Origin: Chloroflexota bacterium | GTDB lineage: Bacteria; Chloroflexota; UBA11872; VXNJ01 | Assembly (NCBI GenBank): GCA_009840625.1 | Contig: VXNJ01000010.1 | Location: forward strand, 62,001 to 126,000 | Direction of reading: 5' to 3' | Length of the DNA: 64,000 nt | Shown here: positions 1 to 64,000 of the stretch, one piece after another | Numbering within the stretch: the stretch's first letter is position 1 | How the letters are laid out: the number at the start of each line of letters is the position of its first letter | Position numbers and translations under genes: made by a program | Notes under the pieces: generated by a model | Database searches by the model: none | Told to the model about the DNA's origin: nothing | Seen by the model: only the letters and a program-made list of their open reading frames with translations

Positions 1-156
1 CTCGGCTTCCAGCGCTTCGGGCAGCGGTTGATCGACCGGTACTCCGAGGTCGGCACGGAATGCTTTGGCCATCGCGTCGCGGATGCGCTTTACGTCGAAT
101 GGAACAACGCGACCATCGCGCTTGCGCACCAACATGGCACCTACATCGAGCGCCAT
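1..156 (-). CDS. Ribonucleotide reductase, N-terminal ATP-cone (partial)
   Basis: Only the first 52 codons are inside the window; the frame stays open to base 1. The translation begins MALDVGAMLVRKRDGR and continues with VPFDVKRIRDAMAKAF, the signature of the ATP-cone allosteric domain that starts many ribonucleotide reductases and sets overall activity through ATP/dATP binding. The ATG is supported by a strong ribosome-binding site, AAGGAG, eight bases upstream. NrdR also carries an ATP-cone, but only after a zinc ribbon, which is absent here. The class (I, II or III) cannot be decided because the catalytic domain lies outside. A pair of similar palindromes lies about 155 bases upstream and may be its operator. 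Confidence 0.8.
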   Translation of the reverse strand, partial: MALDVGAMLVRKRDGRVVPFDVKRIRDAMAKAFRADLGVPVDQPLPEALEAE

Positions 157-310
157 CGCCAAAGCTCCTTAAAACTGCTCAACGGGGAGCGAATCGCCGC
201 CTCTTGTCCGCGTCCGTTGCACGCTGGCGCGTGCCCAAATCTCCCGGCTCGAACGGGTTTTAGTCTAACCCTTGCGCGCGCAATTTGGAAGACCCCGAAT
301 GCTTACCGCA

Positions 311-367
311 CCCAAAATGTTGGGGCCTATTTCCTGTTCAAACCCGACAAATTCCTACATATTGGGG
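311..367 (-). promoter_or_regulatory. Candidate operator pair upstream of ribonucleotide reductase
   Basis: Two similar 15-base elements lie 42 bases apart, about four helical turns. The first (311-325, CCCAAAATGTTGGGG) has CCCAA/TTGGG arms; the second (353-367, TCCTACATATTGGGG) matches it at 11 of 15 positions. The reductase gene starts at 156 on the minus strand. Paired repressor boxes at helical spacing are how NrdR usually controls such genes. These elements are not a clean match to the usual NrdR box, so NrdR is only an inference. Confidence 0.35.
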
Positions 368-394
368 CATATTCAGCGCGGCGCCGGCCAGCCT

Positions 395-829
395 TCAGCA
401 ATCTTCAGCGACCGGTTTGCGGCCCGCGAAGCCCTCGTCGGGGCGGTGCCAGTACAGGATGTCAGGTTCGCCCAGGCGGAAGCACCAGCACAGCGGTCCG
501 TCGGCGTCGCGGCCCGGGAAATCGATGATCCCGCTGCGCAGGTCGCGCACCAGGATCCCGTCGTCGGAGAGCTCGCGCAAACGCGCGTTCATAGACGCGA
601 GCAGTTCGTCCAGTCCGGGTGCGTCGCCCTCGGCCGGCGCCATCCCTTCGGCGGCGCTCCCCCAGGCCCGCATCTGCCCGCGGAGCTCGGCGATCTGCTC
701 CAGCCGGCGAACGGTGGCCGGCAGCAGCGCGCGCGCCTCTTTTAGCGAGTAGAGACGCTCTTCCTCCAACGGTCCCCGGCCGGCCTTATTCGGCCTCGTC
801 TTCGGGCAGATCGCGCCCGCCGCCGGCAA
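395..829 (-). CDS. DUF2203 family protein
   Basis: A small soluble protein of about 120-144 residues. The core begins YSLKEARALLP, continues through a charged helical region and ends with a segment containing DFPGRDADGPLCWCFRLGEP and then DILYWHRPDEGFAGRKP. This arrangement is typical of DUF2203, a family of unknown function common in Gram-positive and Chloroflexota-like bacteria. The ATG at 829 would overlap the upstream aldo/keto reductase by 44 bases and add about 20 unconserved residues. A TTG at 769, just after that gene's stop, fits the family better. It is probably transcribed with the reductase. No catalytic motif is visible. Confidence 0.75.
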   Translation of the reverse strand: MPAAGAICPKTRPNKAGRGPLEEERLYSLKEARALLPATVRRLEQIAELRGQMRAWGSAAEGMAPAEGDAPGLDELLASMNARLRELSDDGILVRDLRSGIIDFPGRDADGPLCWCFRLGEPDILYWHRPDEGFAGRKPVAEDC

Positions 830-1862
830 ACCGCTGCGGTTCGCGGTTCCAGGGATTCCAGCCGCCCTTGGGAGAGACCATCATCTCGTCGGCGACGTTG
901 CGCTGATAGGCCTCGTCGGATATCGCGGTCACCTCGGCGTAGAGCTCGGGCGAGAGTTTCCACTCGGCCGCGCGGGCGGCGTCGTTGACTTCGGCCGGGG
1001 TCCGGAACCCGACCAGCGCGGTGGATACGACCTCGTGCGAGAGCACCCAAGCCAGGGCCAGATCGGGCAGGGTGTGGCCCTCGCGCTCGGCGATCGCCCG
1101 CAGCCGGTCTTGGGTTTCGACGTTGGCCGGGAAGTGCTTCTGGCGGTCGAAGAACGGCATGCCGAAGGCATGGCCGGAATCGCGCCAGTCCCAGGTCTCG
1201 AACTGGTAGTCGGCCGGCATCGCGCCCGAAAGCAGGCCGTGGGCCAGCGAGCCGTAGCTCATGATCCCCACCCCGTTCTGCTCGCACCAAGGCATCACGT
1301 CGCGCTCGATGCGGCGTTCCAGCATCGAGTAGCCCATTTGGTTGGCGACTATCCCCAGGTGCTTCTTGCACTCGGTAAGCATCTCCGGCATGAAGTTTGA
1401 GACCCCGGCGTAGCGGATCTTGCCGGCCTGCTGCAGCTCTTCCAGGGCGCGCATCGTCTCCTCGAACGGCGTATCGACGTCGGGCCAGTGGATCAGCAGC
1501 AGGTCGATGTAGTCGGTCTGCAGGTTCTCAAGGCTCCGCTCGCAGGACTCCAGCACGTGGGCGCGGGTGCCGTTGCGTTCCATCCGCTTTTCGGCGTCGT
1601 TCCAGGCGATTCCGCACTTGGTCACCAGCACGATCTGGTCGCGGATCGGCTTGAGCGCCGCGCCCATCACCCGCTCGGAATGACCCAGTCCGTAGCCGGC
1701 GGCGTTGTCGAAACACGTGACCCCCAGGTCAAAGGCCCTCCGCACCGCGTCCTGGCCCTCGCTGTCGTCGACTTCGCCGTACTGGGTACCACCCATCGGC
1801 CAGCCGCCGAAACCAACTACTGAGACCTCGAGGTCCGAATCTCCGAATTTGCGGTATTCCAT
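786..1862 (-). CDS. Aldo/keto reductase, copy 1
   Basis: A 358-residue NAD(P)H-dependent aldo/keto reductase with a (beta/alpha)8 barrel, beginning MEYRKFGDSDLEVSVVGFGG. The catalytic Asp and Tyr appear in CFDNAAGYGLGHSERV, the Lys in LVTKCG and the His in LLIHWPD. The family reduces aldehydes, ketones or sugar derivatives; the substrate cannot be read from sequence. It is the last of three tandem paralogues on this strand (about 130 bases after copy 2) and lacks the 13-base promoter element found upstream of copies 2 and 3. Its end overlaps the DUF2203 frame if that gene starts at its ATG. The C-terminal tail is acidic. Confidence 0.9.
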   Translation of the reverse strand: MEYRKFGDSDLEVSVVGFGGWPMGGTQYGEVDDSEGQDAVRRAFDLGVTCFDNAAGYGLGHSERVMGAALKPIRDQIVLVTKCGIAWNDAEKRMERNGTRAHVLESCERSLENLQTDYIDLLLIHWPDVDTPFEETMRALEELQQAGKIRYAGVSNFMPEMLTECKKHLGIVANQMGYSMLERRIERDVMPWCEQNGVGIMSYGSLAHGLLSGAMPADYQFETWDWRDSGHAFGMPFFDRQKHFPANVETQDRLRAIAEREGHTLPDLALAWVLSHEVVSTALVGFRTPAEVNDAARAAEWKLSPELYAEVTAISDEAYQRNVADEMMVSPKGGWNPWNREPQRFAGGGRDLPEDEAE

Positions 1863-1993
1863 GGCGTTCTTGGCTATTCCCTGGCTACGCGGCCGACACG
1901 GCGCCGGCGCGGTTCTGGCGCCGCCAATTCTGGCAATGCCTGGCCGCGCGCGGTCCGGCCCGGGCGGTTCAACGCCTCACCCGGCGACCACGG

Positions 1994-3031
1994 TCAGGCG
2001 AACTTGGTCGGGTTGGGATTCCAGGCGTTCTTGGTTCCCACCGGCGGGGCCATCATCTCGCCCGAGACGTTGCGCTGGTAGGCCTCGTCAGATATCGCGG
2101 TCACCTCGGCGTAGAGCTCGGGCGAGAGTTTCCACTCGGCCGCGCGGGCCGCATCCTCGACCTGTCCCGGAGTGGTGAATCCGACCAGCGCGGTGGTTAC
2201 CGTCTCGTGCGAGACCACCCAGGAGAGCGCCAGATCGGGGAGGGTGTGGCCCTCGCGCTCGGCGATCGCCCGCAGCCGGTCCTGGGTCTGGATGTTGGCC
2301 GGGAAGTGCTTCGCGCGATCAAAAAGCGGCAGTCCGAAGGCGTTGCCCGAGTAGCGCCAGTCGTTCGGCTTGAATTCGTATTCGGCGGTCATGGCCCCCG
2401 ACAGCAGGCCGTGGGCCAGCGAGCCGTAGCTCATGATCCCGATCCCGTTCTGCGCGCACCAGGGCATCACGTCGCGCTCGATGCGCCGGTCCAGCATCGA
2501 GTAGCCCATCTGGTTGGCGACGATGCCGAAGTGCTTCTTGCATTCCTCCAGCATGTCCGGCAGGAAGTTCGACACCCCGGCGTAGCGGATCTTGCCGGCC
2601 CGGTGGAGCTCTTCCAGCGCCCGCATAGTCTCCTCGAATGGGGTGAAGATGTCCGGCCAGTGGACCAGCATCAGGTCGATGTAGTCGGTGTCCAGGTTCT
2701 TGAGGCTCCGCTCGCAGGACTCCAGCACGTGGGCGCGGGTGCCGTTGCGGATCACTCCGCCGCCCTCGGGGTCGCGGTCAAGTCCGCACTTGGTCACCAG
2801 CACGATCTGGTCGCGTATCGGTTTGAGCGCCGCGCCCATCACCCGCTCGGAGTGCCCCTGCCCGTAAACGGCGGCGTTGTCAAAGCACGTGACCCCCAAT
2901 TCATGCGCGCGCCGCACCGCAGCTTGGCCTTCGCTGTCGTCGGACTCGCCGTAATTTCCGCCCATCGGCCAGCCGCCGAACCCGACAACCGAGACCTCGA
3001 GTTCCGAATCACCAAACTTGCGGTATTCCAT
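1994..3031 (-). CDS. Aldo/keto reductase, copy 2
   Basis: A 345-residue aldo/keto reductase closely related to its neighbours on both sides. It starts MEYRKFGDSELEVSVVGFGG and keeps the family residues: Asp/Tyr in CFDNAAVYGQGHSERV, Lys in LVTKCG and His in MLVHWPD. A small difference from copies 1 and 3 lies just after the catalytic Lys (LDRDPEGGGVIRNGTRAHV), where the others read AWNDxxKRxERNGTR. The differences between copies cluster in such loops, suggesting altered substrate range after duplication. A 13-base element shared with copy 3 lies about 60 bases upstream and is a candidate promoter. The reductant and substrate are unknown. Confidence 0.9.
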   Translation of the reverse strand: MEYRKFGDSELEVSVVGFGGWPMGGNYGESDDSEGQAAVRRAHELGVTCFDNAAVYGQGHSERVMGAALKPIRDQIVLVTKCGLDRDPEGGGVIRNGTRAHVLESCERSLKNLDTDYIDLMLVHWPDIFTPFEETMRALEELHRAGKIRYAGVSNFLPDMLEECKKHFGIVANQMGYSMLDRRIERDVMPWCAQNGIGIMSYGSLAHGLLSGAMTAEYEFKPNDWRYSGNAFGLPLFDRAKHFPANIQTQDRLRAIAEREGHTLPDLALSWVVSHETVTTALVGFTTPGQVEDAARAAEWKLSPELYAEVTAISDEAYQRNVSGEMMAPPVGTKNAWNPNPTKFA

Positions 3032-3089
3032 CGCTGTCCATCCATTCCCGGGCGCCGCGCAGGGTGAGCGTCCGCGGGGCGCATTGACC

Positions 3090-3102
3090 GCCCATTATTG
3101 AC
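3090..3102 (-). promoter_or_regulatory. Shared 13-base element upstream of AKR copy 2
   Basis: On the minus strand this reads GTCAATAATGGGC, identical to 4338-4350 upstream of AKR copy 3 and in the same orientation and similar distance. AATAAT (3094-3099) could be a -10 box; no good -35 is seen here. It is probably a conserved promoter or operator kept after gene duplication. Confidence 0.4.
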
Positions 3103-3212
3103 GGATTCGACGTCCCTCTTCGTCCCTCAAAGCTACCTGCCGGCGGCCGATTATTCACGAGCCCGGAAAAGGACGGCCGGGATTCTCAAGGCGCCGCGCG
3201 AGCGGCTGTTAC

Positions 3213-4289
3213 CTAGTCGTTTGTCCGATCGGAGGGCGAGAGTCCGGCGGTGCCGAACCGCTGCGGTTGCCGATTCCACGGATTCCAGTTTCCGATCGGC
3301 GGAGTCAACAGCTCTTCGGCGACGTTGCGCTGGTAGGCCTCGTCGGAGATCGCGGCCACCTCGGCGTAGAGCTCGGCCGTGAGCTTCCAGTCGGCCGCGC
3401 GGGCGGCCTCGTCGACTTCGGCCTGGGTCCGGAATCCGACCAGCGCGGTGGTCACAACCTCGTGGGCAAGAACCCAGGCCGTCGCAAGTTCGGGCAGGGT
3501 GTGGCCTTCGCGTTCGGCAATCGCGCGGAGCCGGTTCTGGACCTCCACGTTGGCCGGGAAGTGCTTTTCGCGGTCAAAGATTGGCAGTCCGAATGCGTGA
3601 CCGGTAGCCCGCCAGTCGCCGGTCTCGAACTGGTGGCCGGCGCCCATCGCCCCCGAGAGCAGGCCGTGGGCCAGCGAACCATAACCCATGATCCCGATCC
3701 CGTTTTCTTCACACCATGGCATCACGTCGCGCTCGATCCGGCGTTCCAGCAGCGAATATCCCATCTGATTGGCCACGATCCCCAGGTGCCGCCGGCACTC
3801 CTCCAGCATCTCGGGCATGAAGTTGGAGACCCCGGCGTAGCGGATCTTGCCGGCCTGCCGGAGTTCCTCGAGCGCCCGCATCGTCTCCTCGAAGGGGGTG
3901 TAAACGTCGGGCCAGTGGACTAGCAGCAGGTCGATGTAGTCGGTCCCGAGATCCTTGAGGCTCCGCTCGCAGGATGCTAAGACGCTTTCCCGGGTGCCGT
4001 TGCGCTCGACGCGCTTGACCTCGTCGTTCCAGGCCAGCCCGCACTTGGTCACCAGCACGATCTGGTCGCGTATCGGTTTGAGCGCCGCCCCCATCACGCG
4101 CTCGGAATGGCCCACGCCGTAGACGGCGGCGTTGTCGAAACAGGTGATTCCCAGGTCGAACGCATGCCGAACCGCGGCCTTGCTTTCGCCGTCGTCGACC
4201 AGGCCGTAATTTGACCCGCCCATCGGCCATCCGCCGAACCCGATCACCGAGACTTCCAGCTCCGAGTCGCCGAACGTGCGATATTCCAT
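3213..4289 (-). CDS. Aldo/keto reductase, copy 3
   Basis: The first gene of the tandem triplet, 358 residues, starting MEYRTFGDSELEVSVIGFGG. Catalytic tetrad positions are intact: CFDNAAVYGVGHSERV (Asp, Tyr), LVTKCG (Lys) and LLVHWPD (His). It has the same length as copy 1 and shares the AWNDE..KR loop with it, so copies 1 and 3 look closer to each other than to copy 2. A plausible minus-strand promoter (TTGATA, 16 bases, AATAAT) lies 50-80 bases upstream. It is separated by 181 bases from copy 2, so each may be transcribed separately. Confidence 0.9.
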   Translation of the reverse strand: MEYRTFGDSELEVSVIGFGGWPMGGSNYGLVDDGESKAAVRHAFDLGITCFDNAAVYGVGHSERVMGAALKPIRDQIVLVTKCGLAWNDEVKRVERNGTRESVLASCERSLKDLGTDYIDLLLVHWPDVYTPFEETMRALEELRQAGKIRYAGVSNFMPEMLEECRRHLGIVANQMGYSLLERRIERDVMPWCEENGIGIMGYGSLAHGLLSGAMGAGHQFETGDWRATGHAFGLPIFDREKHFPANVEVQNRLRAIAEREGHTLPELATAWVLAHEVVTTALVGFRTQAEVDEAARAADWKLTAELYAEVAAISDEAYQRNVAEELLTPPIGNWNPWNRQPQRFGTAGLSPSDRTND

Positions 4290-4332
4290 CTGGGCCAGGG
4301 CCTATCTCACCGGCTGCGCCTGAACGGCAATC

Positions 4333-4953
4333 GTGTGGCCCATTATTGACAATGCCGGACCCCTATCAAGCCTCCGCGATGGGCTATTCCAGGCCGTGAT
4401 CGGGTTGATCTTCCGGGCCGTGCTGCTCGGCGTCTTTGCAATCGTCGCGCTGGGCCTGGTTTACGTTGCCTACCTTGCCGCGGTCGTCGGCATCCTGCCG
4501 GTCCCGCAACTGGCTGGAGTCTCGTCCGAGAGCGCCGGCCGCCTGGCCGGGTACGAGGCGGAGGCCCCGAATTTCGCCACCGTGCTCGAGGATTCGACGG
4601 TGGTGGAGGATCCCGCCGGTGGACGCGAGATCGGCATTTCGGCGGTGGCGTTCAACCACTTCGTGGCGGCCTCGGGCCGGGCGGCGCCGCAGTTGGAGTG
4701 GGCGCGGGCGCGCATCGACGGTTCCCAGATCTCGATCGAGGGCGAACTGCGCGGGCACGTGTACGTTGCCTTTGCCGGCCGGGCCACCGCCGCCACCGCG
4801 GACGGGGCCATGCAACTGCAGCTGGCGATCGAGCGCTTCGGGTTCCTGCCGCTGCCCGCATTCCTGAGCGGCGCCCGGCAGTGGACGGTCGAGTTCCCCT
4901 CCACACCCTACTTCGTCTACCTGCTGGGCCTGTCCGGGGCCAGCGTCGGATAG
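4333..4953 (+). CDS. Hypothetical membrane-anchored protein
   Basis: About 206 residues with one long hydrophobic segment near residues 22-50 (IGLIFRAVLLGVFAIVALGL and following) and a mostly beta-predicted outer part rich in Ala, Gly and Glu. No family is recognised. The extracytoplasmic part (residues 55-206) contains GREIGISAVAFNHFVAASG and ends in VEFPSTPYFVYLLGLSG. The GTG at 4333 has no Shine-Dalgarno and lies under a promoter of the divergent reductase, so the start may be an in-frame GTG at 4396. Codon use and the lack of a competing frame support a real gene. It converges on the cNMP-binding gene, with four bases between the stops. Confidence 0.6.
   Translation: MWPIIDNAGPLSSLRDGLFQAVIGLIFRAVLLGVFAIVALGLVYVAYLAAVVGILPVPQLAGVSSESAGRLAGYEAEAPNFATVLEDSTVVEDPAGGREIGISAVAFNHFVAASGRAAPQLEWARARIDGSQISIEGELRGHVYVAFAGRATAATADGAMQLQLAIERFGFLPLPAFLSGARQWTVEFPSTPYFVYLLGLSGASVG
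4338..4369 (-). promoter_or_regulatory. Candidate promoter of AKR copy 3
   Basis: Read on the minus strand: TTGATA (4364-4369) as -35, a 16-base spacer, and AATAAT (4342-4347) as -10. The -10 sits in the 13-base element GTCAATAATGGGC (4338-4350) that recurs upstream of AKR copy 2. The predicted transcript start is about 45 bases before the ATG. The promoter overlaps the first codons assigned to the divergent gene at 4333. Confidence 0.45.
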
Positions 4954-4957
4954 CGGT

Positions 4958-5983
4958 TTACGCGCCGAGCCCGGCAACCGAATCGCCGCTGCTGCGCTTG
5001 AGCCACTCGACTCTGGAGTCGTCGTGCATCGGCTCCAGCCAGTTCACGTCCGGCCGCGGCGGTGACGGCAAGTCGTGTTTTTCGAGCCACGCGCGCGAGG
5101 AGACGTAGTCGAGCATCCCCTGCTCTATGCCGCTCTGGGTCTGCGGGTATTCGGCGTAAAAATCCAGCAGCGCGTCGCGCCGGATCACCAGCGTCGAGAG
5201 CGCCGTGATCGCCCGCACCGAAGCCGGACGCGCGGTCTGCCCGAGCAGGGCTAGTTCGCCGAAGTGGTCGCCTTCGGAGAGTTCGTGGAAACGGGTCCGG
5301 CGGCGACCGCGGCCGCGGTCGAAGTGCGAGACCTGCAACAGCGCCTGGCCGCGCCGCAGAAAGTAGAAGTCGGTGCCGTAGTCGCCCTGACGGTAGAGGA
5401 TTGCCCCGGCCGGGTGGCGCCGCCAGCTGAAGCGCGCCGCCAGCGATTCGATCTGTTCGTCCTCGAGTTGGGCCAGGTAGGTGATGTTGCGCAGGTAGGC
5501 GGCGAACACGGTCCGCAGATACGACTCGTTCAGGGCCGCGGTCAGATCGGAGCGCTGGACCTCCCCGCCGAGCAGCGAGCCGACATCCAGGACCAGGACT
5601 TCGCTGTGGGCCTCGGCCGAGGCGTGGATCATCTCCGGCAGCCCCAGGACCCTTTCGAAGTTGCCGAACGCCGCGCCCTCGCCGACCAGCCAGCCGCGCC
5701 GCTGACCCTCGTCGGGATGGCTCGGCACCGAGAGTCGCACCGAGCCGGCCGCCAGCACGTAGAGATTGCGGTCGCGCATGCCGGGTTCGGTGATGACCGT
5801 CCCGGGCTCGGCGATCAGCAGCCGGCTGCGCCGGGCCAGCTGGCGGCGAAATTCCGGGGACAGCCGCTCGAACAGTTCGATCCCGGCCAGCGCCTCCTCG
5901 ATCCGGCCGGTACGGATCTTCCAGCCGGCGGAGCGCACCGCGTAGCCGGCCCATTCCCAGATCGCCGCCAGGGCCGGGTTCAA
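4958..5983 (-). CDS. Tandem cyclic-nucleotide-binding domain protein coupled to pafA
   Basis: A 341-residue protein with two CRP/PKA-type cNMP-binding folds and no recognisable DNA-binding or enzymatic domain. The second fold (about residues 180-310) has a well-kept phosphate-binding cassette, FGELALLGQTARPASVRA, including the Arg that contacts the cyclic phosphate. The first (about residues 35-150) is degenerate in that loop (AFGNFERVLGLPE), so probably only one site binds ligand. The TTG start overlaps the pafA stop (TTGA) and is preceded by GGAGGAGGGCC, implying translational coupling. Its position at the end of the pupylation operon suggests it senses a nucleotide and regulates PafA or Dop, or acts as a substrate adaptor; that is inference. 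Confidence 0.8.
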   Translation of the reverse strand: MNPALAAIWEWAGYAVRSAGWKIRTGRIEEALAGIELFERLSPEFRRQLARRSRLLIAEPGTVITEPGMRDRNLYVLAAGSVRLSVPSHPDEGQRRGWLVGEGAAFGNFERVLGLPEMIHASAEAHSEVLVLDVGSLLGGEVQRSDLTAALNESYLRTVFAAYLRNITYLAQLEDEQIESLAARFSWRRHPAGAILYRQGDYGTDFYFLRRGQALLQVSHFDRGRGRRRTRFHELSEGDHFGELALLGQTARPASVRAITALSTLVIRRDALLDFYAEYPQTQSGIEQGMLDYVSSRAWLEKHDLPSPPRPDVNWLEPMHDDSRVEWLKRSSGDSVAGLGA

Positions 5984-7530
5984 AGGCCCTCCTCCGGGTC
6001 GAGATCGTCTTCCTCGAATTCGGCCTCGTCGTAGGGGGGTTCTTCGAGCAGTTGGCCGATCTGCCCGGCGAAGGCGGCCGAATCCTCGGCATAGCGTTCA
6101 AACGGATCGCTGATCTGCAGCACCGCGCCGTTGACCGCGATCGATTCCCAGTCCAGCACGTAGGGCACCACGTCCCAGGCTCCGGAGGCCTCGATCTCCT
6201 CCCAGCCGTCAATGTAGGAATAGACCCGGTACAGGCGGCCCTCCCACAGGGCGTAGTCGGACAGTCCGTTGCGCAGCCGCCGCCAGTTCACGTGATCGGC
6301 CGCGCCGGCCTCGGCCAGGGCCCGCAGGACCTGGGCCCGGGCGAACGCGCGGGTGTCGGTGGGCGGGGAGGCGATCGCCCGCCGGGCCACCGGCGCCGGC
6401 AGCAGAAAACCCATCTCGGAGCGCTCGCGCAGGGCGGCGAACACGCTCTGCTCGGATCCCACTATGTGATAGGCCTGATCGACCTTGAGCAGGTCCCGGT
6501 CGCTCCAGCCCGATTCGCTCTCGCCGGCGACCTCGCGCAGCACGCCGCGCTTGGTGACCCAGTCCAACTTGCCGTTCAGCTTTTCGGGGTCGCTTTCCAG
6601 CTGGTCGAGCACGGCGGCCCAGTTCTCCAGCGTCCAGTCGGTGTCGGCATCGCGGCCGGCGAAGCGCCGCGTGGCCTCGTGCAGGTAAAGGCGCTGCACC
6701 TCCACCGCGGACACCGACCCGTAGCGCTCGTCCTGGACCGTCCAGTCGCCCTCGGTGTTGGCCGCTATCTGGCGCAGATCGCGGACCGGCGTGCTGAGCG
6801 TCAGCGGCTGGGTCCAGCCGCCATCAAGGAGCTGGGTTACCAGCGCGGCGGTGCCAATCTTGAGCGCGGTGGCGTATTCGGAACGGTTGGCGTCGCCGAT
6901 GATCACGTGCAGGCGGGCCCTGGTCCCCAGCGGCTCGTCGCGCAGGTTGATGATCGGGCGGCCGCCGTAGCGGACCCGCCGCGAAACCCCCACGTCGGCA
7001 AACTGGGCCCGCTGCGAAATGAAGTACCGGGCCACTTCGTTGCGGCCGCCGAAGAAGACCATCCCGGCCCCGGCGAAGATCTGGCGGGTGACCAGGAACG
7101 GCATGAGCCCGGCGATGACCAGGTCGTCGTCGGGGCGGCGGCGCATCGAATAGCTCTCGTGGTAGCCGAAGGTGTTGCCGCAGTAGTCGGTGTTGCTCTT
7201 GACGAAATAGATGCTCTCGTCCTTGCCCAATCGCCCGACCGTCTCGCCCAGAATCTGCTCGACGGCCATTTCCTGGGCCACCAGCGAGGCCAGGGTGCGG
7301 CATTCGGGAGTGGCGTATTCGAGGTGCCCGGAGTCGATCAGCAGGCGCCCGCCGTTGAACAGAAAACCGCCGTTGGCGGGGGTCTCGCCCCACTCGCGGG
7401 GGGCCGGATCGACCACCCCGTAGCGGTAGCCGTCGAAGATCTCGGTCTTGACCATCGCCGCCGCCAGCGGCGCGTCGACCGCGCCGGTTACGCCGAACTC
7501 GACTTCGGTCCCGAACAGCGCGTCCTGCAT
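5980..7530 (-). CDS. pafA: Pup-protein ligase PafA
   Basis: A 516-residue member of the carboxylate-amine ligase family that attaches Pup to substrate lysines using ATP. It starts MQDALFGTEVEFG, which carries the nucleotide/Mg-binding glutamates. The catalytic Asp is D66 in LLIDSGHLEYATPEC (the usual HPEY is HLEY). Further conserved blocks are FVKSNTDYCGNTFGYHESY, LMPFLVTRQIFAGAG and LHVIIGDANRSEYATALKIG. It lacks the Dop loop seen in the upstream paralogue, which identifies it as the ligase. It is about 60 residues longer than mycobacterial PafA and ends in an acidic tail (EAEFEEDDLDPEEGL). It starts six bases after the pup stop, with AGAAGG as ribosome-binding site. Confidence 0.88.
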   Translation of the reverse strand: MQDALFGTEVEFGVTGAVDAPLAAAMVKTEIFDGYRYGVVDPAPREWGETPANGGFLFNGGRLLIDSGHLEYATPECRTLASLVAQEMAVEQILGETVGRLGKDESIYFVKSNTDYCGNTFGYHESYSMRRRPDDDLVIAGLMPFLVTRQIFAGAGMVFFGGRNEVARYFISQRAQFADVGVSRRVRYGGRPIINLRDEPLGTRARLHVIIGDANRSEYATALKIGTAALVTQLLDGGWTQPLTLSTPVRDLRQIAANTEGDWTVQDERYGSVSAVEVQRLYLHEATRRFAGRDADTDWTLENWAAVLDQLESDPEKLNGKLDWVTKRGVLREVAGESESGWSDRDLLKVDQAYHIVGSEQSVFAALRERSEMGFLLPAPVARRAIASPPTDTRAFARAQVLRALAEAGAADHVNWRRLRNGLSDYALWEGRLYRVYSYIDGWEEIEASGAWDVVPYVLDWESIAVNGAVLQISDPFERYAEDSAAFAGQIGQLLEEPPYDEAEFEEDDLDPEEGL

Positions 7531-7536
7531 GGCCTT

Positions 7537-7731
7537 CTACTGCCCGCCCGGTTGCGGCGTCGGATCGGGGATTTCGCGGATGATCCGCCGTACCCGCTCG
7601 CCGAGCTCCTCTTCCTTGCCCTCGTCCGGCGCCTCGGCCGGATCGGTCTCGGTCTCGGTGTCCGGTTTGGCCGGTGCGTCGGTCTCCAGGCAGATTCGGT
7701 CGGGACCGGCGTCGACTTGATCTGAACGCAC
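7537..7731 (-). CDS. pup: Prokaryotic ubiquitin-like protein Pup (divergent)
   Basis: A small acidic protein between dop and pafA, the standard position of pup. With the GTG at 7731 (AGG six bases upstream) it has exactly 64 residues, the same length as mycobacterial Pup. A TTG at 7749 would add six residues. The sequence is Asp/Glu/Pro-rich and probably disordered, with one helical stretch (GKEEELGERVRRIIREI) and the C-terminus PDPTPQPGGQ. The final Gly-Gly-Gln is the Pup hallmark: Dop must deamidate the Gln to Glu before ligation. The region before GGQ is proline-rich rather than the helical FVRAYVQK-like end of actinobacterial Pup. Assignment rests on context, size and the GGQ end; overall similarity is low. 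Confidence 0.82.
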   Translation of the reverse strand: MRSDQVDAGPDRICLETDAPAKPDTETETDPAEAPDEGKEEELGERVRRIIREIPDPTPQPGGQ

Positions 7732-7779
7732 CTGCAACCTGCCTCTCAAATCGACCCGGCTATCACCAAGGTGCCGCGA

Positions 7780-9288
7780 TTATCGTTCCCCGAACGCGAC
7801 CAGTCCGGAGCGGGCCAGGGCGCGCTCCAGGGCCGCGGCGTCGGCCGCCCGCTCGGCCGCGGCCGAGAGTTCGTCGATATCGCCCGAATGGACTGCGCCC
7901 AGATCGATCCGCACCCCCCGGCCGCCGAGGCGCAGTTGCACAGAGTCCCATTCGATCGCCTCGATCAGCCCGCCGAATCGGGCAACGAGCAGGCCGCGCA
8001 AGCGGGCCCGGGTGTCACTTGGCGCGCGGCGCAGGGCCGCGCCCGCCTGCTCCGGCGCCACCAGGGAGCGCATCCGGCCCTGGCCGACCAGCTGGAGGTG
8101 CGTCGAGTAGCGCGGATCGAGGTAGTGGTAGGCCAGATCCAGGCGCTGCAGCTCGGAACCGGAAAGTGGTTCCCCGCCGTCCTCGAGCGCGGCGACCAGC
8201 CCGGCTTTGGCGCACCAGTCGACCCGGTCGGCGGCCGCCGAGGGATCGCTGCGCAGCTGGTCGAGCAGTTCGCGACTCTGGCCGATGATCCAGGCGCGTT
8301 CACCCGATCCCGGCGCCGACGCGGTCACCGCGTCCAGGTAGATTTCCAATACGTCCAGCAACGCCAGGCGCCCGCGCGAAGTCTCGACCACGGCCTCAAG
8401 GCCCGGATCGCGCGAGAACGTGCGCATCGCCCGGACCGGGTCGTTGAGTGCGACCCCAAAGTCGTGGCCGGCCTCGATCCGATCCAGCACCAGCGCCGTC
8501 AGGCCCGCCTTGAGCGCCGTCTGGTAGTGCGAGCGGTTGGCGTCTCCGCAGATCACGTGCAGGCGGCGGTAGCGGTCGGGCCGGCTGTGCGGTTCGTCGC
8601 GGGTGTTGAAGATCGGGCGGTCGGTGGTGGTGTTGATGCCGCTGACGCGGGCGAAGAAATCGGCCCGCTGCGATATCTGCAGCCCGACCGACCGGTCGGC
8701 GTGCTGCCCTTCGCTGCCGAATTTGCCGGCGCCGGTCAGGGCGATCCGCGAGACCAGGAACGGGACCAGCTGGCCGATCAGGAACCGCAGGTCGAGCCGG
8801 CGGTCGACCAGGTAGTTCTCGTGCGTGCCATAGGAGCGACCGTGGTAGTCGGTGTTGTTTTTGACCACCAGGACCTGGCCCTCCAGGCCGGCGGCGTTGC
8901 GGACTCTCTGGCAGGAGAGCAACAGCGCCTCGCCGGCGGCGTCCTGGCGGACCAGCTCGAAGACCGAGCGGGTCACGTCGGTGCAGTACTCGGGGTGGTT
9001 GTGGTCGTTGTAGTAGCGCGCGCCATTCGGCAGGACCGTGTCGGCGATGAGCTCCTGCCGCGACAGCCCGGCGCTGCGGCGCCGGTTGTCGGCCAGATCG
9101 CCCGGATCGCGGGCCAGGCGATGGCGTTGGCCGAAGAGATCCAGCCGGCCGTCCTCGTGCGAATAGTCCCAGCCCCGGAACACCGGTTCGATTTCGGCCG
9201 CCCGCACCAGCGTAGAGGCCTCAAACGCAAAGTCCACCGGCCCCTCGAAGCCGAGGCAGATCATTCCGTACTCGGTCTCGATCCCCAT
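7780..9288 (-). CDS. dop: Pup deamidase/depupylase Dop
   Basis: A paralogue of PafA that converts Pup-Gln to Pup-Glu and removes Pup from substrates. From the ATG at 9288 it begins MGIETEYGM and has 502 residues; an in-frame GTG at 9378 would add 30 unconserved Pro/Ala/Ser-rich residues. D95, in ARYYNDHNHPEY, is the expected catalytic aspartate. The segment at about residues 40-85 (starting GWDYSHEDGRLDLFG) corresponds to the Dop loop absent from PafA, which separates the two. Other family blocks are VVKNNTDYHGRSYGTHENY, LVPFLVSRIALTGAGKFG and RRLHVICGDANRSHYQTALK. It is followed 48 bases later by pup and preceded by an S9 peptidase gene on the same strand. Confidence 0.88.
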   Translation of the reverse strand: MGIETEYGMICLGFEGPVDFAFEASTLVRAAEIEPVFRGWDYSHEDGRLDLFGQRHRLARDPGDLADNRRRSAGLSRQELIADTVLPNGARYYNDHNHPEYCTDVTRSVFELVRQDAAGEALLLSCQRVRNAAGLEGQVLVVKNNTDYHGRSYGTHENYLVDRRLDLRFLIGQLVPFLVSRIALTGAGKFGSEGQHADRSVGLQISQRADFFARVSGINTTTDRPIFNTRDEPHSRPDRYRRLHVICGDANRSHYQTALKAGLTALVLDRIEAGHDFGVALNDPVRAMRTFSRDPGLEAVVETSRGRLALLDVLEIYLDAVTASAPGSGERAWIIGQSRELLDQLRSDPSAAADRVDWCAKAGLVAALEDGGEPLSGSELQRLDLAYHYLDPRYSTHLQLVGQGRMRSLVAPEQAGAALRRAPSDTRARLRGLLVARFGGLIEAIEWDSVQLRLGGRGVRIDLGAVHSGDIDELSAAAERAADAAALERALARSGLVAFGER

Positions 9289-9437
9289 GGGGCGCAGGGC
9301 GGGTTCCGAAGCGCTCCGGCCGGGGTTCCGGTCGGTCCCGGGAGGCGCGCTTTCGGCCGGGAGCAGGGGCGGTTTCACGGGGCCGACGCCGCGGCGGCAC
9401 GCGAACCGGACACCGAGATCTTGAGGGCAGGAGGCAA

Positions 9438-11399
9438 CTAGAGGTTCGCGATCTCGACCGGCTCGATGTCCCCGGCCGGCGCGAACCCGAAGATCCGGCC
9501 GTAGAAAGAAAGTTCCGCCTCGGCAGCGCGCTGGATGTTGGCCGCCTGCCGGAACCCGTGCTGCTCGCCGGCGAACGGCAGGTAGGCGACCGGCAGACCC
9601 TTGCGGCGCAGTTCCTCCACCATCCGCTCGGCCTGGTCGGGGGGCACGATCTTGTCTTCAAGGCCCTGCAGGAAGACGACCGGGCAGGACAGCCGGTCGA
9701 CCGCGTTGATCGGCGAGCGCCGCCGATAGAGATCCGCCCGCTCGGGGTAGGGCCCGATCAGCGAGTCGAGGTAGCGCGACTCGAACTTGTGCGTGTCCTG
9801 CGCCAGGGCCGCCACGTCCGAGACGCCGAAGTAGGAGGCGCCGGCCGTGAACACTTCGCCGAAGGTCAGCGCGCACAGGGTCGTATAGCCGCCCGCCGAA
9901 CCGCCGCGAATGGCCAGCCGCTTACCGTCGACACAACCGCGGTCGACCAGGTGTCTGGCGGCCGCTTCGCAGTCTTCGCGGTCGAAGACCCCCCAGTTGC
10001 CGTTCAGCAGGCGACGGTAGGCAGTGCCGAAACCGGTCGAACCGCGGTAATTGACGTCGACCACCGCGAAACCGCGCGTGGTCCAGAACTGGACGGCGAG
10101 GCTGAAGCCGGCGCCGGTCGCGCCGGTCGGGCCGCCGTGGATGAAAGTGAGCAACGGCGGCAGCTCGCCGGCAGGCGCCGCGAACCTCGGATTGTTCGGC
10201 GGGTAGTAGAAGGCGTGCGCGGCCTGGCCTCCTGCGGTGGGGAATGTGATCGCCTCGGCCTCGGAAACAAAGGAAGGGTCGAGGTCTGGGCCCGACGAGG
10301 CGCGGAGCGTCTCGACCTCCCCGTTGCGCGGGTCGATGGCGACGATCGCGGTCCCGACGGCGGGACCGGCGGCGGCTAAGACGATCCGGCCCCGGCAGGC
10401 GGCGGTGAAATGTCCGAACGCGTTAAACGGAGTCTTGATCTCGCTCAACTCGCCCGATTCGACGTCCAGCACTCCGAGCCGGTGCCCGTCCGCGTTGGCG
10501 TACTGGGTGGCCAGGCGGCGCTCGTCCAGTACCGCGTAGGTGGACATCGAGAATTCCCACTGCGGCTGCCCGAACTCGGCCGGCAGGCAATTTACGGGCG
10601 CGAACCCGTCGCCGTCCCAGCGCTGGATATTCCACCAGCCGGAGTGGTCGGAGACGAAAAACAGAGTCCCGTCCGGGCCCCACTGCGGCTCGATGACGGA
10701 GACCTCGCCCCCGGCGTCGCCGGCGATCCGGCGCGACCCGAGCAGCCCGCCGTCAGCGGCGATTTCGGCCAGCCAGAGCTCGGTCGCGTCCCAGGGCATG
10801 TTCGGATGGTTCCAGCAGGTCCAGGCCAGCAGGCGGCCGTCGGGGCTCAGGCGCGGCGATGAATAGAAGTCGAAGCCGGCGTGCAGCTTGGTAGGTTCCG
10901 CCTCCGCCCCGTCGGTTGTCACCGCGGCCAGGTAGTTCTCGGCCTCGAGTCCCTCCCGGCGGTGGTCCTCCACGACGCAGATCAGCCGGTCGCGGCGATC
11001 GTCGACGCTGGCGTCGGCATAGCGCAGCGGGCCCTCGGGGGTCAGCGGAATCGCCTCTTCCGAGCCGTCCACGGGCCGACGGTAGAGGCGCTGGTCGGCA
11101 AAGTTCGAGTAGTAGCTCACGCCGTTGGAGACCGCGAACGAGCCGCCGCCGTATTCGTGGACCAGGGTGCGGGCGCTGTGCTGGGGCGGGGAGACCTCCG
11201 CCAACTCGCCGCTCCCGGTGTAGCGCATCGCCGCGTAGCGACCCTGCTCATCGGGCCGCGATTCGACCCAGTACAGGTCGTCGCCATCGACATCGATTTC
11301 ATCGAAACGCAGGGCGCCCTCGGTCAGCATCGCCGGGTCGATTGGCGACTCCCAGGAACCGTAGGGAGCTATCTGCGGATCGGCCGAGTCCTTACCCAT
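9438..11399 (-). CDS. S9 family prolyl oligopeptidase / acylaminoacyl peptidase
   Basis: A 653-residue serine peptidase. Residues 1 to about 390 form a WD-like beta-propeller (repeats such as SPDGRLLAWTCWNHPN and GPDGTLFFVSDHSGWWNIQ). Residues 400-653 are an alpha/beta hydrolase with the nucleophile S501 in RGGSAGGYTT, the acid in LEDKIVPPDQAERM and the His in GEQHGFRQA. HGGPTG supplies the oxyanion hole. There is no signal peptide, so it acts in the cytoplasm, where such enzymes trim short peptides. It lies 149 bases before the dop start on the same strand and may be cotranscribed with the pupylation genes. A role in finishing peptides released by proteolysis is an inference. Confidence 0.88.
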   Translation of the reverse strand: MGKDSADPQIAPYGSWESPIDPAMLTEGALRFDEIDVDGDDLYWVESRPDEQGRYAAMRYTGSGELAEVSPPQHSARTLVHEYGGGSFAVSNGVSYYSNFADQRLYRRPVDGSEEAIPLTPEGPLRYADASVDDRRDRLICVVEDHRREGLEAENYLAAVTTDGAEAEPTKLHAGFDFYSSPRLSPDGRLLAWTCWNHPNMPWDATELWLAEIAADGGLLGSRRIAGDAGGEVSVIEPQWGPDGTLFFVSDHSGWWNIQRWDGDGFAPVNCLPAEFGQPQWEFSMSTYAVLDERRLATQYANADGHRLGVLDVESGELSEIKTPFNAFGHFTAACRGRIVLAAAGPAVGTAIVAIDPRNGEVETLRASSGPDLDPSFVSEAEAITFPTAGGQAAHAFYYPPNNPRFAAPAGELPPLLTFIHGGPTGATGAGFSLAVQFWTTRGFAVVDVNYRGSTGFGTAYRRLLNGNWGVFDREDCEAAARHLVDRGCVDGKRLAIRGGSAGGYTTLCALTFGEVFTAGASYFGVSDVAALAQDTHKFESRYLDSLIGPYPERADLYRRRSPINAVDRLSCPVVFLQGLEDKIVPPDQAERMVEELRRKGLPVAYLPFAGEQHGFRQAANIQRAAEAELSFYGRIFGFAPAGDIEPVEIANL

Positions 11400-11474
11400 G
11401 GATGCCCGTCACTTGCTCTCTGAACCTGCAATCATCGCAGGCCGGCTCCCGGGACCCGAGCGCCGTCGGGGCCC

Positions 11475-12221
11475 TCAGGGCGATACCTCGACCAGCTCCA
11501 GCAGGTGGGACTTCGGGGGGCAACGCCAGCGCCAGGGGACGGTCGACCAGCCCAATCCGGCGCTGACGTGACAGAGGTACCCGTCCAGGAGCATTACCCC
11601 CTGCGCGTCCGGCAGTCGATTGCGGGTGTTGGTGGAGACGGGCAGCAACGGCGGACAGACCTGCCCGCCGTGGGTGTGGCCGCTCAGGGCCAGGTCGCTG
11701 CGCCGGCCGCCGAGATCGAAGACCCCGTCCGGGGTGTGGATGAGCAGCAGGACCCCCAGGCTTTCGTCAACGCCGGCGTAGGCGACGGCAAGGTCGTGCC
11801 GGTAGTGGTAGGGATCATCGGTCCCGACCAGGTTGAACCGGGTCCCGGCGTGTTCGAGCACCAGGCTCCGGTTGACCAGCAGCTCCACGTCCCAGCGCTC
11901 GAAACCCTCCTCGAACACGCCGGGCGGGAGCTGGCGGTCGTGGTTTCCGGGACAGGCGTAGATTCCCAGCTTCGGCGAAAGCCCGGCCAGGGCCCGGCCC
12001 AGCGGATCCATGCCGTCGGGGCGCTCAACCAAATCTCCGGTGAGGCAGACGATGTCACAGTCGACGCCGGCCAGGTCCCCGACCGCGCGGACGGCCGCCG
12101 AGCCGGCGCCGCGGGCGTGGATGTCGGAGAGGTGCAGGATGCGCAGGCCCGCCAATCCGCTCCCTGGCGGCAGCGGCAGGGTGAGGGTTTCAAACTCCAT
12201 TGCCGGCCGATCGGCGCGCAT
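11475..12221 (-). CDS. Metallophosphoesterase (YaeI-like)
   Basis: A 240-248 residue calcineurin-like phosphoesterase. The two-metal site motifs are in order: GLRILHLSDIHARG (Asp, His), VCLTGDLVE (Asp), YACPGNHDRQ (Asn, His), LLIHTPD (His) and ALSGHTHGGQVCPP (His, His). This spacing matches the YaeI/YkuE group, often linked to phospholipid or UDP-sugar phosphate hydrolysis. No membrane helix or signal is seen. An internal ATG at 12200 (MEFETLTL) would remove seven residues and is an equally good start. It is divergent from the phosphofructokinase gene with 59 bases between, and upstream of the S9 peptidase. Confidence 0.85.
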   Translation of the reverse strand: MRADRPAMEFETLTLPLPPGSGLAGLRILHLSDIHARGAGSAAVRAVGDLAGVDCDIVCLTGDLVERPDGMDPLGRALAGLSPKLGIYACPGNHDRQLPPGVFEEGFERWDVELLVNRSLVLEHAGTRFNLVGTDDPYHYRHDLAVAYAGVDESLGVLLLIHTPDGVFDLGGRRSDLALSGHTHGGQVCPPLLPVSTNTRNRLPDAQGVMLLDGYLCHVSAGLGWSTVPWRWRCPPKSHLLELVEVSP

Positions 12222-12280
12222 TGTTCATCATTTGGATTGCCGACCTTCGTCAAAAGATCCACCCGAAAGTTTGAATTGCG

Positions 12281-13330
12281 ATGGCAGAAAGGCAGATACG
12301 AACCATCGGTCTGCTCACCGGCGGCGGCGACTGCTGCGGCCTCAACGCAGCAATCCGCGCAGTCGTTCTGCAGGCTTCCCGGCGCGGCTGGACCGTCCGC
12401 GGTTACCGGAACGGTTGGGCCGGCGCGCTGGAGGACGACTACTCCGAGCTAGTCCCCGAGGACGTTGCCGAAATCATCTACCAGGGCGGGACCATGCTGG
12501 GCACTTCGCGCACCGATCCGCGCCGCGACGATGCCACCTACGCCCGTGTCACCCGCCTGTTCGACCCCGGCGGGATCGACGCCCTGGTGGCGATCGGCGG
12601 CGACGACACGCTCTCGGTGGCCGCCCAGCTGGCCGCCGACGGCTACCCGGTGGTCGGGGCCCCCAAAACGATGGACAACGACGTGACCGGGACCAACTAC
12701 TGCATCGGTTTCCATACCGCGATCACCCGCGTGACCGAAGCCATCGACAGCCTGCGCACCACCGCCCGCTCGCACCGCCGCGCGATCGTGGTCGAGACCA
12801 TGGGCCGCGACGCCGGTTGGGTGGCGGCTTACGCCGGAATAGCGGCCGGCGCCGACTATGTGCTGTTGCCCGAGACCGAGACCGACGTAGCCGACGTGAT
12901 CGCGGTGCTGGGGCGCCGCCACGCGGCCGGGCAGCCTTACGCGCTGGTGGTCGTCTCCGAGGGTGCCCAGGTCGCGGGTCTGGGCGACACATCAGCCCGG
13001 GTCGACGAGCGCGACCAGTTTGGTCACGAACTGCTGGCGACCCGCCGGCTGGCCGCCCGGCTGGCTACCGCGATCTCCGAAGGAACCCCTTATTCGACCC
13101 GCGAAGTCGTTCTCGGGCACACCCAGCGAGGCGGCACGGTAAGCGCCTACGACCGGGTCCTGGGCACGCGCCTCGGGCGCGGCGCGGTGGCGCTGGCCGA
13201 ACGCGGTCGCTGGGGGCACATGCCGGCGCTGGTGAACCAGACGATCGTCGATTTCCCGCTCGACGCCGCGGTCGGGACCAACCGCAAACTGACCGCCCAG
13301 CTGTTGGACGTGGTTGAGGACTTTCAGTAG
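12281..13330 (+). CDS. pfp: Phosphofructokinase, probably PPi-dependent
   Basis: A 349-residue PfkA-family enzyme that phosphorylates fructose 6-phosphate in glycolysis. It has LLTGGGDCCGLNAAIR at the N-terminus, the phosphoryl donor motif GGDDT (106-110), KTMDND (129-134) and the MGRDAGW substrate loop. D109 corresponds to Gly104 of E. coli PfkA and K129 to its Gly124. The Asp+Lys combination blocks the ATP alpha-phosphate and marks pyrophosphate-dependent enzymes, which work reversibly. It is monocistronic, with a hairpin terminator 30 bases after the stop, and divergent from a metallophosphoesterase. Donor specificity is inferred from these two residues only. Confidence 0.88.
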   Translation: MAERQIRTIGLLTGGGDCCGLNAAIRAVVLQASRRGWTVRGYRNGWAGALEDDYSELVPEDVAEIIYQGGTMLGTSRTDPRRDDATYARVTRLFDPGGIDALVAIGGDDTLSVAAQLAADGYPVVGAPKTMDNDVTGTNYCIGFHTAITRVTEAIDSLRTTARSHRRAIVVETMGRDAGWVAAYAGIAAGADYVLLPETETDVADVIAVLGRRHAAGQPYALVVVSEGAQVAGLGDTSARVDERDQFGHELLATRRLAARLATAISEGTPYSTREVVLGHTQRGGTVSAYDRVLGTRLGRGAVALAERGRWGHMPALVNQTIVDFPLDAAVGTNRKLTAQLLDVVEDFQ

Positions 13331-13359
13331 TTGGGCCGTCCGCGCCGGGCGATGCCGCC

Positions 13360-13386
13360 CGCGGTTACCGACTAAACCGCGCTTTT
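13360..13386 (+). terminator. Rho-independent terminator after pfp
   Basis: A perfect 7-bp stem CGCGGTT/AACCGCG (13360-13366 with 13375-13381), an 8-base loop and then CTTTT. It lies between the convergent pfp and accA genes and most likely ends pfp transcription. Confidence 0.65.
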
Positions 13387-13437
13387 CCGTTCCCGGCCCA
13401 TGACGCTCCCAGCGTCCGGACGCAAGCCGGGCGCCGG

Positions 13438-14436
13438 TCAGCCTCGGTTCGGACCACCATCCTCGTCCGGCCCGCTCTTGCCGGCCGTGGGGTCGCGGCG
13501 CAGGTGTTCAACCCCCATGGCGCGGTACTTGGCGTGGCGTGCTTCCAGCAGGCTGGCGGTCTGAATAGCGGTCAATTCGTCCAATTGCGCCGTCAACGTC
13601 TCACGCAGCAACCGGGCCGCCTCTTGACCGTCGGTGTGGGCCCCTCCGGGCGGTTCGGCGACGATTCCATCAATTACCCCGAGCTCGATCAGGTGCCGCG
13701 GGGTCAGCTTCAGCGCCTCGGCCGCGGTCTCGGCGTACTTGTAATCACGCCAGACGATGCTGGCCGCGCCCTCCGGCGAGGCCACCGAATAGATGGTGTT
13801 CTCCTGCATCAGGACCCGGTCGCCCATTCCCAGGGCCAGCGCTCCGCCGGAGCCGCCCTCGCCGATCACGATCGTCAGGATCGGGGTCCTCAGGCCCGCC
13901 ATCGTCAGCAGGTTGTCGGCGATGGCCCAGGCCTGGCCGCGTTCCTCGGCCTCCAGCACCGGGCTGGCGCCGGGTATGTCGAGCAGAGTTATCACCGGCA
14001 GGGCGAATTTTTCGGCCAGCAGCATCAGCCGGCGCGCTTTGCGGAAACCCTCCGGGCTGGCCATGCCGAAATTGCGCGCCAGGTTGTCGCGCGCGTCGGA
14101 CCCCTTCTGGTGGCCGATCAGCATCACCGACTGCTCGCCCAGCCTCGCCGGCCCGCCGACGATCGCCGGATCGTCGCCGAAGTTGCGGTCGCCGTGAAGT
14201 TCGATAAAGCCCGAAAAGCACCAGTTGGCGTAATCGAGAGTGTGCGGGCGGTCGGGGTGCCGCGCCAGCTGCACCCGGTCCCAGTCGGTAAGTTCGGCAA
14301 ACACCGCGTCGGTCTCGTTCTTTAAGCGCTGCTTCAGGCGCTCGATCCTCCCCGGCGAGCCGTTGCCGTCGCGCTGCAGCTCGTCCAGTTCGGCGCGCAG
14401 TTGCGAAAGCCCCAGCTCGAATTCCAGGATCGTCAC
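13438..14436 (-). CDS. accA: Acetyl-CoA carboxylase carboxyltransferase subunit alpha
   Basis: A 332-residue crotonase-fold subunit that with AccD transfers the carboxyl group from carboxybiotin to acetyl-CoA, the committed step of fatty-acid synthesis. Visible family blocks are LARHPDRPHTLDYANWCF, GDRNFGDDPAIVGGPARL, FGMASPEGFRKARRLMLLAE, PVITLLDIPGASP, GEGGSGGALALGMGDRVLM and the SVASPEGAASIVWRD oxyanion region. The GTG start overlaps the accD stop (GTGA), so the two subunits are translationally coupled, as expected for an equimolar complex. The C-terminus carries a charged, Gly/Pro-rich tail (TAGKSGPDEDGGPN). The biotin carboxylase and BCCP genes are not in the window. Confidence 0.93.
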   Translation of the reverse strand: MTILEFELGLSQLRAELDELQRDGNGSPGRIERLKQRLKNETDAVFAELTDWDRVQLARHPDRPHTLDYANWCFSGFIELHGDRNFGDDPAIVGGPARLGEQSVMLIGHQKGSDARDNLARNFGMASPEGFRKARRLMLLAEKFALPVITLLDIPGASPVLEAEERGQAWAIADNLLTMAGLRTPILTIVIGEGGSGGALALGMGDRVLMQENTIYSVASPEGAASIVWRDYKYAETAAEALKLTPRHLIELGVIDGIVAEPPGGAHTDGQEAARLLRETLTAQLDELTAIQTASLLEARHAKYRAMGVEHLRRDPTAGKSGPDEDGGPNRG

Positions 14437-15284
14437 GCCGACGCCTCCGCGGCGACCTTTTCCTGCGGGGCAAGGAGTTCGAGCAGGCCGACGATCGTGG
14501 AGCGCTGCGCGCGGCGCGGCACGACCAGGTCGATCATCCCGCGCTTCTGCATGAACTCGGCGCTCTGGGCGTCGGCGGGCAGCTTCTGCTTGGCGATCTG
14601 CTCAATCAGCCGCCGCCCGGTGAATCCGACCGTGGCCCCCGGTTCGGCCACGATCACGTCGGCCAGCGAGGCGAAGCTCGCCGTCACCCCGGCTAGGGTC
14701 GGGTCGGTCATCAGCGAGATGTAGAGTCCGCCACCGCGGCCGAACCGCTCCAGGGCGGCGGCGGTCTTGGCCATCTGCATCAGTGAGAGCATGCCCTCCT
14801 GCATCCGTGCCCCGCCCGAGCAGGAGCAGATCAGGAGCGGGATTCGTTCGGCCTCGGCCAGCTCGATCGCCAGCGCGACCTTCTCGCCCACGACGGTGCC
14901 CATCGACGCGCCCAGGAACCGGAAATCGATCAGCGCCAGAGCAATCGGCCGGCCTCCGACCAGCCCGCGCCCGGCGATTGCGGCCTCGCTGAGGCCGGTG
15001 CGCTCGCGGTAGCGGGCCAGGTGATCGCCGTAGCTGAGTTCGCCGCGCTTAAAGCCCAGCGGGTCGCCGGTAACCAGGTCCTGGCCAACCTGTTCGAAAT
15101 CGGACTCCTCGTCGAGGAGGATTTCAAGCCGCTGAAAGACTCCGATTCGCCCGTGCCAGTTGCAGCGCGGACAAACGTGAAGGTTCTGTTCGAACTCGCG
15201 GCGCCGGTGCAGCATCCGTTTGCAGCCGCCGCACTCTACCCACAGGTCGGGCCCCTTGCCGGACCCCCGGCCAAGTAGTTTCAA
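14433..15284 (-). CDS. accD: Acetyl-CoA carboxylase carboxyltransferase subunit beta
   Basis: A 283-residue partner of AccA. It begins with the zinc ribbon typical of AccD, with ligands C18, C21, C38 and C41 (ECGGCKRM and HVCPRCNW), followed by the carboxyltransferase core: SYGDHLARYRERTGL, CSCSGGARMQEGMLSLMQM, LYISLMTDPTLAGVTASFA and GATVGFTGRRLIEQ. The start is a TTG directly after GGAGGA, an unusually close spacing, and no ATG exists before the zinc ribbon. It lies upstream of accA with a GTGA overlap. An 87-base gap separates it from the Clp ATPase stop upstream. Confidence 0.93.
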   Translation of the reverse strand: MKLLGRGSGKGPDLWVECGGCKRMLHRRREFEQNLHVCPRCNWHGRIGVFQRLEILLDEESDFEQVGQDLVTGDPLGFKRGELSYGDHLARYRERTGLSEAAIAGRGLVGGRPIALALIDFRFLGASMGTVVGEKVALAIELAEAERIPLLICSCSGGARMQEGMLSLMQMAKTAAALERFGRGGGLYISLMTDPTLAGVTASFASLADVIVAEPGATVGFTGRRLIEQIAKQKLPADAQSAEFMQKRGMIDLVVPRRAQRSTIVGLLELLAPQEKVAAEASA

Positions 15285-15371
15285 TCCTCCGCCTTACCTA
15301 GGTCGTTCCGCCACATCCCAGACCGCACGAACATAGCACATAGATTAGCCGCGCGGTCGCGGCCAAATCTC

Positions 15372-17417
15372 CTAAACCGGCTCCGCCGCCGACTCGGTCA
15401 CTTCGAACCGTCCGTCCGCGTATCCCACCTCGAAGTCACGCGGGCCGTCCTGGCCGGCGGCGATCATGGCCGCAGCCAGTTGCTCTTCTATCTCGTGCTC
15501 GACCGCTGCCCGCAGCGGCCTGGCCCCGTTGCCGGCTTCCAGGGCGCGCGCGATCAGCGCCTCCAGAACCGCGCCGGAGAACTCGATCCGGGCGCCCTGC
15601 CCATCGGCCCGTCGGGCCACCGCCGCCAAGAGCCGCCGCGCGATTTCGCGGTAGTCCTCCTCGGCCAGCTCGCGGAAGGGAACGATGCGATCGATCCGGT
15701 TCACAAATTCCGGCGCCAGGCGGCGGCGCAACTCGCCGGCCAGGCGGTCGGGATCGACCGGCTCGATGCGGCCCGGACCGGACCCTGCGAACCCGATTCC
15801 ACCGCCGCCGCGCCCGCCGGCGGTGGTCGAAAGCAGAACGATCGCGTGGCGGAAATCAGCCTTGCGCCCGGCCGCGTCGGTGAGCGCCCCGGTGTCCATG
15901 ATCTGGAGCAGGAGGGAGAGCACTTGCGGGTGCGCCTTTTCAATTTCGTCGAAAAGGACCACGCAATACGGCTCGCGACGCACGGCCTCGGTCAGGCGGC
16001 CGGCCTCGTCGTAGCCGACATAGCCCGGCGGCGCGCCGATAAGGCGCGAGACCGAGAACGGTTCGCTCAGTTCGGACATGTCGATCCGCACCAGCTTGTC
16101 GCGGCTGCCGGACACGAATTCGGCCAGCAGCTCGGAAAGCTCGCTCTTGCCCACCCCGGAGGGGCCGGCCAGCAGCAGGACCCCTATCGGCCGCTCCCGC
16201 GCCTTCAGGCCGGCGGCGGCCCGTTTGAGCGAATTGGCGACTTCGCGCGCCGCCTGCTCCTGGCCGACCAGGGACCGGCGCAGTCGCGTTTCCAGTTCCA
16301 GGTACCGGCCCGACTCGGTCGCGGTCAGATCGGCCAGGTTGATCCCGGTCGCCCCGGCAACTACCTCCGCAATTGCCTTCTCGCCAATGGGGGTCGCGCT
16401 CTGCTGCAGACGGCGGTACCAGCGGCGGCGGGCCACGATCAATTTCTCGCGCAGCCGCGATTCGGCGGCAAATTCGGCCAACAGGTCCGCCTGGTCGCCG
16501 TCGACCGCCAGTTCGGCCCGCTTTTCGCGGAAACGGGTCAGCTCCTTGCGCATCTTCTTGATCTCGTCCGGCGGCATCAGGCGGTCGGTCTTGCGCCGCG
16601 CCAGCGCTTCGTCGATCAGGTCAATCGCCTTGTCCGGCAGCTGGCGGTCCGGGACGTAGCGATCCGAGAGCCGCACCGCGGCCTCGATCGCCTCGTCCGA
16701 GATCGGCAGGCCGTGAAACTCCTCGTAGGTCTCGCGCAGACCTTCGAGGACCGCCCGGGCATCTTCGGGGTCGGGCTCCTCCACCGCGACCGTCTGGAAG
16801 CGCCGCTGCAGGGTTGCGTCGCGCACGAAGAATCGCCGGTATTCGCGCCAGGTGGTAGCCCCGATCACCCGGATCTGGCCGCGCGCCAGGGCCGGCTTTA
16901 ACAGGCCGGCGGCATCCATCGTCCCGCTGACACCCCCCGCGCCCAGGATCGAATGGATCTCGTCGATGAAGAGGATTACGTCCTTGGCCTCGGCCACTTC
17001 CTTGAGCAGCAGCTTTATCCGCTGCTCGAATTCACCGCGGTAGCGCGCCCCGGCAATCATGGCCGCAAGATCCAGGGTGATAAGGCGCTGTTCGAGCAAC
17101 TGGGGCGGCACCCTGCCGGCCACGATGCGCTGCGCCAGCCCCTCGACGATCGCGGTCTTGCCGACCCCGGCGTCGCCGACGAGCAGGGGGTTGTTCTTGT
17201 TGCGCCGCAGCAGGATCTCCTGGACCCGGCGCGTCTCGGCGCCGCGCCCGATGACGCGGTCCAGGCCGCCGGCTCCGGCCCGGCGGGTCAGATCGACCCC
17301 GTACATGGCCAGCGGAGATCGACTTCGGCGGCCCTGCGAACCGCCGCGCCGGCGGGGGGAGGATCCGCGCGGGGAACGCGATCGCAGCAACCAGGGACTC
17401 GGGGCGGCGGTCGCCAT
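15372..17417 (-). CDS. ClpC/ClpB-type AAA+ ATPase lacking the Clp N-domain
   Basis: A two-ring Hsp100 unfoldase of 681 residues. D1 has Walker A GDAGVGKT (81-88), Walker B VILFIDEIH and the pore-loop region GARYRGEFEQR. A short middle region follows (about 330-385). D2 has GPSGVGKS, VVLFDEIEKAHP and sensor motif EFVNRIDRIVPF. The IGF tripeptide at 541-543 matches the ClpP-docking loop, so it should work with ClpP rather than as a disaggregase. The N-terminal adaptor-binding repeat domain (about 140 residues) is missing; instead there are 37 Arg/Ser/Pro-rich residues. The ATG at 17306 is an alternative start. It directly follows a small membrane-protein gene. No clpP is in the window. Confidence 0.88.
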   Translation of the reverse strand: MATAAPSPWLLRSRSPRGSSPRRRGGSQGRRSRSPLAMYGVDLTRRAGAGGLDRVIGRGAETRRVQEILLRRNKNNPLLVGDAGVGKTAIVEGLAQRIVAGRVPPQLLEQRLITLDLAAMIAGARYRGEFEQRIKLLLKEVAEAKDVILFIDEIHSILGAGGVSGTMDAAGLLKPALARGQIRVIGATTWREYRRFFVRDATLQRRFQTVAVEEPDPEDARAVLEGLRETYEEFHGLPISDEAIEAAVRLSDRYVPDRQLPDKAIDLIDEALARRKTDRLMPPDEIKKMRKELTRFREKRAELAVDGDQADLLAEFAAESRLREKLIVARRRWYRRLQQSATPIGEKAIAEVVAGATGINLADLTATESGRYLELETRLRRSLVGQEQAAREVANSLKRAAAGLKARERPIGVLLLAGPSGVGKSELSELLAEFVSGSRDKLVRIDMSELSEPFSVSRLIGAPPGYVGYDEAGRLTEAVRREPYCVVLFDEIEKAHPQVLSLLLQIMDTGALTDAAGRKADFRHAIVLLSTTAGGRGGGGIGFAGSGPGRIEPVDPDRLAGELRRRLAPEFVNRIDRIVPFRELAEEDYREIARRLLAAVARRADGQGARIEFSGAVLEALIARALEAGNGARPLRAAVEHEIEEQLAAAMIAAGQDGPRDFEVGYADGRFEVTESAAEPV

Positions 17418-17427
17418 CGGGGCCGGC

Positions 17428-17592
17428 CTAGATGCCCGGCAACGGCACCGGCAGCGAGTCCACCAGATCCTGCAGGGCGGCCGGCAGGGCGTCGCCCAGG
17501 GCGCCGTGAACGGCGAACAGGATCAGGAAGAAGGCGGCCATGGTCGCTGCATAGGCGGCGATACCCGGACCACGGCTGGCAGAACCAGACAT
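17428..17592 (-). CDS. Small single-helix membrane protein
   Basis: A 54-residue protein, MSGSASRGPGIAAYAATM followed by a hydrophobic stretch AFFLILFAVHGALGDALP and a short tail ending VPLPGI. It resembles no family I recognise. The frame extends upstream to 17676, but the added residues are not hydrophobic or conserved-looking, so the ATG at 17592 is preferred. Its stop is 10 bases before the Clp ATPase start, so the two are probably cotranscribed, and it might tether or modulate that ATPase; this is inference. It is divergent from moaC. Confidence 0.5.
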   Translation of the reverse strand: MSGSASRGPGIAAYAATMAAFFLILFAVHGALGDALPAALQDLVDSLPVPLPGI

Positions 17593-17691
17593 TTGCGCAT
17601 CTTTGGAAAGGTGACGGTAGCCAAAGGTTAGCGCGGCGGCGGTCCGGTCCGGAAATATCATACGAGCCTCAAACACGGAGCCCCGATTTCT

Positions 17692-17697
17692 TATAAT
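17692..17697 (+). promoter_or_regulatory. Candidate -10 box for moaC-gyrA
   Basis: A perfect TATAAT stands in an otherwise GC-rich region, 30 bases before the moaC start. The -35 is weak (near 17668-17673, CTCAAA). It would give a leader of about 23 bases. Confidence 0.4.
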
Positions 17698-17726
17698 TTG
17701 CTACCCGGAAAGGCACCCTTTACGCA

Positions 17727-18254
17727 TTGATCTCCGCGCCCCAGCAACCACTCTCGCATCTTGACCAATCCGGTCGTCCGCGGATGGTCGACGTTTCCGG
17801 CAAACCCGCCACCCAGCGCAGGGCGCTGGCCGAGGGCCTGGTGACGATGAACGCGGCCGCTTTCGCGGCCGTCCAAGACTCCTCTAAGGGGTCAGGTAAG
17901 GGCAACGTCCTGTCCACCGCCGAGCTGGCCGGGGTGATGGCCGCCAAGCGCACCGCCGAACTGATCCCGCTCTGCCACCCGCTGCCGCTCACCCAGGTGA
18001 ACGTCCGACTCGAACCGGAACCGGAATGGAACCGGGTCAGGGTACGGGCCAGCGTTTCGGCGCTCGCGCCCACGGGTGTCGAGATGGAGGCGCTCACCGC
18101 CGTCAGCGCGGCCGCGCTGACCGTTTACGACATGTGCAAGGCGCTCGACCGCGCGATCCGGATCGGCGGCATCCGGCTGCTGGAGAAATCCGGCGGACGC
18201 AGCGGCGACTATCGCGCCGACAACGACGCCGGTCCGGCCGGCGAGATCGCGTAG
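17727..18254 (+). CDS. moaC: Cyclic pyranopterin monophosphate synthase MoaC
   Basis: A 175-residue enzyme of molybdenum cofactor synthesis that rearranges the MoaA product into cyclic pyranopterin monophosphate. The family blocks are complete: [52 protein letters not shown] (catalytic His/Cys region), [20 protein letters not shown] and [21 protein letters not shown]. The Lys of the last block and the Asp-Met-Cys-Lys stretch are the known active-site elements. The start is a TTG at 17727, behind a perfect TATAAT. It ends four bases before gyrA. No other moa/moe gene is nearby, but it implies molybdoenzymes in this organism. Confidence 0.95.
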
Positions 18255-18258
18255 GCCT

Positions 18259-20781
18259 ATGAACGACTCTGGCGACCTGGACCGAATCGGGCACACCGAG
18301 GACGTCGTATTCGAGAGCGAGATCGGCGCCGCCTACCTCGACTACGCCATGAGCACAATCGTCTCGCGCGCCCTGCCGGACGTGCGCGACGGCCTGAAGC
18401 CGGTCCAGCGCCGCATCCTTTATTCGATGCTCGAACTGGGCGCCCGGGCGGGCAGCCAGCACCGCAAGAGCGCCCGCATCGTTGGCGACACGATGGGTAA
18501 ATTCCATCCCCACGGGGACGGGGCGATCTACGACGCCCTGGTTCACCTGGCGCAGGATTTTGCAATGCGGGTCCCGCTGGTGGACGGGCAGGGCAATTAC
18601 GGATCGATCGACGACGACCCGCCGGCCGCGATGCGCTACACCGAGGCGCGGCTGAACGGGGTTTCCGAGGCCATGCTGGCCGACATCGGTCAGGACACCG
18701 TCGACTTCGTCGACAACTTCGACACGACCGCCGAAATGCCGGCGGTGCTGCCGGGCAAGTTCCCCAACCTGGTGGTCAACGGGGCGGCCGGAATCGCGGT
18801 CGGCCTGGCCACCAAGATTCCGCCGCACAACCTGGGCGAGGTCGCCGACGCCATCTGCACCCTGATCGATAACCCCGAGCTGACGGTCGACGAACTCCTC
18901 AAGATCATGCCGGGTCCCGATTTTCCGACCGGCGGAAAAATCGGCCGGCGAAACGTGAAAACCGCCTATGCGTCCGGGCGCGGCAGCATCACCATGCAGG
19001 CCCGGATCGCCCCCGAGACGGCCGACAACGGACGCGAAACGCTCATCATCTCCGAGCTGCCGTACATGGTGAAAAAGGCGCGCCTGATAGTCAAGATCGC
19101 CGAACTTGCGCAGGCCAAGGTGATCGACGACATAGTCGACATTCGCGACGAGTCCGACCGCAACGGGATGCGGATCGTGGTCGTCCTCAAGCGCAATTCA
19201 TTCCCGCGCAGCGTCACCAACCAGCTGCTCAAACACACCGCCCTGCAGTCGACCTTCGGCGTGAACGCGGTCAGTCTGGTCGCCGGCCAACCCGAGACCC
19301 TGGGCATGCGCGAGATGCTCTCGCACTTCATCGACCACCGGGTCGAGGTTGTGGAGCGTCGGGCGCGCTTCGAACTGGAACGCGCCCGGGCCCGCGAACA
19401 CGTGCTCGAGGGATTCCTGATCGCGCTGGACAACATCGACGAGGTGGTCGAGCTGATCCGCAACGCCCCCACTACCGACGACGCCCGCGAAGGATTGATG
19501 GAGGCCTTCGAGCTCTCCCAGATCCAGGCCAACGCAGTGTTGGACATGCAGTTAAGGCGTTTGGTTGCGCTGGAGACCCAGAAGCTGCGCGACGAGCTGG
19601 AGGAAATCCAGGCCCGCATACGCGAACTGGTCGAACTCCTCGGCGACCGCAGCAAGGTCCTGGACGTGATCAAAGAGGAGACCCAGGAGCTCAAGGCCCG
19701 CTTTGGAACGCCGCGCCGCACCCAGATCGTGGACGTGCTCTCCACCGACATGTCCGATGAGGACCTGAACCCGGACGAAGAGGTGGTGATCACCATATCT
19801 AGGAAGGGTTACGCCAAGCGCGTTCCCAGCCACGTCTTTAAGTCGCAGGGCCGCGGTGGCAAAGGCATCCGGGGGGTGGCCGTCGACCAGGACGAGGACG
19901 GGATCAACCACCTGATCCTGACCAACACGCATGCTCACCTGCTGCTGTTTACCAACCGCGGTCGGGTATTTAAGCTGCGCGGATTCGACGTCTCGCAGAT
20001 GTCGCGCAGCGCGCGCGGCTACGCTCTGGCCAACCTGGTGCGGCTTGAGCGAGGCGAGGAGGTCACGGCTCCGATCGCGATCCGCAATTTCGAGGAGCAC
20101 TTCAACTTGGTCTTCGGCACGGTTCGCGGATACGTCAAGCGGACCGCGCTGGCCCGCTACGCCACGGTGCGCTCCAACGGCCTCTTGGCGATGCGTCTGG
20201 AGGAAAACGACGAGTTGCGCTGGGTTCGCACCTCCAATGGCGACAACCGGGTGATGTTCCTGACCCGCAACGGCATGGGAATCCACTTTCACGAGGACGA
20301 CGTGCGGATAAGCGGGCGAACCAGCGGCGGCGTTTTTGGGATCCGGCTCTCCGATGACGATTCGGTGGTCGGGATGGACCTGACAAACGACGACGATTAC
20401 GTGGTCGTTATCACTTCGGGCGGATACGGCAAGAAGATGGAAATCGGCGAATTTCGCCCGCAGGGGCGCGGCGGCAAGGGGCTAAAAGCAATAAACCTGC
20501 GCCGCAAGACCGGTCACGTGGTGGCCGCGCAGGTGTTCGCAGACCCCGAAGCGCAGATGTTCCTGCTCTCCAACTCCGGCCAGATGATCCGCCAGTCGCT
20601 GGGCGAGCTGCGGACCCAGAGCCGCTATGCCCAGGGGATGATCGTCCAACGCCTCAACGAGGGCGAGGAAGTTGCCGGCCTGGCGGTTTCGGAAGAATCT
20701 ATCGAAGCTGGCGAATTTGCCGATGATGCTGTCGAAAGCGTGGCCGAGCGTTCAGAAGGCACCGCCGAACCTGCAGAGTGA
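18259..20781 (+). CDS. gyrA: DNA gyrase subunit A
   Basis: An 840-residue type II topoisomerase subunit that cuts and reseals DNA during negative supercoiling. The breakage-reunion domain has the catalytic Tyr127 in AMRYTEARL and the quinolone region [16 protein letters not shown]. Position 88 (E. coli Ser83) is Gly, while D92 (E. coli Asp87) is kept. The C-terminal DNA-wrapping propeller carries the GyrA box as QGRGGKG (530-536), the feature that separates gyrase from topo IV, and a related [10 protein letters not shown] repeat near the end. The protein ends in an acidic Glu/Ala/Ser tail. gyrB is not adjacent; instead gyrA follows moaC by four bases. Confidence 0.97.
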
Positions 20782-21156
20782 CTCGGCGCGGTATAGCGTC
20801 GCGGCGAATTGCCCATCAATATCGCCGCCCGACGGGAAGAAATTCGGTTCGACCTCGAAATCGCTCGCAACCGGGATACAGTCTTCATCGCAGTCCAGAT
20901 TGCTCCGCCCGTCGGCCCCGCGTCGATTCCGACCACACAGGAGTTTATTAAGCGAACCGGCAGGTCTTGCTCAATAACTTTCGACGTTAAATAGCGATTC
21001 CTTAATTGCCGAACCTACCACCGCTTGCAGGCCCGCCGAGGGTGGATCGCAGCTGTCTTCCCAGCAACCGTCGCCTCCTCCTTGGCCCCCGGATAACGGC
21101 GGACGGCGAAAATTACCCTTGGACTACGGCCTCGGGTTCCCCGGTGCTCTTGGTCC
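20782..21156. other. Intergenic region, no gene seen
   Basis: A 375-base gap between gyrA and tRNA-Lys. Short open frames exist (for example a TTG frame at 20809-20994, plus strand, 61 codons) but show no family motif, ribosome-binding site or hydrophobic pattern. It is slightly more AT-rich around 20941-21010. It probably holds the gyrA 3' end and the tRNA promoter; neither can be pinned down. Confidence 0.5.
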
Positions 21157-21229
21157 GGGCCGGTAGCTCAGCTGGTAGAGCAGCGGACTTTTAATCCGTT
21201 GGTCGTGGGTTCGACTCCCACCCGGCTCA
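21157..21229 (+). tRNA. tRNA-Lys (UUU)
   Basis: A complete 73-base cloverleaf. The acceptor stem is GGGCCGG paired with CCGGCTC (one G-U pair) plus discriminator A. The D-arm is AGCTCAGCTGGTAGAGC, the anticodon arm GCGGA-CTTTTAA-TCCGT and the T-arm GTGGG-TTCGACT-CCCAC. The anticodon is UUU, reading AAA and AAG lysine codons. The 3' CCA is not fully encoded (CCG follows), so it is added after transcription. Confidence 0.97.
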
Positions 21230-21236
21230 CCGTCGT

Positions 21237-21255
21237 GCTCGGCCGCCTGCCGAGC
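21237..21255 (+). terminator. Hairpin after tRNA-Lys
   Basis: A perfect 7-bp stem GCTCGGC/GCCGAGC with a 5-base loop starts eight bases after the tRNA. There is no T-run, so it is either a weak terminator or a 3' processing/stabilising hairpin. Confidence 0.4.
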
Positions 21256-21374
21256 GCTCGGGATCCAGAGCGGCCAGCAAATCGATGCTTGGGGTGGAAG
21301 TCTCAGCGCGGGGAGATTTGGCAATTGATAGCACGCAGACGTGAGGTGCGAACCGGATGAGGGGTAGCGCGGCG

Positions 21375-21740
21375 ATGAAATTGCTCCACGTCCTGATGCT
21401 TGTCTTGGGCGTCTTTCAAGTGTTGGTGGCCGGAGGCGCCGCGTTGGTCGGGAGCTTTGCCGACGGGGCCGACATCGTCTCGCGCGGCGTCTTGGTCGCG
21501 CTGCACCCGATTGCCGCGGTCGCGCTGGTCGTGGGCCTTTTGGCCCCTTCCGCCTCGCCGTCTACCCAGCGGGTCGTGCTGGCGCTGCTGGGGTTGAACA
21601 TATTCGCCGACCTGGCTCTGAGCGCGTCGATCGCGCTCGGCGTGCAGCCGGGCGACGCGTTTCTCCCGCTGATATTTGCTGTAATCCCGGCCATCGGCCT
21701 CGTCTACTTCCGACAACGACACTGGGCCCCACGCTCCTGA
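21375..21740 (+). CDS. Small four-helix membrane protein
   Basis: A protein of about 121 residues starting MKLLHVLMLVLGVFQVLVAG. Four hydrophobic segments are visible (roughly residues 3-25, 38-55, 66-88 and 96-113), the second followed by a short polar loop (PSASPSTQR). The C-terminus is basic (YFRQRHWAPRS). This shape resembles DoxX- or DUF-type small integral membrane proteins, but no specific family is recognised. GAGGGG upstream favours the ATG at 21375 over the one at 21357. It stands alone between tRNA-Lys and the degV-like gene. No function is proposed. Confidence 0.6.
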   Translation: MKLLHVLMLVLGVFQVLVAGGAALVGSFADGADIVSRGVLVALHPIAAVALVVGLLAPSASPSTQRVVLALLGLNIFADLALSASIALGVQPGDAFLPLIFAVIPAIGLVYFRQRHWAPRS

Positions 21741-21856
21741 TCTGCGACCCGATCGCCACTTTGCACCGATTCGGCAAATAGAATGCGCCACCGCGCGGGC
21801 AGGGCGCAAATCGGAGCCCTCCACAGCGTGGCGAACTGTGGATGTTGAGGCAACAG

Positions 21857-22702
21857 ATGGCGATCCGAATAGTTACTGACACAACCTGCTCGGTCCCCTC
21901 AGACGAGGTCGAACGCTACGGGATCACCGTGGTCCCGCAGCACGTGCTGTTCGGGACGACCGACTACCTGGACCAGGTCGATCTCGACTCCGACAGCTTC
22001 TACGACCTGCTTGAGACCTCGTCCGACCACCCCACAACCTCGCAGGCGACGCCGACCGAGGTGGCCGACGCCATGCGCCCGCACGTCGAGGCCGGCGACG
22101 ACGTGCTCGGGATAACAATCTCCTCGAAATTGAGCGGCACCTACTCCTCATTCACCCAGGCCGCCGCCCAGTTCCCCGACGCCCACATTCACGTCTTCGA
22201 CTCCTTAAACGCAACCACCGCCTCCGGGCTGCTGGTGCTGGCCGCGGCCCGCATGGTCGAAGGGGGTAGCGACGTGCACGCCATCCTCGACGAACTCGAA
22301 AAACTGCGCGATCGGACCCGTTTGGCGGTGGCGGTGCCGACGCTGGAGTACCTGCGCCGCGGCGGGCGCATCGGCAACGCCCGCGCGCTGATCGGGACGA
22401 TGCTCGGATTCAAACCAATCCTGGAATTGCGCGAGGGCGAGTTGCAGCCGGTCGGCCGCGCCCGCAGCATGCGGCGGGCGATCTCCATGCTGGTTGACTT
22501 CGCCGCCGAAAACGCCCCCGACGGGGTCATCGACATCGGGTTCGTCAGCTCCGGCGATCCACGCCAGCTCGAATCATTGCGCACGGCGATCCTGGACCGG
22601 GTTCAGGTGAGTGGAAACACGCACGACGCCGAACCGCTCGCGCCGGCCATTGGCGCGCACGTGGGACGCGAGGCGCTGGCGGTCGCCTTCATCAGCGCTT
22701 GA
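21857..22702 (+). CDS. DegV family fatty-acid-binding protein
   Basis: A 281-residue DegV protein; members bind a fatty acid and present it to fatty-acid kinase (FakA). Visible are IRIVTDTTCSVPSDEVERYG at the start, TSQATPTEVADAM, the fatty-acid-binding loop ITISSKLSGTYSSFTQAA, VFDSLNATTASGLLVLAAA, YLRRGGRIGNARALIGTMLG and KPILELREGELQPVGRAR. These are all family landmarks. The ATG at 21857 has GAGG upstream; an earlier ATG at 21842 adds five residues. The stop overlaps the TTG start of the lipoprotein gene (TTGA). fakA is not in the window. Confidence 0.93.
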   Translation: MAIRIVTDTTCSVPSDEVERYGITVVPQHVLFGTTDYLDQVDLDSDSFYDLLETSSDHPTTSQATPTEVADAMRPHVEAGDDVLGITISSKLSGTYSSFTQAAAQFPDAHIHVFDSLNATTASGLLVLAAARMVEGGSDVHAILDELEKLRDRTRLAVAVPTLEYLRRGGRIGNARALIGTMLGFKPILELREGELQPVGRARSMRRAISMLVDFAAENAPDGVIDIGFVSSGDPRQLESLRTAILDRVQVSGNTHDAEPLAPAIGAHVGREALAVAFISA

Positions 22703-23154
22703 TCGCCGCCGGTTGCCAGCGGCGCGGTGGGGCGGCGCTGGCGGCAACCCTGGTACTGGCCCTGCTGCTGACCGGCTGCGGCGGGCGCCCGCACGGGGCC
22801 CTCAGCGTTACCGAACTGCACGACTTGGGCCAGGAGCGTTATCAGAGCCGCACCACCTTGACCGGCGAGGTCATTCCCGGAACCCTGCTCCGGCCGCCTC
22901 CCGGCAGCCGCATCGACCTGGTTCCGATCGGCCCCGAATCGGCGGTCGTTCAGCTGATAGACGAAAAGAACCGCGTTCAGCCGGTGTTGTTCGGGATTCT
23001 TGACGAACCCGAATACGCGGCCCTTGCCCTGCTGGCGGAAATCACCGTGACCGGCAAGGTCCATCCCACCGGCATGTACTTTGCCGACGGGGTCTACATC
23101 GAGGACGAACTCGTCCCGGTGCAGATCGCGACCATCCCGGGGATACCCGTCTAG
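22699..23154 (+). CDS. Hypothetical lipoprotein
   Basis: A 151-residue protein with a type II signal peptide: basic N-terminus, hydrophobic core ALAATLVLALL and lipobox LTGC with the lipidated C27. The mature part contains TTLTGEVIPGTLLRP, SAVVQLIDEKNRVQPVLFG and TVTGKVHPTGMYFADGVYI, a pattern of short beta strands that suggests a small OB-like fold (as in CcmE), but the haem-binding His motif of CcmE is absent. The TTG start overlaps the degV stop, so the two are translationally coupled. The stop codon sits in a CTAG shared with the convergent sbcC stop. Confidence 0.65.
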   Translation: MIAAGCQRRGGAALAATLVLALLLTGCGGRPHGALSVTELHDLGQERYQSRTTLTGEVIPGTLLRPPPGSRIDLVPIGPESAVVQLIDEKNRVQPVLFGILDEPEYAALALLAEITVTGKVHPTGMYFADGVYIEDELVPVQIATIPGIPV

Positions 23155-25694
23155 GCGGGGACGGCGCCGGAGACGATCCTGGAACCGCCGCCCGGGCCGG
23201 CCGGCGCGCCGAGGACGATCTGATCCTCTACTCTCTCCTGCACCCCGGGGACGTGCGAGACCAGAACCACCAGGCGGTCCTCGGCCTCCGACGCCAGTCG
23301 CTCGATTCCGTCCATGGCGATGGCCAGGTGATCGGCATCGAGGCTGCCGAAACCCTCGTCCAGGAAGAAGCTGCCCAGCCGTCCGCCCTGTCCGGCTACC
23401 AGGTCGGCCAGCGCCAGCGCCAGGCTGAGCGAGGCCAGGAAGGTCTCGCCCCCGGAAAGGGTGTCCGATCCGCGCACCCGCAGTTCCGGGTCGGCGGCAC
23501 CAAAGTCGACTATCTCGAACCGGTCCCCGGGCGAGAAGCCGAATCGGCCGCCGGTAAGTTCGCGGATCCGCTCCCCGCCAAGCTCGGCCAACTGGGCCCG
23601 CTTGCCGGCGAGCATGTACTTTAGGAACCGGCTGTCGCGCAGGTCTTCACCCAGGCGCTCCAGGTGACGGCGGCGGCGCTCGAGTTCCCGTTTGGCCCGC
23701 GCCAAATCGGCACCCCGCGCCGCCTTTTGCCCGAGCTCTCGCTCGCGGGCGCGCAGGGTGGCGGCCTCGGCGTGGATCCGCGCCGCGAAATCGTTGACCC
23801 CCTCGCCGGTGGGGACGTCCCACCGGGTCAGCAGATCGCGGCGCTCCTCGGCCAGCTCGGCCGCCCGACGCGTGAGCGAGTCCCGCTCGCGGGCCAACTC
23901 GCGGCGGCGTTGCCGGGCATGATCGCGCAGGCGCCGGGCCAGCTCTGCGACACCCATTTCGGGAAGGTCCGCGTCCTTCGGCCGCACCCCCATCTCCCCG
24001 GCGATCACGCTCAGCTCGAGTTCGAGCGCCTGTGCGTCGGCCCGCGCCGCCTCGCCCGCAACCCGAACATCCGCCTCGGCGGCTACCGATGAGGCGAATT
24101 CACCGGCGGCTCCGGCGGCCGCTCGGCGCAGGCCGGCAAATCGCGTTTCCAGGTCCGCCAGCGCTGATTCCGGGTCGTCGGACGAGAGAAGTCCGGCGGC
24201 GGACTCGGCGGCCCGCTCGAGACTGGCGGCCGCTTCCGCGGCGTCGGCGCGGGCCTTCTCTAACGCGCGCCGGTCTTCGCTTGCCTGAGCCGCGGCCGCT
24301 GTCCGGGTCGCCTCCAGCCCGGCCGCTTGCTCGCGCGCGGCCGCCAGCGCTTCACTGGCGCGATCCTGATCGGCGGCCGCGCGCCGGGACCGGCCCCGGG
24401 CCGTATCCAGGTCGGGATGGACGTGTCCCTCCGGCAACTGGCTGATCAGACGACCGCACACCGGGCACTCATCGTCGCGGCCCAGGTGTTCGCGCAACGT
24501 CATTGCCATGTCGGCCCGCTCCAGTTCATCCACCCTTTCCCTGGCGATCTCCAGTTCACGTCGGACCGCCCGCAGGCTCCGCTCGCGGGCGCTGGCCGCT
24601 GCGGTCGCCTCTTCCAGCTCAAGCTCCAGTCGCTCAAGTTCCCGGCGCGAGTCGGCCTGCGCCCTTGCGGCGCCTTCGAGTTCCGCTGACGATTCGGCCG
24701 CGCCCTTTCTCCGCATTGCCAGCTCGTCCACGGCCTCCCGGGCCCGCTCCAGGCCCGCCTCATCACCCAGGTCGCCCAGGAACCGCCGCATTTCGGCCTC
24801 GGTCGACTCCATCTTTTCGCGGGCGGCCCGCACCAGGTCCGCCGCTCCGCGGTTTTTTTCGGCGGCGTCGTCGGCGGCCGCGACTGCCGCCGTGATTTCT
24901 TTCTCCGGGCGCAGCCGGTTCGCGGCTCGGGAGAGCGCGCGGGCGTCCGCATCCAATCTCTCCAGCGCGCTGGCCACCTTCTGCTCGCCGGCGTCCAGAT
25001 CTGCGGCCTGCGTCTGCAGCGCGCCGACCGCGGCCGCTCGTTCAGCGGCTCGTTCCAGCATGGGTTCCAGCTTTTCAATTTCGGCGGCGGCGGATTCGGA
25101 CTCCTCCAGCTCGTCAGAGACCTTAGTCACATCCAGCGCCGCCGCCAGAGCCCGTTCACGCGCCAGCTGGCGCATGCGGTCGATTCGTTCCAGTCCGAAC
25201 ACGCCCTTCAGGACCCGGTCTTTTTCGGCCGCGGTCGCCTGCAGGAACTGCGCGAATTCGCCCTGCGGCAGCAATATCGAGCGCGAGAAGGCGGCAAAAT
25301 CCATGCCCAGGATTTCCTCAATGCGGGCATTGACGTTGCGCGCGCCGCTGAGCAGCTCCACGGTGTTGCGGCCGTCGGGCTCCGAGTAGGGGTAAAGCGC
25401 CGCGGTGCCGGCACCGCGGCGGCGCGCCAGCCGTTCCACCTCCCAGGCGCTCGCGCCCACCCTGAACCGCAGCCTCACCGACATCTCGACGGCCTCCTGG
25501 TTGATCAGTGCCGCCGAAGCGCGCCCCAGTTTCGGGGTCTGCCCGTAGAGGGCGTAGGCAACCGCATCCAGGATCGATGTCTTGCCGGCCCCGATCGGCC
25601 CGGCCACCGCCACCAGGCGCCGGCCGGCGAAGGAGAAGCTGTGCCTACCCTGAAAGGACCTAAAGTCCTTGAGCGTCAGCTCAATCGGACGCAT
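23151..25694 (-). CDS. sbcC: SbcC/Rad50-type exonuclease ATPase subunit
   Basis: An 847-residue SMC-like ATPase that works with SbcD on DNA ends and hairpins. Walker A is GPIGAGKTS (32-40), followed by FSRSILLPQGEFAQFLQA (Q-loop region). Long Ala/Glu/Arg-rich coiled coils fill about 170-390 and 430-700, with the zinc hook CPVC (C410, C413) between. The C-terminal half-domain has LSGGETFLASLSLALALADL (signature) and FFLDEGFGSLD (Walker B). It is shorter than E. coli SbcC (1048) and close in size to archaeal Rad50. It overlaps the sbcD end by 14 bases and is the last gene of the nurA-herA-sbcD-sbcC operon. Confidence 0.93.
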   Translation of the reverse strand: MRPIELTLKDFRSFQGRHSFSFAGRRLVAVAGPIGAGKTSILDAVAYALYGQTPKLGRASAALINQEAVEMSVRLRFRVGASAWEVERLARRRGAGTAALYPYSEPDGRNTVELLSGARNVNARIEEILGMDFAAFSRSILLPQGEFAQFLQATAAEKDRVLKGVFGLERIDRMRQLARERALAAALDVTKVSDELEESESAAAEIEKLEPMLERAAERAAAVGALQTQAADLDAGEQKVASALERLDADARALSRAANRLRPEKEITAAVAAADDAAEKNRGAADLVRAAREKMESTEAEMRRFLGDLGDEAGLERAREAVDELAMRRKGAAESSAELEGAARAQADSRRELERLELELEEATAAASARERSLRAVRRELEIARERVDELERADMAMTLREHLGRDDECPVCGRLISQLPEGHVHPDLDTARGRSRRAAADQDRASEALAAAREQAAGLEATRTAAAAQASEDRRALEKARADAAEAAASLERAAESAAGLLSSDDPESALADLETRFAGLRRAAAGAAGEFASSVAAEADVRVAGEAARADAQALELELSVIAGEMGVRPKDADLPEMGVAELARRLRDHARQRRRELARERDSLTRRAAELAEERRDLLTRWDVPTGEGVNDFAARIHAEAATLRARERELGQKAARGADLARAKRELERRRRHLERLGEDLRDSRFLKYMLAGKRAQLAELGGERIRELTGGRFGFSPGDRFEIVDFGAADPELRVRGSDTLSGGETFLASLSLALALADLVAGQGGRLGSFFLDEGFGSLDADHLAIAMDGIERLASEAEDRLVVLVSHVPGVQERVEDQIVLGAPAGPGGGSRIVSGAVPA

Positions 25695-26853
25695 TGGTCA
25701 CCGTCGCGTAAACCCTGCGGAATTCCTCCAGGAGCGGTTGGGGAGGTTCGCCGCCGACACTCGAGCGCACGTACTCGGCGTAGATCTCGGTCCAGTCGCG
25801 GTCGATTCGGTGACCCGGCTCCTGGGATTGGCCGCCGGCCGCAACCGGGTGGGCGCGCACGAGCCGCGGAAACGTCTCGGCCGCGCGCTGCAACAACGCC
25901 CGCGGGGCGTCAGCGCCGGTTACGGTCAGCGAGAGGTAGTCGCCGCCGAACTCTTCGCGCCGTGCCACCAGCTCGTCCCAGTTGCCGCTGACCGAGCGCA
26001 GCCGCCGGCCCGGCGGCACGTCGATCGGCTCCACCGCGGCGCTGCGGTCGGGCGCGACGTCGATCAGAACCACCTGCTTGCGGTCTTTCCGTTCCCCGAA
26101 ATCCAGCGCCAGCGGCGATCCGGCGTAGCGGGCCAGTCCGGGCGCGGGCACCCTCTGCGCGGCATGAATGTGCCCCAGGGCGGTGTACTGGGCGACCTGC
26201 GGCAACTGCTGGCCGGAGACCACGTAGGCGTTGCCGATGGTCAGGGTGCGTTCGCCGCGCGGTTCGCGTCCGGACCCGCTGAGCGAGAGGACCGCCCCGT
26301 CAGTGGCCAGATGCCCCATGAGCAGCCGCACGCAATCGGGATAGTCGGCCAGTCCCCGGTCCAGCGCCGACATGACCGCCCCCAGGCGCTGCTTGTAGGC
26401 GCCGTGCCGCTCGCCGCTCTCGGCAAAAAAATCGACCACCGCGTGCTCGCGCAGGTACGGACAGCACGCCACCGCCGCGGGACCGGAGCGGGTCTGGACC
26501 CGCAGGATCCCGCCCTGTTGGGGCCCGCGCGGGCGCCCGACCAGGTGGACGCCGTGCAGTTCCGAGAAACGGTTGAGGTTTTCAAAGTAATCGGCCGAAT
26601 CGTGGTTTCCGGCGATCGCCACCACCTGTGCGCCCAGCCCGGTCAGGCGCTGCAGCGCCTCGGTGGCCAGCGACACCGCGTGGTTGGGTGGCGATGGCGT
26701 GTCGAACAGGTCGCCGGCGATCAGCACCAGGTCGACCGACCGCTGTTCGCAGATCTCGACCAGCCAGTTAACGAATTGGCCCATCTCCGCGTAGCGTTCG
26801 AACCGGCCCAGCTTCTTGCCCAGGTGCCAGTCGGCGGTGTGGAGGACCCTCAT
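25681..26853 (-). CDS. sbcD: SbcD/Mre11-type nuclease subunit
   Basis: A 390-residue calcineurin-fold nuclease. The phosphoesterase motifs run in order: MRVLHTADWHLGKKLGR (motif I), VLIAGDLFDTPSPP (motif II), VVAIAGNHDSADYFENL (motif III), LLMGHLATDG (motif IV) and YTALGHIHAAQRV (motif V), giving all seven metal-binding residues. The C-terminal capping region holds DWTEIYAEYVRSS and ends near SbcC. It starts six bases after herA and overlaps sbcC. With SbcC it forms the complex that opens hairpins and trims blocked ends. Confidence 0.93.
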   Translation of the reverse strand: MRVLHTADWHLGKKLGRFERYAEMGQFVNWLVEICEQRSVDLVLIAGDLFDTPSPPNHAVSLATEALQRLTGLGAQVVAIAGNHDSADYFENLNRFSELHGVHLVGRPRGPQQGGILRVQTRSGPAAVACCPYLREHAVVDFFAESGERHGAYKQRLGAVMSALDRGLADYPDCVRLLMGHLATDGAVLSLSGSGREPRGERTLTIGNAYVVSGQQLPQVAQYTALGHIHAAQRVPAPGLARYAGSPLALDFGERKDRKQVVLIDVAPDRSAAVEPIDVPPGRRLRSVSGNWDELVARREEFGGDYLSLTVTGADAPRALLQRAAETFPRLVRAHPVAAGGQSQEPGHRIDRDWTEIYAEYVRSSVGGEPPQPLLEEFRRVYATVTNASD

Positions 26854-26859
26854 GCCCGG

Positions 26860-28575
26860 CTAGGCAAGGCCGGCGAAAGGATCGGCCGCCGGGTCGTCGG
26901 CGACCTCGTCGGCGCGCGTGGCCCACGGCACGCGCGGGAAGCGCAGCGTCAGCGGCACGGGCACGGTCGGCTGCTGCAGGACCATCTGCCCGGGGCGCAG
27001 CAGCCGCGCCCGCTGGCGCATGGAAGGCAGCATCCAGCCGTACTGGTCGTGCATCACTTCGGCCGCGTCCATGCGTCCGACGACCTTGATCGCGGCGTTG
27101 TCCAGCACCGAGGCGTCGACCCGCGATGCGCTCTGCTGGGCGCCCACCAGCAGCACCCCCAGCGAGCGGCCGCGTTGGGCGATGTCGACCAGCATCTCCT
27201 TGATCGGCGAATCGCCGCTGCGCGGCGCGTACTTGTTCAGTTCGTCCAGCATCACCACCGAGAGCGGCAGCCGCGTGCCGGTGCGTTCCTTTTCCTCGAA
27301 GGTCTCCTTGAGCAGCGCGCCGACCACGAATCGCTGGGCGTGCTCGTGAAGGTTGGCGATCGAGACCACCGTCAGGTTGGCCAGGCCGCGGTCGATGCCG
27401 CGCGGCGGGCCGCAGCGCACCAGCCGGCCCAGCCGCATCGGGGAGGCGGCCGCCAGCAGGCGGCGCATGAACGCCGAAATGGTCCCTGCGGCCACCCGGC
27501 CGGTCCAGGCGTAATCGGCTTCCTGGTCGTCCTCGGGTTCAAGCTTCTGCCCGATTGCCCGGGCCAGCGAACCAAGGTCCTCGATCCGGTTTCCGTCCAG
27601 CACCAGCGCCCCGTTCCGGCCGGCCGCCTGGCATTCGCGCTGCAGGCGGGTGCGGACCCGCTCCTCGACGAATCCGAGCTGCGAGCGCTCGTCGGCGGGG
27701 TCGGCGAACACGAACCGCAACAGTCCCTGTTTCACGAACTCGCGCGGCGTCCAGTAGAAGGCCCCGACGCCGTCCTGGCGCCCGGCCACGTCGGGAACGA
27801 CGGTGTCCGGCGCGGCCGGGGCGGCCGGCGCCCAGAAGGAGACGCTCGGTCCCGAGCCGGCGCCGCCGGCCAGGGCGAACGGGCCGGCTTCGGTCCCGAG
27901 CCGGCGCCAGGCGCGCTCGTCCTCGGCGGAGAACTGGTTCGAGCGCTTGTCCAGCCAGAGCAGATCCTCGCCCTTGACGTTGAAGACCAGAACCCTGGTG
28001 TTGGCCGCCTCCGGGCCCAGTCCGCCGCTGACCAGCAGCCGCAGGAAGAAAAGCGCGTAGGTGGTCTTGGTGGCCACTCCGGAAATGCCCGAGATCGACA
28101 TGTGCCCGCCGCTGTCGCCGTCGAAGTAGCGCACGTCGATAAAGACCGGTTCGCCGCGGGTGTCGACTCCGACCGCCAGTGGCCGGCTCATCGTGTCGTG
28201 GTAGATCGCCTGGCGGCGACGCTCGCCGGCGACCCTGAATACCGGCGCGCCGGGGCTGGGAGCGACCCAGACCTCCGGCAGTATCCGGGTGACGGCGATC
28301 TGTGCCGATCGGACCAACTGCGCCGGCCGCAGGCCCTCGTCGCTGATGCGGTGGGTGTCGGACTGGTACTGGGCCCCCTCCAGGGTGGCGTGGTTCTCGG
28401 TCACGATCCCGAACGTCAGGACCGGGTCCGGGATGCCGGGCACCGTGCTCTGCACGCAGACCAGGTCGTCAACCGCGAGGTGGGCCTGCGGATCCAGAGC
28501 GACCACGAACTCGCCGCTGGCCGAGGGTTCGATCCCGCTGACCAGGCCGACGCGCTGGTCGAGCCCGCCGCTCAC
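26860..28575 (-). CDS. herA: HerA-like DNA translocase ATPase (DUF87 family)
   Basis: A 571-residue hexameric FtsK/HerA-clade ATPase that pumps DNA for its nuclease partner NurA. The N-terminal HAS-barrel-like part (about 5-110) precedes the RecA core. The P-loop reads GISGVATKTT (163-172), not the canonical GxxxxGKT: the Gly before Lys is Thr. Later conserved parts are NVKGEDLLWLDK, SVVMLDELNKYAP (Walker B) and LVGAQQSASRVDASVLDNA with an arginine region VVGRMDAAEV. The GTG start at 28575 overlaps the nurA stop (GTGA) and follows GGACGGGGA; the frame extends to 28659 but within nurA. The order next to nurA, sbcD and sbcC supports a role in end resection. Confidence 0.82.
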   Translation of the reverse strand: MSGGLDQRVGLVSGIEPSASGEFVVALDPQAHLAVDDLVCVQSTVPGIPDPVLTFGIVTENHATLEGAQYQSDTHRISDEGLRPAQLVRSAQIAVTRILPEVWVAPSPGAPVFRVAGERRRQAIYHDTMSRPLAVGVDTRGEPVFIDVRYFDGDSGGHMSISGISGVATKTTYALFFLRLLVSGGLGPEAANTRVLVFNVKGEDLLWLDKRSNQFSAEDERAWRRLGTEAGPFALAGGAGSGPSVSFWAPAAPAAPDTVVPDVAGRQDGVGAFYWTPREFVKQGLLRFVFADPADERSQLGFVEERVRTRLQRECQAAGRNGALVLDGNRIEDLGSLARAIGQKLEPEDDQEADYAWTGRVAAGTISAFMRRLLAAASPMRLGRLVRCGPPRGIDRGLANLTVVSIANLHEHAQRFVVGALLKETFEEKERTGTRLPLSVVMLDELNKYAPRSGDSPIKEMLVDIAQRGRSLGVLLVGAQQSASRVDASVLDNAAIKVVGRMDAAEVMHDQYGWMLPSMRQRARLLRPGQMVLQQPTVPVPLTLRFPRVPWATRADEVADDPAADPFAGLA

Positions 28576-29573
28576 TCCCCGTCCTCCCACGCCCGCACCG
28601 CCAGCTCGATCGCGCGCCGCAGCAATCCGGCGTCGCCCAGCTCGCGTCGCAGCTGCCATTCCAGGGCGGCGATCGGGCCCAGATTCTGGGGCGAGCGCGC
28701 CTCGCGCCAGGGCGGCAGGACCGCGCGCGGCAGCAGCGCCGTCGCCTGGTCGGCCAATTGCGCCGCGCGCTGAGGGCCAAGCGCGGCCGAGACCTCGCAG
28801 CGGGCAACTCCCGCCCAGGGCGGGGCGTCAACGTCGGCGGACAGGCCCAGGTACCAGGAATAGACCTCGACCGCGCCTCCGATGGCAAAGAGCGGCGTGC
28901 GCTGACCCGCCGCCAACTCGCCCGCCAGGCGACGCTGCGCCTGATCCTGCAGATAGGTGCGGTGATGCGACTTGATGTATCCGATCACCTCGACGTCGCC
29001 CAGCCGGCCCAGCCGGCCGTCGGCTACCAGCATTCCGGCGCCGGTGTCCGCGTCGCGCGTGATCCCGAGCTCCAGCTCGCGCATTCGCTGGTTGAGCGCC
29101 GCGCTCAGTCCGGGTAGGTCGTGGGCCGGGCTCGATATCGACTCGAACTTGACCCCGTCGGCCGCGGGAAGCTTGATCATCTTGCCGTTCCCGAACAGGC
29201 AGACCCGCCGCGCGCGAACCACGCCAAAGTGCGAACGGGCCGGACCGGCGTCCGGTTCCCAGGTGCAGCTGCCGGCCGCGATCGAGGCGCACAGTCCGGG
29301 CACCGCGACCCCATCCGGACCCTGGTGATAGAGCCGCGCGTGGGTCCTGCGAACTCCGTCGACGAACGTGACTGGCGGGGCCGCAGACGGCCCCGCCGGC
29401 GCCAGCGCGGTCCAGGGCCCGTCGGTCTCTACGGTTACGTCGACGTCATCTGGTTCGGCCTGATCCGGTGCGGGCAGATCGGCTTCCAATAGAGCGCTGG
29501 AATGGTCCCAGGGGTCCAGGTATAGGCTGTCCGTCCGGGCCCTTCGGGTGGTCTGGTTAGCGGTTGCGTTCAA
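28572..29573 (-). CDS. nurA: NurA-domain 5'-3' nuclease
   Basis: A 333-residue protein with the NurA nuclease fold. The first metal-binding Asp is D72 in VTFVDGVRRTHARLY. The second landmark is GRLGDVEVIGYIKSHHRTYL, and the third block, near the C-terminus, contains YSWYLGLSADVDAPPWAGVA. Residues 1-60 are variable, Asp/Pro-rich and probably a flexible extension. NurA is a Mn-dependent nuclease that resects DNA ends together with HerA. The gene comes first in the operon and overlaps herA by four bases. Assignment depends on the Asp motif and the neighbours, as NurA sequences diverge strongly. Confidence 0.78.
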   Translation of the reverse strand: MNATANQTTRRARTDSLYLDPWDHSSALLEADLPAPDQAEPDDVDVTVETDGPWTALAPAGPSAAPPVTFVDGVRRTHARLYHQGPDGVAVPGLCASIAAGSCTWEPDAGPARSHFGVVRARRVCLFGNGKMIKLPAADGVKFESISSPAHDLPGLSAALNQRMRELELGITRDADTGAGMLVADGRLGRLGDVEVIGYIKSHHRTYLQDQAQRRLAGELAAGQRTPLFAIGGAVEVYSWYLGLSADVDAPPWAGVARCEVSAALGPQRAAQLADQATALLPRAVLPPWREARSPQNLGPIAALEWQLRRELGDAGLLRRAIELAVRAWEDGE

Positions 29574-29613
29574 TCTGCCAGAAGTTGCCGTACTGCCCTT
29601 TGCGCCATGCGCA

Positions 29614-30384
29614 TCAGAGCATGTGGAGCCCGCCGCAGATGTTCACCGACTGGCCGGTCATGTAATCCGAGTCGGGCGAAGCCAGGAAGCTGACGAAATT
29701 GGCTACGTCCTCGGGCTGTTCGACGCGCCCCAGGGGAATCTGGTCGATTGCCGCCTGCAATCCGGCGCCGAGCTCGCGGCCCATCAGGTCGCTGCGGACC
29801 TTGTCCATATAGACCCACATGTCGGTATCGACGATCCCCGGGCAGTAAGCGTTGACGGTGACGCCGAATTCGGCCATGTCGTGGGCCAGCGCCTGGGTCA
29901 GTCCCACGACCGCGAACTTCGAGGCGCAGTAGATCGCGTTGTCCTTGCTGCCGCGGTGGCCGGCGATCGAGGCGCAGTTGATGATCTTGCCGCTGCGCTG
30001 CCGCTTCATGGTCGGCACCACCGCCCGGTTGCAGCGCCAGACGCCCAGAGTGTTTACATCCAGAATCTTCTGGAATTTTTCAATGTCCAATTCCTCCGGC
30101 GGACCGGCGATGATGATGCCGGCGTTGGCCACCAGGACATCGATCCTTCCGTAGCTGTCCAGGATCTGGCCGATGTTGGAATCAGTCGATTCCTGATCGG
30201 TCACGTCGCCGTACATGGCCAGCGCCGCGCCGCCGGCGGACTCGATTTCCGCGGCCACTTCCTGCGCCGCGGCAAGGTCCAGGTCGCTCAGGCAGACGGT
30301 CAGGCCGTCGGCCGCCAGGCGCCGCGCGATCGCCGCGCCGAGTCCCCGACCCGAACCGGTTATCCAGGCCACACGCGAATCCAT
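29614..30384 (-). CDS. Short-chain dehydrogenase/reductase
   Basis: A 256-residue classical SDR. The cofactor motif is TGSGRGLGAAIA, followed by DLDLAAAQEV, whose Asp favours NAD(H). NAG is in VLVANAGIII, the catalytic Ser in IINCASIAGHRG and Tyr/Lys in YCASKFAVV. PGIVDTDMW and GQSVNICGGLHML complete the fold. It most resembles sorbitol/meso-butanediol or 3-ketoacyl-type dehydrogenases; the substrate is not known. The ATG at 30384 follows AAGGAG by seven bases, so the longer frame (to 30441) is not used. It is followed by nurA after 40 bases on the same strand, though a functional link is doubtful. Confidence 0.9.
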   Translation of the reverse strand: MDSRVAWITGSGRGLGAAIARRLAADGLTVCLSDLDLAAAQEVAAEIESAGGAALAMYGDVTDQESTDSNIGQILDSYGRIDVLVANAGIIIAGPPEELDIEKFQKILDVNTLGVWRCNRAVVPTMKRQRSGKIINCASIAGHRGSKDNAIYCASKFAVVGLTQALAHDMAEFGVTVNAYCPGIVDTDMWVYMDKVRSDLMGRELGAGLQAAIDQIPLGRVEQPEDVANFVSFLASPDSDYMTGQSVNICGGLHML

Positions 30385-30564
30385 CGGTTTTCTCCTTATT
30401 GGGGCATCGATCGGGCGGCCGGGCGAACCCTCGGTCGACATCGGGAAGCAACTGCGCCGGAACCAGGTCCGGCCGACCCAATTTTGGGGTTAACCGGGCC
30501 CGCGCCCCGCCCCCGGATCCGGACTGCAGTCGGACTGCTCCGATGCGGGCTGTACAGTCTTTTG

Positions 30565-31305
30565 ATGGAAAACGACGCATCCACGTACGGCGACCGCTGG
30601 GCCGAGGTCTACGACCAGGTCCATGCCCACCTTGACACCCCCGAAGCAGTCGATCCCGCAATCAAAATCCTCGCCGAACTGGCCGGCGACGGCCCGGCGC
30701 TAGAGCTGGGGATCGGCACCGGGCGCATTGCCCTGCCGATGGCGCGGCGCGGAGTGAACGTCGAAGGATTGGATGCATCCGCGGCCATGATTGAAAAAAT
30801 GCGCCAGAAACCGGGCGGGGCCGATATTCCGGTGCACCTCGGTGACTTCGCCCGGTTCGATCTGGGGACGTCGTATTCGCTGGTATTTGTTGTTTTCAAC
30901 ACATTTTTTGCCCTCACCAGTCAGGACGAGCAGGTCAGTTGCCTGCAGTCGGTCGGTCGCCACCTTGTCGACGACGGGGCCCTGGTGATCGAGGCCTTCG
31001 TACCCGACATGGGCCGCTTCGAGCGCGGCCAGCACATCTCGGCCGGAAACATAGCGCCAGACAGCGTCTCCGTCAATCTCGACCGCCACGATCCGGTCAC
31101 CCAGTCGGTTGTTTCTTCACATCTGCGCCTCTCGTCCGCCGGAATAGAGATCTTCCCGGTGGAAATCCGTTACGCCTGGCCCTCCGAGCTCGATCTAATG
31201 GCCCGGCTGGCCGGATTGCGGTTGCGTTCGCGTTGGGCCGATTGGCACCGCTCCCCCTTCACGGCCGCCAGTCCCGGCCACATCTCGGTCTACGAGCGCG
31301 ATTGA
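30565..31305 (+). CDS. Class I SAM-dependent methyltransferase
   Basis: A 246-residue Rossmann-fold methyltransferase. Motif I is ALELGIGTGRIALPMARRG (SAM binding), motif II VEGLDASAAMIEKMRQK, then DFARFDLGTSYSLVFVVFNT (post-II Asp) and a C-terminal mixed sheet with HISVYERD. The proteins of this group methylate small molecules; the substrate is not evident. The ATG at 30565 opens the conserved part; the same frame stays open far upstream but reads antisense to the SDR gene. It has no clear ribosome-binding site and is divergent from the SDR with 180 bases between. Confidence 0.85.
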   Translation: MENDASTYGDRWAEVYDQVHAHLDTPEAVDPAIKILAELAGDGPALELGIGTGRIALPMARRGVNVEGLDASAAMIEKMRQKPGGADIPVHLGDFARFDLGTSYSLVFVVFNTFFALTSQDEQVSCLQSVGRHLVDDGALVIEAFVPDMGRFERGQHISAGNIAPDSVSVNLDRHDPVTQSVVSSHLRLSSAGIEIFPVEIRYAWPSELDLMARLAGLRLRSRWADWHRSPFTAASPGHISVYERD

Positions 31306-31386
31306 TTCGGCCGCGGCCCAACCGACGGGTTACAGGAAAATTTTTGGAATGAATGCCGCCAGTCCGGTCAAAGGTCTCGCATACCC

Positions 31387-31770
31387 ATGAACACGTTCCT
31401 CCACACCCGCATCCGGGTCGCCGACCTGGAAAATTCGATCAGCTTCTACGAGGAACACTTCGGTTTCGTCGTCAAATCGCGCAGCGCCCGTTCGCCGCAC
31501 GGAAACCAGATCGCGCACCTCGAATTGCCCGGCAACGCCCACACCCTCGAGCTGACCTATTCGCCCGATTACGATCTCGCCGTTCCCGAGGACCTCATGC
31601 ACTTTGCGATCGGCGTCGACGACCTGACAGCCTACTGCGAGGGCCTGGAGCAAAAAGGCGTCGAGATCTGGCCGGACGACTGGCGATCGGCGTTCGCCAA
31701 CCTGAAAATGGCGTTCATCGACGACCCCGACGGGTATGAAATCGAGTTGCTGGAGAACAGCGCCGACTAG
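31387..31770 (+). CDS. gloA: Lactoylglutathione lyase-like (glyoxalase I) protein
   Basis: A 127-residue VOC-fold protein with the two beta-alpha-beta-beta-beta modules of GloA. It starts MNTFLHTRIRVADLENSISF, where the His and later Glu (HLELPG, HFAIGVDDL and FIDDPDGYEIELLE) supply the metal ligands. GloA isomerises the hemithioacetal of methylglyoxal and a thiol. Length and the closing FIDDPDGYEIELLE match bacterial GloA. In a bacterium that may lack glutathione the thiol could differ. It lies 30 bases upstream of a sulfatase gene in the same direction. Confidence 0.85.
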   Translation: MNTFLHTRIRVADLENSISFYEEHFGFVVKSRSARSPHGNQIAHLELPGNAHTLELTYSPDYDLAVPEDLMHFAIGVDDLTAYCEGLEQKGVEIWPDDWRSAFANLKMAFIDDPDGYEIELLENSAD

Positions 31771-31800
31771 AACAACCCGCACCGGTCCAGGAGCCGGCCT

Positions 31801-33312
31801 GTGGCGACGCCCAACGTCGTCCTGATCGTCTATGACCAGCTGGCGGCGTCCTGGCTGGAAGCCGGCCTGCGCGGGGCGGCCGACCTGCCGAACTTTGCCC
31901 GCCTGGCCGGCCAAGGCACCTATTTCTCACGCTGCTTCTCGACCAACCCGGTCTGCAGCCCGGCCCGCGCCAGCATCGCCACCGGCCTGCGCTCCAGCGC
32001 CCACGGCGTCATGCAGCTGGGCTATGCGCTCTCGCCCGAACTGCCCACTTTCATGGGAGCGCTTTCCGAGGCCGGTTGGCACACCGCCGCCTGCGGCAAG
32101 CTGCACCTGCGGCCCCACTGGGAGAGCCTGGAACCCGACTACCGACCCTACGGGTTCAGCGAACAGCACATCACCGAGGACCCGCGCGGCGGAGCCTGGC
32201 TCGACTGGGTCCGGGCCGAGCATCCCGAGCACTTCCGCGCGGTCCTGACCACCATCTGGGCGCGCGAGATGGACGAGTTTTCCGAATACGGCCCGCAGCG
32301 CGAAAACCTCGCCGAGCTGATGGCCGGCCTGCCGATGCCGGGCAACGTTTACGAACTGCCGTTTCCGGCCAGGGTTTCACAGTCCAACTGGATCACCGAC
32401 CGCGCCCTTGATTCGATCGCCTCTACCCCTCCCGGCCAATCGCTGCTCTGCCAGATCGGCTACGTCCAGCCACATAATCCCTATGCTCCGCCGCGCGGTT
32501 TCCGGCGATTCGTCAACTTCGATTACGTCCCCGAACCGGTGCCGGCGGCCTGGCGCGACGACCCACTCGCTCCGCCGGCCTTCAGCGCCCGCGCCGCGGT
32601 GGCGGAGAAGTACGAATGGCGCGCCGCGCGCGAGCACTATTTCGCCGACATGGTGCACCTTGACCGCCAGCTGGGGCGGGTCCTGGACGGGCTGGCGGAC
32701 GCCGGGCGCCAGCGCGACACCTACGTGATCGCGCTGGCCGATCACGGCGACCTGCTGCTCGATCACGGCCTGATTTTCAAGGACAGCTTCCACTATGACG
32801 CCTGCGTCCGGGTGCCGCTGCTGATCAGCGGGCCGGGCCTGGCGCAAGGGCAGGTCTGCGACGATTTGGCCGCTATCGAGGACATCTACCCGACGATCTT
32901 GGAGGCCGCCGGCCTACCCTGTCCAATGCCGGACGAGCGGCGCCCGGTCCCCGGGCAGCCGGCCGCCCCTTTCTGCGCGGGCAGGTCGCTGCTCGAACTG
33001 GCCCGCGGCCGGACCCCGTCCGACTGGCGCGAGGCGGTATTCATCGAGTCGTTTAACAACCTGGACTCGCGCTTGCCGGGCAATTGGGTCAAGACGGTCC
33101 GCACTGTCGACGCCCGCTATTCGCTGTACGGGGAGGGGGCGGGCGAGCAGCTGTTCGACCTTGCGGCCGACCCCGACGAGCAGGAAAATCTAGCAGCCGA
33201 CCCAACCCACCGCCGGTTCCGCCAGCAGATGCGAGACCTGCTGCTCCAGCACCTGCTGGTCGAGCGCTACCCGCACCCGCCGCGCGATCTTTTCCGGCTC
33301 GGCGTTCACTGA
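31801..33312 (+). CDS. Type I sulfatase-superfamily hydrolase (DQ type)
   Basis: A 503-residue sulfatase-fold enzyme. The formylglycine motif is CSPAR with C52 as the residue converted to formylglycine. The first metal site is YDQ (residues 11-13) rather than the DD of arylsulfatases, as in choline-sulfatase and phosphonate monoester hydrolase groups. GKLHLRPHW supplies active-site Lys/His, ALADHGDLLLDHGLIFKDSF the Asp/His metal pair and Lys. The GTG start follows AGGAG seven bases upstream. No signal peptide is present. It is not closely related to the five sulfatases at 45-57 kb. Substrate could be a sulfate or phosphate/phosphonate ester. Confidence 0.85.
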   Translation: MATPNVVLIVYDQLAASWLEAGLRGAADLPNFARLAGQGTYFSRCFSTNPVCSPARASIATGLRSSAHGVMQLGYALSPELPTFMGALSEAGWHTAACGKLHLRPHWESLEPDYRPYGFSEQHITEDPRGGAWLDWVRAEHPEHFRAVLTTIWAREMDEFSEYGPQRENLAELMAGLPMPGNVYELPFPARVSQSNWITDRALDSIASTPPGQSLLCQIGYVQPHNPYAPPRGFRRFVNFDYVPEPVPAAWRDDPLAPPAFSARAAVAEKYEWRAAREHYFADMVHLDRQLGRVLDGLADAGRQRDTYVIALADHGDLLLDHGLIFKDSFHYDACVRVPLLISGPGLAQGQVCDDLAAIEDIYPTILEAAGLPCPMPDERRPVPGQPAAPFCAGRSLLELARGRTPSDWREAVFIESFNNLDSRLPGNWVKTVRTVDARYSLYGEGAGEQLFDLAADPDEQENLAADPTHRRFRQQMRDLLLQHLLVERYPHPPRDLFRLGVH

Positions 33313-33362
33313 TCGCGGCCAGACAGGGCCGCACGAATCTCCGATAGCCCCCAGGACAGCCG

Positions 33363-34205
33363 ATGATCGCTTTTCTCCGACGCCGATGGCGGCCGATCTT
33401 GGTCGCATTCATAGTCCTTGACATCGCCTTGGTGGCCGGGTTTGCGATCTGGTGGATGCAGGGTTCGCCCGAAGCTTCGGGCCCGACGCCGGCTCCGACG
33501 CTGACCGTCCCGGCCGCCACGCCGGCTCCGGCCGCCCAACCGGCCGCCGCCCCCGCGGAAACTCCCGCGCCAGTTCAGTCGGTTCCCGAACCGCCCGCCC
33601 CGACCCCGGTCGAGCCGACCGCTGCGCCGACTCCGGCCCCGGCGCTTGAGCCCAGCGGTGATGCGGTGCTTTACCGCTTCGGCGACGGAGACGCCACGGC
33701 CAGCTTCGCCGTGGACGAAATCCTCAACAACGCCCCGTTCACCGCCCTGGGTATCACCGACGAGGCGGCCGGTGACATCGTCATCGACTGGGCCGACCCT
33801 GCCGCTTCACAGCTCGGCACGATCTTGATTAACGCCCGCACCCTGGAAACCGACAACCCCTTCCGCGACCGCGCCATCCGCAATTCGATCCTGGAATCAA
33901 GCCAGGACCTTTACGAGTTCATCTCGTTTGCTCCGACCGAACTGCGCGGGTTGCCGGACTCGGTGGCGGTAGGCGACAAGGTCGATTTCGAGGTGGTGGG
34001 CGATCTGACCATCCGTGAAATCACCGTCTCGACAGTCTGGGCCGTGAGTGTCACCCTTGCCTCCGAGGATCAGATAAACGGCGAGGCCAGCACCGAGGTG
34101 TTACGGTCCGATTTCGATCTGCAGATCCCCAGCGTGCCGCGCGTGGCCGGGGTGGATGACGACGTGCAGCTGACTCTGGTTTTCAGCGCCCAGCGGGTCG
34201 GCTGA
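33363..34205 (+). CDS. Membrane-anchored YceI-like domain protein
   Basis: A 280-residue protein with an N-terminal membrane helix (about 11-33, ILVAFIVLDIALVAGFAIWW), a long Pro/Ala/Thr linker (about 35-100) and a YceI-type lipocalin-like beta barrel to the end. Barrel landmarks are TASFAVDEIL, VIDWADPAASQLGTILINAR, TLETDNPFRDRAIRNSI, FISFAPTELRGLPDSVAVGD and LRSDFDLQIPSVPRVAGVDD. YceI proteins bind isoprenoid or amide lipids in the periplasm or outside the membrane. Here the barrel is held off the membrane by the linker instead of being secreted. It lies 50 bases after a sulfatase gene. Confidence 0.85.
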   Translation: MIAFLRRRWRPILVAFIVLDIALVAGFAIWWMQGSPEASGPTPAPTLTVPAATPAPAAQPAAAPAETPAPVQSVPEPPAPTPVEPTAAPTPAPALEPSGDAVLYRFGDGDATASFAVDEILNNAPFTALGITDEAAGDIVIDWADPAASQLGTILINARTLETDNPFRDRAIRNSILESSQDLYEFISFAPTELRGLPDSVAVGDKVDFEVVGDLTIREITVSTVWAVSVTLASEDQINGEASTEVLRSDFDLQIPSVPRVAGVDDDVQLTLVFSAQRVG

Positions 34206-34215
34206 GGCTTACCCC

Positions 34216-36816
34216 TCAGGCCACTCGCAGCGTCACCGACGCGCCGGCCGAAATCGACAGGGGAGCGGACAGTTCGGCCGCTCCGGCCCCGTCCAATTCG
34301 AAGCCCTCGAGATCCAGTCGGCCTTCCGAGCAGCCGAGTTCGACCTCCCAGCCCTCGCCGTTAGCGCTGATCCGGCAGCGCCCGAAGGCAGACCCGTTGG
34401 ACCAAAAGGCGAACTGCTCGCGTGCCGCAAATCGCATCTGCCGGCTGACCCCGCAGTACTGGTAACCGGAAAGGGCCAGAACGGCTCCCCAGGAAGCCAT
34501 CGCGCGGGCGTAGTGGTGGCCGCATTCGGCCTCGTCGAAGGGGTTCCGGCGCCGGCCGTCGTAGCGGGCCCGGACCGCCTCGATCACCTCCAACCCGCTG
34601 GCCAACTGGCCCTCCAGGATCATGCCCACGGCGGCGGTGTACTCGAATCCGGTCATGACTTCGTTGGCGTAAGGGAACGGCCGTTTGGGGCGCCCGCCGC
34701 GCGGCCAGGTCGCCATCAGCAGGGCCTGTTCGTCGTTGAGGACGTAGGTCCGGGCGTGATTGAAATGGTGGAAGAAGGAGCGGCGGAAGTTGTGGCGCAT
34801 GATCGCCGCGTGGGTGGCGGCCACGTTCTCGGGCGACAGCAGGTAGCCGAGGCCGTTTAGGTGAGCGAAGAACTGCCCGACCAACTGGTCGACCAGGCAG
34901 CCCGGGCCCAGTTGCAGGTCCGGGTCGGAAACGTCGCGCGCGCCCATCGACTCGATGCGTAGACCGGGCGCGATTTCGGCCGGATTGCCGATCGGGACTA
35001 TCTGGTGCTCGTAGTACTCGCCGTTGAATAGGTTGGCGTCGGACCAGGCGCTGCCGGCCTCGAACAGGCGGCGGCATTTTTCGGCGAAGTCGCGCTCGCC
35101 CAGGTGGCGGGCCATTTCCTCGGCTGCGCGCAGCGCACCGAGATACCAGCCCTGCATCTGCGGGTTGGGGCCGAAGTACTCCACGTCCATGGTGTTGTGC
35201 TGGCAGCCTTCCATCACCCCGTCGCGGTCGCCGTCCCAGCCGCCCTCGACCCAGCAGTACTCCAGCGCCCGCTTGCAGTGTGGCCAGAGTTCGGCCAGAA
35301 AGTCGTCGTCTCCGCTGAGGCGCCACTCGCGGTAAAGCTTCATGACGCAACCCAGCTGGCCGTCGGCGGCGGCCGATACGAACTCGGTGGCCCGCCCCTC
35401 CAGCGGCAGCATCACCCGGAAGGACATCTTGCCCTCGGCGTCGGTCGCGTGGGCGAACTCGACCTCGCGCATGCTGCGGGCCAGGTCCCCGAACAGGTAG
35501 GCCAGCGCCTGCTCGTAGTTCCAGACGTGGGTGCAGGAGCCCGGGCAGCAGCCGACCGCGTCGTTGCAGCCCTCCCATCCGTAGAAACGCCCGTCGGCGG
35601 TGCGGAAACAGGTTTGTGACTTGAGCGTCGAGAGGTTGAAGAGGGCCGCCTCCTTGACCGCGCCCGGCAGGTCCGTGCCCAGAAAGGCGCCCACGAACTC
35701 CAGGCTGCGCCGCTCCAGTTCATCCAGTTGCCCGACCGCGGCCGCGGCCGCCTCCCAGGCATCGTCGAAACGGGTGGCATAGTGGTTGCCGATCCAGTCC
35801 GGATTGCCGGTCCCCTCACAGCAGCCATCGTCATCGGCGCAGCAGTCGCTCGGCTGCCCGCAGCCGCAGTCGCCGTCGGCGCAGCAGTCGGCACCCATGC
35901 GATGCATGTCCCAGGTGAGTCGGTTGGGAAAGTGCCAGCTGAGCAGGAACGTGACCGAGGCCTCTTCGCCCGGTGCGACCTTGAGCGGCACCGCCAGCGA
36001 TCCGACCGCCAGCGACTCCTCGGCGGGGCGGTCGGCAATCTTGCCGTCGGCTGCGAACTCGTCCCAGAAGTCCAGCAGGTAGTTGCCCCAGCCGGGGTTG
36101 GGCCAGGCGGTCCGGTAGCTGCACTCCGGAGCGGTTGTAACCAGGGCCATGGTGCCCCACTGCTCGGAGCCGGGCGCAACGCCCTCCGAATCCATGTAGA
36201 TGCCCTGGAAGCCGTCCCCCTGCCGGAAGCGGTTGCGGTTTGCATCGGGCTGCCCGCGATTGCCGTCGGTGCCGATGAAGTTATCGAGCGAACCGCAGAT
36301 CGAGGCTTCCAGCTCCGACTCGGACTCGTTGGCCACCACGAAGCGCAGGGCCGCGAACGGCATTCCGCTGGCGTCGGCATCGCCCGGGATCAGGGGGTTG
36401 AACGCCTCGATCCGCACCGAGGCCGGCACCGCCGGATCCGAAAGGCAGACCTGGCCGAACGGGTAGGCGGCGTGAAACGAGCACTCGCGCCAGTGCGGCA
36501 GCCCGTGATTGGGAACCTCGCTGCCCCTAAAACCCTCGTAATCGGCCTGATCGATCGTCCCTTCCAGCGACAGCGCCTGCGGCTCCCCGTCGCCGGCTTT
36601 GAGCCAGATTGCAAAAAACGTCGCGCTGCCCAGCCGCTGACGGGGTGAAAACCCCTTGGCCGGCCGGTTCACGATCTCCCAGTCGCGCAGTTGGCCGCGC
36701 CCGCCGAGCGAAACGCACCCCGTGCCGATACCGCCCAGGGGCATCCCGATCGCCCGCAATCGGTCCTGCGGGTAACTGGTGAGAACGGGCCACTTGGAAC
36801 TGGTCGAAATCGGCAT
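34216..36816 (-). CDS. GH116 family glycoside hydrolase with Cys-rich insertion
   Basis: An 866-residue protein of the GBA2-like GH116 family (beta-glucosidase/beta-xylosidase/glucosylceramidase). The N-terminal beta-sandwich starts MPLGGIGTGCVSLGGRGQ, and the C-terminal (alpha/alpha)6 barrel contains CTHVWNYEQALAYLFGDLAR, CQHNTMDVEYFGPNPQMQGW and ANEVMTGFEYTAAVGMILEG, all typical of this family. Between domains (residues 311-333) there is an insertion with eight cysteines and many Asp/Gly, just before GNHYATRFDDAW. There is no signal peptide, so the enzyme should be cytoplasmic. It converges with the YceI gene (10 bases apart). The natural substrate is unknown. Confidence 0.88.
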   Translation of the reverse strand: MPISTSSKWPVLTSYPQDRLRAIGMPLGGIGTGCVSLGGRGQLRDWEIVNRPAKGFSPRQRLGSATFFAIWLKAGDGEPQALSLEGTIDQADYEGFRGSEVPNHGLPHWRECSFHAAYPFGQVCLSDPAVPASVRIEAFNPLIPGDADASGMPFAALRFVVANESESELEASICGSLDNFIGTDGNRGQPDANRNRFRQGDGFQGIYMDSEGVAPGSEQWGTMALVTTAPECSYRTAWPNPGWGNYLLDFWDEFAADGKIADRPAEESLAVGSLAVPLKVAPGEEASVTFLLSWHFPNRLTWDMHRMGADCCADGDCGCGQPSDCCADDDGCCEGTGNPDWIGNHYATRFDDAWEAAAAAVGQLDELERRSLEFVGAFLGTDLPGAVKEAALFNLSTLKSQTCFRTADGRFYGWEGCNDAVGCCPGSCTHVWNYEQALAYLFGDLARSMREVEFAHATDAEGKMSFRVMLPLEGRATEFVSAAADGQLGCVMKLYREWRLSGDDDFLAELWPHCKRALEYCWVEGGWDGDRDGVMEGCQHNTMDVEYFGPNPQMQGWYLGALRAAEEMARHLGERDFAEKCRRLFEAGSAWSDANLFNGEYYEHQIVPIGNPAEIAPGLRIESMGARDVSDPDLQLGPGCLVDQLVGQFFAHLNGLGYLLSPENVAATHAAIMRHNFRRSFFHHFNHARTYVLNDEQALLMATWPRGGRPKRPFPYANEVMTGFEYTAAVGMILEGQLASGLEVIEAVRARYDGRRRNPFDEAECGHHYARAMASWGAVLALSGYQYCGVSRQMRFAAREQFAFWSNGSAFGRCRISANGEGWEVELGCSEGRLDLEGFELDGAGAAELSAPLSISAGASVTLRVA

Positions 36817-37174
36817 CTTCGGGGCCTCTGGGCAATGGAGTTTCTGGGAATTTGACCACCCCTATTCTTGACCCCCAGAACCCCTTACCAAGCCCTACAA
36901 TCGGCGAGTCCGGCAGATGCGCGAATTGCGGCGCCGTAACCGGGTTTCCAAGACCAGTAAATGCGATGAACTGCAATGGCTAGCTGGCGCTCCCCCGAGC
37001 TAGTGACCCGACTGCGAACCAGTCCATTGCCGAGGGTCGATCCGCACCCCCGACCGCGCACCGCCCGCTGCGCGCCCGACCGCCGGGCGGCAACCTAGCC
37101 CAGCCGAACCAGTCCCTCTCCAAACCGTCCATGACGGCCCCGACCGTTGCGGCCCCGCCGCGGCAGGCTGAGCG
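36817..37174. other. Intergenic region between divergent genes
   Basis: A 358-base gap between the GH116 gene (minus) and the first MFS gene (plus), which must hold both promoters. No convincing -35/-10 pair, operator palindrome or small gene is seen. Open frames here lack ribosome-binding sites and recognisable motifs. Confidence 0.5.
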
Positions 37175-38371
37175 ATGATCGCGCTAGATGCACTGCGCCA
37201 GCCCGGCTTCGCGCTGGTGTGGATTTCCACCAGCATCAATTTCTCGGCCTATTTCCTGCGCAGCACGATCCAGGGCTGGCTGGTCCTGCAGTTGACCAAT
37301 TCATCCACCTGGGTGGGACTGGTGAACGGCCTGCCGGTGATCGTTACCGCGCCGATGTCCTTCTTCGCCGGGGCGATTACCGACCGCAGCGACGCGCGCC
37401 TGCTGATCATCTGGACCCGCGCCGCTTCGACGTTCACCTGTTTCTTGACCGCGTTCCTGATAACTTCGCAGGTTATCGATGTCTACCAGCTGCTGGTCCT
37501 GGCGACCGCCCTCAATGCGGCCTTCTATCTGGCCTTTCCGGCCAACCAGACCTACATCGTGGCCCTGGTCGGCCCGGAGCGGTTGTTGGCCGCTAACTCG
37601 CTGGTAACCGGGTTCGGGTTCGGCTTCAACTTCATCGGGCCGTCCCTGGCCGGATACGCCGCCGCCCAACTGGGGATCGATTCGGTCTACTACGGGCTCG
37701 GTCTGGCCTATCTGGCCGCCACCCTCACCCTGCTGCGCACGCCCTCGGTCCCGGTCGAGGGATCTACCGCGGGCGAAAACATGCTCCGGAACGTGCTGGC
37801 CGGCATCGCCTACGTCCGGACCCAGCCCGGCCTGGCCTGGGTCTTCTACGTCGCCATGCTGGGGATTTCCGGTTCGCCGTTCCTGGCGATCCTGCCGGCG
37901 ATGGCTCGCGACGAGCTCGGACTGGGGGCCGCCGGATTCGGACTGATCGCCGGCAGCCAGGGCATCGGCAGCCTCATATGCACGTCTGTCTTCCTGGCCG
38001 TCGGAGAGGTTCGCCGCAAGGGGTTGGCCATGCTCGCCGGGGCGGTGGTCTGGGCCCTCGGGATGATCATCATCGGCTTGTCGCAGGAGCTCTGGCAGGC
38101 GATCGCGGCCGGTATCCTGATGGGTTTTTCGCCGCCGCTCTGGATGAACTCGGCCCAGACGGTGATCATGACCGCGGTGCCGCCGCCGATGCGCGCCCGC
38201 ATGGCGGCGCTGTTTGCGCTTTCGTTCCAGATGGTCCCGCTCGGCTACTTGCTCGGCGGGGTACTGGCCGACGCGTTCGGGCCCGCCCTTACCCTGCAGC
38301 TGCTCGGTGTCGCCGGCGTGCTCGCGCACGCGCCGCCGCTGTTCTCACGCCAGTTCCGCGAGATCGGTTGA
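37175..38371 (+). CDS. MFS transporter, copy 1
   Basis: A 398-residue major facilitator of the DHA3/EntS-like group with about 12 membrane helices. The loop 2-3 motif appears as GAITDRSDARLLI, and helices such as AAFYLAFPANQTYIVALVG and GFGFGFNFIGPSLAGYAAAQ are shared nearly residue-for-residue with copy 2. Such proteins usually export drugs, siderophores or metabolites by proton antiport. A single 65-base stretch (37275-37339) is identical to copy 2, and the last third is also very similar. It starts at ATG 37175 and is followed by copy 2 after 39 bases, probably cotranscribed. Confidence 0.9.
   Translation: MIALDALRQPGFALVWISTSINFSAYFLRSTIQGWLVLQLTNSSTWVGLVNGLPVIVTAPMSFFAGAITDRSDARLLIIWTRAASTFTCFLTAFLITSQVIDVYQLLVLATALNAAFYLAFPANQTYIVALVGPERLLAANSLVTGFGFGFNFIGPSLAGYAAAQLGIDSVYYGLGLAYLAATLTLLRTPSVPVEGSTAGENMLRNVLAGIAYVRTQPGLAWVFYVAMLGISGSPFLAILPAMARDELGLGAAGFGLIAGSQGIGSLICTSVFLAVGEVRRKGLAMLAGAVVWALGMIIIGLSQELWQAIAAGILMGFSPPLWMNSAQTVIMTAVPPPMRARMAALFALSFQMVPLGYLLGGVLADAFGPALTLQLLGVAGVLAHAPPLFSRQFREIG
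37275..37339 (+). repeat. 65-bp exact repeat, first copy
   Basis: Identical to 38529-38593 at the same place in the twin MFS gene. It encodes LVLQLTNSSTWVGLVNGLPV. The flanking DNA differs, so the identity exceeds what protein conservation requires and suggests recent conversion. Confidence 0.85.
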
Positions 38372-38410
38372 CCCGGTCCGGCCGACCATCCCAATACCGC
38401 TCCCCGCCCC

Positions 38411-39625
38411 ATGAGACCCCATCGCCCGACGACGGCGCTCGACACCCTGCATCAACCGGGGTTCCTGCTGTTGTGGCTGTCGACCGGCATCTACCATTCC
38501 GGCCATTTCCTGCGCGGGACCATCCAGAGCTGGCTGGTCCTGCAGTTGACCAATTCATCCACCTGGGTGGGACTGGTGAACGGCCTGCCGGTGGTTGTGA
38601 CCGGTCCGTTGTCCTTCTTCGCCGGGGCGATTACCGACCGCAGCGACCCTCGGCAGATGCTGCTCTGGACCCGTGGCGCGACCGGTTTCCTGTGCTTCTT
38701 GACCGGGTTCCTGATCTCGGCCCAGATCATCGACGCCGTACAGCTGCTGGCCCTGGCCACGACCCTGAACGCGGCCTACTATCTTGCGTTCCCGGCCAAC
38801 CAGGTCTATATCGTGGGCCTGGTCGGACCCGAGCGATTGCTGACCGCCAACGCGTTGGTCAACGGGTTCGGGTTCGGCATCAATTTCGTCGCCCCGGCTT
38901 TGGCCGGGTACGCCGCCGCCCGGCTCGGCATCGACTCCGTCTATTACGCGCTCGGCCTGGCCTACCTGGTGGCGACGGTGCTGATACTGCGCACCCCGCC
39001 GACACCGGTCGAGGGAACGCCAACGACCGGCAACCTGATCCGCAAGGTGCTGATCGGGATCGGTTTCGTCAGGACCCAACCCGGTCTGGCCTGGGTCTTT
39101 TACCTGGCCCTGCTGTCAATTTTGGGGGCGCCGTTTTCGATCATCCTGCCGGCGATGACCCGCGACGAACTGGGCGCCGGGGCGGCCGGATTCGGGCTGG
39201 TCGTGGCGAGCCAGGGGGTTGGCAGCCTGGCCGGCACGGTCGCCCTGCTGGCTTACGGCCAATTGCCGCGCAAGGGTCTGGCGATGCTGGCCGGCGGGGT
39301 CCTGTGGGCGACCGGGATGATCATCATCGGCTTGTCGCAGGAGCTCTGGCAGGCGATCGCGGCGGGAATCCTGATGGGTTTTTCGCCGCCGCTCTGGATG
39401 AATTCGGTCCAGACCGTAATCATCACGGCCGTCCCGGCGCCGATGCGGGCGCGCATGGCGGCGCTTTTCGCGCTCTCGTTCCAGATGGTCCCGGCCGGCT
39501 ACCTGCTCGGCGGGTTCTTGGCCGACGCCCTCGGGCCCGCCGCAAGCCTGCAGCTGCTCGGCCTTGCCAGCCTGCTTGCCCACGTGCCGCCGCTGTTCTC
39601 GCGCCAGTTCCGCGAGATCGGCTGA
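38411..39625 (+). CDS. MFS transporter, copy 2
   Basis: A 404-residue paralogue of the preceding transporter with the same 12-helix layout, the GAITDRSDPRQMLLWTRG loop and the GFGFGINFVAPALAGYAAAR region. Differences concentrate at the N-terminus (MRPHRPTTALDTLHQPG) and in helices 2, 6 and 7, where substrate-facing residues often lie, so the two may have different cargoes or form a heteromer. The C-terminal end, LFSRQFREIG, is identical in both. It converges with the haloalkane dehalogenase gene (20 bases apart). Confidence 0.9.
   Translation: MRPHRPTTALDTLHQPGFLLLWLSTGIYHSGHFLRGTIQSWLVLQLTNSSTWVGLVNGLPVVVTGPLSFFAGAITDRSDPRQMLLWTRGATGFLCFLTGFLISAQIIDAVQLLALATTLNAAYYLAFPANQVYIVGLVGPERLLTANALVNGFGFGINFVAPALAGYAAARLGIDSVYYALGLAYLVATVLILRTPPTPVEGTPTTGNLIRKVLIGIGFVRTQPGLAWVFYLALLSILGAPFSIILPAMTRDELGAGAAGFGLVVASQGVGSLAGTVALLAYGQLPRKGLAMLAGGVLWATGMIIIGLSQELWQAIAAGILMGFSPPLWMNSVQTVIITAVPAPMRARMAALFALSFQMVPAGYLLGGFLADALGPAASLQLLGLASLLAHVPPLFSRQFREIG
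38529..38593 (+). repeat. 65-bp exact repeat, second copy
   Basis: Identical to 37275-37339 in MFS copy 1. A second shared tract of 51 bases begins at 38059 in copy 1 (through 38109) and recurs in copy 2 near 39313. Confidence 0.85.
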
Positions 39626-39645
39626 CCGCCGCAAAGGGCTCCGTC

Positions 39646-40527
39646 TCAGCGCATCGATTTAAGAAAGTCGGCGATCGCCTCGCCGATTTGGAACGGCGAA
39701 TCCTCCTGGATGTAGTGGATTCCCAGCACGGTCCTTTCTTTTTGGTTCGGCCAGGATCGGCAGAAGTTGCGCTGTCGTCCGGTCAGGATCGAGCCCGGAT
39801 AGGCGTTGATGAAAAGCTTCGGCAATTCGCTGGCCGACAACCACCGACCGACCCGATCAATCATTTCGATAACGTCCGCGGGCTCCCCGCCGATCGGGCA
39901 CTCCCGGGTGAACGTGAGCGTGGGTCGCCGCGACTCGCCCGGCTCCAGGTACGGCCGCCGGTAGGCATCCATCACCGCTTCCGGCAGCTGGCCGACCATG
40001 CGGGTGCCTATCGTCTCGATGAAGAAGTTGTCCTTCAGAACCAGGTCTTCGCCCATCGGGGATCGGAATTGCTTGAACAGGTCCCGCCTGATTTCAGGCC
40101 AATCGTCCCACTCCAGCGGCTGGACCAGAGTTTCCATGTAGGCAATGCCCTTGATCCGGTCCCGGTTGCGATGGGCCCAGTCGAACCCGATCGGCCCGCC
40201 CCAGTCGTGCAGCACCAGCGTGATTCGATCGCCGAGCTCCAACGCCTCGAACCAAGCATCCAGGTACCTGGTCTGGTCGGCAATGCGATACATGGACCCG
40301 GGCAGCTTCCCCGAGTCCCCGCATCCCATAAGGTCCGGCGCCAGGCAACGCCCGAACGGCTCGGCGAACGGAATGATGTTCCGCCACACATAGGAGTAAG
40401 TGCCGTTGCCGTGGAGGAATACGATTGCGTCACCGCTTCCGGCGTCGATGTAGGAAATCTCGCTGTCGAGGACCTTGACGCGTCTGCGGTCGTAAGGGTC
40501 TGCTTCCGGAATCTTGCGGTTGGGCAC
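39646..40527 (-). CDS. Haloalkane dehalogenase-like alpha/beta hydrolase
   Basis: A 293-residue alpha/beta hydrolase aligning along its length with DhaA/LinB-type haloalkane dehalogenases. The oxyanion segment is FLHGNGTYSYVWRNIIP, the nucleophile Asp is in LVLHDWGGPIGFDWAHRN, and RIKGIAYMETLVQPLEWDDW carries the acid region. The halide-binding Trp next to the nucleophile (HDW) is present. The enzyme hydrolyses carbon-halogen bonds to alcohols. The GTG at 40527 (GGAG four bases upstream) matches the family start; the ATG at 40578 adds 17 unconserved residues. No signal peptide. Related epoxide hydrolases also use Asp, but the His-Asn and Trp context favours a dehalogenase. Confidence 0.83.
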   Translation of the reverse strand: MPNRKIPEADPYDRRRVKVLDSEISYIDAGSGDAIVFLHGNGTYSYVWRNIIPFAEPFGRCLAPDLMGCGDSGKLPGSMYRIADQTRYLDAWFEALELGDRITLVLHDWGGPIGFDWAHRNRDRIKGIAYMETLVQPLEWDDWPEIRRDLFKQFRSPMGEDLVLKDNFFIETIGTRMVGQLPEAVMDAYRRPYLEPGESRRPTLTFTRECPIGGEPADVIEMIDRVGRWLSASELPKLFINAYPGSILTGRQRNFCRSWPNQKERTVLGIHYIQEDSPFQIGEAIADFLKSMR

Positions 40528-40784
40528 CTGGCTCCGCCCCCTCTCGGTTCCCCGGGGTTTGGAACAATCCCGGACCAACGTCCAACTAATCTAGTCGGCG
40601 GCGCGGCGTGATTGCTCCCGCGCGACATGGTGCGCCCGACGCGCGCCGCAGAGTCACGACCTCAGGAAGGGATAGCTCCAAGATTCGTGCAGGTTCGGCC
40701 AGACTTGACAGACCAAGCCCGGCGCGCCCGCCGCGGCGGCTCCATGCAGCCGACCCCCGCCCGGCCCCAGCGAAAGGGAGTGCG

Positions 40785-41816
40785 ATGAAGGCCCTAGTAC
40801 TTAACGGCCCGCTCGACCTGGAGCTGTCGGAACTGCCCGCTCCCGGCGCACCGGGTCCGGGCCAGGTTCGGGTCAAAGTGAAGGCGGTGGGAGTTTGCGG
40901 CAGCGACGTTCACTACTACGAGCACGGCCGGATCGGCGACTTTGTCGTCGAGGAACCGATGGTCCTGGGACACGAGGCGGCGGGCGTGGTCGAAGCGGTC
41001 GGCGACGGCGTGCGGTCGCTCTCGCCGGGCGATGCCGTGGCCATGGAGCCGGGCGTCCCCTGCGGGGACTGCCGCGAATGCCGGATCGGGCGCTACAACC
41101 TCTGCAAGGACGTCCGGTTTTGGGCGACCCCGCCGATAGATGGCGTGCTGGCCGAGTTCGCCCTGCACCCGGCGGCGATGACCTACAAGCTGCCCGCCGG
41201 GATGACCCTCGACGAAGGCGCCCTCATGGAGCCGCTCGCGGTGGGGGTACACGCCTGCAACCGTGGCCGCGTCGGGCCCGGCTGCGTAGTCGCGGTTAAC
41301 GGGGCCGGCCCTATCGGCTGCGTCACCCTCATGGCCGCCCTCGCTTACGGGGCCTCGCAGGTGGTGGTGGCCGACGTGGTTCCCGACCGCCTGGAACGCG
41401 CCCGCGAACTGGGCGCGGAGACCATTGTCGACGCCCGGTCCGAGTCGCTGGACGCGGCCGTAATGGCCGCCACCAACGGGAGGGGGGCCGACGTCGGAAT
41501 CGAATGCTCCGGCCATCCAAGCGGCCCGCAGACCCTGGTCGACGCCGCCGCCCCTGGCGGCCGGGTGGTGCTGGTCGGGATGGGGCCACAGCCGACCGAC
41601 CTGGACCTGGTGGCGGCGATGGTCAAGGAGGTCGACCTTGCCACGGTGTTCCGCTACGCCCACAACTACCCGACCGCGATCGATCTGACCGCCAGCGGGC
41701 GGATCCCGGTGGCCCGGCTGGTGACTGACCGCTTCCCGCTCGAAGATTCGGTAGCGGCGTTCGAATTCGCCAGCGCCGGGCGGCCCGGCACCTGTAAGGT
41801 CATGATCGACGTCTGA
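40785..41816 (+). CDS. Sorbitol/xylitol-type zinc alcohol dehydrogenase
   Basis: A 343-residue medium-chain dehydrogenase. Catalytic zinc ligands are Cys in GVCGSDVHYYEHG, His and Glu in LGHEAAGVV, and the region MEPGVPCGDCRECRIGRYNLC keeps the structural-zinc cysteines. The NAD site is VNGAGPIGCVTLMAAL. VFRYAHNYPTAIDLTASGRI is a characteristic sorbitol/xylitol dehydrogenase stretch, so it likely oxidises a polyol to a ketose. AAAGGGAG four bases before the ATG fixes the start at 40785; the frame is open further upstream without meaning. It converges with the VOC gene. Confidence 0.9.
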   Translation: MKALVLNGPLDLELSELPAPGAPGPGQVRVKVKAVGVCGSDVHYYEHGRIGDFVVEEPMVLGHEAAGVVEAVGDGVRSLSPGDAVAMEPGVPCGDCRECRIGRYNLCKDVRFWATPPIDGVLAEFALHPAAMTYKLPAGMTLDEGALMEPLAVGVHACNRGRVGPGCVVAVNGAGPIGCVTLMAALAYGASQVVVADVVPDRLERARELGAETIVDARSESLDAAVMAATNGRGADVGIECSGHPSGPQTLVDAAAPGGRVVLVGMGPQPTDLDLVAAMVKEVDLATVFRYAHNYPTAIDLTASGRIPVARLVTDRFPLEDSVAAFEFASAGRPGTCKVMIDV

Positions 41817-41862
41817 GCGTTCGCGGCGCGGACGGGGCGGCCCGGCCCGACCGACGATTCGG

Positions 41863-42723
41863 TCAGCCTTCCACCAACCGCAGCCTGGCCCCCGCCGCCA
41901 GCGAGCAGCCGATCTCAACGGAGCGGCCTTCGGGCGTCTCAACGACCGAACCGGAAAGACCCATCGTCGTCGTCGCGGCTTCGAAATCAACCGTCCTTAG
42001 CCCAAGTTCGAAAGGCCCTTCGCCGCGGGTGGCGAGAAACTCCGACAAGGCTCCCCGGCCGGTCGGCGATTCCAGGTCGAGGAAGCAGTTGCCGAGGGCA
42101 AGGCGGTAACGCAAAGCCCTTTCGCGCGGTTCCGGCGGCGCGAACCTGACTCCGAGAACCGCGTGCCAGGCCCGGGCGGCGGCGGCGGAATCGCGGACCG
42201 CCAGGGTGATATGGCTGATGCCGCTGACCCGGTTGGGGTGGACAAGCGGCTGCGGTGGCTGCGTGTAACGCTCGGTAATCGAGTGGTCGTGTTGGATCAG
42301 GAAGCACTCGCTCCCGGGTAGGACCCGGCCCAGGTCGGCGCTCCGCCAGGTGTATCCGGGGCTCTCGCCGGCGTCCCGCCGCCCCGGGACCGGATCGCCT
42401 ACGTCGGTACCGCGCGCCCGGATGGCATCGCTGGCGGCGGTAATGTCGCCGGTTCCCAGCGCAAACATGTACAGCCCTTCGCCGGAGCTCAGGAATCGGT
42501 CCATGCTTGGCCGGAAAGGCTGCGCCCGCCGATCATGGACCGCAATAAGTTCCAGGTACTCGGGCCCGAACGCCATCAGCCGGTTGTGGGTGCCGCGCCC
42601 GGGATGCCGGCCTTCCGGGGTGACCTTGAACCCGAGCGCGGTGTACGCGGCGGCGGCGGCGGACAGGTCGTGCACCGCGATCAGCACGTGATCCAGGTAC
42701 AGGCCGGACTTCATTTCCGGCAT
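41863..42723 (-). CDS. VOC-superfamily protein (glyoxalase-like domain)
   Basis: A 286-residue protein with two VOC modules. The first begins LYLDHVLIAVHDLSAAAAAY and contains GTHNRLMAFGPEYLELIAVH, as in the glyoxalase_3 family (PF13468). The second begins GISHITLAVRDSAAAARAWH. His and Glu residues at the expected metal positions are present in both modules, so a metal-dependent lyase, dioxygenase or binding role is possible. It lies 24 bases after GH127 on the same strand, probably one transcript. No substrate is suggested. Confidence 0.75.
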   Translation of the reverse strand: MPEMKSGLYLDHVLIAVHDLSAAAAAYTALGFKVTPEGRHPGRGTHNRLMAFGPEYLELIAVHDRRAQPFRPSMDRFLSSGEGLYMFALGTGDITAASDAIRARGTDVGDPVPGRRDAGESPGYTWRSADLGRVLPGSECFLIQHDHSITERYTQPPQPLVHPNRVSGISHITLAVRDSAAAARAWHAVLGVRFAPPEPRERALRYRLALGNCFLDLESPTGRGALSEFLATRGEGPFELGLRTVDFEAATTTMGLSGSVVETPEGRSVEIGCSLAAGARLRLVEG

Positions 42724-42747
42724 CCCGGTCGCCGGTTCGGGCCGGGG

Positions 42748-44727
42748 CTAGGCGCTGGAGCTCTCGCCGATGGGGCCCCGGTGACGGGGCAGCCAGATGG
42801 CCATCTGGGCGTGGTGGTCGCGATTGTCCCAGGCAAAGTACGGCACCGCTTTCAGGTCCACCGCTTCCGCCGCCGGCGAATCGGAATCGGCTGGCGCGTA
42901 GAGGGGGCGCTCCCCATTGGGCGCCCGCAGGCCCGGAGTCCGCAACGTGACCGTCCCGCCCAGCAGGTCTGTTTCGGGGACGACGGAAACGTCCTCGGCG
43001 CAAATCCCGGCCGGGACGCGCAGGCGCCGAAAGTCCTCGCCGGGATGGTCCGGCTCTTCGATCGCGTACACCAGCGGGCCGCGTTTTAAGGCCACGCTGT
43101 CGCGCGCCTCAGCGACTGCCCGATCGGCGCTGATCAACTCGGCCGGCATCGGCAATTCCAGCGTGATCTTCTCGCCGGCCGCCCAGCGCCGGCGAATCTC
43201 CAGATAGCTGCCCGGGGTTCCCGACCGCTCCTGGCCGCCGCACACGACCCGGGCCCGGCGGGCCCAGCCGGGAATTCGCAGATGGATCGAATACTCGCCT
43301 TCGGGGCACTGCTCAACTTCCAGTTCGATCCGCCCGTACCAGGGGTATTCGGTCTCCTGGCGAAGCCTCAGGCGACCCTCCGCGGTATTCAAGTCGAGGC
43401 GGTTCCGGCCGTATAGGTGGACCCAAAGCCGGCCCGGGGAGTGCGAGTAGAAATAGGCTGGCAGCTGGGCGATGCTGCGGGTCAGGTTGGGCGGACAGCA
43501 GGCCACCCGGTACATGTGCCGGTAGCGCGGGCGATCGACCCAGAACCACTCCTGGCGGGTCGGTCCCGAGAGCCAGCTGTGGTAGTACTCGTAGTCGTGG
43601 TTGGAGGGGGAGAGCTTGGGCCGCCAGGGATCGAAGTAGCCGCGCCCGCTTGACTGCAGCGGGTTGTCGTAGAAGAAGCGGTCGCCGGCCAAGTTGACCC
43701 CGCAGAGGATCGAGTTGTGCCAGCAGAGCTCCATCAGGTCGGCAAAGCGCGCCTCGCCGCTGACCTGCAGAGCCCGCAGGCTCCACATCGCCGACCCAAT
43801 CGCCGCGCAGGTTTCGGCGTAGGCATGCTCGTGCGGGAGTTCGTAATCGTGCCCCATGGCCTCGCCCACGCGGCGGCCGCCCAGAGCCCCGGTCACGTAC
43901 ATCTTGCGGCCGACCATGTCGTGCCAGAGGCGCTCGGAGGCATCCCAGTACTCGGCCCGGCCGGTCTCGGCGTAGGCGTCGACGATTCCGCAGGCCAGGA
44001 ACGTGATGTGCACCGAGTGGCCGGCAATCTCCTCCATCTCCAGGGTCCCGACATGCTCTATGAAGTGGCAGGCCAGTTCCAGGTACCGTTGCCTGCCGGT
44101 CACCCGGTACAGCTCGACCAGGGCCATCTCGACCACCGGGTGCGACGGCTGCATCTGGCTGCCGGCGGACAGGAACACATCGCACATGTGATCGGCCACC
44201 CGGCGGGCAATCGCCAGGTAGCGCTCGCTGCCGGTGTTGCGGTAGTGGGCGATCGCACCCTGGATCAGGTGCCCGGAGGCGTAGAGCTCGTTAAGGCCGC
44301 CGTTGCGCCAGCGCCGGTCGGCCAGATTGCGCGGAGCCAGGTTCACATGCAGGTAACCGTCGAAGTCCTGCACCGGCTCGATCAGGTCGAGGGCCTGGCG
44401 AATCCAGTCGGCGGTGCTTTCGTTGTGGGGGTGCGAGAGCGAACAGGCGGCCGCCTCCATCCAGCGGTGCAGGTTGGCCTCGCGGGCCCGGTTCGATCCC
44501 GAGGGTTCGCCGGCGGGCCTGAATCCGGGGTCGGCGGCCCGGCGGAATTTATCGAACAAGTCCTCGCGCACGTGCTCGAACACGTGCGGGATGGTCACTT
44601 CCCAGTTGGTCTTGAAGACCCGGCCCCAGAATCCATCCTCGAGCGTTACCGCTCCTATCGGGACCGGTGTCATCCGGGCCTTCGGCGAGGCCGCATAGTC
44701 GATCAGGTACTGCCCGTTGCCGGCCAT
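42748..44727 (-). CDS. GH127 beta-L-arabinofuranosidase-like hydrolase
   Basis: A 659-residue DUF1680/GH127 enzyme. It starts with the catalytic barrel (PVPIGAVTLEDGFWGRVFKT, LNELYASGHLIQGAIAHYR), and the zinc/cysteine site is visible: E305 and C307 in HAYAETCAAIGSAMW and C410, C411 in RVACCPPNLTRSIAQLPAYF. In HypBA1 the equivalent cysteine is the nucleophile held by a zinc thiolate. A C-terminal beta-sandwich follows. The ATG at 44727 has AGGAG six bases upstream; the frame is open to 44862 but not likely used. There is no signal peptide. It is divergent from a sulfatase gene and followed by the VOC gene. Confidence 0.9.
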   Translation of the reverse strand: MAGNGQYLIDYAASPKARMTPVPIGAVTLEDGFWGRVFKTNWEVTIPHVFEHVREDLFDKFRRAADPGFRPAGEPSGSNRAREANLHRWMEAAACSLSHPHNESTADWIRQALDLIEPVQDFDGYLHVNLAPRNLADRRWRNGGLNELYASGHLIQGAIAHYRNTGSERYLAIARRVADHMCDVFLSAGSQMQPSHPVVEMALVELYRVTGRQRYLELACHFIEHVGTLEMEEIAGHSVHITFLACGIVDAYAETGRAEYWDASERLWHDMVGRKMYVTGALGGRRVGEAMGHDYELPHEHAYAETCAAIGSAMWSLRALQVSGEARFADLMELCWHNSILCGVNLAGDRFFYDNPLQSSGRGYFDPWRPKLSPSNHDYEYYHSWLSGPTRQEWFWVDRPRYRHMYRVACCPPNLTRSIAQLPAYFYSHSPGRLWVHLYGRNRLDLNTAEGRLRLRQETEYPWYGRIELEVEQCPEGEYSIHLRIPGWARRARVVCGGQERSGTPGSYLEIRRRWAAGEKITLELPMPAELISADRAVAEARDSVALKRGPLVYAIEEPDHPGEDFRRLRVPAGICAEDVSVVPETDLLGGTVTLRTPGLRAPNGERPLYAPADSDSPAAEAVDLKAVPYFAWDNRDHHAQMAIWLPRHRGPIGESSSA

Positions 44728-44870
44728 CGCTTGCTCCTGACTGCAGGTATCGCCCGGTTGCGGCTCCGGCCCGATTATGCGGGCGGTGGCGTCGCGCAGC
44801 CACGGCACAATTTGGCTACCGCCGCGACCGGTATCACACCGCCACCTCCTCCGGAAGTTCACTCCTCCCC

Positions 44871-46505
44871 ATGCCCGCCGACCGCCCCAACATCATCCTG
44901 ATCCTGGCCGACGACATGGGTTATTCGGACATAGGCTGTTTCGGGTCCGAGATCCATACGCCGACCCTCGACGCCCTCGGCCGCGGCGGGTCTCGCTTTT
45001 CGCAGTTCTACAACTACGCCCGTTGCTGCCCGACCCGGGCCGCGCTAATCACCGGCCGCCACCCGCACCAGTCGGGGGTCGGTCACATGACCGCCGATTT
45101 CGGCGTCGCGCCCTATCAGGGCTATCTGAACCAGGACTGCGTGACGATCGCCGAGGCCCTCAAGACCGCCGGCTACAACACATTTATGGCCGGCAAATGG
45201 CATGTCGGCGGCGACTACGGCGAGGGGACCGACGAAGCCGGCGACCCGACCCACCCGACTCCCTACACCCGCGGCTTCGATCAGCACTACGGGATCCTCA
45301 CCGGCGGTGGCAGCTATTTCGATCCGATAACCCTGGTTCGCAACGACTGCGCGGTGGCGGTCAGCGCCGGCGAGGACTACTACCTGACGGATGCGATCAC
45401 CAACGCCGCCCTGGAAATGCTCGAAGGCCACGGCGGACCCGACGACCCGTTCTTCCTGTACATGGCCTACACGGCCCCGCACTGGCCGCTGCACGCCCGT
45501 CCCGAGGACATCGCCAACTGCCAGGGGCGCTATCAGGTCGGCTGGGACGAACTGCGCAAGCGTCGCCACGAGGAGCTCAAGGGCCAGGGGATCCTGGACG
45601 AAAAGTGGGACATTGCACCCCGTAACGAACTCTCCACCGCCTGGGAGAACAGTCCCCGCCAGGAGTGGGAAGCTTCGCGCATGGCCACCTATGCGGCCCA
45701 GATCGAGGCGATGGACCGCAACATCGGAAGGCTGGTATCCCGCCTGGAGCAGACCGGGCAGCGCGACAACACCCTGATCGTGTTCCTCTCCGACAACGGC
45801 GGCTGCGCCGAATTCCTGCGCGAGGACGGACACATCGGTATCTGCCCGACCCAGACCCGCGACGGGCGTCCGGTCACCTACGGCAACCATTACGACGCCG
45901 AGCCCGGTCCCGAAAACTTCTTCATGAGTTACGACCTGCCCTGGGCCAACGCCTCCAATACGCCGTTCCGGCTGTTCAAGCACTACGTGCACGAGGGCGG
46001 GATCTCCACCCCCTTCGTGGCCAACTGGCCGGCGGAGATTCCGGCCGGCGGGATCGTCCATTCGCCGGCCTGCATCCTCGACCTGATGCCGACATTCGTC
46101 GAAGCCGCCGGCGCCGACTATTCGGCCGCCGCCGCCGGCCGCGACATCCCCATGGAGGGCGAGAGCCTGATCAAACCGCTCGCCGGCCAGGCCTGGAGCC
46201 GCCAGGATCCGATATTCATCGAGCACGAGGCCAACTGCTGCGTGCGCGACGGCGAGTGGAAGCTGGTGCGCCGGCACCCCGGACCCTGGGAGCTGTACAA
46301 CCTCGAGCAAGACCGTACCGAGCTGACCAACCTGGCCGAAAGCGAGCCCGCGCGGGTGCTCAAGATGAGTGCCCAATTCGACGAATTCGCCCGGCGCGTG
46401 GGCTCGGTCAACGGGGCCGAATTCGACCGGATGGTGGTCGAATCGGGCTGGGCGGCCGGCGACGACGCGGTGTCGGCTTCCCGTCCCGGCGGCTACGCCC
46501 AGTAG
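44871..46505 (+). CDS. Arylsulfatase-like type I sulfatase, A
   Basis: A 544-residue sulfatase starting MPADRPNIILILADDMGYSD, with the DD metal pair, C52 (formylglycine site) in RCCPTRAALITG, GKWHVGGDYG (Lys, His) and LIVFLSDNGGCAEFL (Asp-Asn metal ligands), then LFKHYVHEGGISTPFVANW (Lys, His). No signal peptide precedes the core, so it is cytoplasmic. It shares this layout with the four sulfatases at 50-57 kb but is more distant, with a shorter middle loop. It is divergent from GH127, suggesting sulfated arabinose-containing glycans; the assignment of substrate is inference. It converges with the STAS gene. Confidence 0.92.
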   Translation: MPADRPNIILILADDMGYSDIGCFGSEIHTPTLDALGRGGSRFSQFYNYARCCPTRAALITGRHPHQSGVGHMTADFGVAPYQGYLNQDCVTIAEALKTAGYNTFMAGKWHVGGDYGEGTDEAGDPTHPTPYTRGFDQHYGILTGGGSYFDPITLVRNDCAVAVSAGEDYYLTDAITNAALEMLEGHGGPDDPFFLYMAYTAPHWPLHARPEDIANCQGRYQVGWDELRKRRHEELKGQGILDEKWDIAPRNELSTAWENSPRQEWEASRMATYAAQIEAMDRNIGRLVSRLEQTGQRDNTLIVFLSDNGGCAEFLREDGHIGICPTQTRDGRPVTYGNHYDAEPGPENFFMSYDLPWANASNTPFRLFKHYVHEGGISTPFVANWPAEIPAGGIVHSPACILDLMPTFVEAAGADYSAAAAGRDIPMEGESLIKPLAGQAWSRQDPIFIEHEANCCVRDGEWKLVRRHPGPWELYNLEQDRTELTNLAESEPARVLKMSAQFDEFARRVGSVNGAEFDRMVVESGWAAGDDAVSASRPGGYAQ

Positions 46506-46516
46506 GGCGCGGCGGC

Positions 46517-46855
46517 CTAGTTAAATCCCGAGATCGCCTGTTCGGGGGAGTCGGCGACCGCAATCACCTGATCGAACCCTGAAATCGCCAGGATTTCGCG
46601 AATCCGGTGCGGGACCGCCGCGACCGCGAACCGCCCGCCATCGTCGTTGATTCGCTGGGCCACAACCAGGAGCACCCGCAGCCCGGCGCTGGCGATGTAG
46701 TCCAGGCGGCTGCAGTCCAGGACCATGCTGGTTGAGCCTTTTTCGATCTCGGCCACCACTTCGCGCTCCAACTCCGGAGCGTTGCCCGCCTCGACCCTGC
46801 CGACCACCGAGAGCACCAGGGTCCCCTGTTGCTGTGAGGCGGAGAGTTCGTGCAT
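46517..46855 (-). CDS. STAS-domain anti-sigma factor antagonist
   Basis: A 112-residue single-domain protein of the SpoIIAA/RsbV family. The phosphorylatable Ser is in LDCSRLDYIASAGLRVLLVV, the family signature, and VLSVVGRVEAGNAPELEREV forms the first strand and helix. Such antagonists release a sigma factor by binding its anti-sigma kinase when unphosphorylated. No kinase, phosphatase or sigma gene is nearby. It stands alone, minus strand, between a sulfatase gene and an enolase-superfamily gene. The sigma partner is unknown. Confidence 0.88.
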   Translation of the reverse strand: MHELSASQQQGTLVLSVVGRVEAGNAPELEREVVAEIEKGSTSMVLDCSRLDYIASAGLRVLLVVAQRINDDGGRFAVAAVPHRIREILAISGFDQVIAVADSPEQAISGFN

Positions 46856-46946
46856 CAGCCGGTCCTAGCGCGGCGCGGCGAACGAATCGTGCGGCCGCGG
46901 AATTGTCATTGCTTCCAAGTTTTCAATATAGGACAGCGGTCCAACC

Positions 46947-48140
46947 CTAACGGGCCTTGCGCTTGAGGATGTCGTCCCAAGTGCCCACCTTGCTGCCCCG
47001 CCACGGATTGGCGGCGATGGCGGCCTCGTCCAAATCGGTACCCCAACCGGGGGCGTCGGAGACGACCAGGTAGCCGTCCTCGATCTTCGGCTGCTCGGTC
47101 ACGTAGAGCTCGCGCAACGGACAGGCGTCCACGTCGGTTTCCATGATCTTCAGATGAGGCAGGGTGGCGCAGAGGTGGCCGGACATGAACGTGGCCAGGT
47201 GGGAGTAATAGTTGTGCGGGGCAACGTCCAACTCCTGCACCTTCGCCTGGGCGGCGATCGCCAGCGATTCGGCCATGCCCGCCCAGGGGAGGTCGAACAT
47301 CGCCACGTCCATCGCCCGAATGTCCAGGAAGCGCTTGTAGTCGCGGTAGGTGTTCACGCTCTCGGCCGAGCAGATCGTCAACGAAGTCGAGTCGGTGATC
47401 TGGCGGATCGAGTCCGGCTCGAACGAGTCGACCTCCAGCCAGAGCATGTGCAGGTCCTCAAGTCCCTCGGCGATGCGGATCGCCTCCTGGGTGGTGAACC
47501 AGAAATTGATGTCCAGGGCGGTGTCGAAATAGTCGCCGGCGCCCCGCTTGAAGGCCTCGAGCTGGGTGCGGGCGCGTTCGATCGTGGGTTTGATTGACTC
47601 GCGTACTTCGGTGATCTGGGTCCAGGGAGGGTCTCCGGGAACAAGGATGTTGGTCTTCAGCGCCGTGTAACCGCGGTCGACCACCTCGCGTCCCAGGGCC
47701 TCAATGTCGTCGTAGGTCCTGAGCGGGGGAGTGCCCAAGAAATCGGCCCAGCGGGCCCGGTAAGTCCCGCAGTGCGACCAGTAGAGCCGCACCCGGTCGC
47801 GCACCTTGCCGCCGATCAGGTCGTAAGCCGGGACCTGGTAGGCCTTGCCCTTGACGTCGATAAGGGCCAGTTCGATCCCGGCGATAGCGCGCTGGCTGAT
47901 TCCGCCAGGCGACTGCTCGGTGAGTTTTTGCATTTCCAGCATGCGGGCGGGGATGTCGAGAGCGTTCTTGCCCTCCAGAGCCTGTCCTAGGTCGCGCACC
48001 GCCCCTGTCAGCGCGTACGGCATCCGCCAGTCGGTGCATTCGCCGTAGCCGGTGATCCCGGCATTGGTGGCAACCTTCACGTAGGCATACGGCGCCCAGC
48101 CGCCATCGGCCAGCAGGGGGGTTACTTCGGTGATCTGCAT
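46947..48140 (-). CDS. Mandelate racemase/enolase-superfamily sugar-acid dehydratase
   Basis: A 397-residue enolase-superfamily enzyme. The N-terminal capping domain includes DWRMPYALTGAVRDLG. The barrel has the Lys motif YTALKTNILVPG, metal ligands Asp in TALDINFWF, Glu in MLWLEVDSF and Glu in TICSAES, and a His in LDVAPHNYYSHLATFMSGHL, the region where galactonate and related dehydratases have their general acid/base. These abstract the proton alpha to a carboxylate, usually dehydrating sugar acids. It is isolated, with the lipid kinase about 215 bases upstream on the same strand. The substrate could be any aldonic acid; location near glycan genes favours one. Confidence 0.85.
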   Translation of the reverse strand: MQITEVTPLLADGGWAPYAYVKVATNAGITGYGECTDWRMPYALTGAVRDLGQALEGKNALDIPARMLEMQKLTEQSPGGISQRAIAGIELALIDVKGKAYQVPAYDLIGGKVRDRVRLYWSHCGTYRARWADFLGTPPLRTYDDIEALGREVVDRGYTALKTNILVPGDPPWTQITEVRESIKPTIERARTQLEAFKRGAGDYFDTALDINFWFTTQEAIRIAEGLEDLHMLWLEVDSFEPDSIRQITDSTSLTICSAESVNTYRDYKRFLDIRAMDVAMFDLPWAGMAESLAIAAQAKVQELDVAPHNYYSHLATFMSGHLCATLPHLKIMETDVDACPLRELYVTEQPKIEDGYLVVSDAPGWGTDLDEAAIAANPWRGSKVGTWDDILKRKAR

Positions 48141-48354
48141 CGTTTGTGCCTACGCGCTTGGGGATTTCGGCCAGTACGGCCACGAGTTCCGAACCCGGTA
48201 CTTCAGCCCGCCCGGGTCCTGCCAGCCGCCGCCCCGCGACAACTTTTAGGGACTGCCCACTAGAGCCTCGCGGCTCAGATTCATATCGGTCGGCCCGCCT
48301 AGATCATCGCGTAATCGACCGCTCCGATTCGGGCCAATTCTTTGCGGCCACTCG

Positions 48355-49305
48355 CTACGGCACGATTACCGACAACGCCCCCGGTACCGCCCTAACGCGG
48401 ACCTGGCCGGATCGGGTCTGCAGGACTTCGCCGTCAACCTCATAGCGCAACGGGCCGTCGTGCCGTACGGTGAAGGTTCGCTGCCGGCGGTGGCAGACTT
48501 CCCGGGCGCCAAGGTGTCGGCCCTTGACGGCCAGGCCGAAAAGACGGGCTCGACCCAGCGGGGAAGCATCGGCGATCGCGCAGGCGTCCAGCAGTCCGTC
48601 CTCCATGTCGGCATCTGGGGCGATCGGCAGGCCGCCGCCAAAAACGCGGCCGTTCGATATCGTCAGCAACAGCCTCCGCCCATCAACGTTCCAGTCTGTC
48701 CCGTCTGAGGCCCGCAGGTGGAGACCGCGATACAAGAAAAGCTGCTGCAGGGCGGCGGCCCGGTACAGCGACCCGCCTTTCAGGAAGCGCAGGCGGAGGG
48801 CGGCGTCGATTACGGCCACGTCGAAGCCGAACCCCACGTGGTTGAGGAAATGACGGGGCGCCGTCCGCCATGGTTCCGCGCCCGCCGCCTCCGGCCGTGG
48901 GCAGCGGCGCCATTCGGCGTCCACCCGGCCCACGTCGATCCGGCGGGTCCGGCCGGCGGCCAGCGCCGCCACCGCGCGTTCCGGATCGTCGTAACTGATT
49001 CCGAGGCTTCTGGCGAAGTCATTCCCGGTCCCGGCCGCCAACAATCCGAGGTCGACGTCGGAACGCCCGCTCGACGCCACGCGATCGGCAACCTGGCTCC
49101 ACGTGCCGTCGCCGCCCACCGCGACCACCAGCCGGGCGCCACCGGCCAGGGCCGCCCCCGCGAGCGCGGCCTCTTCGCCGGGAGCCGTCGTCGACGCCCA
49201 CCGGTACGTCCCCAGGTGACGGTCGAGCAGTTCCCTGTAGATCGGAAGGCGGCGGGCGCCTGCGCCGCGCCCCGCGGCCGGGTTGAAGATTACGAAGCGA
49301 TCCAT
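48355..49305 (-). CDS. Diacylglycerol kinase-family lipid kinase
   Basis: A 316-residue DAGK/YegS-type lipid kinase. It begins MDRFVIFNPAAGRGAGARRL (the FNPxAG start), with the nucleotide loop LVVAVGGDGTWSQVADRVA (GGDGT), LGLLAAGTGNDFARSLGI and ISNGRVFGGGLPIAPDADME near the acidic metal site. These proteins phosphorylate diacylglycerol or similar lipids with ATP. The ATG at 49305 is chosen because the conserved start lies there; the longer frame to 49422 adds unconserved residues. The C-terminal beta domain (VRHDGPLRYEVDGEVLQT) is intact. No membrane segment. Confidence 0.9.
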   Translation of the reverse strand: MDRFVIFNPAAGRGAGARRLPIYRELLDRHLGTYRWASTTAPGEEAALAGAALAGGARLVVAVGGDGTWSQVADRVASSGRSDVDLGLLAAGTGNDFARSLGISYDDPERAVAALAAGRTRRIDVGRVDAEWRRCPRPEAAGAEPWRTAPRHFLNHVGFGFDVAVIDAALRLRFLKGGSLYRAAALQQLFLYRGLHLRASDGTDWNVDGRRLLLTISNGRVFGGGLPIAPDADMEDGLLDACAIADASPLGRARLFGLAVKGRHLGAREVCHRRQRTFTVRHDGPLRYEVDGEVLQTRSGQVRVRAVPGALSVIVP

Positions 49306-49574
49306 CGGGTCGTCAGGGTCGGCGAGATTTCTGATGGTTCCGGTTCTCCGGGCTCTTTGCAAATCAAGCCGCTGCCGGCTTTCGGCGCATGGTTTTCCCT
49401 TCGCCAAACTCCGGCCGCGCACGCAATATCAATCCTGATAGAAATTGCGGCCGCCGACCCGAATCCGGACGGTGATTCCCACCAGCCCCGGCCGGGCCCT
49501 GCCATGAATCCACGTTCGCCCCGCACCGGTCGCCATACTAGGGGCTGGGAAGCGGCCTTTGAAAGGAGCGAATC

Positions 49575-50015
49575 ATGGCAAAGATGATTCCGCTGATCGG
49601 ATCGGGCGAAGTCGGCCCGTTGGGAGCATTGCATCTGCCGCGGCTTTGGCTGAAAGTGACCCTGGCAACCGCCGGGATGCTCGACGACGAGTACGACGAA
49701 TGCGGAATGGGTTTCGACCAAATGGTGCTGGACGGCCTCGGCGTCGATCGCGACGCGGCCCTGGCCTACCTGCGCGGTGAGAAGCCCTCGTATCCGGAAT
49801 TCGAGCAGTGGGTGATCGACCAGAACGGCGGCAGCATCGACCAATCGGTAATCGACGCCTCAAACGCGGCGATCGCGGGTTACAACCACGCCGCCGAGAC
49901 CGTATCGGCGATCTCGGATGCGGCGGGCGCCAACGCTGACGGGGCGATCACCGACGCGGTGACGCTGAACCAGCTCGACGACTGGACCGGTCTGCACAAC
50001 TCACTGGCCGGCTAG
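49575..50015 (+). CDS. DUF5069-like small soluble protein
   Basis: A 146-residue protein with a strong ribosome-binding site (AAAGGAG, six bases before ATG). The first half has LHLPRLWLKVTLATAGMLDD and EYDECGMGFDQMVLDGLGVD, reminiscent of DUF5069; the middle has KPSYPEFEQWVIDQNGGSID; the C-terminal half is Ala/Asp-rich with TVSAISDAAGANADGAITDA. No catalytic motif is apparent. It is monocistronic: the next 45 bases hold a perfect 11-bp hairpin terminator. Strong signals on both sides suggest substantial expression, and the negative charge suggests a soluble cytoplasmic role. The family assignment is tentative. Confidence 0.65.
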   Translation: MAKMIPLIGSGEVGPLGALHLPRLWLKVTLATAGMLDDEYDECGMGFDQMVLDGLGVDRDAALAYLRGEKPSYPEFEQWVIDQNGGSIDQSVIDASNAAIAGYNHAAETVSAISDAAGANADGAITDAVTLNQLDDWTGLHNSLAG

Positions 50016-50058
50016 GCCCCGAACCGCCCCGCCATAGCGGCAGGGCGACCCGAAAAGC

Positions 50059-50090
50059 ATCCCCGCCGGGACTCCTTCCGGCGGGGATTT
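50059..50090 (+). terminator. Rho-independent terminator
   Basis: A perfect 11-bp GC-rich stem, ATCCCCGCCGG with CCGGCGGGGAT (50059-50069 and 50078-50088), an 8-base loop and TT immediately after. It closes the gene ending at 50015 and insulates the sulfatase cluster. Confidence 0.75.
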
Positions 50091-50150
50091 GATAATGCCG
50101 GCACCGGCGCACGGGCCGGCAGTTCCTTGACAGTGAAGGGCGGAGCGAGC

Positions 50151-51791
50151 TTGCCAACACCCGGAGAAAACGCACGACCCAACATCGTGCTGATGATGGC
50201 GGACGACATGGGCTATTCGGATCTGGGCTGCTTCGGTTCGGAGATTTCCACGCCCAACATCGACGCCCTGGCCCGTCGCGGGGCGCGCTTTACGCAGTTC
50301 TACAACTGCGCCCGCTGCTGCCCCACCCGGGCCTCGCTGCTGACCGGTCTTTATCCGCACGAGGCCGGCGTCGGTCACATGACTACCGACCTGCGCATCG
50401 CCGGCTACCGCGGCTATCTCTCGCGCAACGCGGTAACGATCGCCGAGGCGCTGCGGCCGGCCGGGTACCGCACCCTGATGTCCGGCAAATGGCACGTCGG
50501 CGGCGATTACCTCATGTCCAACCCCGACATCCCTTCGGTCGGATCCGAGAGCTGGCCGCAGCCGACCGACCGCGGATTCGAGCGCTTCTTCGGTACCCTG
50601 ACCGGGGCCGGCAGTTACTTTAGCCCGCACACCCTGACCGAGGACGGCGAGCCGCTCGAAGCGCCCGAGGGCTTCTACTACACCGATGCGATCGCCGACC
50701 GGGCGGTTGACTACATCGGCGAGTACGGTTCCGGCGAGGATCCCTTCTTCCTCTACGTTGCTTTCACCGCCCCGCACTGGCCGCTGCACGCCCTGGAAGA
50801 AGACATCGAGCGCTACCGCGGCCGCTACCGCGAGGGTTGGGAAAAGATTCGCCAGGCCCGTCACGAAGAGCAGAAAGGGATGGGCATCCTGGACGAAAGC
50901 TGGCCGATCAGCAAGCGCGATCCGGGCCAGCGGGACTGGGACGCTGTGGTCAACCAGGACTGGGAGGACGCCCGCATGGCGGTCTATGCGGCCCAGATCG
51001 ACCGGATGGACCAGGGCGTCGGACGGATCGTGGCCAAGCTCGAGCAGATGGAGATTGCCGAAAACACCCTGGTGATGTTCCTCTCCGACAACGGCGCCTG
51101 CGCCGAGTTCCTCAAGGAGGACGGATTCTTCGAGTTCTCGCCCACCCGCACCCGGGACGGGAGCCCGATGAAACTGGGCAACGCCGAGTCGGTGCTGCCG
51201 GGACCTGAAAACACCTACATGAGCTACGACATCTCCTGGGCCAACGCCTCCAACTCTCCGTTCCGGCGCTTCAAGCACTGGACCCACGAAGGCGGAATCT
51301 CAACCCCGTTCATCGCCTGCTGGCCGGAGATGATCCGTCCCGGACTGCGTGTCGACTCGCCCTGCCACCTCATCGACGTGATGCCGACCTGCCTGGCCGC
51401 CGCCGGGGCCGCCTATCCCGGCACCTACAACGATTACGACGTCCGTCCGTTGCGCGGGCAGAGCCTGTTGGAGCCGTTCCAGGATGCCCGTTGGAGCCGC
51501 GACGGGCCGATCTACTGGGAACACGAGGGCAACCAGGCGGTGCGCCTGGGGCAGTGGAAGCTGGTCCGCCGCTACCCCGGCGACTGGGAGCTTTACGACC
51601 TCTCGCTGGACCGCACAGAGCAGGAGGACCTGACCGCCAGCAATCGGGCCCGGCTTGCCGAGCTGGTCGGTCTCTACGACGGGTGGGCGCCCGGCGCGCT
51701 GGTCGTTCCCTGGGAGCAGATCATCGCCCGCGACGACATGGCCTATCAGCGTCAGCGCCTCCAGAACACCGCTTCCACCCAGGGGGATTAG
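50151..51791 (+). CDS. Arylsulfatase-like type I sulfatase, B
   Basis: A 546-residue sulfatase with the shared layout: RPNIVLMMADDMGYSDLG (DD), C56 as formylglycine site in CARCCPTRASLLTG, GKWHVGGDY and VMFLSDNGACAEFL, then FKHWTHEGGISTPFIACW. The start is best placed at TTG 50151, with GGAG five bases upstream; the frame extends to 50127. No signal peptide. It is the most divergent of the four clustered genes, for instance with LMSNPDIPSVGSESWPQPTD where the others have an extra Arg-rich loop. The next sulfatase begins 21 bases later, so both are cotranscribed. The sulfated substrate is unknown. Confidence 0.92.
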   Translation: MPTPGENARPNIVLMMADDMGYSDLGCFGSEISTPNIDALARRGARFTQFYNCARCCPTRASLLTGLYPHEAGVGHMTTDLRIAGYRGYLSRNAVTIAEALRPAGYRTLMSGKWHVGGDYLMSNPDIPSVGSESWPQPTDRGFERFFGTLTGAGSYFSPHTLTEDGEPLEAPEGFYYTDAIADRAVDYIGEYGSGEDPFFLYVAFTAPHWPLHALEEDIERYRGRYREGWEKIRQARHEEQKGMGILDESWPISKRDPGQRDWDAVVNQDWEDARMAVYAAQIDRMDQGVGRIVAKLEQMEIAENTLVMFLSDNGACAEFLKEDGFFEFSPTRTRDGSPMKLGNAESVLPGPENTYMSYDISWANASNSPFRRFKHWTHEGGISTPFIACWPEMIRPGLRVDSPCHLIDVMPTCLAAAGAAYPGTYNDYDVRPLRGQSLLEPFQDARWSRDGPIYWEHEGNQAVRLGQWKLVRRYPGDWELYDLSLDRTEQEDLTASNRARLAELVGLYDGWAPGALVVPWEQIIARDDMAYQRQRLQNTASTQGD

Positions 51792-51812
51792 AAGGGTCGC
51801 CGACCCGAACCA

Positions 51813-53504
51813 ATGACCGAAACCCGGCCCGGCAACGGCCCGCGAACCGCGGGCGCGGGAGCCCGTCCCAACGTGATCCTGATCATGGCCGACGACATGG
51901 GCTTCTCCGACATCGGCTGCTTCGGCTCCGAAATAGCCACTCCCAACCTGGACTCGCTGGCGGGGGGCGGGATGCGGTTATCGCAGTTCTACAACTACGC
52001 CCGCTGCTGCCCGACGCGGGCCTCGCTGCTCACCGGTCTTTACCCGCACGAGGCCGGGATCGGGCACATGATCATCAACCTGGGCACGGCGCCCTACCAG
52101 GGCTACCTGAATCGGAATTGCCTCACCCTAGCCGAGGCCCTCAAGCCGGCTGGGTATTCGGCTTACATGGCCGGCAAGTGGCACGTCGGCGGCGACTATC
52201 CGTTCCGGACCTGGCGCCAGGAGATGCGGATGGGCGAACCCGATCATCCCACCCCGCGCCAGCGTGGATTCGACCGCTACTTCGGAATCCTGACCGGCGG
52301 GGCCAGCTTCTTCGACCCGCACACCCTGCTGCGTGACGACGAGCTCTGCGAGATCGACTACCCGAATTTCTACCTGACCGACGCGATAGCCGACGAGTCG
52401 GCCAAATACGTGCGCGAGCACGTCGCCGATGACCCGTATCTGCTCTACGTTGCGTTTACCGCCCCGCACTTTCCGTTGCACGCCCCCGCAGAGGACGTGG
52501 AGCGCTACCGGGGCCGCTACCGGATCGGCTGGGACGAGCTGCGAAGGCGGCGTCACGAGGAACTCAACGGGATGGGAATCCTGTCCGAGACCTGGGAAAT
52601 CTCGCCGCGCGATCCCGAGGCCCCGGCCTGGGAAGACGTGCCCGACCAGGACTGGGAGGATTCGCGCATGGCCGTCTACGCTGCTATGGTCGACCGCATG
52701 GACCAGGGAATCGGCAAGATCCTGGACGCGGTGCGCGCTTCCGGTCAGTGGGACAACACCCTGATCATCTTTCTGTCCGATAACGGCGGCAGCGCCGAAT
52801 TCCTTTCCGAGGACGGGGTGGCAGACCAACACCCGCGGCGAACCCGCGACGGTCGCCCAATTGAAATCGGCAATGAAATAGGTCGTATCCCCGGCCCGGA
52901 GACCACCTGCCTGAGCTACGACCTGCCCTGGTCGAACGCGTCCTGCACGCCTTTCCGCTTCTACAAGCACTACGTCCACGAGGGCGGGATTTCAACTCCG
53001 TTCATTGCCCATTGGCCGGCGGTGATCGAGCCCGGTTCGATCGACCATCAACCGGCCTGGGTCGGGGACTTTATGCCAACTTTCCTTGAAGCAGCCGGCG
53101 CCAGCTATCCGCGGGAGCGCGGCGGGGAAGAGATCAAACCGCTGCGCGGAGAGAGCTTCCTGCCGGCCCTGTCCGGGAATTCGATCGGTCGACAGCGCCC
53201 GATCTTCTTCGAGCATGAATCCAATCGTGCGGTGCGCGACGGCAACTGGAAACTGGTGAGCCGCCACCCCGGCAATTGGGAGCTGTTCGACATGGATGCC
53301 GATCGCACCGAGTTGCAGGATCTTGCCGCCGCCAACCCCCGACAAGTCGACGTGATGGCCGCCGCCCACGCCGAATGGTCACGCGAATTGGGAGTACGCG
53401 AATGGGAAGAGCTCATATCAATGCCCCAGGCAGGGCGCTTGCGCAGCTGGCAGGAAGACGATAAGGAGCGACTTCGCCGCGCTGCCGAGTCGCGGCCCGA
53501 CTGA
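51813..53504 (+). CDS. Arylsulfatase-like type I sulfatase, C
   Basis: A 563-residue sulfatase. Motifs: ARPNVILIMADDMGFSDIG, C65 in NYARCCPTRASLLTG, AGKWHVGGDYPFRTW, LIIFLSDNGGSAEFLSEDG (Asp-Asn) and FYKHYVHEGGISTPFIAHW. It has the C-terminal domain with FEHESNRAVRDGNWKLVSRH shared by all members of the cluster. It differs from its neighbours in SDNGGSAEF (the usual Cys is Ser). The N-terminal 17 residues (MTETRPGNGPRTAGAGA) are polar and not a signal peptide. It starts 21 bases after sulfatase B. Confidence 0.92.
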   Translation: MTETRPGNGPRTAGAGARPNVILIMADDMGFSDIGCFGSEIATPNLDSLAGGGMRLSQFYNYARCCPTRASLLTGLYPHEAGIGHMIINLGTAPYQGYLNRNCLTLAEALKPAGYSAYMAGKWHVGGDYPFRTWRQEMRMGEPDHPTPRQRGFDRYFGILTGGASFFDPHTLLRDDELCEIDYPNFYLTDAIADESAKYVREHVADDPYLLYVAFTAPHFPLHAPAEDVERYRGRYRIGWDELRRRRHEELNGMGILSETWEISPRDPEAPAWEDVPDQDWEDSRMAVYAAMVDRMDQGIGKILDAVRASGQWDNTLIIFLSDNGGSAEFLSEDGVADQHPRRTRDGRPIEIGNEIGRIPGPETTCLSYDLPWSNASCTPFRFYKHYVHEGGISTPFIAHWPAVIEPGSIDHQPAWVGDFMPTFLEAAGASYPRERGGEEIKPLRGESFLPALSGNSIGRQRPIFFEHESNRAVRDGNWKLVSRHPGNWELFDMDADRTELQDLAAANPRQVDVMAAAHAEWSRELGVREWEELISMPQAGRLRSWQEDDKERLRRAAESRPD

Positions 53505-53617
53505 TTCCATCCGCCGCGCCCGGGCCCTCTCGCATCTCCCCGGATCCCAGCCACCATCGATCCGGGCTCGACGATCAACCGCCCGGTGTCGCGGCCCGGC
53601 CCAACATCGTTCTGGTC

Positions 53618-55189
53618 ATGGCCGACGACATGGGCTTTTCCGATATCGGCTGCTTCGGCTCCGAGATCGCCACCCCCAACCTCGATTCGCTAGCGGCCGG
53701 CGGGATGCGGTTTTCGCAGTTCTACAACTACGCCCGCTGTTGCCCGACCCGGGCCGCACTCTTGACCGGCCTCTACCCGCACGAGACCGGAATCGGTCAC
53801 ATGGCGATCAACCTTGCGCCGCCCCATTACCAAGGGTTCCTGAACCGAAACTGCATCACCCTGGCCGAAGCCTTGAAGTCGGCCGGGTATTCGACCTATA
53901 TGGCCGGCAAATGGCATGTCGGCGGGGACTTTCCGATGCGGACCTGGCGCGAGAAAGCCCGCATCGGCGAGGCCGGATATCCGACTCCGCGCCAGCGCGG
54001 ATTCGACCGCTTTTACGGGATCCTGACCGGCGCGGGCAATTACTTCGACCCGCACACCCTAATGCGCGACGATGAACTCACCGAAATCGAATACGGAGAT
54101 TACTACCTAACCGACGCGATCGCCGCCAACGCAGCCGACTACATCCGGGCGCACTCCGGGGACAGCCCCTTTTTTCTCTACACAGCCTTTACCGCTCCCC
54201 ATTGGCCACTGCACGCGCTCGAAGAGGACATAGAACGCTACCGCGGGCGCTACCGGATCGGCTGGGAGGAACTGCGCCAACGTCGCCACGAAGAGCTAAA
54301 CGGGATGGGAATCCTGTCCGAGACCTGGGATATTTCTCCGCGCGACCCCGCGGCCCCGGCCTGGGAGGACGTATCCGACAAGGACTGGGAAGACGCCCGC
54401 ATGGCCGTATATGCGGCGATGATCGACCGCATGGACCAGGGAATCGGCAAGATCCTGGATGCGGTGCGCGCATCAGGCCAGTGGGACAACACCCTGATCA
54501 TGTTCCTCTCCGACAACGGAGGCTGCGCTGAATTCCTGCGAGAAGACGGAATTCCCGACGCCGCCCCGCGGCAGACCCGGCTGGGCGATCAGATCCGGGT
54601 CGGCAATCACGCGGGGTTAGTCCCCGGGCCCGAATCGACCTGGCTCAGCTACGACAGGCCCTGGGCCAACGCCTCCTGCACGCCCTTCCGGCTCTACAAG
54701 CACTACACCCACGAGGGCGGGATCTCCACCCCGTTCATTGCTCATTGGCCAGGCACCATAGAGCCCGGCGCGATCGGCCACCAGCCGGCCTGGGTCGGAG
54801 ATTTCATGCCCACGTTTCTGGACGCGGCTGGCGGAAAGTACCCGAGCGAGCACGAAGGCAACCCGATCGCCCCGGTTCGCGGCGAGAGTTTCCTGCCGGC
54901 GCTTACTGGAGGATCAATCGGCCGCCAGCGTCCAATCTTCTGGGAACACGAGGACAACCGCGCGGTGCGCCACGGGCGCTGGAAGCTGGTTGCCCACCAC
55001 GGGCGAGACTGGGAACTCTACGACCTGGCCCGGGATCGCACCGAGCTATGCGACATGGCCGCCGTCAACCCCCGCCAACGCGACTCGATGCTCGACGCCT
55101 ATCAGCGATGGGCCGACCAGGTCGGGGTCAGCGATTGGAGCCAGTTAATCGCCCTGCCGCAAGCCGCCCGCTACCGCGAGTGGCTTTGA
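53618..55189 (+). CDS. Arylsulfatase-like type I sulfatase, D (start codon unclear)
   Basis: At least 523 residues with all the cluster motifs: NYARCCPTRAALLTGLYPHE (formylglycine Cys), AGKWHVGGDFPMRTW, LIMFLSDNGGCAEFLREDG and LYKHYTHEGGISTPFIAHW. The first ATG (53618) falls inside the conserved strand: the bases before it read GVAARPNIVLV in the same frame, continuing the family start. That frame is open back to the stop at 53462 and has no ATG, GTG or TTG. Either a rare start codon (for example CTG or ATT near 53501-53504) is used, or the start has been lost. Metal ligand DD lies directly after the ATG, so a protein from 53618 would lack the first beta strand. Confidence 0.85.
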   Translation: MADDMGFSDIGCFGSEIATPNLDSLAAGGMRFSQFYNYARCCPTRAALLTGLYPHETGIGHMAINLAPPHYQGFLNRNCITLAEALKSAGYSTYMAGKWHVGGDFPMRTWREKARIGEAGYPTPRQRGFDRFYGILTGAGNYFDPHTLMRDDELTEIEYGDYYLTDAIAANAADYIRAHSGDSPFFLYTAFTAPHWPLHALEEDIERYRGRYRIGWEELRQRRHEELNGMGILSETWDISPRDPAAPAWEDVSDKDWEDARMAVYAAMIDRMDQGIGKILDAVRASGQWDNTLIMFLSDNGGCAEFLREDGIPDAAPRQTRLGDQIRVGNHAGLVPGPESTWLSYDRPWANASCTPFRLYKHYTHEGGISTPFIAHWPGTIEPGAIGHQPAWVGDFMPTFLDAAGGKYPSEHEGNPIAPVRGESFLPALTGGSIGRQRPIFWEHEDNRAVRHGRWKLVAHHGRDWELYDLARDRTELCDMAAVNPRQRDSMLDAYQRWADQVGVSDWSQLIALPQAARYREWL

Positions 55190-55258
55190 CCGGCAATCAA
55201 GTCGGCGAGATCAACCGCGCCCGGAAAGTCATTCATCCGGCAGACTCGTCCAATCAAA

Positions 55259-55612
55259 TCAGCGGGGAGCCGGCCGGTCCAGCTTTCTGCGATCGTTCCG
55301 CGCCGCCAGCCATGACCGCGCCCCGGCGGCGCCCGCGCCGAGCACGATCACGGATGGCAAGGGGGTTGGAATCGCGGTAAGCAGGGCCACCAAAATCCCC
55401 TTTCCGACCGCAACTCCAAGGTCGTCGCGTGGCGACCCCCGCACCTGAATCAGAGCAATCGCGATGCCCAGGGCGGCCCCGACCGGGACCGAAACTACCC
55501 AACCCGTTCCCAGCGTCGCGGACGTTGCACCAAAAAGCATGACGTCGACCGCAATTACGCCTGCGGCTGCCACCGGGTGAAGCCCGAATAGTCTCAGCAT
55601 CGAACCGCCCAT
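55259..55612 (-). CDS. Small multi-helix membrane protein
   Basis: About 117 residues starting MGGSMLRLFGLHPVAAAGVI (an ATG at 55600 is also possible). Hydrophobic segments lie at about 11-30, 38-58, 72-88 and 88-104, with a short polar loop (VRGSPRDDLGV) and a basic end (RNDRRKLDRPAPR). It lies opposite to, and between, two sulfatase genes, so it is independent of their transcription. No family is recognised. No strong ribosome-binding site is seen, but the hydrophobic-polar pattern is unlikely by chance in this GC-rich context. Confidence 0.5.
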   Translation of the reverse strand: MGGSMLRLFGLHPVAAAGVIAVDVMLFGATSATLGTGWVVSVPVGAALGIAIALIQVRGSPRDDLGVAVGKGILVALLTAIPTPLPSVIVLGAGAAGARSWLAARNDRRKLDRPAPR

Positions 55613-55789
55613 GTGCGAGCCATCAGATACCGCCCCTTCCCGGCAACTTGCCAAATTTTCGAAAACCGCGCCCGTAAACCGGGTAGGGCCGCGTTCCGCG
55701 CGCTCCCCGATGCCGAAAATGGCACCCGGCGGCACATCCGACATTCAAATACGCTGTCGCAACATGTCCAAGCGGGGGCACTTTCGGTC

Positions 55790-57430
55790 ATGGCCAATCA
55801 AAATCCCACCGGCGCCGCGGCCCGGCCAAACATCATCCTGATCATGGCCGATGACATGGGCTACTCCGATATCGGCTGCTTCGGATCGGAGATTGCAACT
55901 CCCAACCTCGACGCGCTGGCGGCCGGCGGGATGCGGTTCTCGCAGTTCTACAACTACGCCCGCTGCTGCCCGACGCGGGCCGCCCTGCTGACCGGGCTGG
56001 CCCCGCACGAGGCCGGTATCGGACACATGTCGGTCGCGCTGGGGCCGCCCCAGTACCAGGGATACCTGAACCGCAGCTGCGTGACCCTGGCCGAAGCTCT
56101 AAAGCCGGCCGGCTATTCCACGTACATGGCCGGCAAATGGCACGTCGGCGGCGACTATCCCTGCAGCACCTGGCGTGACGTGATCCCCAGCATCGGAGAC
56201 GACTCCCACCCCACGCCGCGGCAGCGCGGCTTTGACCGCTTCTACGGGATCCTGGCCGGCTCGGGCAACTTCTTCGATCCGCATTCCCTGATGCGCGATG
56301 ACGAGATCTGCGACATTGAATACCCAGGCTACTACTTCACCGACGCCATCGCCGAGAACGCGGCCGCCTTCGTTAGCGAACACTCGGGCGAGAACCCGTA
56401 CCTGCTTTACGCCAGCTTCACCGCTCCACATTGGCCGCTGCATGCCCTGGAAGAAGACATCGCCCGCTACCGCGGGCGCTACCGGATCGGCTGGGACGAA
56501 CTGCGCAGGCGGCGCCACGAGGAGCTCAACGGGATGGGAATCCTGTCCGAGACCTGGGACATCACCCCCCGGGATCCCATCGCCCCGGCCTGGGAGGACG
56601 TTTCCGACAAGGACTGGGAGGACGCGCGCATGGCCGTGTACGCGGCCCAGGTCGATCGCATGGACCAGGGGATCGGCAAGATCCTGGACGCGGTGCGCGC
56701 TTCCGGCCAGTGGGACAACACTCTGATCATGTTCCTGTCCGACAACGGCGGTTGCGCTGAGATGCTCCGCGAAGACGGCATCCCCGACACCGCCCCGGCC
56801 CGCACCCGCGACGGACGCGCGGTCAAATCGGGCAACGTTCCCGGACTCATGCCGGGCCCGGAGACCACCTACATGAGCTACGACCTGCCCTGGGCTAATG
56901 CCTCCTGCTCTCCTTTCCGGCTCTACAAGCACTACACCCACGAGGGCGGGATCGCCACTCCGTTCGTGGCCCACTGGCCCGACGTGATCGAACCCGGTTC
57001 GATCGGCCACCAGCCGGCCTGGGTGGGCGATTTCATGCCCACGTTCCTGGCCGCGGCCGGTCAGCAGTATCCGAGCGAGTACGACGGTAATGCGATCACC
57101 CCGGTGCGCGGGGAGAGTTTCCTGCCGGCGCTGTCTGGACAACCGATCGGCCGGGAGCGGCCGATCATCATCGAGCACGAGAACAACTGCGCGGTGCGCG
57201 ACGGGGACTGGAAGCTGGTCAACCGCCATCCTGGCGGGTGGGAACTCTACGACATGGCCGCCGACCGCACCGAGTTGTGCGACATCTCCGAGTCGAACCC
57301 GGCGACGCGCGACCGTCTCGTCGACGCATATTCGCAGTGGGCCCAAGACGTCGGCGTCGGCGACTACGACGCGCTGATCGCATCGCCCCAGGCGGCCCGT
57401 TTCCGTCGCTGGACCGAGGACCAGGGTTAG
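55790..57430 (+). CDS. Arylsulfatase-like type I sulfatase, E
   Basis: A 546-residue sulfatase beginning MANQNPTGAAARPNIILIMA, then DDMGYSDIG, C59 in NYARCCPTRAALLTG, AGKWHVGGDYPCSTW, LIMFLSDNGGCAEMLREDG and LYKHYTHEGGIATPFVAHW. The frame is open to 55613 but the ATG at 55790, after GCGGGGGC, starts the conserved part. No signal peptide. It is closest to sulfatases C and D; stretches such as GMGILSETWDI are identical. It ends 12 bases before the HAD gene, so these two are cotranscribed. A role in removing sulfate from imported compounds is inferred. Confidence 0.92.
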   Translation: MANQNPTGAAARPNIILIMADDMGYSDIGCFGSEIATPNLDALAAGGMRFSQFYNYARCCPTRAALLTGLAPHEAGIGHMSVALGPPQYQGYLNRSCVTLAEALKPAGYSTYMAGKWHVGGDYPCSTWRDVIPSIGDDSHPTPRQRGFDRFYGILAGSGNFFDPHSLMRDDEICDIEYPGYYFTDAIAENAAAFVSEHSGENPYLLYASFTAPHWPLHALEEDIARYRGRYRIGWDELRRRRHEELNGMGILSETWDITPRDPIAPAWEDVSDKDWEDARMAVYAAQVDRMDQGIGKILDAVRASGQWDNTLIMFLSDNGGCAEMLREDGIPDTAPARTRDGRAVKSGNVPGLMPGPETTYMSYDLPWANASCSPFRLYKHYTHEGGIATPFVAHWPDVIEPGSIGHQPAWVGDFMPTFLAAAGQQYPSEYDGNAITPVRGESFLPALSGQPIGRERPIIIEHENNCAVRDGDWKLVNRHPGGWELYDMAADRTELCDISESNPATRDRLVDAYSQWAQDVGVGDYDALIASPQAARFRRWTEDQG

Positions 57431-57442
57431 GAGCAAACCGTT

Positions 57443-58162
57443 GTGAAAGACATTGCCCCGGCGGGGATTCGCGCGCTCACTTTCGACGTCTTCGGCACGG
57501 TCGTCGACTGGCGCACGTCGGTGGCCGAAGCCGGCCGCCAGCTGGCCCGTCGCCACGGGATCGACCTTGACGCGAACGAGTTCGCCGAAAAATGGCGCTC
57601 GGGTTATTCGGGCAAGCTGGCGGAGGTAAATTCCGGGCAGCGCCCGCGCGAGCGCCTCAACGACCTGCACCGCGAGATCCTGGCCGAGGTCGCCCCCGCG
57701 TTCGGACTGGACCACCTGCCGGACGCCGAGTTGGACCGCCTCAACCTGGTATGGCACCACCTGCGCGCCTGGCCGGACTCGGCGCACGGACTCTGGCGGC
57801 TGCGCCAGCGCTACCTGGTCTGTGCGTTATCCAACGGCGACAGCGACATGCTCGCCACGATGGGTAAATTCGCCAGACTCGGCTGGGACATGGTGATCTC
57901 GGTCGAGATGGCCAACTCCTACAAGCCGGAACCGGCCGCATACAACAAGGCGATCGAACTGGTCGGCGCGCAGCGGCCCGACCAGGTGCTGATGGTGGCC
58001 GCGCATGCAAACGACCTGGAGGCGGCCCGTTCCTGCGGGATGCGCACCGCGTTCGTGCACCGTCCAACCGAATGGGGACCGGGCAAGGAGCCCGACGACG
58101 GCTCCGGGTTCGACCTCGAGGTGCCCGACCTGGTGGCCCTGGCGGAGGAACTGGGCATCTGA
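57443..58162 (+). CDS. Haloacid dehalogenase type II-like hydrolase
   Basis: A 239-residue HAD hydrolase of the L-2-haloacid dehalogenase group. The nucleophile Asp is in LTFDVFGTVVDWRTSV, the Ser/Asn motif in VCALSNGDSDML, the Lys in ANSYKPEPAAYN and the acidic motif in LMVAAHANDLEAARSCGMRT, which is typical of this group. It hydrolyses 2-halo acids to hydroxy acids, though many relatives are phosphatases or inactive. The GTG start at 57443 follows AGGAG, which overlaps the stop of sulfatase E. A haloalkane dehalogenase gene elsewhere in the window could supply its type of substrate after oxidation; this is inference. Confidence 0.87.
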   Translation: MKDIAPAGIRALTFDVFGTVVDWRTSVAEAGRQLARRHGIDLDANEFAEKWRSGYSGKLAEVNSGQRPRERLNDLHREILAEVAPAFGLDHLPDAELDRLNLVWHHLRAWPDSAHGLWRLRQRYLVCALSNGDSDMLATMGKFARLGWDMVISVEMANSYKPEPAAYNKAIELVGAQRPDQVLMVAAHANDLEAARSCGMRTAFVHRPTEWGPGKEPDDGSGFDLEVPDLVALAEELGI

Positions 58163-58270
58163 ACCGGGAGCCCGGCATCTTTATCTAGAACCTAGAATCG
58201 CCCACGGCGCGACCGCGCTCGGCGGTCCCGCGGTTTAAGTCGATAACGCACATCGAGGGTTGGGATAGAG

Positions 58271-60142
58271 ATGGCGGAGGAATACGAAAAGGGCTTGGAC
58301 ATCCGCCAGCGGGCGAGCCTGGCGAATTCGGGTGGATTGATCGACTTCGTCATCGCCAACAAGTACAAGACCGTCCTGTGGCTGGTCGTAACCGTGGCGA
58401 TGATCACCCTCTGGGTGACGGCCACCGAGACGATGGCCGGAATCTTCCTGACGATCGCCCAGTTCCTGCTTGGCGCGGCGTTCATGATCGTCCAGTTCGC
58501 GGCCCTGTTCCTCTTCCTGGGACGCGGCCGGATCTACTGGGTCCAACCCGGTGAAACCGGCGTCACATTCACTGACTACCGCGGCAACGACCAGATCCTG
58601 GAGGTCGCGCGCCGGGTCGTGACCATCCTGAGGGGCCAGAGCGACGTGCGCCAGATGGGCGGCACCTACACTGCCGGCCTGCTGCTGGAAGGCCCGCCCG
58701 GTTCGGGCAAGAGTTACCTGGCCCAGGCCATGGCTACCGAAGCCGGACTGCCGTTCGCCTACGCCTCCGCACCCGGTTTTTCGAACATGTTCTTCGGCGT
58801 CGGCAACCTGCGCGTGATGATGCTCTACTCCAAAGCCCGCAAGATGGCCAAGAAACACGGCGGGGCGATCGTATTCATCGACGAGATCGACGCCATCGGC
58901 ATGGCCCGCTCGGCGCAGACCTCCGGGCAGGGATCAGGCACCGTCGGGGGCCTTTTCGGAAACCCCGGGATGATGATCCTGAACGAACTCCTGCTGCAGA
59001 TGGACCCGCCCAATTTCGACAACGACTGGCGGGCCCGACTGCTGCGCCGCCTCGGCCTGAAAAAAGAGCGCGCCACGCCGCCCCCGGTGCTGACGGTAGG
59101 GGCAACCAACCTGGCCCATACCCTCGACCAGGCGCTTTTGCGGCCGGGCCGTTTCGACCGCAAGATCCACATCGACTTCCCGGACTTTGACGGTCGCAAG
59201 GACATCATCGCCTACTACCTGGCCAAGGTCCGCCACGAGCAGATGCCGCTGGACCGGATGGCCAACGACACCATCCGCTATTCGCCGGTCGGGATCAAGC
59301 ACCTGGTCAACGAGGCGGTAATCCACGCCCACTTCGACGGGCGCGACGCCATCAACTACGCCGACTTCACGCGGGCCCGCGAGGACCATGAATACGGTCT
59401 GCGCGAGCCGATCCGCAACATGTCGCAGGATGAGCGCCGCCGGATCGCCTACCACGAGGCCGGCCACGCCATCGCCCAGGTAAAGCTACTGCCGCACCAC
59501 CGCATCGCCAAAGTGACGATCATCCGCCACGGCGATGCGCTCGGATTCGCTGCGGCCAAACCGCTCGAGGAGCGCTACACCCTGGTGCGCGAGGAGGCGT
59601 TGGCCCACATCCAGATCTCGCTGGCATCGCGCGCCGCCGAGGAGCTTTTCCTCGGAACCCGCATGAGCGGGGTCTCGGGCGACCTGCACCATGCGACCCA
59701 GACCGCCTATTTCATGCTCACCCAGTGGGGCATGGACGGTGGTCTTTTCTCCTACGCCCCCTGGGGCGGCGGCCAGCTCGATCCGGAGACCAAGACCCGC
59801 ATCGAGCAGGTGCTCGAGCAGGAATTTAAGAAATCCAAGACCCTGCTGACGACCTACGCCGGAGCGGTCCACGAGATAGCCGAGGGGCTGCTGGAAAGCG
59901 ACGAACTGGACGGCCAGGACGTTATCGACATCATCGCCAAGCACGACGACCTGCTGGCATCCGGGCGCGGACCGCGGGTTCTGCCCGAATACGCGCTGAT
60001 GGGCGCCGGTGGTATTGGCGGTCCGGCACCGCAGCTAATCGCCCCCAACGGGTCCAACGGCGCCAATGGATCAAATGGCTCGGCCGAGCCCGCCGAGGCC
60101 GATGCGGCTGACTCGGAAGAAGGGCGCGACCCGCCCCAATAA
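58271..60142 (+). CDS. FtsH-like membrane AAA protease with minimal periplasmic loop
   Basis: A 623-residue M41-type protease. Two membrane helices (about 33-51 and 55-83) are separated by only a few residues, whereas FtsH normally has a 70-residue periplasmic domain. The AAA ring has GPPGSGKS (141-148), Walker B AIVFIDEID (199-207), the pore loop MFFGVG and ALLRPGRFDR. The zinc site is HEAGH (395-399) with the third ligand D471 in SGVSGDLHHAT. There is a 25-30 residue insertion after the Walker B region (around 245-275). The C-terminus has a low-complexity Gly/Asn/Ser run (residues about 596-611) and an acidic end. GGGATAGAG precedes the ATG. Confidence 0.85.
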   Translation: MAEEYEKGLDIRQRASLANSGGLIDFVIANKYKTVLWLVVTVAMITLWVTATETMAGIFLTIAQFLLGAAFMIVQFAALFLFLGRGRIYWVQPGETGVTFTDYRGNDQILEVARRVVTILRGQSDVRQMGGTYTAGLLLEGPPGSGKSYLAQAMATEAGLPFAYASAPGFSNMFFGVGNLRVMMLYSKARKMAKKHGGAIVFIDEIDAIGMARSAQTSGQGSGTVGGLFGNPGMMILNELLLQMDPPNFDNDWRARLLRRLGLKKERATPPPVLTVGATNLAHTLDQALLRPGRFDRKIHIDFPDFDGRKDIIAYYLAKVRHEQMPLDRMANDTIRYSPVGIKHLVNEAVIHAHFDGRDAINYADFTRAREDHEYGLREPIRNMSQDERRRIAYHEAGHAIAQVKLLPHHRIAKVTIIRHGDALGFAAAKPLEERYTLVREEALAHIQISLASRAAEELFLGTRMSGVSGDLHHATQTAYFMLTQWGMDGGLFSYAPWGGGQLDPETKTRIEQVLEQEFKKSKTLLTTYAGAVHEIAEGLLESDELDGQDVIDIIAKHDDLLASGRGPRVLPEYALMGAGGIGGPAPQLIAPNGSNGANGSNGSAEPAEADAADSEEGRDPPQ

Positions 60143-60264
60143 CCGGCCGTCCGCGCCCACGGAGTCCGGCTGCGCAATTGGGCAAGAATGGTTCGTTGCG
60201 CCGGCCCGGGCCGGCCGATTCGGTATTGCGCTAGCGGCGCAGCGTGTCGGGGAGGGATGAAACG

Positions 60265-61608
60265 GTGGCAGAGGCTGGTCAATCCGGGGAACCGACCGGA
60301 GCCGAAACGCCCGTATCAGTGCTGGCGCTTGGCGCCTGGTCGCGCCACGGTCGCGGCGCCGAACTCTGGTGGGACCTGGTCTCGCTCAATCCGGACGAGC
60401 TTTCCGACTTTTCTATTCACAGTTGTCCCTACGGTTTCAACTTCGACGAGCAAGCCGTTCCGCCGTACGAGCTGCCTGAGCTACTTGAAATGGCCGACGG
60501 GGAGAAGGTGGAGACCCCTCAGCAATGGACGGCCCGACGCGCCGAGTTGCTCAATCTGTTCACCGATCAGATGTTCGGCGCAGCCCCGCCGCCCCCCGAC
60601 AAGGTCCGATTCAGGGTCCTGGAACAGGATGCCAACGCCCTCGGCGGCCTGGCCCACCGCAAGCAGGTAAGGATCGACTTTTCTGCCGACCCGGACGGCC
60701 CGGGCATGGAACTTCTGCTCTACACCCCCGCTGGGAACGACGCTCCGGTGGCGACATTCCTGGGCCTTAACTTCCGTGGCAACCATGGAGTGCACGATGA
60801 CCCGGCGATCCGCCGCCCGAGCGGCTGGGTGCTCCCTACCCCCGACCGGAACGTCGAAGCCCGCGGCCAATCGGCGCCGCGCTGGCAACTGGAGAACGTG
60901 CTGCTGCGTGGCTACGGTCTCGCGACCGCCTGCTACGGAGACATAGATCCCGACTTTGACGACGGATTCAAGAATGGAATCCACCGTCTATTCCCACCCC
61001 GTACGCCTTCGGATTGGGGCAGCATCGCCTCCTGGGCGTGGGGGCTGAGCCGGGCCCTCGACTACCTCGAGCTGGACGCTGCCGTCGACGCGTCCCGGGT
61101 GGCCGTCATGGGCCACTCTCGCTTGGGCAAGACCGCGCTCTGGGCGGGAGTAACCGACGAGCGCTTCGCGCTGGTGATCCCGATCAACTCCGGCGGCTGC
61201 GGGGCGGCCCTTTCGCGGCACATTTCCGGGGAAACGGTCGAGATCTGCAACGTGCGATTCCCGCACTGGTTCTGCGGGAACTACAAGGCCTACAACGGAC
61301 GCGAGAACGAAATGCCGTTCGACCAGCACATGCTCCTGGCCCTGGTCGCGCCGAGACCCGTGTACGTGGCCAGCGGAGAGGACGATGTCTGGGCCGACCC
61401 GCACGGTGAGTTCCTGGCGACCCGCGAGGCCGGCCCGGCCTACGAGCTGCTCGGCAAACGCGGGCTCAGGGTAACCGAACGGCCACCGGTCGATGAACCG
61501 GTCATGCACGACGTCGGCTACCACGTGCGAACTGGCGGGCACGCCGTCACCGAATACGACTGGCGGTGCTTTCTGGACTTTGCCGACATGCACCTATCCG
61601 TCGAGTAG
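60265..61608 (+). CDS. CE15-like glucuronoyl esterase / alpha/beta hydrolase
   Basis: A 447-residue esterase related to CE15 glucuronoyl methylesterases. The serine is S285 in VAVMGHSRLGKTALWAG, followed by FALVIPINSGGCGAALSRH, and the His is in RTGGHAVTEYDWRCFLDFAD. The start of the family core is YGFNFDEQAVPPYELPELLE. CE15 enzymes cleave esters between glucuronic acid and lignin or other alcohols; bacterial members also act on other carbohydrate esters. The GTG at 60265, with GGGAGG nine bases upstream, is preferred to GTG 60244. Residues 12-52 precede the core and look unusual. No signal peptide is present, unlike most CE15 enzymes, so a cytoplasmic role is inferred. Confidence 0.8.
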   Translation: MAEAGQSGEPTGAETPVSVLALGAWSRHGRGAELWWDLVSLNPDELSDFSIHSCPYGFNFDEQAVPPYELPELLEMADGEKVETPQQWTARRAELLNLFTDQMFGAAPPPPDKVRFRVLEQDANALGGLAHRKQVRIDFSADPDGPGMELLLYTPAGNDAPVATFLGLNFRGNHGVHDDPAIRRPSGWVLPTPDRNVEARGQSAPRWQLENVLLRGYGLATACYGDIDPDFDDGFKNGIHRLFPPRTPSDWGSIASWAWGLSRALDYLELDAAVDASRVAVMGHSRLGKTALWAGVTDERFALVIPINSGGCGAALSRHISGETVEICNVRFPHWFCGNYKAYNGRENEMPFDQHMLLALVAPRPVYVASGEDDVWADPHGEFLATREAGPAYELLGKRGLRVTERPPVDEPVMHDVGYHVRTGGHAVTEYDWRCFLDFADMHLSVE

Positions 61609-61636
61609 GCTGCCGGTTGGGAATCGCAGCCCGGTG

Positions 61637-62875
61637 CTAGGGATATACGCCGCGCAGTCGCGCGGCATCGGCGACCCGCCGGACGGCCACCGCCCACGCG
61701 GCATCGCGCAGGGTGCAGCCGTCGTCTTCGGCCAACGCCCGCACCTGACGGTAGGCCTGCCGCAAATGGCGATCTAGTTCGGTCACGATCCGTTTGCGGT
61801 CCCAGAAGAACTGCTGCAGCCCCTGCACCCACTCGAAATAAGACACCGTGACTCCACCGGAGTTGGCCAGTATGTCGGGCAGCACGGTAATTCCGCGCTC
61901 GCGCAGGATCCGATCGCCTTCAAAGTCGACCGGGCCATTGGCGCCCTCCACGATCAGACCCGCGCGAACTGACTCGCTGTTGTCGGCGTGAATCTGGCCC
62001 TCCAGGGCGGCCGGGAGCAGCAGGTCCACGTCCAGGGCCAGCAATTCGGCATTGCTGATGGCATCCGAACCGTCAAGGCCGGGCACCATTCCCGCCTCGG
62101 CCATGTGCCGCTCCAGACGGTCCACGTCGATTCCGCGCGGATCGTAGATCCCGCCTTGCACATCGCTGATTGCCACCACCTTGAATCCGCCGGCCGAAAA
62201 CTGCCGGGCAGCGCCGAACCCGACGTTGCCGGCGCCCTGGATGGCCACCGTCATCCCGTCGCCGCACTTTCCGTTGCTGGCCAGGTGCTCGCGGGTGCAG
62301 TGCAGGATTCCCAGCGGGGTCGCCCCCGCCCGGCCGACCGACCCGCCCACTTCGACCGGTTTCCCGGTCACGACCGCCGGAACGGAGTAGCCACGGTGCA
62401 TGGAGATCGTGTCCATGATCCAGGCCATCACCTGGGCGTCGGTCCCCACGTCGGGCGCCGGGATGTCCATTTCCGGCCCGATGAGCGGGATTATTTCGGT
62501 AGCGTAACGGCGTGTCAGGTTTTCGAGCTCGACCTTCGAGAGCCGAGCCGGATCGACCGCCACGCCGCCCTTGGCGCCGCCGAAGGGCAAGCCCACGAGT
62601 GCGCATTTCCAGGTCATCAGCATGGCCAGCGCCCGCACCTCGCCCGCGTCGGTCTCAGGGTGGTAGCGTAGTCCGCCCTTGGCCGGTCCGAGGAAGATGT
62701 TGTGATGAACCCGATAACCGCGGAACACCTCTACGGTCCCGTCGTCCATCTCGACCGGGAAATTCACGGTCAGTTCGCGCTTAATCGCGCGCAACCTGCG
62801 CCGCAGGTTCTCGTCCAAATCGATGCGGTCGGCCGCCGCATCAAACTGCGCCAGTGCAGATTCAAGCGGACCCAT
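61637..62875 (-). CDS. gdhA: Glutamate dehydrogenase (Glu/Leu/Phe/Val family)
   Basis: A 412-residue dehydrogenase interconverting glutamate and 2-oxoglutarate plus ammonia. Motifs are GYRVHHNIFLGPAKGGLRYH, the catalytic Lys in LVGLPFGGAKGGVAVDP, DIPAPDVGTDAQVMAWIMD and the nucleotide site IQGAGNVGFGAARQF. DVQGGIYDPRGI follows the cofactor strand, and EGANGPVDFEGD and ILANSGGVTVSYFEWVQ are typical of NAD-linked, hexameric GDH. The start is well supported: GGGGGAGG six bases before the ATG. An AT-rich divergent region separates it from glmS, so nitrogen assimilation and amino-sugar synthesis may share control. Confidence 0.93.
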   Translation of the reverse strand: MGPLESALAQFDAAADRIDLDENLRRRLRAIKRELTVNFPVEMDDGTVEVFRGYRVHHNIFLGPAKGGLRYHPETDAGEVRALAMLMTWKCALVGLPFGGAKGGVAVDPARLSKVELENLTRRYATEIIPLIGPEMDIPAPDVGTDAQVMAWIMDTISMHRGYSVPAVVTGKPVEVGGSVGRAGATPLGILHCTREHLASNGKCGDGMTVAIQGAGNVGFGAARQFSAGGFKVVAISDVQGGIYDPRGIDVDRLERHMAEAGMVPGLDGSDAISNAELLALDVDLLLPAALEGQIHADNSESVRAGLIVEGANGPVDFEGDRILRERGITVLPDILANSGGVTVSYFEWVQGLQQFFWDRKRIVTELDRHLRQAYRQVRALAEDDGCTLRDAAWAVAVRRVADAARLRGVYP

Positions 62876-62897
62876 CGTCCACCTCCCCCTAACCCCG

Positions 62898-62925
62898 TTG
62901 TTAGTTGGTAATACGAGTTTAGATT
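62898..62925 (+). promoter_or_regulatory. Candidate promoter for glmS
   Basis: TTGTTA (62898-62903), a 16-base spacer and TAGATT (62920-62925) lie in the only AT-rich tract between gdhA and glmS. Predicted start is about 46 bases before the glmS GTG. The same tract must also serve gdhA on the other strand. Confidence 0.35.
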
Positions 62926-62977
62926 TTTAATGGGTTTACCCGCGGTCTCCGCCAGCTTCGCAAGGACCTGATCCAGG

Positions 62978-64000
62978 GTGTGTGGAATAGTCGGTTACTG
63001 CGGCCCGCAGGCGGCTGCGCCGGTCGTGATAGAAGGCCTGCGGCGGCTCGAATACCGGGGCTACGATTCGGCCGGAGTGGCTTTTCCCAACGGATCCGAT
63101 CTGCAGGTAATTCGGCGGGTCGGCAAGCTGGCGAACCTGGTGGCGGCGGTACACGAACAGCCGATCGCCGCCAATTCCGGAATCGGGCATACCCGCTGGG
63201 CCACTCATGGACGGCCCAACATCCCCAACGCCCATCCGCACACCGACAGCAGCGGCCGGGTGGCGGTCGTGCACAACGGAATCATCGACAACTTCCGGCC
63301 GTTGCGCGCCGAGCTGGCCGAGGAAGGCGTAGTTTTTGCGTCCGAGACCGACACCGAGGTAATCGTCCACCTGATTGCGCGCGAGCTGCGGCAAGGAGCC
63401 GGATTCGCCAGGGCGGTGCAGCGCACCACCGCCCGCCTTTCGGGGAGCTTTGCGTTCATCGCACTCTGGGCCAGCGAGCCGGACGTGATCATGGCCGCGC
63501 GCCAGTACAGCCCGCTGGCGATCGGGGTCGGCGAGGGCGAGAACCTCATCGCCTCCGACGTTCCCGCGTTGATCCCCCACACCCGCCGAATAATGCACCT
63601 CGAAAACGGCGACGTCGCCCGGATTAGCCGCTCCGCGATCGAAGTCTGGGGGCCCGACGGGCCGGTCCGGCGTGAAATCTCCCACGCCCCCTGGACCCCG
63701 GCCCTGGCCGAGCGCGGCACATACCGGCACTTCATGCAGAAGGAGATTTTCGAGCAGCCGCGGGCCCTGGCCGACACGCTCCAGGGACGGATACTGGCCG
63801 GCCGGTCCCGTGTCGAGCTCGGCGGCCTGGCCGAACTCGCCGTGCCGCCGGCCGAGATCGAGCGGGTCCTGCTGCTGGCCTGCGGAACCTCGCTGCACGC
63901 CGCCCTGGTCGGCCGGCATTACCTGGAGAACATCGCCGGGGTGCCGGCCGAGATCGAAAACGCGGCCGAATTCCAGCACCGACCGGTCCCGCCCGGTTCC
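62978..64000 (+). CDS. glmS: Glucosamine-6-phosphate synthase GlmS (partial)
   Basis: The first 341 codons of an approximately 600-codon gene that continues past the right edge. After the GTG start comes the Cys2 nucleophile (CGIVGYCGPQAAAPVVIEGL), with the rest of the Ntn glutaminase: LRRLEYRGYDSAGVAF, GIGHTRWATHGRPNIPNAHP and VVHNGIIDNFRPLRAEL, SETDTEVIVHL. HFMQKEIFEQPRALADTL links to the first SIS domain, whose start is LLLACGTSLHAALVGRHYLE. The enzyme makes glucosamine 6-phosphate from fructose 6-phosphate and glutamine for cell-wall precursors. AAGGA lies 11 bases before the start. There is no sign of a glmS ribozyme upstream. Confidence 0.93.
   Translation, partial: MCGIVGYCGPQAAAPVVIEGLRRLEYRGYDSAGVAFPNGSDLQVIRRVGKLANLVAAVHEQPIAANSGIGHTRWATHGRPNIPNAHPHTDSSGRVAVVHNGIIDNFRPLRAELAEEGVVFASETDTEVIVHLIARELRQGAGFARAVQRTTARLSGSFAFIALWASEPDVIMAARQYSPLAIGVGEGENLIASDVPALIPHTRRIMHLENGDVARISRSAIEVWGPDGPVRREISHAPWTPALAERGTYRHFMQKEIFEQPRALADTLQGRILAGRSRVELGGLAELAVPPAEIERVLLLACGTSLHAALVGRHYLENIAGVPAEIENAAEFQHRPVPPGS

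Follow-up and report, generated by a model that had tools for sequence, protein, structure and literature searches.

A dop-pup-pafA operon in a class of Chloroflexota without detectable ARC or 20S proteasome genes

What does a Pup-conjugation system do in a bacterium in which no proteasome can be found? The question is raised by a run of minus-strand genes in a 64,000-nucleotide stretch of a Chloroflexota contig (the window), for which the original prediction described a Dop bearing the Dop-loop, a 64-residue Pup ending in GGQ and a loop-less PafA, with no ARC/Mpa or 20S gene alongside. Pupylation genes are reported in the open literature from Actinobacteria, from Nitrospirae and, here and there, from other phyla. 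No report of them in Chloroflexota was found there, co-mentions of Pup and Chloroflexi being incidental; most subscription journals lie outside this scope, so an earlier description is possible. Below, the class is the Chloroflexota class of the source genome, represented by 41 genomes, and the out-of-class comparison comprises 359 sampled Chloroflexota.

The operon and its conservation

All three predicted genes were recovered on a single minus-strand run. The dop gene (7780-9288, minus) encodes a putative Pup deamidase/depupylase carrying the Dop-loop motif WDY..ED...DL.G and a TT alpha-loop (TT/NTRDEPH); its start is uncertain, the ATG at 9288 lying a few codons short, and relatives begin about four codons earlier. 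Next comes pup (7537-7731, minus), which starts with a GTG at 7731 and encodes a 64-residue tag whose end is RIIREIPDPTPQPGGQ. The six-base gap that had been predicted between pup and pafA is exact (7531-7536, minus, from the pup stop to the pafA ATG, read directly from the sequence), and leads into the gene of a putative pafA-like Pup ligase (5980-7530, minus; ATG start) that lacks the Dop-loop. The run ends with a gene for a 341-residue protein with tandem cyclic-nucleotide-binding domains (CNBD; 4958-5983, minus; PF00027, 83 bits). The Pfam Pup_ligase domain (PF03136) matches both large reading frames, with 407 bits for dop and 334 bits for the pafA-like gene. Most actinobacteria have prcBA between pup and pafA (PMC3511204), as the original prediction had also stated.

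The dop product scores higher against the NCBIfam Dop model (TIGR03688, 340 bits) than against the PafA model (TIGR03686, 270 bits); the Dop score stays below the Dop equivalog cut-off of 492 bits. Against solved structures of Dop, the profile of the class Dop aligns over the full length (E ~1e-141), and the catalytic Asp, the GhExE motif and other active-site residues are invariant in the class enzymes. No Dop relatives were found in viral contigs. The actinobacterial-type order arc-dop-pup-pafA was seen on a human-gut contig; MT835496.1 (L122), labelled Bacteriophage sp., carries an actinobacterial-type arc (apparently frame-disrupted), dop, pup and pafA without prcBA, and is likely a bacterial chromosome fragment.

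Genomic distribution ties the system to the class: PF03136 is present in 39 of the 41 genomes, in two copies in nearly all, and in 0 of the 359 sampled Chloroflexota outside it. Comparison of gene order across relatives, suggested by the original prediction, returned dop-pup-pafA for all inspected loci, which span five families, with nothing in between that could be prcBA; nor does prcBA adjoin the operon in any class locus inspected. The flanks are acc, pfk and phosphoesterase genes in the window's family and ornithine cyclodeaminase, cysteinyl-tRNA synthetase or CoA-transferase genes in others, and this variation marks dop-pup-pafA as the conserved unit. One family seemed to have a conserved gene upstream of dop (cluster C4), which was rejected as a partner, since it has the look of a shadow ORF belonging to a divergent gene. 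One genome encodes a third Pup_ligase-family gene away from the operon (G040:C77:12835-13926, 210 bits).

In comparisons among congeneric species, most dN/dS values lie at 0.03-0.15 for dop and pafA and at 0.09-0.26 for pup (0.36 in one near-identical pair); these low values, indicative of purifying selection, show that all three genes are maintained. The operon has also been lost. The window's family includes a smaller genome, G001, in which the flanking genes remain syntenic: a phosphoesterase gene on one side, aldo-keto reductase and DUF2203 genes on the other. Between phosphoesterase and aldo-keto reductase the operon has gone, and what is left is a dop relic of the first 25 codons (MRAVGIETEYSLNCPGFNNPIDFAY) followed by a stop (L128:12353-12430). 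This deletion of the whole operon makes it dispensable in at least one lineage. G021 likewise has no operon, in a genome only 76% complete. In G020 the Pup-ligase genes are present, the dop-pafA distance is ~290 bp short and pattern search found no Pup tail at the locus, probably reflecting an assembly deletion.

Other genes of the window were recorded in passing. Downstream of the operon lie three tandem aldo-keto reductase paralogues (786-4289, minus; 358, 345 and 358 aa), with one close copy, 74% identical, at the equivalent place in G001. Farther away are a GH116 glycosidase (34216-36816, minus) and a row of two sulfatases, an FtsH-type protease and a glucuronyl-esterase-like protein (53618-61608, plus).

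Search for a proteasome, ARC and a cyclic-nucleotide partner

The source genome (2.27 Mb, 20 contigs, 96.6% complete) contains no 20S- or HslV-type subunit in a whole-genome PF00227 profile search. Class-wide, the profile finds just a lone 246-aa protein, shared by two closely related species, and in a third species a fragment at the end of a contig; none is PrcBA-like. The lone protein, of the proteasome family (Ntn-hydrolase-like), is encoded at L116:2421-3161 in G010 and likewise in G019 (L117); it starts with TLIVAAACKGGIVVAADSQVT, adjoins nuoEF-like NADH dehydrogenase genes and occurs in these two class species only. For ARC/Mpa, no match above the TIGR03689 cut-off was obtained in 43 genomes, including the source genome, whose partial AAA-domain matches fall far under it. 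The observation that the window lacks ARC/Mpa and 20S genes thus extends to the whole genome and across the class, and the search for prcA, prcB and ARC/Mpa elsewhere in the genome, on which the original prediction had staked its reading, found none.

An ordinary Pup-proteasome system, with prcBA and ARC encoded elsewhere, too diverged to be recognized or hidden in assembly gaps, could draw on the state of the class genomes, which are mostly fragmented metagenome assemblies, 69-98% complete. Against it, the ARC OB domain (PF17758, positive in the C. glutamicum and archaeal controls) is found in 0 of 41 class genomes, among them the single-contig G006 and 24 genomes of 90% completeness or more; moreover, the PF00227 search detects HslV and 20S in controls and gives E values below 1e-20 in 19 sampled Chloroflexota from outside the class. 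This reading is already close to refuted.

The CNBD gene initially offered a different kind of partner. Its TTG start overlaps the pafA stop by 4 nt (TTGA), behind a GGAGGAGG ribosome-binding site, so that the gene appears translationally coupled to pafA. Pfam detects two cNMP_binding stretches, of which the second keeps FGELAL...RPAS and the first looks degenerate. The overlap, the strong ribosome-binding site and the binding-cassette-like sequence of the second domain would all suit a protein that couples pupylation to cyclic-nucleotide signalling. However, no relative examined has an orthologue beside pafA, and no cyclase of the Guanylate_cyc family (PF00211), the only cyclase family searched, was found in the source genome. 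Genome matches elsewhere are weak and single-domain, and a CNBD near the operon in G003 proved to be the tail of a Na+/H+ exchanger, not an orthologue. With the adjacency confined to one genome, the link is not conserved, and the proposal of the original prediction that the cNMP-binding protein is a pupylation partner was not borne out. Such coupling is very improbable; the CNBD gene is judged a lineage-specific hitch-hiker outside the core system.

A divergent tag and a divergent putative ligase

The class Pup is defined by the core DLDExxxRIIREIPDPTPQPGG[EQ] and by a variable N-terminus, rich in proline, threonine and glutamate, that looks disordered; the source-genome protein ends in PTPQPGGQ. 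A single match to the tail pattern lies in the window, against 0 expected from shuffled sequence, and 38 of the 41 class genomes have exactly one copy (backward-read control 0). Across 84,980 genomes, the DNA pattern for P[DGNS]PTPQPGG[EQ]-stop returned 35 stretches, of which 34 lie in Chloroflexota; the other, in Bacterium HR10, falls within an amidohydrolase-like ORF and is a chance match. Neither PF05639 nor TIGR03687 matches the class Pups tested at E values up to 10, whereas two actinobacterial-type Pups used as controls match at E 1e-18 to 1e-30, and a comparison of the class and canonical Pup profiles aligned only the Gly-Gly. Because the Pup models give no sequence match, the case for homology is built on where the gene lies, on the size and terminus of its product and on its co-occurrence with Dop, and the class protein would be a distinct type of Pup. 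Tags with terminal Q and with terminal E both occur in the class, many relatives encoding E directly; as Dop accompanies both the GGQ and the GGE variants, it is kept even where deamidation is unneeded.

Structurally, the pafA-like enzyme has the same fold as Dop. Its AlphaFold model, of pLDDT 89 when built from 43 sequences (53 from 10 sequences), finds Dop and PafA crystal structures as its best PDB matches; catalytic Asp66 is invariant and the Dop-loop is absent, the combination of fold, catalytic residue and missing loop expected of a PafA. The enzyme nevertheless scores under the NCBIfam PafA cut-off (246 vs 551 bits). Class-specific features include a PREWGE segment near the N-terminus and a C-terminal insert of ~40 residues. 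The alpha-loop (S.RVR[FY]GG in the class) reads VDVSHRVRFGG where canonical PafA has SSATTRS and is modelled as a loop, not a helix, so that both the Thr-Thr pair and the helical alpha-loop of canonical PafA are missing. According to Hecht et al., alpha-loop conformation is a main determinant of ligase versus hydrolase activity (PMC7947786). Since the class alpha-loop differs, ligase activity is something that we infer here.

The same features would fit an enzyme of another kind, either a further depupylase/deamidase or a ligase whose substrate is a non-protein amine: the model does not show the helix of PafA at the alpha-loop, the Thr-Thr pair is missing, the profile of the pafA-like enzyme scores Dop structures slightly over PafA (303 vs 279 bits), and its weak union with actinobacterial PafA in the tree (support 57/24) is not firm. 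This is an improbable alternative, however, as the enzyme lacks the Dop-loop, keeps PafA-like residues (the G of DSGH, EYAT and the alpha-loop Ser) and is always encoded next to a Pup and a clear Dop; if no ligase existed, this Dop would have nothing conjugated to act on. In tree tests, grouping with the Dop of its own class is not rejected (p-AU 0.53), and grouping with actinobacterial Dop is borderline at 0.0496. An independent invention, in which the ligase arose by in-lineage duplication of a Dop-like enzyme and the tag does not descend from canonical Pup, is conceivable, if rather doubtful.

Proposed function and relation to known systems

The reading that we consider the most probable, with some reservation, is a self-contained, reversible Pup-conjugation cycle that is independent of the proteasome and of ARC. 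Dop would deamidate Pup-GGQ to GGE where needed, as in the source genome, whose tag ends in Q; the pafA-like ligase, using ATP, would join the gamma-carboxylate of the terminal glutamate to target lysines; and Dop would take Pup off its targets again. This predicted chemistry follows from homology and from the conserved active-site residues. With no proteasome and no dedicated unfoldase, the tag must act otherwise or be read by another machine, and a reader unrelated in sequence to ARC would escape the profile searches. The class as a whole retains writer and eraser but has neither the proteasome nor the one Pup reader that is known, which makes a regulatory role most likely: the tag may be a reversible mark altering the activity, assembly or location of its targets, not a one-way ticket to a proteasome. 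No report of Pup conjugates in these bacteria was found in the literature.

The main rival keeps the same cycle and makes the tag a degradation signal for a different AAA+ protease, be it FtsH, Lon or ClpP together with a Clp ATPase, read perhaps through the proline/threonine/glutamate-rich N-terminus of Pup, whose disordered appearance suits this role. ClpP is present in 38 of 41 class genomes, and the source genome encodes FtsH-type and Clp-type ATPases, one of each in the window. Yet across families the operon has no AAA+ or protease gene as a conserved neighbor, the Clp ATPase that lies nearby is retained in G001 despite the deletion of the operon there, and we know of no precedent for Clp, FtsH or Lon acting with Pup. 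Degradation, read in this way, is accordingly a possibility that we take seriously and hold to be on the unlikely side. An AAA+ cluster near the operon (C6) was rejected as a specific partner: in family f1 it is the Clp-type ATPase just mentioned, retained in the operon-less genome, and in family f4 it consists of ORFs of ~340 aa that are presumably RuvB. Two ClpP genes of equal score lie ~2.5 kb apart in the source genome (G000:C10:316280-316825 and 318744-319289), either a tandem duplication or an assembly artefact.

The regulatory reading has its nearest counterpart in Corynebacterium, where non-degradative pupylation has been described for ferritin (PMC3511204, PMC12288473, PMC8223512). 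Both lack the 20S proteasome and have pup directly before pafA (PMC3511204), so that pup preceding pafA without prcBA is not new; reversible tagging through two paralogous enzymes, predicted for the class, is also shared. The original prediction had drawn this parallel, which stands for the missing 20S and for the adjacency of pup and pafA and fails for ARC: corynebacteria keep it, and the processing of pupylated ferritin is attributed to ARC there (PMC3511204, PMC12288473, PMC8223512). It is because corynebacteria keep ARC that its absence from the class is a real departure; the corynebacterial Pup is also canonical, unlike the class Pup with its different tail. In Plesiocystis and Rhodopirellula, as in the class, a Pup ligase and Pup are unlinked to proteasome genes, but those ligases contain four inserted transmembrane helices and have a membrane-protein neighbor (PMC2588565), whereas the class has an apparently soluble two-enzyme system with Dop. 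Neither case matches an ARC-free two-enzyme system with its own type of Pup. The mycobacterial Pup-proteasome system shares the Dop with its Dop-loop, the GGQ-ending Pup and the ligase fold; in contrast to it, the class lacks prcBA and ARC/Mpa, its Pup is missed by Pup HMMs and its ligase has diverged. UBact of Nitrospirae, Armatimonadetes and others resembles the class Pup in being a divergent Pup-like tag found outside Actinobacteria; it differs in being described together with proteasome genes and as having another C-terminal motif.

The diverged ligase could serve as a natural test case for the alpha-loop features that ligation needs, and independent invention, if true, would mean a second origin of Pup-like conjugation, needing neither a proteasome nor a dedicated unfoldase. 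The class also bears on how far the non-proteasomal functions of pupylation extend, a question to which the corynebacterial answer is blurred because ARC remains. As these bacteria keep writer, eraser and tag under selection without ARC or 20S, any function found for the system would be independent of both ARC and the proteasome.
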